35,472 bases of DNA from Aurantiacibacter xanthus (GTDB taxonomy: Bacteria; Pseudomonadota; Alphaproteobacteria; Sphingomonadales; Sphingomonadaceae). The notes under the pieces were generated by a model. It searched no databases and had not been told where the DNA came from. It worked only from the letters and a program-made list of their open reading frames with translations. The translations under genes were made by a program, and so were the position numbers. Positions 1 to 35,472 of the stretch are shown here, piece after piece. The stretch is from positions 1-35,472 of the forward strand of contig NZ_QXFM01000089.1 of NCBI RefSeq assembly GCF_003584015.1, read 5' to 3'. How positions within the stretch are numbered: the first letter of the stretch is position 1; each line of letters starts with the position of its first letter.

Positions 1-917
1 AGGCGCGCGCCCGCGCCGGTCGAGCAGCGGTCGATCGCGGCGATCAGGCTGCCTTCGCGTCCGCCCGACTGGCTGGCGAGGATCTCGAGGCTGGTGCGCG
101 TGGCCTCGTCCATCGCCATGTAGCCGCCGTGCGGGCGCGCGACGGGCGGCAACAACAGTGGCAATTGCCCGCGCCCGGCATGGTCGAGATAGGCGACCAG
201 CCCACCGGCAGCGGCCAGCATCGCACGGGTGAACTGACCGAACCCGTCAAGCGTCGCCACCTGATGCAGTGATTTCAGCCGTGCTTCGCCCTTCTCGCTG
301 GAAAAGTCGCTGGCGGGGCGGGCGACATGCTCGGCGGGAGCTGCGTCCCAGTCCTCGGGCGCGACCACCTCGCTTGCCCCGATCCGCGCCAGAGCTGCGT
401 TCAGCGCCAGCACCTCGCATTCTTCCAGCTCCATGCGCCCGGTCGAGATATCGCAGGCGGCGATCCCGCACACCCCGCGCACTTCGCAGACCGCGGCGAG
501 CATATTCGCCCGGCGCGGTTCGAGCAGGGCCTCTTCGGTCAGCGTCCCGGCAGTGACGAAGCGGACGATATCCCGCTTCACCAGCGCCTTCGACACCGGC
601 GAGCCCTCGCGCTTGGCGCGCGCCTTGGCCTCGTCGGGCGTCTCGACCTGTTCGGCGATGGCCACCCGGCACCCGGCGCGGATCAGCCGCGCGAGGTAGC
701 CCTCCGCCGAATGGACGGGCACCCCGCACATCGGCACCGGCTCGCCGCCATGCTCGCCGCGCGCGGTCAGCGCGATATCGAGCACGGCGGAAGCCTTGCG
801 GGCATCTTCGAAGAACAGCTCGAAGAAGTCGCCCATGCGATAGAACAGCAGGCATTCGCCCGCTTCTTTCTTGAGCGCGAGATATTGCGCCATCATTGGG
901 GTGGGGGCGGAAGACAT
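1..917 (-). CDS. mutS: DNA mismatch repair protein MutS, N-terminal part (C-terminus outside window)
   Basis: About 305 codons are open from the ATG at 917 to the window edge. The N-terminus carries the mismatch-reading motif GDFFELF: Phe31-x-Glu33 matches the F-x-E that wedges into mispaired DNA in MutS. It is followed by the domain I/II signature (CGVPVHSAEGYLARLI, then VAIAEQVETP) and the start of the core domain (IDRCSTGAGARL). MutS recognises base mismatches and small loops and recruits MutL in the cytoplasm. The ATPase domain would lie beyond the left edge. The start is not fixed by a good ribosome site; ATGs eight or nine codons inside are possible. The gene is divergent from maeB across 115 bp. 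Family assignment is secure. Confidence 0.95.
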   Translation of the reverse strand, partial: MSSAPTPMMAQYLALKKEAGECLLFYRMGDFFELFFEDARKASAVLDIALTARGEHGGEPVPMCGVPVHSAEGYLARLIRAGCRVAIAEQVETPDEAKARAKREGSPVSKALVKRDIVRFVTAGTLTEEALLEPRRANMLAAVCEVRGVCGIAACDISTGRMELEECEVLALNAALARIGASEVVAPEDWDAAPAEHVARPASDFSSEKGEARLKSLHQVATLDGFGQFTRAMLAAAGGLVAYLDHAGRGQLPLLLPPVARPHGGYMAMDEATRTSLEILASQSGGREGSLIAAIDRCSTGAGAR

Positions 918-953
918 GATCGCCGCAAGGCCTAGCCTTGCCGTGGCCGATTC

Positions 954-978
954 GGAAAGGCTGGCGCGGCGCCTTTCC
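954..978. other. 8-bp inverted repeat between mutS and maeB
   Basis: GGAAAGGC (954-961) and GCCTTTCC (971-978) are perfect complements separated by 9 bases, in the divergent intergenic region. It could be an operator or a leader hairpin of maeB or mutS. No function can be assigned from sequence alone. Confidence 0.35.
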
Positions 979-1032
979 CCTATCGCCACGCGGCTCACCC
1001 CTTTATGGCGATGCCAGCACATGGAGATTGAC

Positions 1033-3297
<2,265 letters not shown>

Positions 3298-3330
3298 GGC
3301 GGGATGGCATTAGTCTGATGCCACCTTGCT

Positions 3331-3418
3331 CCCCTCCCCCTGGGGAGGGGCCGGGGGTGGGGGGCTCGACACTGGTTGGCGTAGAACCCCCATCCCAACC
3401 CTTCCCCAAGGGGAAGGG
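3331..3418. repeat. GC-rich palindromic intergenic repeat pair
   Basis: Two perfect short-loop palindromes sit between maeB and the M20 gene: CCCCTCCCC/GGGGAGGGG (3331-3350, 2-base loop) and CCCTTCCCC/GGGGAAGGG (3399-3418, 2-base loop). The DNA between them is G-rich then C-rich, so the whole element can fold as a larger imperfect hairpin. This resembles the dispersed GC-rich intergenic repeats common in alphaproteobacteria. It lies between the converging 3' ends of both genes, so it may also end transcription from both sides, although there is no T-run. Confidence 0.7.
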
Positions 3419-3487
3419 CTTTGCGGGTCAATGCTATGTCATCCTGCCCAAGCTGGCGGTGGTGGCAGCCTTTTCGGCCACCTGCCG

Positions 3488-4915
3488 TTACTGACGATAG
3501 TCGAGCGGCGGCTTACGGTCGCCGAGCAGCGATTCGTACTGATAATCCGGGCCGAGCAATTCGGTAAACTCGGCCTTGGCCTGCTCGCGCAGTTCGGCGT
3601 CCGAATAGAGTTCGACGCCCATCAGCACCATCGCCTTGGCGGCATGGCTCGCGCCCTTGAACCCGATCGACATGCCGCTCGCCGCGACCGCCTGCCAGCT
3701 GTGTGCGCTGGTTCCCGGAACCCAGGTCGCGGTGCGCACGCTGACCGTCGGAACCGCGCTGGAGACATCGCCCACATCGGTCGAGCCGTAGTTGGTCAGC
3801 ACTGCATAGGGCGCGACCGTTTCGGCAGCAGTGATCGGTGGTGCATCGTCGCCGAGGCTCTCGCGCAGGGTCCGCGCCCAGGCCTGCTCTTCAGCCGAGT
3901 AGCTGATGCCGCCGATCTGTTCGAGGATCTGCGTCATCCGGCGCTGGAGCGTGGGGACGGGCCGGGTCGGATTGTTGCCGTGGATGATCTCCCATTCCAC
4001 CGTCGTCCCGGTGCCCATGGCCGCACCCTTGGCGGCGCCTTCGATGCGCGGCCACAGCGCGCGCACCTCGTCGGGGTCCGAATGGCGGACATAGTAGAAC
4101 ACCTCGGCGAAGTCGGGCACCACGTTGGGCGCCGATGCCCCGTCGGTGATGGCATAGTGGATGCGCGTATCCATGCTGGTGTGCTCGCGCATCATGTTGA
4201 CCATCATGTTCATCGCCTCCACCCCATCTAGCGCCGAGCGCCCGTTTTCCGGCGCAGAGGAGGCGTGCGAGGAAATCCCGTGGAAGCGGAACTTGGCTGA
4301 GCGGTTGGCAAGGCTGCTCGAAGATGGCGCGGCATTGCGGTCGCCCGGATGCCAGTCGAGCACGAAGTCGGCATCGTCGAAGAGCCCTGCGCGGGTCATA
4401 TAGACCTTGCCCGAGCCGCCCTCTTCGGCAGGCGTGCCATAGAGCCGGATGCGCCCCGGCGTGCCCGTCGCCTCCAGCCAGCGCTTGAGCACGATGGCCG
4501 TGGTGAGCGACCCCGCGCCGAACAGGTTGTGCCCGCAGGCATGGCCTGCATGCTTGGAGGCAAGCGGATCGCGGGTCGGCTCGGCGGACTGGGTGATGCC
4601 GGGCAGCGCGTCGAACTCGGCCAGCACGCCGATCACCGGGCCGCCGTGGCCCCACTCGGCGATGAAGGCGGTGGGAATGTCCGCGACACCCGCTTTGACC
4701 GTGAAGCCCTCGGCCTCGATTTCGGATTGCAGCAGGCTGGACGACGACTGCTCAAGGTAGCCAAGCTCGGCAAAGTCCCAGATCTGCTGGGCGATGCGTG
4801 CGGTGTGGTCGAATTCGGCATCGACGGCAGCAGCGGGATCGAACGCCTCCTGCGCGGCGGCGGGAAGTCCGGGCAGGCACAGGGCCGCCAGAGCTAGCGG
4901 GATGAAAGGCTTCAT
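3488..4915 (-). CDS. Secreted M20 family amidohydrolase/peptidase (AbgB-like)
   Basis: The 475-residue protein starts with a signal peptide (MKPFIPLALAAL...PAAAQ, cleavage near 21-22), so it should act in the periplasm. M20D-type metal site: Cys127-x-His129 in HACGHN, Glu164-Glu165 in GTPAEEGG, His189 in DWHPGD, and His405 in GTSAHSW. The dimerisation (lid) domain lies at about 205-320. Relatives hydrolyse N-acyl amino acids, dipeptides or p-aminobenzoyl-glutamate; the exact substrate cannot be read here. Start: ATG at 4915 has GGAG six bases upstream, preferred over a GTG four codons earlier. It follows the symporter gene by 33 nt on the same strand, so the two probably form one unit: cleavage of an acylated or peptide substrate with uptake of the released amino acid. 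Confidence 0.88.
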   Translation of the reverse strand: MKPFIPLALAALCLPGLPAAAQEAFDPAAAVDAEFDHTARIAQQIWDFAELGYLEQSSSSLLQSEIEAEGFTVKAGVADIPTAFIAEWGHGGPVIGVLAEFDALPGITQSAEPTRDPLASKHAGHACGHNLFGAGSLTTAIVLKRWLEATGTPGRIRLYGTPAEEGGSGKVYMTRAGLFDDADFVLDWHPGDRNAAPSSSSLANRSAKFRFHGISSHASSAPENGRSALDGVEAMNMMVNMMREHTSMDTRIHYAITDGASAPNVVPDFAEVFYYVRHSDPDEVRALWPRIEGAAKGAAMGTGTTVEWEIIHGNNPTRPVPTLQRRMTQILEQIGGISYSAEEQAWARTLRESLGDDAPPITAAETVAPYAVLTNYGSTDVGDVSSAVPTVSVRTATWVPGTSAHSWQAVAASGMSIGFKGASHAAKAMVLMGVELYSDAELREQAKAEFTELLGPDYQYESLLGDRKPPLDYRQ

Positions 4916-4948
4916 GAAGGTCTCCACTTCGCTGGGCTTGGGGGCGCG

Positions 4949-6187
4949 TCAGACATCGTCAGCCGACACATATTCCTCGACGTCGATTTCGCCCGACAGA
5001 CGCCCGACTGCCACGGCCACGGCGGCGTCGCCCGAGACGTTGGTCATGGTGCGGGCCATGTCGAGGATGTGGTTGATCCCGGCCACGAAAGCGATCGTTT
5101 CGAGCGGGACGCCAATCGACGAGAGCACCAGGCTCATCATCACCAGCCCCGATCCGGGCACGCCCGCCGCGCCAATCGCGCCCAATGTGGAAGTGAGCGC
5201 GATCAGACCATAGGAGACCCAGCTCAGCTCGATCCCGTAGGCCTGCGCACCGAACAGCGCGATGACGCCGAGGTACATCGCGGTGCCGTTCATGTTGATC
5301 GTGGCCCCCAGCGCGACGGTGAAGCTGGCCACCGCATGCGAGACGCCGAGGTTGCGCTCCACGCAGCGCAGGGTCACGGGCAAGGCCGCGTTCGAGGATG
5401 CGGTGGAGAAGGCCACGGCCTGCGCGTCGATGATGCCGCGGTAGAAATCGATCACCGGCAGGCGCGCAATCAGCCGCAGGATTGCTGGGTAGACGACCAA
5501 CAGGATGATCGCGCAGCCGCCATAGTTGAGCGCCACCAGCTTGCTGAGCGGGATCAGCGCTTCGAAGCCGAAGGTGCCCGCGACCCATGCGATCAGCGCG
5601 AAGACGCCGAAGGGCGCGAGTTCCATCACGAAGATGGTCATCTTCTGCATCACCGCCGATCCGGCATTCATCGCCCGGGCAATCGGCGCGCCTTCCTCGC
5701 CGGTGGCGAGGATCGCCATGCCGAGCAGGACCGAAAAGATGATCACCGGCAGCACCGCGCCTTCAGCCATGGCCATGATCGGATTGTCGGGCACCAGCCC
5801 GATAATCATCTGGATCAGCGACTGGTCGGGCGCAGGCGGAATTTCGGTATCCGCCGACAGGTTGATTTCAAGGCCGACACCCGGCTGGAACAGTGTTGCC
5901 AGCCCCATACCGAGCGACACTGCGATCAGCGCGGTGGTCATGAAGATCAGCAGCGCCTTGCCGCCCACGCTGCCGAGGCGGCCAATGTCGCCCACCGCCG
6001 TCATGCCCGAAACCAGCGAGAAGAAGATCAGCGGGATGACCAGCATCTTGATCGCACGGATGAACAGGTCGCCGATCCATTTGATGGATTCCGCGCTCTC
6101 GCCCATCATCATGCCGACGATGACCCCGCAGACCATCGCGAACAACACGCGTTTCCACAGGGCGGAGGCGAACCAGGCGCGTAGCAT
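4949..6187 (-). CDS. Dicarboxylate/amino acid:cation symporter (SDF family, GltP/DctA-like)
   Basis: The 412-residue membrane protein has the glutamate-transporter fold: eight membrane segments, serine-rich hairpin HP1 (STASSNAALP, 261-270), TM7 motif NMNGT (298-302), hairpin HP2 (AGVPGSG, 341-347) and TM8 with LDMARTMTNVSGD. Arg379 in TM8 matches the arginine that binds the side-chain carboxylate of Glu/Asp in known transporters, which argues for an acidic substrate. The usual NMDGT has Asn300 where Asp is expected at a cation site, and the TM8 Asp four residues before LDMA is Asn (NHILDMAR). Both are unusual and may alter ion coupling. Start ATG 6187 has AAGGA about 12 nt upstream. A candidate LysR box lies 90 nt before the start. 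It is followed by the M20 peptidase. Confidence 0.92.
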   Translation of the reverse strand: MLRAWFASALWKRVLFAMVCGVIVGMMMGESAESIKWIGDLFIRAIKMLVIPLIFFSLVSGMTAVGDIGRLGSVGGKALLIFMTTALIAVSLGMGLATLFQPGVGLEINLSADTEIPPAPDQSLIQMIIGLVPDNPIMAMAEGAVLPVIIFSVLLGMAILATGEEGAPIARAMNAGSAVMQKMTIFVMELAPFGVFALIAWVAGTFGFEALIPLSKLVALNYGGCAIILLVVYPAILRLIARLPVIDFYRGIIDAQAVAFSTASSNAALPVTLRCVERNLGVSHAVASFTVALGATINMNGTAMYLGVIALFGAQAYGIELSWVSYGLIALTSTLGAIGAAGVPGSGLVMMSLVLSSIGVPLETIAFVAGINHILDMARTMTNVSGDAAVAVAVGRLSGEIDVEEYVSADDV

Positions 6188-6277
6188 CGTCTAGGGTGTT
6201 CCTTTTGATGTGGTCGGTTTCGGAGCGATTAGACAGCAATCGGTCTGGTCAGCAGACTTCAAACAATCATGTCGGTC

Positions 6278-6292
6278 ATAGGCCAAGGTTAT
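6278..6292. promoter_or_regulatory. Candidate LysR-type operator upstream of the symporter/M20 unit
   Basis: ATAGGCCAAGGTTAT has the T-N11-A spacing of LysR boxes (T6279, A6291). It matches 11 of 15 positions of the perfect dyad at 12260-12274, and both are preceded by TC. It ends 90 nt before the symporter start codon, the same distance as the other two boxes. The assignment is inference from sequence similarity and spacing. Confidence 0.55.
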
Positions 6293-6353
6293 CGCAGCAC
6301 TTTTCCCGGTATGCCAACAGCGGCAACGCTGCTGGCCCCCGGTTTTCGGCAGA

Positions 6354-6713
6354 TTAGTCCTCGTTCTGCGACAGGCAGGCGACCGCTTCGATCTCCACAT
6401 TGCCCGCTACGAGGCCCGAAATCACCGTCGAGCGGCTGGGAAAGGGGGCGGCAAAAACCTCGCGATAGACGGCGTTGAAACCGGGCATCAGCGAGGCGTC
6501 GGTCAGCCATGCGGTGACCTTGATCACCTGATCGAGCCGCGCGCCCGCCTCGGCCAGCACGGCCTCAAGGTTGGCGAGCGCCTGCCGCGTCTGCGCCTCG
6601 ATATCGCCGGGGATGATGGACCCATCCGCCATGCGCGGCAGCTGGCCCGAGGTGAAGACGAGGTCGCCCGCGCGGCGGTAGCGGCTGAGGGGCGGGACAG
6701 AGGGGGTGGTCAT
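6354..6713 (-). CDS. RidA family enamine/imine deaminase
   Basis: The 119-residue protein spans the whole YjgF/RidA fold: FTSGQLPR near the N-terminus, the helix with QALANLEAVLAEAG, and KVTAWLTD. Arg94 in PFPSRSTV matches the substrate-carboxylate-binding Arg105 of E. coli RidA, and Glu109 in VEIEAVA matches Glu120. RidA enzymes hydrolyse reactive enamine/imine intermediates to keto acids plus ammonia. The ATG at 6713 directly follows the TGA of the D-amino acid dehydrogenase (no base between), so translation is probably coupled. That dehydrogenase makes an imino acid as its first product, so the pairing makes chemical sense. A 166-bp gap with a LysR-like box separates it from the symporter. 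Confidence 0.9.
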   Translation of the reverse strand: MTTPSVPPLSRYRRAGDLVFTSGQLPRMADGSIIPGDIEAQTRQALANLEAVLAEAGARLDQVIKVTAWLTDASLMPGFNAVYREVFAAPFPSRSTVISGLVAGNVEIEAVACLSQNED

Positions 6714-8015
6714 TCAAAGGGTCTCCAGCTTGTGATGGGATATATCGGCAGCGGCATCGACCAGCGCGGCGACCCGCTCGGCGGCACCGGCGGCAAAGGT
6801 CCAGCCGAGCATTCCGTGACCGATGTTCACGAACACGCGCTGGCGGGCCTGCCGGATGATGGGGTTGGAACTGGCGGTCATCGGACGCAGCCCGGCCCAG
6901 TCGGCGCTTGCCTCGTCATAGGCGGCGGCTCTGGGCAGCGCGGCTCTGGCGTTGTCGAGCAGCAGTTGCAGCCGCGCCGGATCGGGGCGCGGATCGCGAT
7001 TGTTCAGTTCCGCGAGCCCCGCCACGCGTATCGAGTTGCCGAGGCGGCAGCAGACGATCTTTCGCGCGGAATCGGTGATGCTGGCACTGGGCGCATCGGG
7101 GCCGGGCGGGGCGGTGAAGCTGTAGCCCTTCATCGGCAGGATCGGGTTGGGAATGCCCAACGGGCGCAGCAGCGCCGGAGCCTCCGCTCCGAGGCATGCC
7201 ACCACGGCGCGGGCCGACAGGATCGCCCCCTCGCGGCTGCGCACGGTGACGCCGCCGTCATGCTCGTCCACTGCGGCAATTTGGAACCCGAAGGCGGTCT
7301 TCACCGCATAGCGCTTGGAGAGCACGTCGAGCAGGCCAAGCGAGAAGCGATAGGGATCGCCGACCTCTTCCGCAGGTGTCCACAATGCCCCGGCAAAGCT
7401 GCCGATTGCGCTCAATGCAGGCTCTATTGCGATGGCCTCTGCGGGGCTGAGCAGTTGTTGCGTAACGCCCGCTTCCTGCTTGATCGCCATCGCCTTGCGG
7501 GCGCCCCGCAGGCTGGCCTCATCGCGGAAGATGTGCATCTTGCCGGGGCGGGTATGCGCGAAATCGAAGCGGTGGCGCGCGCACAGCTCCGCCATGGCCA
7601 GCCGCGATTCCAGCCCCAGCGCGAGCGCGGCGCGGGTGTTCTCGGCAAAGCGCGCCTCGGTGCAATTGCGCAGGAAGGCGAGGCTCCAGCGCAGGAACTC
7701 CGGGTCGAGCGAGAAGTGCAGGCGGAAGGCCGGATTGAGCCCCGCCAGGATGGCAGGCATCGCGGGTAGCAGGCCGGGCTGCGCCAGCGCGTCGGTATAG
7801 GCGTAGGAGAGCTGAGCCCCGTTGGCGAAGGAGCTGCCCTGGGCGGGGCCGTCAGCGCGGTCGACCAGCGTCACCGCATAGCCGCGCCGGGCCAGCGCAT
7901 AGGCGGTGGTGACGCCCACGACGCCCGCGCCCAGCACCAGAACGTCGGTCTCGGGTCCGGTTGCCTCCGCTGAAGACGTGCAGGTTCGACCGGATTCCGG
8001 CTGCGAGTGTTTCAT
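6714..8015 (-). CDS. FAD-dependent D-amino acid dehydrogenase (DadA-like)
   Basis: The 433-residue protein opens with a dinucleotide-binding motif (VLVLGAGVVGVTTAYALA, GxGxxG at 29-34, acidic end of strand 2 in LVDR), followed by SSFANGAQLSYAYTDALAQPG, which resembles the DadA pattern after the FAD site. The C-terminal FAD-contact region is NIGHGMLGWTFAAGAAERVA. DadA enzymes oxidise D-amino acids to keto acids and ammonia and pass electrons to the respiratory chain; a D-proline or D-hydroxyproline dehydrogenase is an alternative in the same family. Start: ATG 8015 with GAGG seven bases upstream; a TTG four codons earlier has no such site. The gene is 62 nt downstream of the D-aminoacylase and abuts ridA. 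Confidence 0.87.
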   Translation of the reverse strand: MKHSQPESGRTCTSSAEATGPETDVLVLGAGVVGVTTAYALARRGYAVTLVDRADGPAQGSSFANGAQLSYAYTDALAQPGLLPAMPAILAGLNPAFRLHFSLDPEFLRWSLAFLRNCTEARFAENTRAALALGLESRLAMAELCARHRFDFAHTRPGKMHIFRDEASLRGARKAMAIKQEAGVTQQLLSPAEAIAIEPALSAIGSFAGALWTPAEEVGDPYRFSLGLLDVLSKRYAVKTAFGFQIAAVDEHDGGVTVRSREGAILSARAVVACLGAEAPALLRPLGIPNPILPMKGYSFTAPPGPDAPSASITDSARKIVCCRLGNSIRVAGLAELNNRDPRPDPARLQLLLDNARAALPRAAAYDEASADWAGLRPMTASSNPIIRQARQRVFVNIGHGMLGWTFAAGAAERVAALVDAAADISHHKLETL

Positions 8016-8077
8016 CGAATTCCTCAATTTATCATTCGGTCGGCGCGCTGTCCGCGCCGTGCTTCAGGCCGACCGGG

Positions 8078-9679
8078 TCAGCCCGGGCAGGTTCCGGGCG
8101 GTGGGCGATGGCGCAGCGCTTGCCCCGCAGCGACACCGGTCGGCGCGCCATCGAGAATGACGCTCTGGCCGTTTACGAACAGCGCCTCCACGCCCTCGCT
8201 CAGCTCGCGCGGTTCGAGATAGGTTGCCACCGGGCCATAATGCTCGGGATCGAACATCACGACATCGGCCTTGTAGCCCGCCCGCAGATGCCCCCGGTCG
8301 GTCAGTCCGAACATGTCGGCGGTGCGCCCGGTGCTGCTGTTGATGAAGGTGGCGAGGTCGATGGCCGCCGCTTCGCGCACATATTTGCGGTATTTCTGCG
8401 GGAAGGTCGCATACATGCGCGGGTGGCCTTCCGAGCCGTCGGAGCTGGTGACGACCCACGGCTCGCGCATGAAGGCGGTGATGTCGCCTTCGGCCATGTT
8501 GAACGAGACGGTCTTGCCGCTGCGGTCGCCGTCCTCGATGATGCGGATCGCTGCCGTGATCGGGTCGAGGTTCCACTGCGCGGCTACATCGTCGAGCCGC
8601 CTTCCGGTCCACTCGTGGCCCTGCGCCACCAGCAGCAGCGAATGGGCCCCGCCGCGGCGGCGCATGTTCTCGGCCATCTCGGCTTCAATCTTTCCGCGCT
8701 CAGACGGATCGGCAAGCCGCGCCAGCAGCGCCTCGCGCCCGCCTTCCTGCGACCATGGCGGCAGCAACGCCGCCTGCAGACTGGTGCCCGAGGCCTCCCA
8801 TGGATACTGGTCGGCGGTGACGTCCTGCCCCTCGGCGCGGGCGCGGTTGATCGCTGCGATGATCGTGCCCGAGGTGCCGTGCAAGTCCACGCCCAGCACC
8901 TTGATATGCGCGATGTGGACCGGCAGCCCGGCTTCGCGCCCGATGGTCAACACCTCCTGCACCGATTGCTCGACGCCGATGCTATAGGTCGCCTCGTCAC
9001 GCTGGTGGGTGTCGTAGATGCCGCCGCGCAGCGCTGCCTCGCGCGCCAGGGCGACGACCTCTTCCGTCTGGGCGAAGTTCTGCGGCACGTAATAGAGCCC
9101 GGTCGAAAGGCCGAGTGCGCCCTCGCACATGCCCTTGGCGACCAGCGCCTTCATCGCGTCCAGCTCGGCCTCGTCGGGGGCGCGACCCGAATCGCCGAGC
9201 ACGGCGCGGCGCACCGGACCGAAGCCGACATAGGCCGCGACATTGGTGCCGAAACCGCGCGCTTCGAGGTCGTCGTAGAATGCCGCGACTTCCGGCGTGC
9301 CGCCGCCGTCGACGCCGGTAAAGATCGTGGTCACGCCCTGCATCATCCACGGCAGGTTCAACCGGCCCTCGCTGTCTGTCGCTTCGAGGAAGCGCTGGGC
9401 GTGGGTATGCGGGTCGATGAAGCCGGGCGCGACGATCATGCCGCTGGCGTCGATCACGCGGGCCCCGGCAGGAGCCGCGCGGCTCGGGCCGACATAGACG
9501 ATTTCGTCTCCGCTGATCACGACATCGCCAACGATAGGCGTGTCCGAGCTGCCATCGTAAATGGTGCCGCCCGCCAGAACCGTTGCCTGCGACAGCGGGC
9601 CTTGCGCAGTGGCGCATCCGGCAAGGCCGGTGCTGGCGAGGAGCGCGAAGGCCGCGCCGATGGTCTTGGCGACACTCAT
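8078..9679 (-). CDS. Lipoprotein N-acyl-D-amino-acid deacylase-like amidohydrolase
   Basis: The 533-residue protein has a lipobox (LAGC, Cys22), so it should be an envelope lipoprotein. Its amidohydrolase-fold signatures match D-aminoacylase: HTH (His91, His93) in GFIDPHTHAQ, EGALGLSTGLYYVP, His225 in YDTHQRDEA, His255/His258 in VHIAHIK, and Asp414 in SSDGS. The zinc-ligand cysteine of well-studied D-aminoacylases (VGNCG) is replaced here: the aligned loop is TGVDGGG, with Asp124. Relatives release D-amino acids from N-acyl-D-amino acids; dipeptidase activity on D-residues is an alternative. The ATG at 9679 overlaps the TGA of the upstream serine hydrolase (ATGA), with GAGG seven bases upstream inside that gene, so the two are translationally coupled. 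The D-amino acid dehydrogenase follows. Confidence 0.88.
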   Translation of the reverse strand: MSVAKTIGAAFALLASTGLAGCATAQGPLSQATVLAGGTIYDGSSDTPIVGDVVISGDEIVYVGPSRAAPAGARVIDASGMIVAPGFIDPHTHAQRFLEATDSEGRLNLPWMMQGVTTIFTGVDGGGTPEVAAFYDDLEARGFGTNVAAYVGFGPVRRAVLGDSGRAPDEAELDAMKALVAKGMCEGALGLSTGLYYVPQNFAQTEEVVALAREAALRGGIYDTHQRDEATYSIGVEQSVQEVLTIGREAGLPVHIAHIKVLGVDLHGTSGTIIAAINRARAEGQDVTADQYPWEASGTSLQAALLPPWSQEGGREALLARLADPSERGKIEAEMAENMRRRGGAHSLLLVAQGHEWTGRRLDDVAAQWNLDPITAAIRIIEDGDRSGKTVSFNMAEGDITAFMREPWVVTSSDGSEGHPRMYATFPQKYRKYVREAAAIDLATFINSSTGRTADMFGLTDRGHLRAGYKADVVMFDPEHYGPVATYLEPRELSEGVEALFVNGQSVILDGAPTGVAAGQALRHRPPPGTCPG

Positions 9680-11070
9680 TGCGCGGCCTCTTGGTTGACG
9701 CGGGTGAGAGTGAGTTCGGCGGTGGTGCCGCGCTTCAGCCGCAGGCGATCGGGATTGTCGGTCGGCGTGATGGACATGGTCTCGTGGTGAAACCCGCCAT
9801 CGTCGTCGGCCTCGTAATGCTGGACCACCGGCGCGGCGATAAAGGGCGAGGTCACCTCCACCGCGATGCCGTCATCCGACGGCGTCAGGCGGAAGTAGGC
9901 GTTCAACTCGGAGGAATGGAACAGGCCCTCAGGGCTGCTCAGCGGCATACCCGGATAGCGCACATCGCTTGCCGCCATCACCGCTTTCAGTCGGTCGGTG
10001 GCCTTCCAGTCGCCCCGGTTGCAGAGCACGGCAAAGGCGCTGTGCTGGTCGGGCAGGCGCAGATAGGCATGCTTGAACGCCTCGGCCGAGCCAGTGTGGA
10101 CCACCACCGCCTGCCCACCCTTTTCGCCAAGGTGCAGGCCGCCGCCATAGGCAAGGCCGCCGCCATCGTCGATCAGCGAGCCATCGGTGTAACGGCCCGG
10201 CGCGAGCATGATTTGCGTCACCTCCGGGGTCCAGACCCTGTGGCCCTGCTCGATATCGTATTCGTAGCGGGCCAGGTCGTTCATCGACAGCATCAGCCCG
10301 CCCGATCCGCTGAAGCGCGGGAAGCTGTCACGCAGGGCAAAGCCATCGCCCTCGGGCACATAGCCATGGGCGAAGGTGCCGGCGGCAGGGCTGTTGTCGT
10401 TGAGGAAGAAGCTGCGTTCCATCCCCAGCGGGGCGAAAATCGCGCGCCGGGCGTAGTCGGCAAAGGCCTCGCCCACGACGCGTTCGACGATCTCGGCCAG
10501 CAGCAGATAGCCGCCATTCGAATAGCTGTAGCGCGTGCCGGGCGTGAACTGCGTGTGCTGTTGGCGGAACAGCAGGTCTAGCGCATCGTCCTTCGAGGCC
10601 GTTCCGACATCGCTGACGCCTGCCATGCGCAGCAGGCCCAGCGAATCGCGAATGCCCGAGGTATGATGCATCAGCATGCCGACCGTGATCGGCGCATCGT
10701 AAACCGGGAGTTCGGGCAGGTACTGGCGCACATCGTCGTCCAGTGCCAACTTCCCCTGCGCAATCAGCGTGGCCGCCGCCAGCGCGGTGAACTGCTTGGA
10801 CACTGAGGCGGCATAAAACAGGCTGTCGCCATCGAGCGGGCGTTGGTCGGCAAGATCGGCATAGCCCTGCGCCACCAGCCCGACCGGCTGCCCCTGCGCG
10901 AACGTGCTAGCCACGCAACCGGGCGCCAGAGCATGGGCAGGATCGCTCAGCGCCGCGCGCATGGCTGCTTCCGGGGCTTGCGCGCCAGCAGGAGCCGCCA
11001 GCACGCCCAGAGCGGCTGCCGTGAGCAAACAGAGCCTTGATGCGGGCTGTGTTTGGGTAGGCGCTACCAA
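9676..11070 (-). CDS. Secreted serine hydrolase, class C beta-lactamase/D-peptidase family
   Basis: From a TTG start the protein has 464 residues, with a signal peptide ending near AGAQA (about 32). Active-site motifs are SxxK (Ser89-Val-Ser-Lys92), YSN (Tyr183-Ser-Asn185) and HTG (His325-Thr-Gly327, in place of KTG), so the catalytic set of penicillin-binding-protein-like hydrolases is complete. A C-terminal beta domain (about 365-464) follows. This family includes D-aminopeptidases, DD-peptidases, esterases and AmpC; HTG and the neighbouring genes favour a D-peptidase or esterase over a drug-destroying enzyme. Start: TTG 11070 has AGAGGAG eight bases upstream and gives a clean signal peptide. 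An in-frame ATG at 11136 would add 22 residues and leave the ribosome site inside the gene. First gene of the hydrolase-deacylase-dadA-ridA unit. Confidence 0.85.
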   Translation of the reverse strand: MVAPTQTQPASRLCLLTAAALGVLAAPAGAQAPEAAMRAALSDPAHALAPGCVASTFAQGQPVGLVAQGYADLADQRPLDGDSLFYAASVSKQFTALAAATLIAQGKLALDDDVRQYLPELPVYDAPITVGMLMHHTSGIRDSLGLLRMAGVSDVGTASKDDALDLLFRQQHTQFTPGTRYSYSNGGYLLLAEIVERVVGEAFADYARRAIFAPLGMERSFFLNDNSPAAGTFAHGYVPEGDGFALRDSFPRFSGSGGLMLSMNDLARYEYDIEQGHRVWTPEVTQIMLAPGRYTDGSLIDDGGGLAYGGGLHLGEKGGQAVVVHTGSAEAFKHAYLRLPDQHSAFAVLCNRGDWKATDRLKAVMAASDVRYPGMPLSSPEGLFHSSELNAYFRLTPSDDGIAVEVTSPFIAAPVVQHYEADDDGGFHHETMSITPTDNPDRLRLKRGTTAELTLTRVNQEAAQ

Positions 11071-11162
11071 CTTGCGGTCTCCTCTAACTTGCTGCGGCGA
11101 TCTCGAACCCAAGGAGTGCAGGCGCAAAAACCGCATGACAATGTCAAGTCGTCACCCGAGTC

Positions 11163-11177
11163 ATAGCTCTGCGTTAT
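11163..11177. promoter_or_regulatory. Candidate LysR-type operator upstream of the serine hydrolase unit
   Basis: ATAGCTCTGCGTTAT (T11164, A11176: T-N11-A) matches 10 of 15 positions of the dyad at 12260-12274 and is also preceded by TC. It overlaps the stop codon of the LysR gene and ends 92 nt before the TTG start of the serine hydrolase. The spacing is like that of the other two boxes and supports the TTG start. The most degenerate of the three. Confidence 0.45.
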
Positions 11178-12094
11178 GGCGTCGTGGGCTGACCGGGTGT
11201 GCTCGGGCCGGAAAGCTCGCAGAGCGCCGCGCGCAGGTTTTCGATAAAGCGGTCGGCAAGGTCGGCGTTCGGGCTGTTCTCGAGCGTTGCCGCATAGATC
11301 GGCGCCTGCACGTTCGGCACCAGTTGGTAGTAGGACAGGTCGGGCGTGCCCAGGGCCGAAACCGTATATTCGTCGGCAACCGTGATCCCCATCCCTTCGC
11401 GCACCAGCGCCAGCGCGGCGTAATAGGTATGCGAGGTGACCACCTCGCGCGGGGCGACTTCGTAGCGGTTCAGCTCGTTCACGAAGGCATCGGCCAAGGG
11501 GCCGCTGTCGCGCACGCCGATGAAGTTGAGTTCATGCAGGGCCTCGATCGCGACGGGCTGGTCGGTGGGTCCGAAAGCATCGCGCGGGGTGACCAGCACT
11601 AGGCGTGGCCGCCCGAGTTCGGTCTGCGCGATCCCGGCATTGCGGTTCAGCCGAAAGCCCACCGCGACGTCGCAGGCGCGCTCGTGCAGGAAGCGGTCCA
11701 TCTCGCGGCTGTGCAGCGTGGTGATCTCGGAGGAGATCTCGGCATTGCCTTCGCACAGCCGAGCGATAGCGCGCGGGGCCACCGCCAGCGCAATCGCGGG
11801 CAGCACGGCGACCCGCAAATGCCCGCCCTTGCGGCTCCCGATATTGTGCGCGGTGCGGCTCAGCTTGCTGAGGCTGGTGTAGACCTCGGCCACCTCGGCA
11901 AACAGCTCGTGGGCCTGCGGGGTGGCGACGAGCCTGCCCTTGGTCCGCTGGAAAAGCTCATAGCCAAGCTGGTCCTCGGCATGGCGCAGCACCTTGCTGA
12001 CCGATGGCTGCGAGACATTGAGCATGCGCGCCGCGCCGCTGATCGAGCCATGCTCGTAAACGGCGTGAAAGACTTCGATGTGCCGCAAACGCAT
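11174..12094 (-). CDS. LysR family transcriptional regulator
   Basis: The 306-residue protein has the LysR winged helix-turn-helix at 1-60 (MRLRHIEVFHAVYEHGSISG...LNVSQPSVSKVLRHAEDQLG), a linker helix and a two-lobed periplasmic-binding-protein-like effector domain (about 90-295). Start: ATG 12094 with GGAG six bases upstream gives the canonical N-terminus; the frame is open further upstream but that extension has no domain. It lies between the minus-strand hydrolase operon and the plus-strand TonB receptor, the usual place for a LysR protein that controls both sides. Three T-N11-A dyads in the locus are candidate sites. The inducer is unknown; a D-amino acid or peptide is a guess from the neighbours. 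Confidence 0.95.
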   Translation of the reverse strand: MRLRHIEVFHAVYEHGSISGAARMLNVSQPSVSKVLRHAEDQLGYELFQRTKGRLVATPQAHELFAEVAEVYTSLSKLSRTAHNIGSRKGGHLRVAVLPAIALAVAPRAIARLCEGNAEISSEITTLHSREMDRFLHERACDVAVGFRLNRNAGIAQTELGRPRLVLVTPRDAFGPTDQPVAIEALHELNFIGVRDSGPLADAFVNELNRYEVAPREVVTSHTYYAALALVREGMGITVADEYTVSALGTPDLSYYQLVPNVQAPIYAATLENSPNADLADRFIENLRAALCELSGPSTPGQPTTP

Positions 12095-12259
12095 ATTGGG
12101 CTCCGTGCCAGGTGCAACCGCAGGCAGCATAACCGAACGGCATGGAATTTGAACCGAGGATAGCGGCCCTGCTTCGCTGGCAGGGAGCGCGGACATCCAG
12201 TAAGCGCGCCAGTCTGGCAGAACTGGCGTCAGCTGAGGGGTCGCACCGAAGCTTGCATC

Positions 12260-12274
12260 ATAACGCATGGTTAT
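12260..12274. promoter_or_regulatory. Candidate LysR box (perfect dyad) in the lysR/TonB receptor divergent region
   Basis: ATAAC-GCATG-GTTAT is a perfect 5-5-5 inverted repeat with T-N11-A spacing (T12261, A12273), the standard LysR recognition form. It ends 89 nt before the TonB receptor ATG and begins 165 nt upstream of the LysR ATG. Similar sites lie at 11163-11177 and 6278-6292. Confidence 0.65.
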
Positions 12275-12363
12275 AGGTACGCGAACCAATATTGCTTCGC
12301 AGGCCTTTCCTTTGTCGCAAGACTGTCTCTCGGATCGACAAGGCTTCAAAAACGGAGAAAAAC

Positions 12364-15261
12364 ATGAGGTATTCGGGGCTCAATCGCGCCGCCATTGGCG
12401 AATCAGGCTTGAATTTGAAACGATTTCTGGTCGGTGGCACAGCTTTGGCGCTGTGCCTTGCGCCGTCCATTGCTCATGCGCAGGATGCCCCGGAAACCAG
12501 CGCCGCCGCCGCAGACGAAGCGTCTGACGGCCGCATCGTCGTCACCGGCTCGCGCATCGCCCGCACCGGCTTCGATAACCCGACCCCGACCACGGTTGTC
12601 ACCGCGGAGCAGATTTCGAACACCGGCCTCAACGATATCGGCGACGTGCTGATGCAGAGCCCGCAGATTTCGGTCGGTCTCGGCTCGGGCAACGATACCT
12701 TCCAGCGCGACATCGGCGCCAGCTTCATCAACCTGCGCGGCCTCGGCGAAAACCGCACGCTGGTGCTGGTTGACGGTCGCCGCCGGGTGTCCGGCTCGCG
12801 CGACGGGGCGCAGGTCGACGTTTCCGCTATTCCCACCTCGATGATCGAAAGCGTCGACATCATCACCGGCGGCGCCTCGGCGGTCTATGGTGCGGACGCC
12901 GTTTCGGGTGTGGTCAACATCCGCCTCAAGGAGGACATGGAAGGCCTGAACCTGTCGGGCCGCCTCGGCCTGTCCTCGCGCGGCGACGCGGGCACCTACC
13001 GGATGTCGGTCAGCGGTGGCGGCAAGTTCGATGACGGCCGCGGTTCGGCGCGGTTCGGCCTCACCTACAGCAAGAGCGACACGCTTCGCTATCGCGACCG
13101 CAGCTACACCTACGGTGCGGGCGAGCTGGACTTCGTGACCAACCCCGATAACACCGGCCCCAACGACGGCATTCCCGATCGTATCGTCATCAACAATCCG
13201 CGCACGATCAATACGCCTTACGAGCCGACCTTCGTGATCGGCGGGCAGCGCTATTTCTACGATCAGGGCCTGATCGCGCAGCCCGACGATGTTACCTGCT
13301 ACGGCACGAAATGCGTCGGCGGCGACTTCGGTTATGACAGCCGCGAGCGCAATCTGCGCAATCCGCGTGAGGCCATTTCCGCCATCGCCGGCCTGCAGTA
13401 CGAACTGACCAGCGGCATCACCGCCTTTACCGATTTCGAGTTCTCCTTCGCCGAGAGCGAAACCAACGGCCAGGGCTTCTTCGATTCCGCCCTGACCCTC
13501 CGCCGCGACAACCCCACGCTGCCCGATGAAGTCACCGCGCTGATGGACGCGAACAACCTGTCGTCGATCAAGGTCGGCTACGAAGGCGAGTACATCTTCG
13601 GCAACCGCGAGCACGGCAACCGCCGCACAACCTACACCATCGCGGGCGGCCTGCGCGGCGAACTGGGCAATTTCGACTGGACCGCTTTTGCGCAGTACGG
13701 TCGCCGCGACCAGCGCTACAAGCGCGGCAACTCGCGCATCGAGAGCCGGTTCTACGAGGCGGTCGATGCCGTGCGCGATCCGGTCTCGGGCGACATCGTG
13801 TGCCGCAGCGCCGCCGCGCGCGATGCCGGTTGCACGCCGATCAGCGTCTTCGGCGGCATGCTGAGCGATGAGCAGAAGGCCTATTTCGAGGCGACCTTCC
13901 AGCGCGATGTCACCAACGAGCAGTTCCTTGCCGGTTTCCAGGTCTCGGGCAGCCCGATCGAGCTTCCGGCAGGTCCGCTGGGCGTCGCGCTTGGTGCAGA
14001 GTACCGCAAGGACTCGCTGAAGAGCGTCGACGACGCGCTCGGCTCGCGCGGCCTGCTCTACCGCACCGACAACGGCGGCGGCGAAGTCGATGCCAGCAGC
14101 GATGTGTCCGAAGCCTTCGTCGAACTGGTGGTGCCGGTGCTCAAGGACAGCATCATCGGCAAGTCGCTGCAGTTCGAAGGCGCGGCGCGCTATTCGCACT
14201 ATGACACCGTGGGCGATACCTGGGCCTGGAAGCTGGGCGGCGAATGGGCGCCGATCGACGATCTGAGCTTCCGCGTCACCCGTTCGCGCAGCGTGCGCGC
14301 GCCGACCTTGGTCGAGTTCTTCGCGCCCGAGACGCTGGGCGTGCTGAACATCACCGCCGACCCCTGCGATGCGGCCGAGATCAACCTCAACCCCAACCGC
14401 GAGGCGAACTGCCGCGCGCTGGGTATCCCCGCGGGCTGGGTCGACCCGGCTGCGTCGCTGGCCCTGACCACGCGGCTGGGCGGCAACCCCGATCTGCAGG
14501 AAGAGACTTCGAACTCGTGGACCTTCGGCGTGGTCGCTTCGCCGTTCGAGGGCCTGCGGCTCTCGGCTGACTGGTGGACCATCAAGATCGACGACGCGAT
14601 CCAGACCCTCAGCGGCAACGACATCGTCGACAAGTGCGTGGATTCCGCATCGCTCGACAATCCGTTCTGCCCGCTGGTTACGCGCGGCAACTTCACCGGC
14701 ATCAGCGATCCCTATGTGATCTCGTCGATCGACCTGCGTCAGGTGAACATCGGTGCGCTGGAAGCGCGCGGTCTGGATATGGCGGCGAGCTATCGCACCT
14801 ATCTTGACCGGATTTCGGCCAACCTGCCGGGCCGCCTCGATGTGCGCCTGACCGCCACCTACCTCGACAAGCTGGAGGAGCTGGTCGACGTCACCGATCT
14901 CGACACGCTGCTCATCAGCGACGGCGAGTATGGCAATCCCACTTGGCGCGGCAATCTCAACCTCGACTATTCGCTGGGCGGTCTGCGGGCGAACTGGACG
15001 GTGCGTTATCTCGGCAACTCGAAGATCAACGTGCAGCGCAGCGACGAATACTATGGCGGTGTCACCGTTGACGAACGGTTCTATCACGACCTGTCGTTCT
15101 CCTACGACTTCAGCAGTGGGGAGACCGTGCAGTTCGGCGTGAACAACCTGTTCGACGAGCATCCGCCGCGCACTCCGTCGACCTATACCGGGGCCGGTGG
15201 CGCGTCGCTGTTCGATAATGTGGGCACGTTCTTCTATCTCGGGTTCAACAAGAGCTTCTGA
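12364..15261 (+). CDS. TonB-dependent receptor (sphingomonad peptide/nutrient type)
   Basis: The 965-residue outer-membrane protein has a signal peptide (cleavage after AHA, about 39), a TonB-box-like segment (IVVTGSRI, 58-65), a plug domain with NLRGLGENRTLVLVDGRR and GGASAVYGADAVSGVVNI, a long beta-barrel and a C-terminal Phe (FFYLGFNKSF) as expected for barrel assembly. Start: ATG 12364 with GGAG six bases upstream. This plug pattern is abundant in sphingomonads and xanthomonads and is not confined to siderophores. Its ligand is unknown; the peptidases and D-amino acid enzymes around it and the LysR box upstream suggest a peptide or modified amino acid. A hairpin separates it from the S9 peptidase. 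Confidence 0.93.
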   Translation: MRYSGLNRAAIGESGLNLKRFLVGGTALALCLAPSIAHAQDAPETSAAAADEASDGRIVVTGSRIARTGFDNPTPTTVVTAEQISNTGLNDIGDVLMQSPQISVGLGSGNDTFQRDIGASFINLRGLGENRTLVLVDGRRRVSGSRDGAQVDVSAIPTSMIESVDIITGGASAVYGADAVSGVVNIRLKEDMEGLNLSGRLGLSSRGDAGTYRMSVSGGGKFDDGRGSARFGLTYSKSDTLRYRDRSYTYGAGELDFVTNPDNTGPNDGIPDRIVINNPRTINTPYEPTFVIGGQRYFYDQGLIAQPDDVTCYGTKCVGGDFGYDSRERNLRNPREAISAIAGLQYELTSGITAFTDFEFSFAESETNGQGFFDSALTLRRDNPTLPDEVTALMDANNLSSIKVGYEGEYIFGNREHGNRRTTYTIAGGLRGELGNFDWTAFAQYGRRDQRYKRGNSRIESRFYEAVDAVRDPVSGDIVCRSAAARDAGCTPISVFGGMLSDEQKAYFEATFQRDVTNEQFLAGFQVSGSPIELPAGPLGVALGAEYRKDSLKSVDDALGSRGLLYRTDNGGGEVDASSDVSEAFVELVVPVLKDSIIGKSLQFEGAARYSHYDTVGDTWAWKLGGEWAPIDDLSFRVTRSRSVRAPTLVEFFAPETLGVLNITADPCDAAEINLNPNREANCRALGIPAGWVDPAASLALTTRLGGNPDLQEETSNSWTFGVVASPFEGLRLSADWWTIKIDDAIQTLSGNDIVDKCVDSASLDNPFCPLVTRGNFTGISDPYVISSIDLRQVNIGALEARGLDMAASYRTYLDRISANLPGRLDVRLTATYLDKLEELVDVTDLDTLLISDGEYGNPTWRGNLNLDYSLGGLRANWTVRYLGNSKINVQRSDEYYGGVTVDERFYHDLSFSYDFSSGETVQFGVNNLFDEHPPRTPSTYTGAGGASLFDNVGTFFYLGFNKSF

Positions 15262-15275
15262 TAGACTGACTGATG

Positions 15276-15306
15276 CGGCGGCCGGTCTTTTGCGGATCGG
15301 CCGCCG
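15276..15306 (+). terminator. GC-rich hairpin after the TonB receptor gene
   Basis: CGGCGGCCG (15276-15284) pairs perfectly with CGGCCGCCG (15298-15306) across a 13-base loop, with G-T pairs possible at both ends. It starts 14 nt after the receptor stop. Only a weak T-rich tail (GTGTTCT) follows, so it may be a partial terminator or an mRNA-stabilising hairpin that leaves some read-through into the S9 peptidase gene. Confidence 0.5.
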
Positions 15307-15367
15307 TGTTCTATGCTGATTTTGTGCCGCATGAGCGGCGATGCCATCTGGTTCGGAGCCACCGTTC

Positions 15368-17851
15368 ATGAAACTCACCCGCATTCTTGCGCTTGCTCTT
15401 GCCCTGAGCGGAGCGGTCCTGCCCAATGTCGCCACGGCGCAGGAGGGCTATCGCGAGCCTTCCGCCGAGGCCGCCGCCATTCTCGATATCCCCCCGCCGC
15501 CCGCCGCCAGCGCCAGCCCGGATGGCGACTGGATGGTGATTACAACGCTGCAGGGCATGCCGGGAATCGCCGAGCGCGCCGTGGACATGGTGCGGCTTGG
15601 CGGGGTGCGGGTGAATGTCGAGACCAACGGGCCTTACGATACCAATGTCTATGATCGGAACTCGTCCTACACCGGACGCGGCACCGGCTATCGCCTGATC
15701 AATCTGCGCACCGGCCAGGAGCGCGATCTCGCCGCGCCGGCAACGAACCTCGGACCGCCGATGTGGTCGCCCGACAGCAAGAGCTTTGCCTTCCTCCACA
15801 CCGCCGCGCAGGGCATCGAGCTGTGGCTCGCCAATACGGCGGACGGCACGGTGCGCAGGCTGACCGGTCCTTCGATCAATGTCGCCAGCAGCATTGCCAG
15901 CTCGTCGGACGCGCCGTGTGCGTGGATGAGCGACAGCCGCCGCATTCTGTGCCAGTTCGTGCCCTCGGGCCGTGGCCCAGCGCCGAAGCGCGGCGTGCCC
16001 ACGGGCCCGGCCGTGCAGCAGACCGATGGCGAGAAGGCCCCGGTCTGGACCTTCACCAACCTGCTCACCGACGAATTCGACGAGCGGCTGTTCGATTATT
16101 ACATGACCGCGCAGCCGATGCTGGTGGATGTGGCCAGTGGCGAGCTGACCCCGTTTGGCGAGCCCGGTATTTATGAAAGCCTGACCGCATCGGCAGACGG
16201 GCAGTATTTCCTCGCGACGCGGATTACCGGGCCCTACTCCTATCTCGTTCCGGCCAGCCGGTTCCCCAAGCAGGTCGATATTCTGGCGGCGGACGGCACG
16301 CTGGTGCGCGAGCTGGCCAGTGTGCCGCTCAACACTGCGGGCCCCGAAAGCATGGGCTGGGCACAACCGGGCGAGCGCTGGCATCAGTGGCGGCCTTCAT
16401 CGCCGGCCGCCATTGTCTATGTGGAGCCGCTCGACGAGGGCAACCCCTCGGTCGAGGCCCCCTATCGCGATCGCATGATGGTGCTCGAAGCGCCGTTCAC
16501 GGGTAAGCCGCGCGAAGTGCTGCGCACCGAGGATCGCCTCGTTCCGACGTCGCCGGATGGCGGTTCGCGCGGGCGGTTCGCCTTCACCGCGCAAGGCGAG
16601 GTGATGGCGGGACAGTTCCGCGGGGCCACCCGCGACACCCGCATGTGGCTGGCCGATGCCGGTTCGGTGGGCTCCGAAGCGCGGTTGCTGTGGTCGCACA
16701 ATTCGGACGACTGGTATGGCGATCCGGGCGAACCTGTCACGCTGGCGGGCGGCGCGCTGCTGCGGCAGGACGGCGACTGGATCTATCTGACGGGCGAGGG
16801 CGGTTCTCCCGAGGGCGACCACCCGTTCCTCGACCGGTTCAACCTCGCCACCGGGCAGACCGAACGGCTGTTCGCGACCGAGGGCGCAAGCTACGAGACG
16901 GTTGTCGCCGTGCTTGACGACGAGGCGAGCCGGATCGTCACCCGCTATGAAACGGGCACCACGCCTGCCAACTACCGCATGCTCGATCTTGCTGGCGGCT
17001 CGCAAATGGCGCTCACTCAGATCGCCCAGCCCGAACATGCGCTGAGCTGGTCAAGCAAGCGTCTGGTGAACTACACCCGCTCCGATGGCGTGCCGTTGAG
17101 CGGAACGCTTTACCTGCCGCCGAACTACCGCGAGGGCGACAAGGTGCCCGCCATCGTCTGGGCCTACCCGCGCGAATTCGCCAGCAAGCAGGGCGCGGGG
17201 CAGGTGCGCGGTTCGCCCTATCGCTACTCGGGCCGCTCGAACCGGGTGTCGAGCGACTATCTGCTGTTCCTCACCCAGGGCTATGCGGTGCTGGCCGATG
17301 CGGCGATGCCGATCGTCGGCGGACTCGAGGCGAACGACACCTATGTCGAGCAACTGGTGGCCAATGCGCAGGCGGCGGTTGATATGCTGGTCGATGCGGG
17401 CGTCACCGAACGCTCGACGGTGGGCATTGCCGGGCATAGCTACGGCGCCTTCATGACCGCGAACCTCTTGGCGCACAGCGACATTTTTGCTGCCGGTTAT
17501 GCGCTGAGCGGGGCCTATAATCGCACGCTGACCCCGTTCGGGTTCCAGCGCGAACGGCGCACCTACTGGGAGGTGCCCGAGGTCTACCATGCGATGTCGC
17601 CGTTCATGCATGCGCCCGACATCAACGAGCCGATCCTGCTGTTCCATGGCGAGATCGACAGCAACACCGGCACCTATCCGATCCAGTCGCAGCGCTTCTA
17701 TCACGCGCTGAAGGGCGTGGGGGCGACGGCCAAGCTGGAAATGATGCCCTATGAGGACCACGCCTATGTCGCCCGCGAAAGCCGCCTGCACACGCTGGCC
17801 GAGGCGTTCGACTGGTTCGACACCTATGTGAAGCACGCCGCCGAGCGATAG
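15368..17851 (+). CDS. Secreted S9 family peptidase, glutamyl-endopeptidase-like (S9D)
   Basis: The 827-residue protein has a signal peptide (MKLTRILALALALSGAV...ATAQ, cleavage near 25), an N-terminal beta-propeller-like part (about 50-560) and a C-terminal alpha/beta-hydrolase catalytic domain. Catalytic triad: Ser691 in AGHSYGAF, Asp764 in HGEIDSNTGTYPIQSQR, His798 in PYEDHAYVARE. The two last motifs are typical of the glutamyl endopeptidase branch known from chloroplast GEP, which cuts after Glu. It should act in the periplasm. Start: ATG 15368 with GGAG about ten bases upstream. It follows the TonB receptor by 106 nt on the same strand, which fits import followed by cleavage of peptides. 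Specificity for Glu is inference from the motifs and would fit the acidic-substrate symporter in the same locus. Confidence 0.9.
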   Translation: MKLTRILALALALSGAVLPNVATAQEGYREPSAEAAAILDIPPPPAASASPDGDWMVITTLQGMPGIAERAVDMVRLGGVRVNVETNGPYDTNVYDRNSSYTGRGTGYRLINLRTGQERDLAAPATNLGPPMWSPDSKSFAFLHTAAQGIELWLANTADGTVRRLTGPSINVASSIASSSDAPCAWMSDSRRILCQFVPSGRGPAPKRGVPTGPAVQQTDGEKAPVWTFTNLLTDEFDERLFDYYMTAQPMLVDVASGELTPFGEPGIYESLTASADGQYFLATRITGPYSYLVPASRFPKQVDILAADGTLVRELASVPLNTAGPESMGWAQPGERWHQWRPSSPAAIVYVEPLDEGNPSVEAPYRDRMMVLEAPFTGKPREVLRTEDRLVPTSPDGGSRGRFAFTAQGEVMAGQFRGATRDTRMWLADAGSVGSEARLLWSHNSDDWYGDPGEPVTLAGGALLRQDGDWIYLTGEGGSPEGDHPFLDRFNLATGQTERLFATEGASYETVVAVLDDEASRIVTRYETGTTPANYRMLDLAGGSQMALTQIAQPEHALSWSSKRLVNYTRSDGVPLSGTLYLPPNYREGDKVPAIVWAYPREFASKQGAGQVRGSPYRYSGRSNRVSSDYLLFLTQGYAVLADAAMPIVGGLEANDTYVEQLVANAQAAVDMLVDAGVTERSTVGIAGHSYGAFMTANLLAHSDIFAAGYALSGAYNRTLTPFGFQRERRTYWEVPEVYHAMSPFMHAPDINEPILLFHGEIDSNTGTYPIQSQRFYHALKGVGATAKLEMMPYEDHAYVARESRLHTLAEAFDWFDTYVKHAAER

Positions 17852-17862
17852 GCACAGCGCAT

Positions 17863-17909
17863 TCCCCATCGCCCACAGATGGCTTAAAAGCACACTTGGA
17901 CGATGGGGA
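17863..17909. other. Inverted repeat between convergent genes
   Basis: TCCCCATCG (17863-17871) and CGATGGGGA (17901-17909) are perfect complements flanking 29 bases, in the 105-bp gap between the converging S9 and hydrolase genes. The position suits a shared terminator, but the loop is long and there is no clear T-run. Confidence 0.3.
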
Positions 17910-17956
17910 TTTCGTGGAGTTTATTGCCGGATCGTCTGCCCGGACAGCGGCCTCGG

Positions 17957-18613
17957 TCAGCGCCCCAGCGCGAGGGTCGCAGGTTCGTGCTGCTGGAGCG
18001 TTTCGACCGCCCCGCCGGGTAGCAACGGCCGCGGCGAGGGTGTGATGCCCGCGATCAGCCGGTCCAGAAGATAGCGCCCGTAGGGCCAGTTCCCGATCCG
18101 GGAATCGGCGTTGATGTGGCCCAGCGCCCCCGCGTCCACCAGCCTGCTGCCCCATATGCGCGCCATCCGCTTGGCGCGACCGAACGTCGCATAGGGATCG
18201 TTGCGGCTTGCCGCCAGTATCGAGGGGAAGGGCAGCCGGGCTCTGGCAGTCGGTGCGAAGGGGCGCAGCCTTTCGTCTATCGGCATATCGTCGACCTCGG
18301 GAGGCGCCACCAGAAGGGCGCCCGCGACCTTGTGCGTCAGAGCGTCATCGAACATGCTCCACCACGCGACGGCGTGGCAGCCGAGGCTGTGAGCGATCAG
18401 AACCACTGGCCGCGATGCCATGGCAACGGCGGCATTGAGCCTGCCTGCCCAGGGCAGGGGTGAGGGCCTGTCCCAGAGGCCAAGTTCGACCCGGGCGCAA
18501 CGGTCGTCCTCATTCTCCCACAGGGTCTGCCAGTGCGCAGGTCCGCTGTTGTCGAGGCCGGGTACTGTCAGAAGCAATGGACTGTCGGCATGGCGATCAC
18601 ATAGAGCGGGCAT
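17957..18613 (-). CDS. RBBP9/YdeN family alpha/beta hydrolase
   Basis: The 218-residue protein has the RBBP9/YdeN signatures: PGLDNSGPAHWQTLWE near the N-terminus, nucleophile Ser76 in AHSLGCHAV, Asp139 in ASRNDPYA and His166 in GHINADS, giving a full Ser-Asp-His triad. Members are small cytoplasmic serine hydrolases with mostly unknown substrates. No signal peptide is seen. Start: ATG 18613 has GGAGG eight bases upstream; an ATG five codons earlier overlaps that ribosome site and has none of its own. It lies 132 nt downstream of the second TonB receptor on the same strand, with a 10-bp inverted repeat in the gap, so it may have its own promoter. Confidence 0.85.
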   Translation of the reverse strand: MPALCDRHADSPLLLTVPGLDNSGPAHWQTLWENEDDRCARVELGLWDRPSPLPWAGRLNAAVAMASRPVVLIAHSLGCHAVAWWSMFDDALTHKVAGALLVAPPEVDDMPIDERLRPFAPTARARLPFPSILAASRNDPYATFGRAKRMARIWGSRLVDAGALGHINADSRIGNWPYGRYLLDRLIAGITPSPRPLLPGGAVETLQQHEPATLALGR

Positions 18614-18649
18614 GGTCTCATCCTCCATTATCGAGTCAGACAGGCTATA

Positions 18650-18719
18650 TCCCCACTTAGCTAGTAGGAATACATCCTGTCGATGAGTCGTGCCAATAAA
18701 TCGACTAAATAAGTGGGGA
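18650..18719. promoter_or_regulatory. Long inverted repeat between TonB receptor and RBBP9-type hydrolase
   Basis: TCCCCACTTA (18650-18659) and TAAGTGGGGA (18710-18719) are perfect 10-bp complements separated by 50 relatively AT-rich bases. Inside, GTCGAT and ATCGAC can also pair. The element is upstream of the hydrolase and downstream of the receptor stop. It could be a paired operator or a structured RNA element; the loop is too long for a simple terminator. Confidence 0.4.
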
Positions 18720-18745
18720 ATTGGTGTCTCGGGCGGCGGATTTGC

Positions 18746-21202
18746 CTAGAAGCTCATCTGGATCGTGCCACCCCAGGTCCGCGGATCGCCCGGCAGGCCG
18801 GCAATGAGGCCGGTATTGCCGGGGCCGACGAACAGCTGCTCGAAATAGTTTTCGTCGAAGGCATTGCGGACCCAGCCGAACACATCCAGCCCGTTATCGG
18901 TTCGGAACCCCAGCCGGAAGTTCGACAGGCTGTAGCCGTCGATCCAGGTGTAGGCCGAAGGGGAGGCAAGCGAGGAGAAGTTTGAGCGATAGCTGCCGTC
19001 ATAGCCGAAATAGACCTCGCCATCTTCGCCCAGCAGGCGTGCCGGAGCGTTGCCTTCGGCGCCAAACGACACCGACCACTTCGACACACCGGGCAGGCGC
19101 TGACCCGAAATATCGCAATTGGGAGCGCTGGGTCCGCCAGGTGTACCGGGCGCACCGGGCGTCTGCCCGGCCGCCAGCGCCGAGCCGCCGGAAAGCTCGG
19201 GCGGGCAGGGCGCATCGACGAACTTGCGGTAGGTCGCATCGGTATAGGCGCCGCTTACATAGGCGTTGAAACGCTCGCTTGGCCGGATCGAGAAGTCCGC
19301 CTCGAACCCCTGAGTGCGCACCTTTCCGGCATTGGCGAGATAGCCGCGCAACACGCCGAACTGGCCGTTGGTCACGGTCGCCTGATAGTCTTTGATCTCC
19401 GTGCGGAAGGCCGCGAGGTTGAAGGTTGCGCGGCGGTCCCAGAACTGCGTTTTGATGCCGAGTTCGAAATGGTTGACCTTTTCCGGCGCGATCTGGCCGG
19501 CCGCCTGAATTGGCACACCGGCGGCATCGGTCGGCAGGCCGTTCTGGTTGATGCCAACGGTCTTGAAGCTCCTGGCATAGGTTGCATAGGTGAGGACATC
19601 GGGCGCCAGCGCATAGCTCAGCGTCAGATCATAGCTGAAGTTCCAGTTGCTCGCGCGCGGGGCGCTGAGCTGCGGCCGGAAAATGCCGAGCTGCGCCACA
19701 CTGCGGGCATCGGTTTCGCTTCCCAGCAGTTCGGTTCCCTCGCCTGTGAACACCCGGCGTTCGTAAAAGCCCTCCTTCCTGTCGTAGTTGAGACGGACGC
19801 CGGGCTGGATCGTGAAGGCATCGCTCACCTTCCAGCTCGCCTGCCCGAACAGCGCCAGGCTGGTGCTCTTGAGGTACTGCGTGTTGCGCGCAGTCAGGCC
19901 GTCTAGCACGGTGGGGTCGTTCGCCAGCGGATTGGAGGGGGTGATCGACCACTGGCTTGAGGCAGAACCGTGTGCCTCAAGCCCTTGCGTGTCGATGCGC
20001 TGATCGAAGGCGAAGGCGCCGATCACGAAATCGACCGCCCGGCCCGAATAGGTATACCGCAGCTCCTGCGTATACTGGTTCTGCTGCGAGGGGTTCTGCG
20101 ACAGGGTGACGATCGGCAACCCGGTAAAGTCGCGGTCATTCTCCGGCTTCCAGTCCCATGTCCGCCAGGCCGTGATCGAGGTCAGGTTGCTGTGGCCGAG
20201 ATCCCACTTCACCTTCAACGCCACGCCGCCGATCACATTGCCGGCATTGAGGCGGGCATCGAGATCGCTCAGCCGGTCAAACGGGTCGGTGCTGGGCGGC
20301 GCATAGTTCTGCGCGGCGGCCAGCGCGGCATATTGCCGGTTCAACGGACGCTGCGTTGCACCGGCCCGCACGAAGACGGAACCGCAGCACAGGGCGTTCT
20401 GCTCGTTGTAGTCGCCCACGAGCGTGACGCTGAGATCGCTGGCGGGCTCCCACAGCAGTTGCCCGCGCAGGCCGATGTTGTCCTGGCTCTGAAGCCACTG
20501 ATCGGTCGTCACGTTGTAGATGGTTCCGCGCCGGCTCGTGCTCGACAGCGCCAGACGCGCGGCGAGCCTGTCGCTCAGCGGGCCGGAAACCACCGCCTTG
20601 GCCTGTTTGAAGTTGTAGTTGCCGATGCTCACCTCGGCCTTGCCTTCGAAGGCGAAGGTGGGCTGGTTGGTGGTGATGTTGATCGCCCCGGCGCTGGTGT
20701 TCTTGCCGTAGAGCGTACCCTGCGGACCGCGCAGCACCTCGATCTGGGCAACGTCGAGAAAATCGAAGGTCGCCGATGCCACGCGCGAATAGTAGACATC
20801 GTCGATATAGATGCCGACCCCCTGTTCGAACCCGTCGCTGGTGAGCCCGAACGGCACGCCGATGCCGCGGATGTTGACCGCGGTATTGCGCGGGTTCGAT
20901 GAATAGAACTGCAGCGCCGGGGTCAGTTGCTGCAACCGCCCGACATTGAACGAACCGGTACTGTCGAGCTGGTCGCCGCCGACGACGGATATGGCGAGCG
21001 GGATATCCTGTGCCGTTTCCGTCCGGCGGCGCGCGGTAACGACGATCGCATCGCCGTTCCGGGCGCCGCCGGTGGCGGCTGCCGGCTGATCGGCTGCGCC
21101 CTGACCGGGACGCTGCGCATCTTCGGCGGCCTGGGCTCTCTGGGCGAGGGCGGCAATGGCAAGCAGGGCCGCGCCTGCCAGCAGAGGGGTACGGGAAGTC
21201 AT
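18746..21202 (-). CDS. TonB-dependent receptor linked to the sulfate operon
   Basis: The 818-residue outer-membrane protein has a signal peptide (cleavage near AQA, about 25), a TonB-box-like IVVTARRR, a plug domain (QDIPLAISVV, NIRGIGVPFG, LRGPQGTLYGKNTSAGAINI) and a barrel ending in Phe (GTIQMSF). Start: ATG 21202 with AAGGAG eight bases upstream. This plug pattern is the common sphingomonad FecA/CirA-like type. It lies 89 nt downstream of the yezD-like gene and in the same direction as cysPTWA, with no terminator visible between, so it may be read through from the sulfate operon and import an organosulfur compound such as a sulfate ester or sulfonate. That substrate is inference from context; an iron chelate is the alternative. 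Confidence 0.9.
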   Translation of the reverse strand: MTSRTPLLAGAALLAIAALAQRAQAAEDAQRPGQGAADQPAAATGGARNGDAIVVTARRRTETAQDIPLAISVVGGDQLDSTGSFNVGRLQQLTPALQFYSSNPRNTAVNIRGIGVPFGLTSDGFEQGVGIYIDDVYYSRVASATFDFLDVAQIEVLRGPQGTLYGKNTSAGAINITTNQPTFAFEGKAEVSIGNYNFKQAKAVVSGPLSDRLAARLALSSTSRRGTIYNVTTDQWLQSQDNIGLRGQLLWEPASDLSVTLVGDYNEQNALCCGSVFVRAGATQRPLNRQYAALAAAQNYAPPSTDPFDRLSDLDARLNAGNVIGGVALKVKWDLGHSNLTSITAWRTWDWKPENDRDFTGLPIVTLSQNPSQQNQYTQELRYTYSGRAVDFVIGAFAFDQRIDTQGLEAHGSASSQWSITPSNPLANDPTVLDGLTARNTQYLKSTSLALFGQASWKVSDAFTIQPGVRLNYDRKEGFYERRVFTGEGTELLGSETDARSVAQLGIFRPQLSAPRASNWNFSYDLTLSYALAPDVLTYATYARSFKTVGINQNGLPTDAAGVPIQAAGQIAPEKVNHFELGIKTQFWDRRATFNLAAFRTEIKDYQATVTNGQFGVLRGYLANAGKVRTQGFEADFSIRPSERFNAYVSGAYTDATYRKFVDAPCPPELSGGSALAAGQTPGAPGTPGGPSAPNCDISGQRLPGVSKWSVSFGAEGNAPARLLGEDGEVYFGYDGSYRSNFSSLASPSAYTWIDGYSLSNFRLGFRTDNGLDVFGWVRNAFDENYFEQLFVGPGNTGLIAGLPGDPRTWGGTIQMSF

Positions 21203-21291
21203 CGATTGTTCTCCTTGGGGGGAACACGATGCCTCCGGTGGTCCGGTCAGCTCGCAATTGCTCCTGATGGTGTGAAATGATGGGCGAGGCG

Positions 21292-21468
21292 TCAGGCGGA
21301 CCTGATGCGTTTCTTCTCGGTCACGTCGATCTGGACGATGCGCCCCTCGTGTACGGTGAGGGACACATTGCCGAACTTCATGCCGGACAGCGCTTCGCGG
21401 ACGTTGGCTATGCTCTCTTCCAGCAAGTGCTGAGCCTCGTTCGACACGGATTGATCAAGCTTGGTCAT
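21292..21468 (-). CDS. YezD family small protein (DUF2292)
   Basis: A 58-codon gene starts at ATG 21468 and overlaps the end of cysA by 14 nt. The protein has a short N-terminal helix ([20 protein letters not shown]), then [20 protein letters not shown] with a basic tail (EKKRIR). The block LSG-x-x-[FY]G-x-V-x-x-x-VH-[ED]-GR-[IV]-VQI is characteristic of the YezD/DUF2292 family, small proteins often encoded beside sulfate-assimilation genes; their biochemical role is unknown. The overlap with cysA implies translational coupling, so it belongs to the cysPTWA operon. Family assignment is from recall of the motif. Confidence 0.8.
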
Positions 21469-22435
21469 GGCTCGTGGCTCCGCTTTGGGGAAAGGTCTTC
21501 AACCGGCGCGGCACGATCCTGATGGTGTCGCCGGGCGAAGGGGGCGCAAGGGTGGCGTCGAGATCCAGCTCGACCACCTCGGCGTGGCTGGCGAGGCTTC
21601 CCTCGATGCGCCAGACGCCGCCCTTGCGGAAGATGCTCTCGACGATGACGGGCTGACCGCCGTCCTCGACAATGCGGAATTCGTGTGGCCGCACATGGAT
21701 GCCGCCGGGCAGATGGTTGGTCTCGCCGACAAAGTCCGAAACGAAGGCCGTGGCCGGTTCCATATAGACCTGCTCGGGCGTGCCGATCTGCTCGATCACG
21801 CCATGATCCATCACCACGACGCGGTCGGCCAGTTCGAGCGCTTCTTCCTGATCGTGGGTGACGAAGATCGAGGTCAGCCCCATCTGCTTGTGCAGATCGC
21901 GCAGCCATCGGCGCAGCGTCTTGCGGACCTTGGCGTCGAGCGCACCGAAGGGCTCGTCGAGCAGCAGCAGCTGCGGCTCCACCGCCAGCGCGCGGGCCAG
22001 TGCGACGCGCTGGCGCTGGCCGCCGGAAAGCTGCGCAGGATAACGGTTGCCCAGACCGCCCAGCTGGACAAGCTCCAGCAGTTCCTCCGCACGGGCCCTG
22101 ATCTGCGCCTTGGGCGGACGCTGGCCGCGCTTCCTCACCGACAGACCGAAGCCGACGTTGTCGGCGACGGTCATGTGCTTGAACAGCGCGTAGTGCTGGA
22201 ACACGAAGCCGACCTTGCGGTCCGCGACCTTGAGACCGGTCACGTCCTCGCCATCGAAGGCGACCGTTCCCGCATCGGGAAAGGCCAGCCCGGCGATGAT
22301 GCGCAGCAGTGTCGTCTTGCCCGACCCCGAGGGGCCGAGAAGCGCGAGGAACTCGCCGTCCTTCACTTCGAGGTCGATGTTATCCAGCGCGCGATAGCCG
22401 CCGAAGGTCTTGGTGATGCCATCGAGCGTGATCAA
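21455..22435 (-). CDS. cysA: Sulfate/thiosulfate ABC transporter ATP-binding protein CysA
   Basis: The 326-residue ATPase has Walker A GPSGSGKT (34-41), Q-loop FQHYALF, ABC signature [15 protein letters not shown], Walker [13 protein letters not shown] and the H-loop THDQEEA. The C-terminal part (about 235-326), with VRPHEFRI and a TOBE-like sheet, is typical of CysA. It powers sulfate or thiosulfate import with CysT and CysW. Start: a TTG at 22435 overlaps the cysW stop (TTGA), has AGGAG nine bases upstream, and gives the usual short N-terminus ([17 protein letters not shown]). An ATG at 22471 would add 12 residues and overlap cysW by 40 nt. The gene ends inside the yezD-like gene. Confidence 0.93.
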
Positions 22436-23262
22436 TGTCCTGCACTCCTGCGGTGATAGGCGAACCGCCATTCGACGATGCTTTTGAGAACCAGCGTCAC
22501 CAGTGCGAGCAGCGCCAGCAGCGAGGCGACGGCAAAGGCGGCGACGAAATTGTATTCGTTGTAGAGAATCTCGACATGGAGCGGCATGGTATTGGTCAGC
22601 CCGCGCAGATGCCCGGAGACGACCGATACCGCGCCAAACTCGCCCATGGCGCGCGCGTTGCAGAGCAGCACGCCATAGAGCAGGCCCCAGCGGATATTGG
22701 GCAGCGTCACCCGGAGGAAGGTCTGCAAACCCGATGCGCCGAGCGACAGGGCGGCTTCCTCGTCGTCGCGCCCCTGTTCGCTCATCAGCGGGATGAGTTC
22801 GCGGGCGACGAAGGGAAAGGTCACGAAGACGGTGGCGAGCACGATGCCCGGCACGGCGAAGATGATCTGGATGTCATGCTCGGCCAGCCACGGGCCGAAC
22901 CAGCCCTGTGCGCCAAACATCAGCACATAGATCAGGCCCGCCACCACCGGAGACACCGAAAACGGCAGGTCGATGAAGGTGACCAGCAGGCTCTTGCCCG
23001 GAAAGTCGAACTTGGCGATCGACCAGGCCGCGACGATGCCGAACACGATGTTGAGCGGTACGCTGATCGCGGCGACCAGCAGGGTCAGCCTGATTGCGGC
23101 CAGAGCATCGGGCTCGACCAGCGCGGCGGCATAGGCCTCCAGGCCTTTCTCCAGCGCGGCCATGAAGACCGCTGCCAGCGGCAGGACCAGGAACAGCGCG
23201 ATGAAGGCGAGCGCGGCGGCGATCAGCAGATGGCGCGCGCGCAGGATCGAAAGAGTGTTCAT
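22432..23262 (-). CDS. cysW: Sulfate ABC transporter permease CysW
   Basis: The 276-residue permease has about six membrane segments and the binding-protein-dependent transport signature [28 protein letters not shown] (the EAA loop, about 170-200, that docks on CysA), followed by [15 protein letters not shown], typical of CysW. The ATG at 23262 overlaps the cysT stop (ATGA), with GGAGG eight bases upstream, so the two are translationally coupled. The frame stays open far upstream inside cysT, but that part has no permease character. Confidence 0.95.
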
Positions 23263-24161
23263 GCCTGCATCCTCCCGCGCGACCACGCCTGAATGAGGTT
23301 GATGAGAAGCAGCACCGCAAACGAGGCGACCAGCATTACGGTGGCGATCGCGGTCGCCCCGGCATAGTCGTATTGCTCCAGCTGGGTGACGATCAGCAGC
23401 GGTGCGATCTCCGACTTGAACGGCATGTTGCCGGCAATGAAGATGACCGAGCCATATTCGCCCACGCCGCGCGCGAAGGCGAGCGCGAAGCCGGTCAGCA
23501 GCGATGGCATGATCGCGGGCAGGATCACCCGCGTGAAGACCTGCCAGGGCCTGGCGCCCAGCGATAGCGCGGCCTCCTCCACTTCCGCGCTCATGTCCTC
23601 GAGCACCGGCTCGACCGAGCGCACGATGAACGGCAGGCCGATGAAGATCAGCGCCAGCGTGATGCCAATCGGGGTATAGGCAAGCTGGATGCCGAGCGGC
23701 TCGAACCACTGGCCGACCCAGCCGTTGCCCGCATAGATGGCGGCCAGTGCAATGCCCGCAACTGCCGTGGGCAGGGCAAAGGGCAGGTCGACCAGCCCGT
23801 TGACGATGCGCTTGCCGGGAAACTCGTAACGCACCAGCACCCAGGCCGTCAGCAGGCCGAAGACCCCGTTGACGAAGGCTGCGGCAAAGGCGGTGCCGAA
23901 GCTGACGCGATAGGCCGCCACCGCGCGCGGCGAGAAACCGGCGGCGAGAAACTCGCTCCAGCCCATGCCGGCCGAGCGGATGAACACCGTGCTCAGCGGG
24001 ATAAGCACGATCAGCGACAACCAGGCGAGGGTTAGCCCCATGGTCAGCCCGAAGCCCGGGATGACGGAGCGATTACGTTGGAGGCGATTGCGCAGGTGCG
24101 CGCGGGCAGGGGCGGCGGGCGCCAGCGGCACCGGTGGCGGTCTGTTCACGGCGATGTCCAT
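23259..24161 (-). CDS. cysT: Sulfate ABC transporter permease CysT
   Basis: The 300-residue permease has a Pro/Ala-rich cytoplasmic N-terminus of about 35 residues, six predicted membrane segments, the EAA loop ([28 protein letters not shown]) and ARGVGEYGSVIFIAGN, the CysT counterpart of the CysW motif. It pairs with CysW to form the sulfate channel. ATG 24161 lies six bases after the stop of the binding-protein gene, with AAGG close upstream. Also called cysU. Confidence 0.95.
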   Translation of the reverse strand: MDIAVNRPPPVPLAPAAPARAHLRNRLQRNRSVIPGFGLTMGLTLAWLSLIVLIPLSTVFIRSAGMGWSEFLAAGFSPRAVAAYRVSFGTAFAAAFVNGVFGLLTAWVLVRYEFPGKRIVNGLVDLPFALPTAVAGIALAAIYAGNGWVGQWFEPLGIQLAYTPIGITLALIFIGLPFIVRSVEPVLEDMSAEVEEAALSLGARPWQVFTRVILPAIMPSLLTGFALAFARGVGEYGSVIFIAGNMPFKSEIAPLLIVTQLEQYDYAGATAIATVMLVASFAVLLLINLIQAWSRGRMQA

Positions 24162-24167
24162 CGCGCC

Positions 24168-25214
24168 TTACCGCCGCGGCCTGGAGTAGATCGTGTCGAA
24201 CACACCGCCATCGCTGAAGAAGCGCTGCTGCGCGGCGCGCCATCCGCCGAAGTCATTGTTTATGGTGACAAGGGTCAGGCTGGGGAAGGTCGAGGCGTAT
24301 TTTTCGGCAACCGTCTCGTCCACCGGCCGGTAATGGTTGCGGGCGATGATCTCCTGCGCCTGCGGGGTGTAGAGGAAGCTGAGATAGGCCTCGGCGAGCT
24401 TTTCCGTGTCGTGGCGCCGGGCATTGCCGTTGACCACCGCAACCGGCGGCTCGGCCAGTATGGAAATGGACGGGACGACGATGTCGAACTTGCCTTGCCC
24501 CAGCTCCTGCTGCGCGAGGAAGGCCTCGTTTTCCCAGGCCAGCAGCACGTCGCCAATGCCGCGCTCGGCAAAGGTCGTGGTCGATCCGCGCGCACCGCTG
24601 TCAAGCACCGGCACATTGGCATAGAGCTTCCGCACGAAATCCTGCGCGGCGGCATCGGAGCCGTTGCCGTGCGCTTTCGCATAGGCCCAGGCGGCGAGGA
24701 AGTTCCAGCGCGCGCCCCCGCTCGTCTTGGGATTGGGGGTGATGACCGACACGCCCGGCTTGATCAGATCGTCCCAGTCGGAAATCTGCTTGGGGTTGCC
24801 CGCGCGGACGAGGAAGACGATCGTCGAGGTATAGGGCGCACTGTTGTGCGGCAGGCGGCTCTGCCAGTTTTCGGGCAGCTTGCCGTTGCTCCTGTCGGCG
24901 ATGGCATCGATATCGTAGGCCAGCGCGAGGGTGACGACATCGGCGGAAAGCCCGTCGATCACGGCGCGCGCCTGCTTGCCCGAGCCGCCATGGCTCATGG
25001 TGATCCTGACCGCCTGCCCGGTCTTCTCCTGCCAGTCAGCCGCGAACACCGGATTGATCGCGGCATAGAGTTCGCGCGTGGGATCATAGGACACATTGAG
25101 CAGCTCGACCGCTGCTGTGTCGCCATCCGCCTTGTTCGAGCAGCCGGCCAGCAGGGCAGCGCTCGCCAGCAATGCTGCCGCGCCGAACCGGTGCAGCCTG
25201 TGAAACGTCGTCAT
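24168..25214 (-). CDS. Sulfate-binding lipoprotein of the ABC transporter (CysP/Sbp)
   Basis: The 348-residue protein has a lipoprotein signal (LLAGC, Cys25), followed by the sulfate-binding-protein sequence: [63 protein letters not shown] and [10 protein letters not shown]. In E. coli, Sbp and CysP are soluble periplasmic proteins; here the lipobox implies membrane anchoring. Start: ATG 25214 with GGGAG eight bases upstream; the frame is open upstream but without signal-peptide character. First gene of cysPTWA-yezD, with a promoter and candidate Rrf2 operator upstream. Whether it prefers sulfate or thiosulfate cannot be told. Confidence 0.93.
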
Positions 25215-25281
25215 GTCGCAATCTCCCTGGTGCCTTCCCTCCGCCCGCATGGACGGAAAGGCCGGGCGACTCTCTAGGTCA

Positions 25282-25309
25282 CTATCTCTATCTGGATTAT
25301 AGGGATTAG
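25282..25309. promoter_or_regulatory. Candidate Rrf2 operator overlapping the cysP -10 box
   Basis: CTATCTCTAT (25282-25291) and ATAGGGATTAG (25299-25309) form an imperfect inverted repeat (9 of 10 bases pair with one bulge) around a 7-bp spacer, covering the TATAAT -10 of the cys promoter. The half-site ATAGGGA recurs in the rrf2 upstream region. The position suits a repressor; that Rrf2 binds here is inference. Confidence 0.45.
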
Positions 25310-25325
25310 CAAGGGAGATTTTGAA
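25296..25325 (-). promoter_or_regulatory. Candidate sigma-70 promoter of the cys operon
   Basis: On the minus strand a perfect -10 TATAAT (25301-25296) lies 18 bp after a -35-like TTCAAA (25325-25320, 4 of 6 matches). It reads toward cysP, about 80 nt before its ATG, and overlaps the 3' end of the rrf2 gene's flank only at the -35. Confidence 0.55.
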
Positions 25326-25329
25326 GGGG

Positions 25330-25785
25330 TCAGCTGGCGCGCCGTTCTTCCGCGACGAGCGGCGCTGCGGCTGGATTATCCAGAGCATCGCCAATCGTGC
25401 GCGAATCGAGCACCTGGCGGCTCGCATCATAGGCTTTTGCAAACTCGCGCCGAATGGTGCAGCGGGCCTCGTTCTCGCAGTCCTCGCAGCGGCGATAGGA
25501 ATTGCGCGACAGGCAGGGCAGGGGGGCCAGAGGGCCCTCGAACAGCCGCAGAACTTCGCCAAAGCTGATCGTATCGGCAGGCCTAAGCATCACATAACCC
25601 CCGCTTTTCCCGCGGCGGCTTTCGAGAATGCCCGCCCGTTTAAGCTCAAGCAGGATCTGTTCGAGAAACTTGTGCGGGATGGCATGGCGCCGGGAAATTT
25701 CGGCGCTCGTCAAGGCTTGCCCCTGCGGCTCGGCGGCAATGGCCAGCAACGCCCGGAACGCATATTTTGCCTTGTTCGAGATCAT
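25330..25785 (-). CDS. Rrf2 family transcriptional regulator of the sulfur genes
   Basis: The 151-residue protein has the Rrf2 winged helix ([55 protein letters not shown] motif at 5-66). Four cysteines follow at 91, 100, 103 and 109 (C-x8-C-x2-C-x5-C), in the region where IscR and NsrR hold an Fe-S cluster, so a redox or sulfur-status cofactor is likely. Some Rrf2 proteins (CymR) control cysteine and sulfate genes in other bacteria. It lies 115 nt upstream of cysP and 82 nt downstream of the SLC13 permease, all on the minus strand, and no CysB-type regulator is nearby. It is therefore the probable sulfur-status switch of this block. Confidence 0.9.
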
Positions 25786-25797
25786 CGTAGTCTTATT

Positions 25798-25845
25798 TCC
25801 CTATTTCTAAACTAGGCATTTAGCCGAGAATAGGATTTCTTTCAA
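25798..25845 (-). promoter_or_regulatory. Candidate rrf2 promoter and autoregulatory half-site
   Basis: On the minus strand TTGAAA (25845-25840) is 17 bp from TAAATG (25822-25817), a fair -35 with a weak -10. ATAGGGA (25804-25798), the half-site shared with the cysP promoter, lies just downstream, near where transcription would begin. This suggests autoregulation by Rrf2. Confidence 0.35.
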
Positions 25846-25867
25846 CCCTCCGGCATCATGCTAGCGC

Positions 25868-27604
25868 TTACAGGATGGCAGCGAAGGCCACGAGCGCGAT
25901 TCCGAAGGTGACTATCGTAAGCGGTCCGCCAAATCGCAGGAAATCCCGGAAGCGATAGCCTGCTGCCCCCATCACCATGGCATTGTTGTGATGTCCGAAC
26001 GGCGTCATGAAGTCGAGCGAGGCACCGATGGCGACCGCCATCAGCAACGGCTCGATCGGCACGCCTGTCCGGGTCGCGATTCCTGCGGCGATGGGGCTGA
26101 GGACAGCGGCAGTCGAGACGTTGTCGATGAACGGGGTGACGACCACCGCCAGCCCGAGCACGAGCGCAACCACGGCCATAGGCTCACCCAGGGGAATATA
26201 GTCGGCCAGCGCATTGGCGATCACCCGCGCGGTGCCCGTATCCTGCACCGCTTGCCCGAGCGGGATCATGCAGGCGAGCAGGATTACGATGGGCCAGTTG
26301 AGGTCTTGCAGCGCGGTGCGCAGGTTGAGGCTGCGCGTCATGATCAGCGCGATCACAACGGCGCCAAAGGCGATTTCGGGCGGGACAATGTTAAAGGCGC
26401 TCAGCAAGACGCCGGCGATGAAGGTTATGACGCCCGGCGCGGCGCGCGCATTGAGCCGCGGTGGGCGCTGGCGCGACAGCGGGAGCAGTCCGCAATCGGC
26501 AATGGTCTGCTGCAATGCGCCTCTCTCGCCAGCGAGCAACAGAACATCGCCCAGACCGATCTGGAGGTCGCCGAAGCTGCCCTCGATGCGGTGGCGACGG
26601 CTTGCCAGGGCGGCCACGCGCACCGAGTTTTCGGCGAACATCAGGATGTCGCCCAGGCGGGAACCCAGCAGGAGACTGTCGGGCATGACCACCGCTTCGA
26701 TACGTTCGGCGTGCCTTGCCAATCCGGCCGGGTTGGCAAGGCTGCCCTGATCGCGCAGGTCTTCGAGGCGGGCAAGGTCGCCTTCCAGCAGCAGTGTGTC
26801 GCCAGCGACAAGGATGATGTTGTCCCGGCGGGCGAAGACATGAACGCCGTGGCGCATCACGCCATGGATGCGCAACTCGGTTCGCTGTTCGGCCTCGGGC
26901 AGGTGCAGCCCGGTCAGTGACGAGTCCTCTGGAACCAGCATCTCGGCCAGAAACTCTGACGGGCCGATCTCGATGCGGCTGTGCGTTGCCGCTTCGTTGC
27001 TCCCGAAGAACCTTGGCGCGGACAGGATTACCCAGCCAAGCCCGATCAGCGCCACCGGGCCGCCGATCAGGGCCAGTTCGAGATATCCGAAGCCCGATCC
27101 TGTCTCGAGAACCTTCCATTCGTTGACCACGAGATTGGCGGGTGTGCCGGTGAGCGAGCACATGCCCCCGAGCAAGGTCGCGAAGGAGAGCGGCATCAGG
27201 ACACGCGAAGACGGAATATCGAGCTTCGCGCAGACCGACAGGGCGACCGGAAACAGCAGCGCCAGCGCGCCGATGTTGTTCATGAAGATCGATCCGGCCG
27301 CCCCCATTGCGCAAAGCATTGCCAGGATCGCCATCTCCCCTTTCGCGCCGGCCACGATGCGCCGGGCAATATCGTCCATGATCCGCGACTGGGACAGCGC
27401 GGATACCAGCAGCAAAATCTCCACCACGGTGATGACGGCGGGGCTGGCGAATCCGGTGAAGATGTTCTGCGCAGGAACGACGCCGGCCACATATGCGGTG
27501 CCGAGCCCCGTGAGGGCCACAGTCTCGAGGCGAAAACGCTCGGATGCATAGGCAACGAGCATTGCCGCGAGGATTGCAATTGTCGCCCACTGGATGAAGG
27601 TCAT
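25868..27604 (-). CDS. SLC13/DASS family permease with two TrkA-C domains, probable sulfate transporter
   Basis: The 578-residue membrane protein has an N-terminal transport repeat (LLLVSALSQSRIMDDIARRI, NNIGALALLFPVALS, SLTGTPANLVVNEW), a cytoplasmic insert of about 180 residues (205-385) with two TrkA-C (RCK_C) ligand-binding folds, and a C-terminal repeat with TPFIDNVSTAAVLSPIA and FGHHNNAMVM. The paired N-x-G-A / T-P-x-N loops are the substrate and Na+ sites of the DASS fold. This architecture occurs in sulfate permeases such as algal SAC1/SLT types as well as in uncharacterised dicarboxylate carriers. Location directly before rrf2 and cysPTWA favours sulfate or a related sulfur oxyanion. 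ATG 27604 has only a weak ribosome site (GAGA). Confidence 0.88.
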   Translation of the reverse strand: MTFIQWATIAILAAMLVAYASERFRLETVALTGLGTAYVAGVVPAQNIFTGFASPAVITVVEILLLVSALSQSRIMDDIARRIVAGAKGEMAILAMLCAMGAAGSIFMNNIGALALLFPVALSVCAKLDIPSSRVLMPLSFATLLGGMCSLTGTPANLVVNEWKVLETGSGFGYLELALIGGPVALIGLGWVILSAPRFFGSNEAATHSRIEIGPSEFLAEMLVPEDSSLTGLHLPEAEQRTELRIHGVMRHGVHVFARRDNIILVAGDTLLLEGDLARLEDLRDQGSLANPAGLARHAERIEAVVMPDSLLLGSRLGDILMFAENSVRVAALASRRHRIEGSFGDLQIGLGDVLLLAGERGALQQTIADCGLLPLSRQRPPRLNARAAPGVITFIAGVLLSAFNIVPPEIAFGAVVIALIMTRSLNLRTALQDLNWPIVILLACMIPLGQAVQDTGTARVIANALADYIPLGEPMAVVALVLGLAVVVTPFIDNVSTAAVLSPIAAGIATRTGVPIEPLLMAVAIGASLDFMTPFGHHNNAMVMGAAGYRFRDFLRFGGPLTIVTFGIALVAFAAIL

Positions 27605-28129
27605 AGGGGTTCTCGGTTGTTCTCACCGCTACGTAGGCGGAGAAAGCTGGCGGCAACAAGCGGCTTTCGGCGAGTACCCCATTAACCGGGAAGGGATTGT
27701 TTTGGGGCAGGCAGCTCGATTTTGCAGAGCCTGTGTCAGGAGCGACTGTCGCTGGTCGCTCCAATATTCCCATGCAAAATGTCGGATTATGGCGAGGTCA
27801 TATCGGCTTTGCCCTGTCCGGGCATTCGCGGTTCCGGGCCGGAAGCAGCAGTCAGTGGCTGGAGGTGGTCTGCGGCAGTCCGTGTAGCCGCCACTGTCTC
27901 GCTGGCCGACGATAGTCTCGGATAGCTCGGCTACCGAACGGAACGTTATGCTGCCGTCCGGCGGAAGCGAAAGTACCAGACCTTAGTGATCATACTATCA
28001 TAATACACTGATATATAATCACTAATCAGCATTTTTTGATCCCTGTTTTCTCGGCTAGCAATCACCGGGTAATCACCATGCCAAATTTGGTAAGCACGCG
28101 CCTCCATGAACGGATTTCTGCGTTTGCGA
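27605..28129. other. Gene-free stretch, probable island border
   Basis: No convincing gene is seen; small open frames on the plus strand have no domain or ribosome site. The right part (about 27980-28060) is clearly AT-rich against GC-rich surroundings. Structures: the palindrome CTACGTAG (27629-27636); an 8-bp hairpin GGAGCGAC/GTCGCTCC (27739-27762, 8-base loop); an inverted pair TTAGTGAT/ATCACTAA (27983-28025); three direct copies of AATCAC at 28017, 28060 and 28071, the last two as AATCACC four bases apart; and the palindrome CCAAATTTGG (28081-28090). Closely spaced short repeats of this kind resemble recombinase arm sites, but no integrase gene is in the window. Confidence 0.5.
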
Positions 28130-29380
28130 TCATGACGCGGGTGCTGCCAATCGGAAGCAGGTTGCGAAACGCTTGCGATCAGCCGCGCTTATCCCTGCTT
28201 CTGTGAATAGGTGTTCCCACCGTGTCGCTACGATTCTGCTCATGCCTTCGGCGATTGCTTTCGCGTCATCGGGGCCGAGGTCGAAGACTGCGGCACCGGC
28301 GAGAGCATTCTCGATCGTTGCATTGCGGCCTTCCGGCCCCACACCGAGGACGAGCCGTCGCTCCAGTCCCAGCTGCGGCTTCGGCACTACATCGTAAAGC
28401 GGCGATAGCCGCCAACCCTCACCATCGAACAGGAAGCCATGATTGCGCAGGTGATCATCATCATTCGTGACGAGGATATTGAGCAACATACGACGAAATA
28501 GCTCGTGTAGATCCTGGCGCACTTCGGTTCCGAATTGCCGGATCGCTCCTGCGAGATCGGCATAGCTGAAGCTGCTGACCTCGCTCTCATGCGCCCCGAG
28601 CATTGTGAGCCCCGAAGCAAAGGGCCTGCGTTCCAGCCAGTTGCCGTGAGGAATCCGATCGAACCGCTCGATCAGATAGATGTCGCGATCAAGGACACAG
28701 CGGAAGTCGAGTGGCGGCACATCGAGACCACATTCGCTGGCGAGCCGCATTGTCGCCAGTTCGACCCGGCATTCGGGGAAGCTGTCTCCCCGCTTCTGGA
28801 ATTTCGCGATCCAGGGTTGGTCGCCGATTTTTGTAGCAGCCTTCGGCCGGGCGCCGCCCAGAGATGATCCGGCTGCCAGCAAGGCTCTTAAGTTCTCGTC
28901 GAGTTCGTCGACATGCTGCGCGCGTTCGGCGGCTTCCGCTAGCTCTGCGAGCGTGAACTCTTCGCCCGGAGCAGGGCCACCCCCCCATGGCGTAATTCTC
29001 TCAGGCTGGGCGGACGTCGGCCCAAAGGCGAGCGCACCCACGCGATGTTCGCCCGAGGCCAGAATTAGATCGATTTCGCTCGGCAAGCGATCGCCCATCG
29101 CCTTGTACATTAGGTATTGGCCCCAGCCGTCAGGAGCAGCATCCCGAATGCCACCGAACACGGCAAAGCCTTCTTCCGTCCTGAATGTTCGAGAAGTTCC
29201 AGCTTCGTGCAACGGCAGAGCTACAGGATCGACCGCAATACGGTCAGCGCGTTCCAGATAACGCCGCCCGTAAGCGAAGGTAGCAAACTGGTTGCGCGGT
29301 TCGTCGGTCATCGTGAGAAGGCCTGCCGGAACTGGCCCCTCCTCAAGATGCACGAAGACATAGGTGCGGATGGTCGTCAC
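28130..29380 (-). CDS. HipA-like serine/threonine kinase toxin
   Basis: The 416-residue protein has an N-terminal HipA subdomain (VGALAFG at about 114-120) and a kinase core: the P-loop-like GSSLGGARPK (171-180) with the autophosphorylatable serines Ser172/Ser173, Lys193 in IAKF (ATP), the catalytic NDDDHLRNHG (306-315, Asp308 probable base) and LSPLYDVVP (Asp330, metal). HipA toxins phosphorylate aminoacyl-tRNA synthetases and cause growth arrest; the target here is unknown. The GTG start at 29380 lies six bases after the stop of the HipB-like gene, with a weak ribosome site, so its translation is probably coupled. It is AT-richer than the genes to the left. The HipA relatives are diverse, and toxicity is not certain. 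Confidence 0.88.
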   Translation of the reverse strand: MTTIRTYVFVHLEEGPVPAGLLTMTDEPRNQFATFAYGRRYLERADRIAVDPVALPLHEAGTSRTFRTEEGFAVFGGIRDAAPDGWGQYLMYKAMGDRLPSEIDLILASGEHRVGALAFGPTSAQPERITPWGGGPAPGEEFTLAELAEAAERAQHVDELDENLRALLAAGSSLGGARPKAATKIGDQPWIAKFQKRGDSFPECRVELATMRLASECGLDVPPLDFRCVLDRDIYLIERFDRIPHGNWLERRPFASGLTMLGAHESEVSSFSYADLAGAIRQFGTEVRQDLHELFRRMLLNILVTNDDDHLRNHGFLFDGEGWRLSPLYDVVPKPQLGLERRLVLGVGPEGRNATIENALAGAAVFDLGPDDAKAIAEGMSRIVATRWEHLFTEAGISAADRKRFATCFRLAAPAS

Positions 29381-29386
29381 GGCTTG

Positions 29387-29728
29387 CTAGAAATCCAGAT
29401 CATCGTCGCTGACAGCGTGGGTCTTCTGGGGCAGGCGGGATAAATCCTCGCTGATGCCAGCCCGATCACTGTCTGGGGTTACCAGCTCGGCAAGGCGCTG
29501 TGTCATCCCCAGGACATGCAGGGCGCTCGCCAGAACCGCGAGGCCCACGGTAGGATCTCCCGCTTCGAGGCGTTGCAGCGTTTGAACCGAGACGATCATG
29601 CGCTCGGCCATTAAACGCTGAGGAAGTTTTCTCCGGCGGCGAGCAAGGGCGATATCTTTACCTAGCCGTGTAATCGCACGTTGGCTCTGGGGCGGTAGTC
29701 CGCTAGCAGCTCGAGACGAACGGGGCAT
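29387..29728 (-). CDS. HipB-like XRE antitoxin
   Basis: The 113-residue protein has a basic N-terminus (to about 35) and an XRE-type helix-turn-helix at about 22-78 (LGKDIALARRRRKLPQRLMAERMIVSVQTLQRLEAGDPTVGLAVLASALHVLG), then an acidic tail ending SDDDLDF that could contact HipA. In this family the antitoxin binds the kinase and represses the operon. Its gene precedes hipA in the usual order, and a 12-bp inverted operator pair sits 10 nt before its ATG (29728). The ribosome site is weak (CGGA). Assignment follows from the HTH plus the adjacent HipA. Confidence 0.88.
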   Translation of the reverse strand: MPRSSRAASGLPPQSQRAITRLGKDIALARRRRKLPQRLMAERMIVSVQTLQRLEAGDPTVGLAVLASALHVLGMTQRLAELVTPDSDRAGISEDLSRLPQKTHAVSDDDLDF

Positions 29729-29738
29729 GGTCCGATAT

Positions 29739-29782
29739 ATGACATATCATGCGAAATTCCGCAAATAGAAATGATATGTCAT
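29739..29782 (-). promoter_or_regulatory. hipBA operator: paired 12-bp inverted repeats
   Basis: ATGACATATCAT (29739-29750) and ATGATATGTCAT (29771-29782) are exact reverse complements whose starts are 32 bp apart (about three helical turns), so two antitoxin dimers would sit on the same face. Each half is itself a near palindrome. They lie directly upstream of the hipB-like gene; a weak -35/-10 (TTGCGG, TCATAT, 16 bp apart) would overlap the proximal site. The usual arrangement for autoregulation by HipB-type proteins. Confidence 0.7.
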
Positions 29783-30115
29783 GTTTTTTTGCTCTTTCGC
29801 TTGAAGCAGATTTACCGAAGGAAGATGCTTCACCGCCTCCTGCACGAGGCTTACAATGACCATGGCTGAGTGGAGTGGCGCTGGTGAGCGGTCGCTAGGC
29901 GGCGGCTTGACTATCGTACTTCAAAAGTCGCTGTGCAGTTGCGCGAATTGTCTCAGCGACTATATCGTAAACGTCACGCATGTCGGCACAAGCCGACAGC
30001 CTCGGAAGAATTTCGAGGTCCCGTCCTTCAGTTGGAGGTTAACCGGCGGACCCTGCAGAGGGTTCGCCGAATTTCGTTCGAACGCTCTCGCAGGTCCAAC
30101 CCGATGGAGCATCGA
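29783..30115. other. Non-coding or degraded stretch between hipBA and the hypothetical gene
   Basis: About 330 bp with no ribosome-site-supported gene. Plus-strand frames are open but show no domain and no clear start; one runs in frame into the following small gene and could be the remains of a longer N-terminus. Confidence 0.4.
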
Positions 30116-30331
30116 ATGCATTATTCAGACGAGGAAATCGAACGCGCGAAGACATTATTCGCTCGTGAAAATGATCAACCCGGCCATGGCAGAATGGCGG
30201 TTGCCGCGATGGCGGGAATGAGCAAGCCAGGAAAAATCAGCCATATCACTCATCTGCGGACTTGGCACGACTACCTTTCGAAGGCACGACGTGCTCTGCA
30301 AAAGGAAAGATCGGATCGAGATTTTCGATAG
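30116..30331 (+). CDS. Small hypothetical protein
   Basis: A 71-residue, charged protein (MHYSDEEIERAKTLFAREN... KARRALQKERSDRDFR), probably cytoplasmic, with a helical start, a Gly/Met-rich middle and a basic helical tail. No family is recognised. ATG 30116 has GGAG six bases upstream; an in-frame ATG at 30104 is possible. It lies in the accessory region, in the direction of the primase-like gene that follows by 216 nt. The coding evidence is the ribosome site and the uninterrupted, polar, non-random composition only. Confidence 0.4.
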   Translation: MHYSDEEIERAKTLFARENDQPGHGRMAVAAMAGMSKPGKISHITHLRTWHDYLSKARRALQKERSDRDFR

Positions 30332-30547
30332 GGCGAAGTGCGTTGTCGAATGATCTGAACTGACCAGGTTGTGGAGCGGCAATAAGAATCAATGGCGCAA
30401 GTGAGAAGCCGCCGCGGCGGATAGGTATACCTCGTGGCTGAGCGGCAATGGCGATGCGACGCTCAAACAGACGGGGTCGAAGCGCAGAAGTGACTCCTTT
30501 CCAACCTGCTCTCACAATACAGGAAGGCTGGAGGGGAGGGGGCCTTT

Positions 30548-31483
30548 GTGAGCGAACCGAAAGGATCGCGATGTGCCATGTCCCACCGATATTCGACCAA
30601 GATAAGCTCTTTGGAAGCAACCGCCCGCCGCATCTGCGAACGCCGCGGCGGCAAATGGTTGGGCACAAAGGGCATGGCCTGCTGCCCTGCGCATGACGAC
30701 CGAACGCCCTCGCTCGGCATATCGCTCGGGCGAGGTGCCATTCTCCTCCATTGCTTTGCCGGATGCGATCAGAATTCCGTGCTCGCAGCGCTAGCGCGTG
30801 AAGGCGTACCGGCGTCGGCCTTGTTCTCGGGAGGTCCAATTGATCCCACGATGGACAATAGTCCTGCAGCGAAGCCTTCGACCGCTGCCTTGCGCATCTG
30901 GCGCGATGCACAGCCACTGCGTGCCAGTCCGGCAAAGGCATATCTTGAGAGCCGCGGCATCCTGGCCGCATCTTCGGCGCTCCGCTTCCATCCACGAACG
31001 CCGCTTGGTCCGAAGGGACGCACCCGCTTTTTGCCGGCCATGGTCGCGGCGGTCAGCCTCGACGTGGGGCCGATCGCCATCCATCGCACGTTCCTTTCGG
31101 GCAATGCCAAGGCCGATTTCGACAAACCGAAGCGCGCGCTCGGCGCGCTCGGCGAAGCAGCTGTCCGCCTCTTCGCTCCGGCTTCCGGCCAGCTTGGCCT
31201 TGCCGAGGGTATCGAGAGCGCGATGTCGGCCTATGCTCTCACCGGCATTCCCGTCTGGGCGACCCTGGGCAATGAGCGCTTCGGCCTCGTCAGCGTACCC
31301 GAGAGCGTGACCGAGCTTCACCTTTTCGTCGATCACGATGCTGGCGGCGAGCTGGCTGCGTCGCGTGGCCTGGCCGCTTATGCCCGCGAAGGGCGGACGA
31401 TCCACGTTCGCAAGCCTTCCTCAAGCGACACCGACTGGAACGATGAACTTACAGCATGGCTGCGCCGCAAAGCGGCGCGGTAG
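30548..31483 (+). CDS. Toprim domain primase-like protein with CHC2-type zinc finger
   Basis: The 311-residue protein has an N-terminal zinc ribbon (Cys46, His49, Cys69, Cys73 in CPAHDDRTPSLGI...LLHCFAGC), as in DnaG-type primases, a middle region with SPAKAYLESRGI (about 127-140), and a Toprim domain with the acidic residues Glu220 (LAEGIESAMS) and Asp262/Asp264 (LFVDHDAGG). Proteins of this type (DUF7146/Toprim) are common on conjugative plasmids and integrative elements, where they are thought to prime DNA synthesis. Start: GTG 30548 behind a GGAGGGG-like purine run; an ATG at 30577 is an alternative. It is followed 75 nt later by the strawberry-notch-type gene. Confidence 0.85.
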   Translation: MSEPKGSRCAMSHRYSTKISSLEATARRICERRGGKWLGTKGMACCPAHDDRTPSLGISLGRGAILLHCFAGCDQNSVLAALAREGVPASALFSGGPIDPTMDNSPAAKPSTAALRIWRDAQPLRASPAKAYLESRGILAASSALRFHPRTPLGPKGRTRFLPAMVAAVSLDVGPIAIHRTFLSGNAKADFDKPKRALGALGEAAVRLFAPASGQLGLAEGIESAMSAYALTGIPVWATLGNERFGLVSVPESVTELHLFVDHDAGGELAASRGLAAYAREGRTIHVRKPSSSDTDWNDELTAWLRRKAAR

Positions 31484-31558
31484 AGGAGAGTGGGCTTCTC
31501 GAATTCCTGATCCGGCAGAAGGCGTGTCCCGGTGCCCTTATCAGGAGGACGAATTGCC

Positions 31559-34500
31559 ATGTTTCAATCAAACTTGTTTCCAACTGGCGAGCAACAGTCG
31601 TCAGTGCCATTGGCTTACGCTGTCGGCGCCACGATTGCTGAGCTTCTCGCTTCGGGACGCCGTCTTACCCGTGCCCCCATTTCCGGGCTGTTCGCCGAAG
31701 AGACCGGCGCGCTGGACTGGGGAAGCGCCTGGACGATCGACGACTACAACAACGCGGTCGAGATCGGCGCACTACTCTGGCTTCGAGAGTCCTCACGGAT
31801 CGATCTGGCGACGAACGTACACGAAGTCGAAGCGCGGTTCGACTGGCTCGAAGCTGCCTTGCCGCCGCGGCACGTTCGCAGCGAAGCACAGGTCGAGCTC
31901 CAGCAGTTCTCGACCCCGCCGATGCTGGCTTTGCAGATGGCTAAGGCCGCAGCTGTCTCTGCGCAAGACACACTCCTCGAACCATCAGCGGGCAATGGTG
32001 CGCTTTCGCTCTGGGGCAGCGTTCAGAACGCCTCGTTGGTCCTCAACGAGATCGATCCGGCGAGACGAGACAGCCTGGGCCACATCTTCCCTTCGGCCGC
32101 GATTACCGCGTATGACGGGGAACTGATCGCCGACTTGCTTCGCGGCCCTGTTCCGTCTGCCGTGCTGATAAACCCACCATTCGCCCGCAGCGGGGAACGC
32201 GGCAAGGATGGTGATACCGCGCAGCGCCACCTTCGTAGTGCAATCCGGGCCGCTGCCAAAGGGGCGAGGATTGTTGCGATCATGCCGGATGGCTTCGATG
32301 CTTCCACTTTCGCCAAGGCACAGGGCGAAGCATCGCTGTTGCTCGATGTTCGATTGCGGCAGATGTTTCGCCGCACCGGGACGGGTATCACCGTTCGCCT
32401 GGTTGTGTTCGACAAGACGCAGACTGCGTCCGCGCCAGTTATCACCGGAGATACTGGCGACCTGATCGAAGTCCACGAGCTTATCACTGCGCTTCCGCCA
32501 CGCATACAGACCTCCGCCAACATCCATCGCCTGCCGCTCGGCAAGCCAGTGCGCCTCGTTGGCAATTGCTCGGCGGATCGCGCGCCGGTCCGACCATTGG
32601 CGCCGTTCGCCGTGACACCAGCAGCCACGGCGAATGCGATCGACCTTGCCTATTCGGTCCTCGCCGACCCCGCGCCTGTTCCCGAACAGGCAGGCATCTA
32701 CCTGCCTTACCGGCCCAGCCGCATCGCCTTCGAAGATGCTCCGGTCCATCCCACCCCGCTCGTGGAATCGGTTGCCATGGGTTCGGTCGCGGCGCCCCAG
32801 CCGGACGTCAGTCCGCTCCTTCCCACTGACTGGCAGGCCAATGGTCTCTTGTCCGAAGCGCAATGCGAGACACTGGTCTATGCTGCCCAGGCATTCGCAC
32901 GCGATCTTTCGGGTCAGTTCAAGGTGAGCCAGGAAGGCACCTCGCTGGAACTCTCCGAGGACGGACACTCCTACCGCCAAGGCTTCTTCCTCGGCGACGG
33001 GACCGGAGCTGGCAAGGGTCGGCAGGTCGCAGCGGTCATCATGGATCGTTGGCTCGCCGGCGAACGTCGGCATGTCTGGATCACCAAGAACGAGGCGCTG
33101 CTCGAAGATGCACGCCGCGACTGGGAAGCGCTTGGAGGGCTGCCGCTCGATCTCCAGCCGCTCTCGCGCTGGAAGCTCGGCCACCCTGTAACGATGTCCG
33201 AAGGCATCCTCTTTGTCACCTATCCGACGCTGCGCTCGGGCCGCGCCGAGGATACGCGGCTTGATCAGATCCTTGCCTGGGCGGGCGAGGATTTCGACGG
33301 CGTGATCGCCTTTGACGAAGCCCACGCGATGGCCAATGCGCTCGGGGGCTCTTCAACCCGCGGCAAGGTCAAGGGCTCCGAACAGGGCATGGCGGGGCTC
33401 AGGTTGCAGAACCATCTCCCGCGCGCCCGGGTGCTCTACGCGTCTGCCACTGGCGCTTCGGATATCGCCAATCTGGGATATACTTCCCGGCTTGGCCTCT
33501 GGGGACCCGAGACCGCTTTCCCGACCCACGAGGCGTTCATGACCGAGATCCGCGCTGGCGGCGTCGCGGCGATGGAGCTCGTCGCCCGCGACCTCAAGGC
33601 CCAGGGCCTCTATCTTGCTCGTGCGTTGTCCTTCGCCGGGGTTGAGTATGAGATCCTCGAACACAGCCTGACCGAAGCGCAGGTCAAAATCTATGACGCC
33701 TACGCCGATGCCTGGGCGATCATTCACCGCAACTTGGAAGCTGCGCTCGAAGCAACCCGCGTGGTCGACGAGGACAGCGGCGATACGCTCAATCGCAACG
33801 CCAGGGCTGCGGCGCTGTCGATCTTCGAAGGCACCAAGCAGCGCTTCTTTGCCCAGCTTCTGCTTTCGATGAAACTGCCCAACCTGATCCCCGCGATGGA
33901 AGCGGCGCTTGGCGAAGACCATTCGGTTGTCGTGCAGCTGGTCTCGACTTCCGAGGCCATGCTCGACCGGCGCCTTGCCGACCTTAGCGTGGAAGAACGC
34001 GAAGCGCTCGATATCGATCTCTCACCGCGTGAATACGTCATCGACTACCTTACGAAGGGCTTCCCGGTACGATTGATGCAGGTCTTCGCCGACGAGGACG
34101 GCAATCTTCGCTCCGAGGCAATGAGCGACGGAGAGGGCAATCCCGTTTTCTGCTCGCGTGCCCTTGCCGCGCGCGATGCGCTGATCGAACAGCTCTGCGC
34201 ACTGCCGCCCATCGCTACCGCGCTCGACGCGATCATCGAGCGCTTCGGGACCGAGGCGGTGGCCGAGGTGACGGGCCGCACCCGCAGGCTGATCCTGGGC
34301 CGTGACGGCCAGCAGCGGCTCGAACGGCGAAGCCCGAGCGCAAATGTCGCCGAAGCGCAAAGCTTCATGGAAGGGACCAAGCGCATCCTCGTCTTCTCGG
34401 ATGCGGGCGGCACGGGGCGTTCCTATCATGCCGACCTCGGCTGTCGGAATCAGCAACGCCGGGTTCACTTCCTGCTTGAACCGGGATGGCGCGCCGACAA

Positions 34501-35472
34501 CGCCATCCAGGGTCTCGGTCGCACGAACCGCACCAACCAGGCCTCGGCCCCGCTGTTCCGGCCGGTAACCACCGACGTGAAGGGCGAACGCCGCTTCATC
34601 TCGACCATTGCGCGAAGGCTCGATGCCTTGGGCGCGCTGACGCGCGGCCAGCGCCAGACGGGCGGTCAAAACCTGTTCGACCCGGCCGACAATCTCGAAA
34701 GCGACTATGCGCGCGATGCGCTCAGCCGCTGGTTCCAGCTGCTCTATGAGGGCAAGCTCGAAGCCACCAACTTCGGTAACTTCGTCGAACGTACCGGCCT
34801 CCGGCTTGAAAACCCCGATGGCGGGCTGACCGACAATCTCCCCACGATCCAGCGCTGGCTCAATCGCATTCTTGCGCTGCCGATCGCGCTGCAGAACGCA
34901 ATCTTCGACGAATATCTCGGACTGGTAGAGGCGCGGATCGAAGCCGCGCGCGAAGCCGGAACGCTCGACCAGGGTCTTGAGACCGTCAGCGTCGATCGTT
35001 TCACGGTCCTGGCAGATGAACTCCTGCGCACCGATCCCGTGACCGGTGCCGAGACCCGCCTCGTCTCGCTCGAAGTGACGAGGCACCTTCGGCCTTTGCG
35101 ATTGCAGCGACTGGTGCGGATGCACGAGATCGGCAGCAAGTACGCGATCCCGATGCGCAATGCGCGCTCGGGCAAGGTCGCGCTCTCGGTTCCTGCCCGG
35201 CGCCTCATCGCTGACGACGGGGCCGTGATCGAACGCCGACGCTTGCTTCGACCGCTCAAGTCCGCGAACTGGACGCTTGAGGCGCTCGGTGAAAGCCACT
35301 GGGAAGAAATTGGCGTCACCGCGTTCACCAGCGCCTGGCGGGCCGAGGAAGAGGAGGCCGCCGCTTCACCGATGACCGAGCGCGTCCATCTCGCCACCGG
35401 GCTGCTGCTGCCGGTCTGGAAGCGCCTGCCCGGCGATCATGTCCGCGTCACCCGGCTCGTTGCCGAGGACGG
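31559..35472 (+). CDS. Strawberry-notch-like methyltransferase-helicase fusion, 3' end outside window
   Basis: At least 1304 codons are open from ATG 31559 to the window edge; no stop is seen. Order: a methyltransferase-like domain with motif I LEPSAGNG (140-147) and catalytic motif IV NPPF (205-208), the adenine-N6 type; a linker; then a strawberry-notch superfamily 2 helicase core with Walker A GDGTGAGKG (479-487, Lys486), DEAH (586-589), and a C-terminal helicase domain with SDAGGTGRSYHADLG and LGRTNR (986-991, arginine finger). Ribosome site AGGAGG ten bases upstream. Such fusions occur on plasmids, phages and integrative elements; phage P1 DarB, which protects DNA from restriction, has a similar plan. 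Role here (DNA processing or anti-restriction) is inference. Confidence 0.9.
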   Translation, partial: MFQSNLFPTGEQQSSVPLAYAVGATIAELLASGRRLTRAPISGLFAEETGALDWGSAWTIDDYNNAVEIGALLWLRESSRIDLATNVHEVEARFDWLEAALPPRHVRSEAQVELQQFSTPPMLALQMAKAAAVSAQDTLLEPSAGNGALSLWGSVQNASLVLNEIDPARRDSLGHIFPSAAITAYDGELIADLLRGPVPSAVLINPPFARSGERGKDGDTAQRHLRSAIRAAAKGARIVAIMPDGFDASTFAKAQGEASLLLDVRLRQMFRRTGTGITVRLVVFDKTQTASAPVITGDTGDLIEVHELITALPPRIQTSANIHRLPLGKPVRLVGNCSADRAPVRPLAPFAVTPAATANAIDLAYSVLADPAPVPEQAGIYLPYRPSRIAFEDAPVHPTPLVESVAMGSVAAPQPDVSPLLPTDWQANGLLSEAQCETLVYAAQAFARDLSGQFKVSQEGTSLELSEDGHSYRQGFFLGDGTGAGKGRQVAAVIMDRWLAGERRHVWITKNEALLEDARRDWEALGGLPLDLQPLSRWKLGHPVTMSEGILFVTYPTLRSGRAEDTRLDQILAWAGEDFDGVIAFDEAHAMANALGGSSTRGKVKGSEQGMAGLRLQNHLPRARVLYASATGASDIANLGYTSRLGLWGPETAFPTHEAFMTEIRAGGVAAMELVARDLKAQGLYLARALSFAGVEYEILEHSLTEAQVKIYDAYADAWAIIHRNLEAALEATRVVDEDSGDTLNRNARAAALSIFEGTKQRFFAQLLLSMKLPNLIPAMEAALGEDHSVVVQLVSTSEAMLDRRLADLSVEEREALDIDLSPREYVIDYLTKGFPVRLMQVFADEDGNLRSEAMSDGEGNPVFCSRALAARDALIEQLCALPPIATALDAIIERFGTEAVAEVTGRTRRLILGRDGQQRLERRSPSANVAEAQSFMEGTKRILVFSDAGGTGRSYHADLGCRNQQRRVHFLLEPGWRADNAIQGLGRTNRTNQASAPLFRPVTTDVKGERRFISTIARRLDALGALTRGQRQTGGQNLFDPADNLESDYARDALSRWFQLLYEGKLEATNFGNFVERTGLRLENPDGGLTDNLPTIQRWLNRILALPIALQNAIFDEYLGLVEARIEAAREAGTLDQGLETVSVDRFTVLADELLRTDPVTGAETRLVSLEVTRHLRPLRLQRLVRMHEIGSKYAIPMRNARSGKVALSVPARRLIADDGAVIERRRLLRPLKSANWTLEALGESHWEEIGVTAFTSAWRAEEEEAAASPMTERVHLATGLLLPVWKRLPGDHVRVTRLVAED

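Follow-up and report, generated by a model that had tools for sequence, protein, structure and literature searches.

The window, which is the whole stretch of 35,472 nucleotides analysed here (Aurantiacibacter xanthus, GCF_003584015.1, contig NZ_QXFM01000089.1, positions 1-35,472, of a genome of 4,377,143 bases (4.38 Mb)), contains a cluster of eight genes. A gene for a LysR-type regulator of 306 aa (11174..12094, - strand) is divergent from the gene for a TonB-dependent receptor of 965 aa (12364..15261, + strand; PF00593, PF07715), and the regulator carries both the N-terminal HTH_1 domain (PF00126, 8e-20) and the LysR substrate domain (PF03466, 1.8e-32). The remaining genes all lie on the - strand. 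First comes a beta-lactamase-fold, D-aminopeptidase-like serine hydrolase (9676..11070, TTG start preferred; PF00144, 1.2e-53), which scored 127 bits with the D-aminopeptidase model, below its cut-off of 443. It is followed by an amidohydrolase of the N-acyl-D-amino-acid deacylase family (8078..9679), with PDB matches to the D-aminoacylase 1m7j (E 7.6e-63) and the N-acyl-D-glutamate deacylase 3gip (E 4e-52), a DadA-like D-amino acid dehydrogenase (6714..8027; PF01266, and NF001933 at 336.5 bits with a cut-off of 383) and a RidA-family imine/enamine deaminase (6354..6713; PF01042, 2.7e-25). The last two genes encode a symporter of the glutamate/dicarboxylate family (GltP/DctA-like; 4949..6187; PF00375, 2.7e-123), for which the GltP model was best but below cut-off, and an M20-family amidohydrolase/peptidase (3488..4927; TIGR01891, 233 bits, above cut-off). 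The M20 gene also follows the symporter in L035, the nearest relative.

A sequence-only reading of this DNA had picked out by eye three 15-mers as matched LysR-type operators, and all three were found where it had placed them, with the one LysR gene in their midst. Operator 1, ATAACGCATGGTTAT (12260..12274, + strand), is a perfect dyad between lysR and the TonB receptor gene. Operator 2, ATAACGCAGAGCTAT (11163..11177, - strand), lies upstream of the putative hydrolase operon. Operator 3, ATAACCTTGGCCTAT (6278..6292, - strand), lies upstream of the symporter and is the weakest of the three; with the matrix described below it scored 9.9, against 23.9 for both other operators, and one of its arms is imperfect. 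As had been claimed, TC precedes each 15-mer, GTTAT ends it on the + strand and all three have the T-N11-A geometry; a palindromic T-N11-A primary site adjoins lysR. The boxes had all been read on the + strand, whereas two of the targets lie on the - strand; this matters little because the boxes are near-palindromic. The lysR stop codon (TAA, 11174-11176) lies within operator 2, an overlap absent from the earlier description.

The matched spacing that had been reported depends in part on the choice of start codon. The distance is 89 nt to the receptor ATG (12364) and 90 nt to the symporter ATG (6187), but the 92 nt to the hydrolase applies only with the TTG start at 11070, which by eye has an AGAGGAG ribosome site and is followed by a signal peptide; were the upstream ATG at 11136 the start, the distance would shrink to 26 nt. 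In relatives the spacing is approximate (26-166 nt), and equal box-to-start spacing was rejected as a rule.

The chance level of the boxes, which had been left to be tested, was determined by pattern counts and shuffling. ATA-N7-GTTAT occurs in the window at these three places only (4 matches, the palindromic box being counted on both strands), where 0.04 were expected, and at least 4 matches were found in 0 of 100 shuffles. Allowing two mismatches in the dyad is far less selective (7 matches against 1.84 expected; at least 7 in 1 of 100 shuffles). Genome-wide, the exact dyad ATAAC-N5-GTTAT occurs at a single place, 12260, and ATARSN5GTTAT at four, of which three are the boxes. The fourth place (C106:2754) is in the gap before the neighbour of ftsA (FtsA identified by Pfam, FtsZ by eye from the open reading frame) and looks like chance, as does a YATARCN5GYTATR site on C67 that overlaps the beginning of a YfiO/BamD-like gene.

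The same regulator was looked for in the family at E 1e-40, which gave 63 matches in 61 of 298 genomes. A named collection added three loci (Qipengyuania, Sphingomonas and Novosphingobium), one of them repeating a genome of the family search, and all 65 lysR homologues in total were examined. Dyads with at most one mismatch numbered 30 in the 54 kb within 400 bp of lysR versus 7 in 500 kb elsewhere, whereas each of eight control motifs, obtained by reversing, complementing, permuting or re-spacing the dyad, had 0 or 1 site close to lysR and between 2 and 9 elsewhere. The sequence-only reading had held that its boxes should be conserved in related species and should not turn up as often at random positions; the boxes proved conserved beside the homologues, and neither expectation was refuted by the scans, which across whole genomes were pattern scans. 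Chance was rejected as an explanation of the boxes on the pattern counts in window and genome, the enrichment near lysR and the shuffles.

A matrix built from the 30 sites near lysR gave the symmetric consensus YATARC-N5-GYTATR. A matrix site scoring at least 12 was present downstream of 52 of the 65 lysR homologues; because the matrix was trained on these very loci, the fair comparison is with the complemented matrix (0 of 65) and with shuffles (mean 0.12, maximum 2 of 65). No such downstream site was present at the other 13 homologues. Among these, the site in L040 overlaps the end of its lysR, in the genomes of L029, L058, L071 and L077 a site lies 4-6 kb away, and in that of L072 it is on another contig; the sites of the latter five genomes adjoin pathway genes. 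Recent common descent of the surrounding DNA was rejected as the reason for the shared boxes, since the flanks differ widely among loci while the arms stay the same. In L035, operator 1 kept its arms with most inner bases changed.

The pattern also followed the regulator across genomes. YATARCN5GYTATR was present in 54 of 61 genomes with the regulator versus 19 of 61 without it (Fisher p 8e-11), the latter being six genus mates and the lowest-numbered others out of 237, although part of this excess is there by construction, since the pattern was learned from sites beside lysR. Sites totalled 88 and 34 in the two sets, versus 180 and 178 for the reversed control. This control equalled or exceeded the real pattern in 47 of 61 genomes with and 59 of 61 without the regulator; it is so common that counts within a genome are weak, and only the comparison between the sets was used. 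A generic motif of all LysR genes was mostly rejected: of 31 LysR-type matches in the A. xanthus genome 30 loci were covered, one of which is this lysR, and 2 of the 29 other loci (some overlapping) carry a matrix site of at least 12 within about 3 kb. The symporter box (9.9) scores below some of these chance sites. At E 1e-40 a class-wide search found the regulator in 7 of 385 genomes, three of them in the family of A. xanthus; the remaining four belong to other families, and their best sites scored 3.7, 11.0, 15.6 and 14.8. None of six genus mates had a match at this threshold, and for that reason the cluster looks accessory here.

Loci with split or moved units showed which genes the boxes accompany. 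The symporter gene is inverted in L036 and L037, where a box of its own (PWM 15.4 and 16.5) stands 82 and 91 nt upstream of it. A box precedes a separate dehydrogenase in L043, L044, L046 and L050, the receptor in L056, and serine hydrolase homologues in L140 and L152. Distances of about 197 kb (G248) and 590 kb (G004) separate lysR from a DUF1611 gene that is preceded by a box in both genomes, and G248 has a further box ahead of a deacylase about 197 kb from lysR. Boxes of relatives thus precede receptor, serine hydrolase, symporter, dehydrogenase, deacylase and DUF1611 genes. We inspected 29 sites away from lysR among the matches listed, counting a place met twice once. In 11 of them a regulon-type gene follows or flanks the box (L105, L106, L112, L113, L137, L138, L140, L142, L144, L151 and L152); the other 18 had no regulon-type gene beside the box and are probably mostly chance.

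These layouts bear on the prediction of a single regulon of three units made by the sequence-only reading. It is supported: boxes are kept near lysR and precede several split or flipped units, though its symporter part is weaker. It could be that operators 1 and 2 alone are functional and that operator 3 arose by chance or has decayed, the symporter being independent or expressed by read-through from RidA. The low score (9.9 versus 23.9) and the imperfect arm would fit this, as would L035, in which the symporter box is degenerate or lost and the symporter follows RidA with a gap of about 195 nt. On the other hand, the flipped symporters of L036 and L037 have better boxes of their own, and the symporter box of the window shares a 6-kb stretch with the other two boxes, with just one further ATARSN5GTTAT in the genome. 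We regard this two-operator arrangement as somewhat unlikely.

The position of operator 2 over the end of lysR recurs among the homologues. In 36 of the 65 the downstream operator starts one base before the lysR stop codon, which is supplied by the ATA(A/G)C of the operator itself (TAA in 13, TAG in 23); in four more the final base of the box is also the first of the stop codon (offset -17). The C-terminal tails of the regulators differ between most loci (five loci share one), so a single copied terminus does not account for the overlap. It is most simply explained by the operator closing a reading frame that runs into it. An operator embedded in a stop codon is an unusual layout, as LysR regulators mostly face away from their neighbours; in PAO1, according to passages of PMC10926688, 103 are divergent versus ten in series.

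The surroundings of the boxes suggest how the regulator might act. Of 52 loci, 22 have a YTAT/ATAT half-site at +18 downstream of the box, every other offset being used at most 5 times, and where DUF1611 is the first regulon-type gene after the box (34 loci) there is a TA-rich spot at +45 to +47. If this spot is the -10 element, the centre of the box would be near -65, and passages of PMC4834489 place LysR primary sites at about -65. A clear +18 half-site was absent at the hydrolase box of the window itself. A box centred about 65 nt upstream of the presumed start together with a downstream half-site is the layout of a LysR activator, from which we infer that the regulator is an activator. Nothing in the sequence speaks against a regulator that is mainly a repressor, its occupancy of the box blocking transcription until a ligand arrives; given the activator-type layout, however, we consider such repression improbable. 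A weak fourth box, ATGCCGTTCGGTTAT (12129..12143, - strand), lies 34 nt ahead of lysR and has one altered arm. Its form was found in 6 of 65 loci; L035 retains it, and mirror forms are present in L064, L066, L083 and L087 (in the last over the start codon). This box is a candidate autoregulatory site, compatible with negative autoregulation.

For the substrate, the first regulon-type gene after the box was recorded at the 52 loci. It was DUF1611 in 34, a TonB receptor in 11, a serine hydrolase in five, and a symporter and a dehydrogenase in one each. Pfam confirmed the DUF1611 assignment for the one locus checked, L052 (4.4e-73); in the relatives inspected for it, DUF1611 is followed by an epimerase-like gene. 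DUF1611 is presumably DgcN (DgcN-like), of the DgcN-DgcA D-glutamate pathway reportedly described by Yu et al. 2023. Passages of PMC10845958 and PMC12363236 describe a DgcN-DgcA pathway for D-Glu; DUF1611 is not named in those passages. The placement of the operator ahead of DUF1611 (34 of 52 loci) is a pointer towards D-glutamate or N-acyl-D-glutamate. DUF1611 was present in 6 of 16 genomes searched and absent from the A. xanthus genome, which has the dehydrogenase and RidA instead. It appears that one control code serves two routes of D-glutamate disposal, oxidation here and racemisation in relatives. The substrate would most likely be N-acyl- or peptidyl-D-glutamate, with D-glutamate or its N-acyl form as the most probable inducer. 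There is a real, if less than even, possibility that the regulon serves another D-amino acid or a D-aminoacyl peptide: in the PDB the deacylase is closest to a D-aminoacylase and matches the D-Glu enzyme less well, the dehydrogenase belongs to the DadA type and the serine hydrolase resembles D-aminopeptidase. Against this stand the GltP-like symporter and the same operator ahead of DUF1611/epimerase genes in relatives, and D-glutamate is kept here as the likeliest type.

Among known systems, a dguRABC-type locus is defined by a LysR gene, a D-amino acid dehydrogenase gene and a RidA-family gene, and has a periplasmic binding protein gene, DguC; dguRABC reportedly (He et al. 2014) has such a make-up of dehydrogenase and RidA-like genes. 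The three defining genes are together in the window, and the likeness, drawn by gene content, extends to a LysR regulator with probable D-Glu catabolism. The window differs in adding the TonB receptor, serine hydrolase, deacylase and symporter, with boxes ahead of three units. A periplasmic binding protein gene was absent among the eight cluster genes; an ABC-transporter solute-binding protein is encoded at 24168-25562, 9 kb beyond the receptor, without a matrix site of at least 9.5. ThnR, from a sphingomonad, is alike in being a single LysR over several promoters. Passages of PMC4834489 give it at least four promoter targets and a primary site near -64; ThnR differs from the present case in its pathway (tetralin) and in needing a co-activator. 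DguR is a LysR regulator in D-Glu catabolism of Pseudomonas aeruginosa (passages of PMC10926688). LysR-type operators in general, described in passages of PMC5002191 as T-N11-A and CTATA-n9-TATAG, share with the boxes the ATA-N9-TAT core, the palindrome, T-N11-A and a divergent lysR (here from the receptor); specific here are the R-C/G-Y arm bases and the presence of another operator at the 3' end of lysR, where it covers the stop codon. Among the matches listed in titles and abstract openings of CC-licensed PMC papers, no published regulon or operator of this kind was found.

What the computations establish is the identity of the sites, their conservation and their association with the regulator and with pathway genes; binding, activation, inducer, substrate and operon structure are inferred. 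Taken together, we think it very probable that one LysR regulator, as an inducer-dependent activator, runs three units through YATARC-N5-GYTATR for the scavenging of D-amino acids, most likely of the D-glutamate type. The units would be the TonB receptor, a hydrolase, deacylase, dehydrogenase and RidA operon, and the symporter with the M20 gene. The dyad is probably bound by the regulator as the primary (-65) site, with an additional contact at a weaker half-site some two helical turns further downstream, and the regulator gene would often end within the control site of its own target. A D-amino-acid conjugate is predicted to enter through the outer membrane and to undergo cleavage and then deacylation, followed by inner-membrane import, oxidation to the keto acid and imine clean-up. 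The broader proposal, to which we give even chances, is that one regulator and operator code governs the recycling of D-glutamate (or N-acyl-D-glutamate) across sphingomonad-type bacteria. The code would have been kept while the chemistry was swapped (dehydrogenase and RidA versus DUF1611/epimerase), with the operator fused into the lysR stop codon as a tail-end operator, linking the end of the regulator gene to the promoter of its target.

A pattern found by eye would thereby become a family-wide regulon with a testable operator code, and the regulator and its operator may be a candidate for a biosensor. It would also tie a TonB receptor and several hydrolases to the recycling of D-amino acids, which are a component of refractory organic matter.

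The operator of the serine hydrolase gene (window 11163-11177) contains the lysR stop codon, a layout also found in 36 of the 65 lysR homologues examined. At a distance of 34 nt, lysR itself is preceded by a fourth box (window 12129-12143), which is weaker, has an alteration in one arm and is kept in the nearest relative; it is a possible autoregulatory site. Beyond the cluster, the ABC transporter (two permeases and a solute-binding protein, window 21455-25562) is preceded only by a poor, two-mismatch dyad at 25594. It is adjoined by a second TonB receptor (window 18746-21202), with an S9 peptidase (window 15341-17851) in the same neighbourhood.

No match to the LysR of the window was found in six genus mates at E 1e-40, and therefore the cluster (window 3488-15261) looks accessory in the A. 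xanthus genome. In two loci from another taxonomic family, L129 and L130, the LysR homologues are only 32-33% identical and are adjoined by D-amino acid dehydrogenase genes; the box-like sites there score 15.6 and 14.8, respectively. In many relatives the operator is followed by DUF1611, which in one of them (L052, 10543-12527) is accompanied by an epimerase-like gene, together suggesting a route for D-glutamate racemisation.
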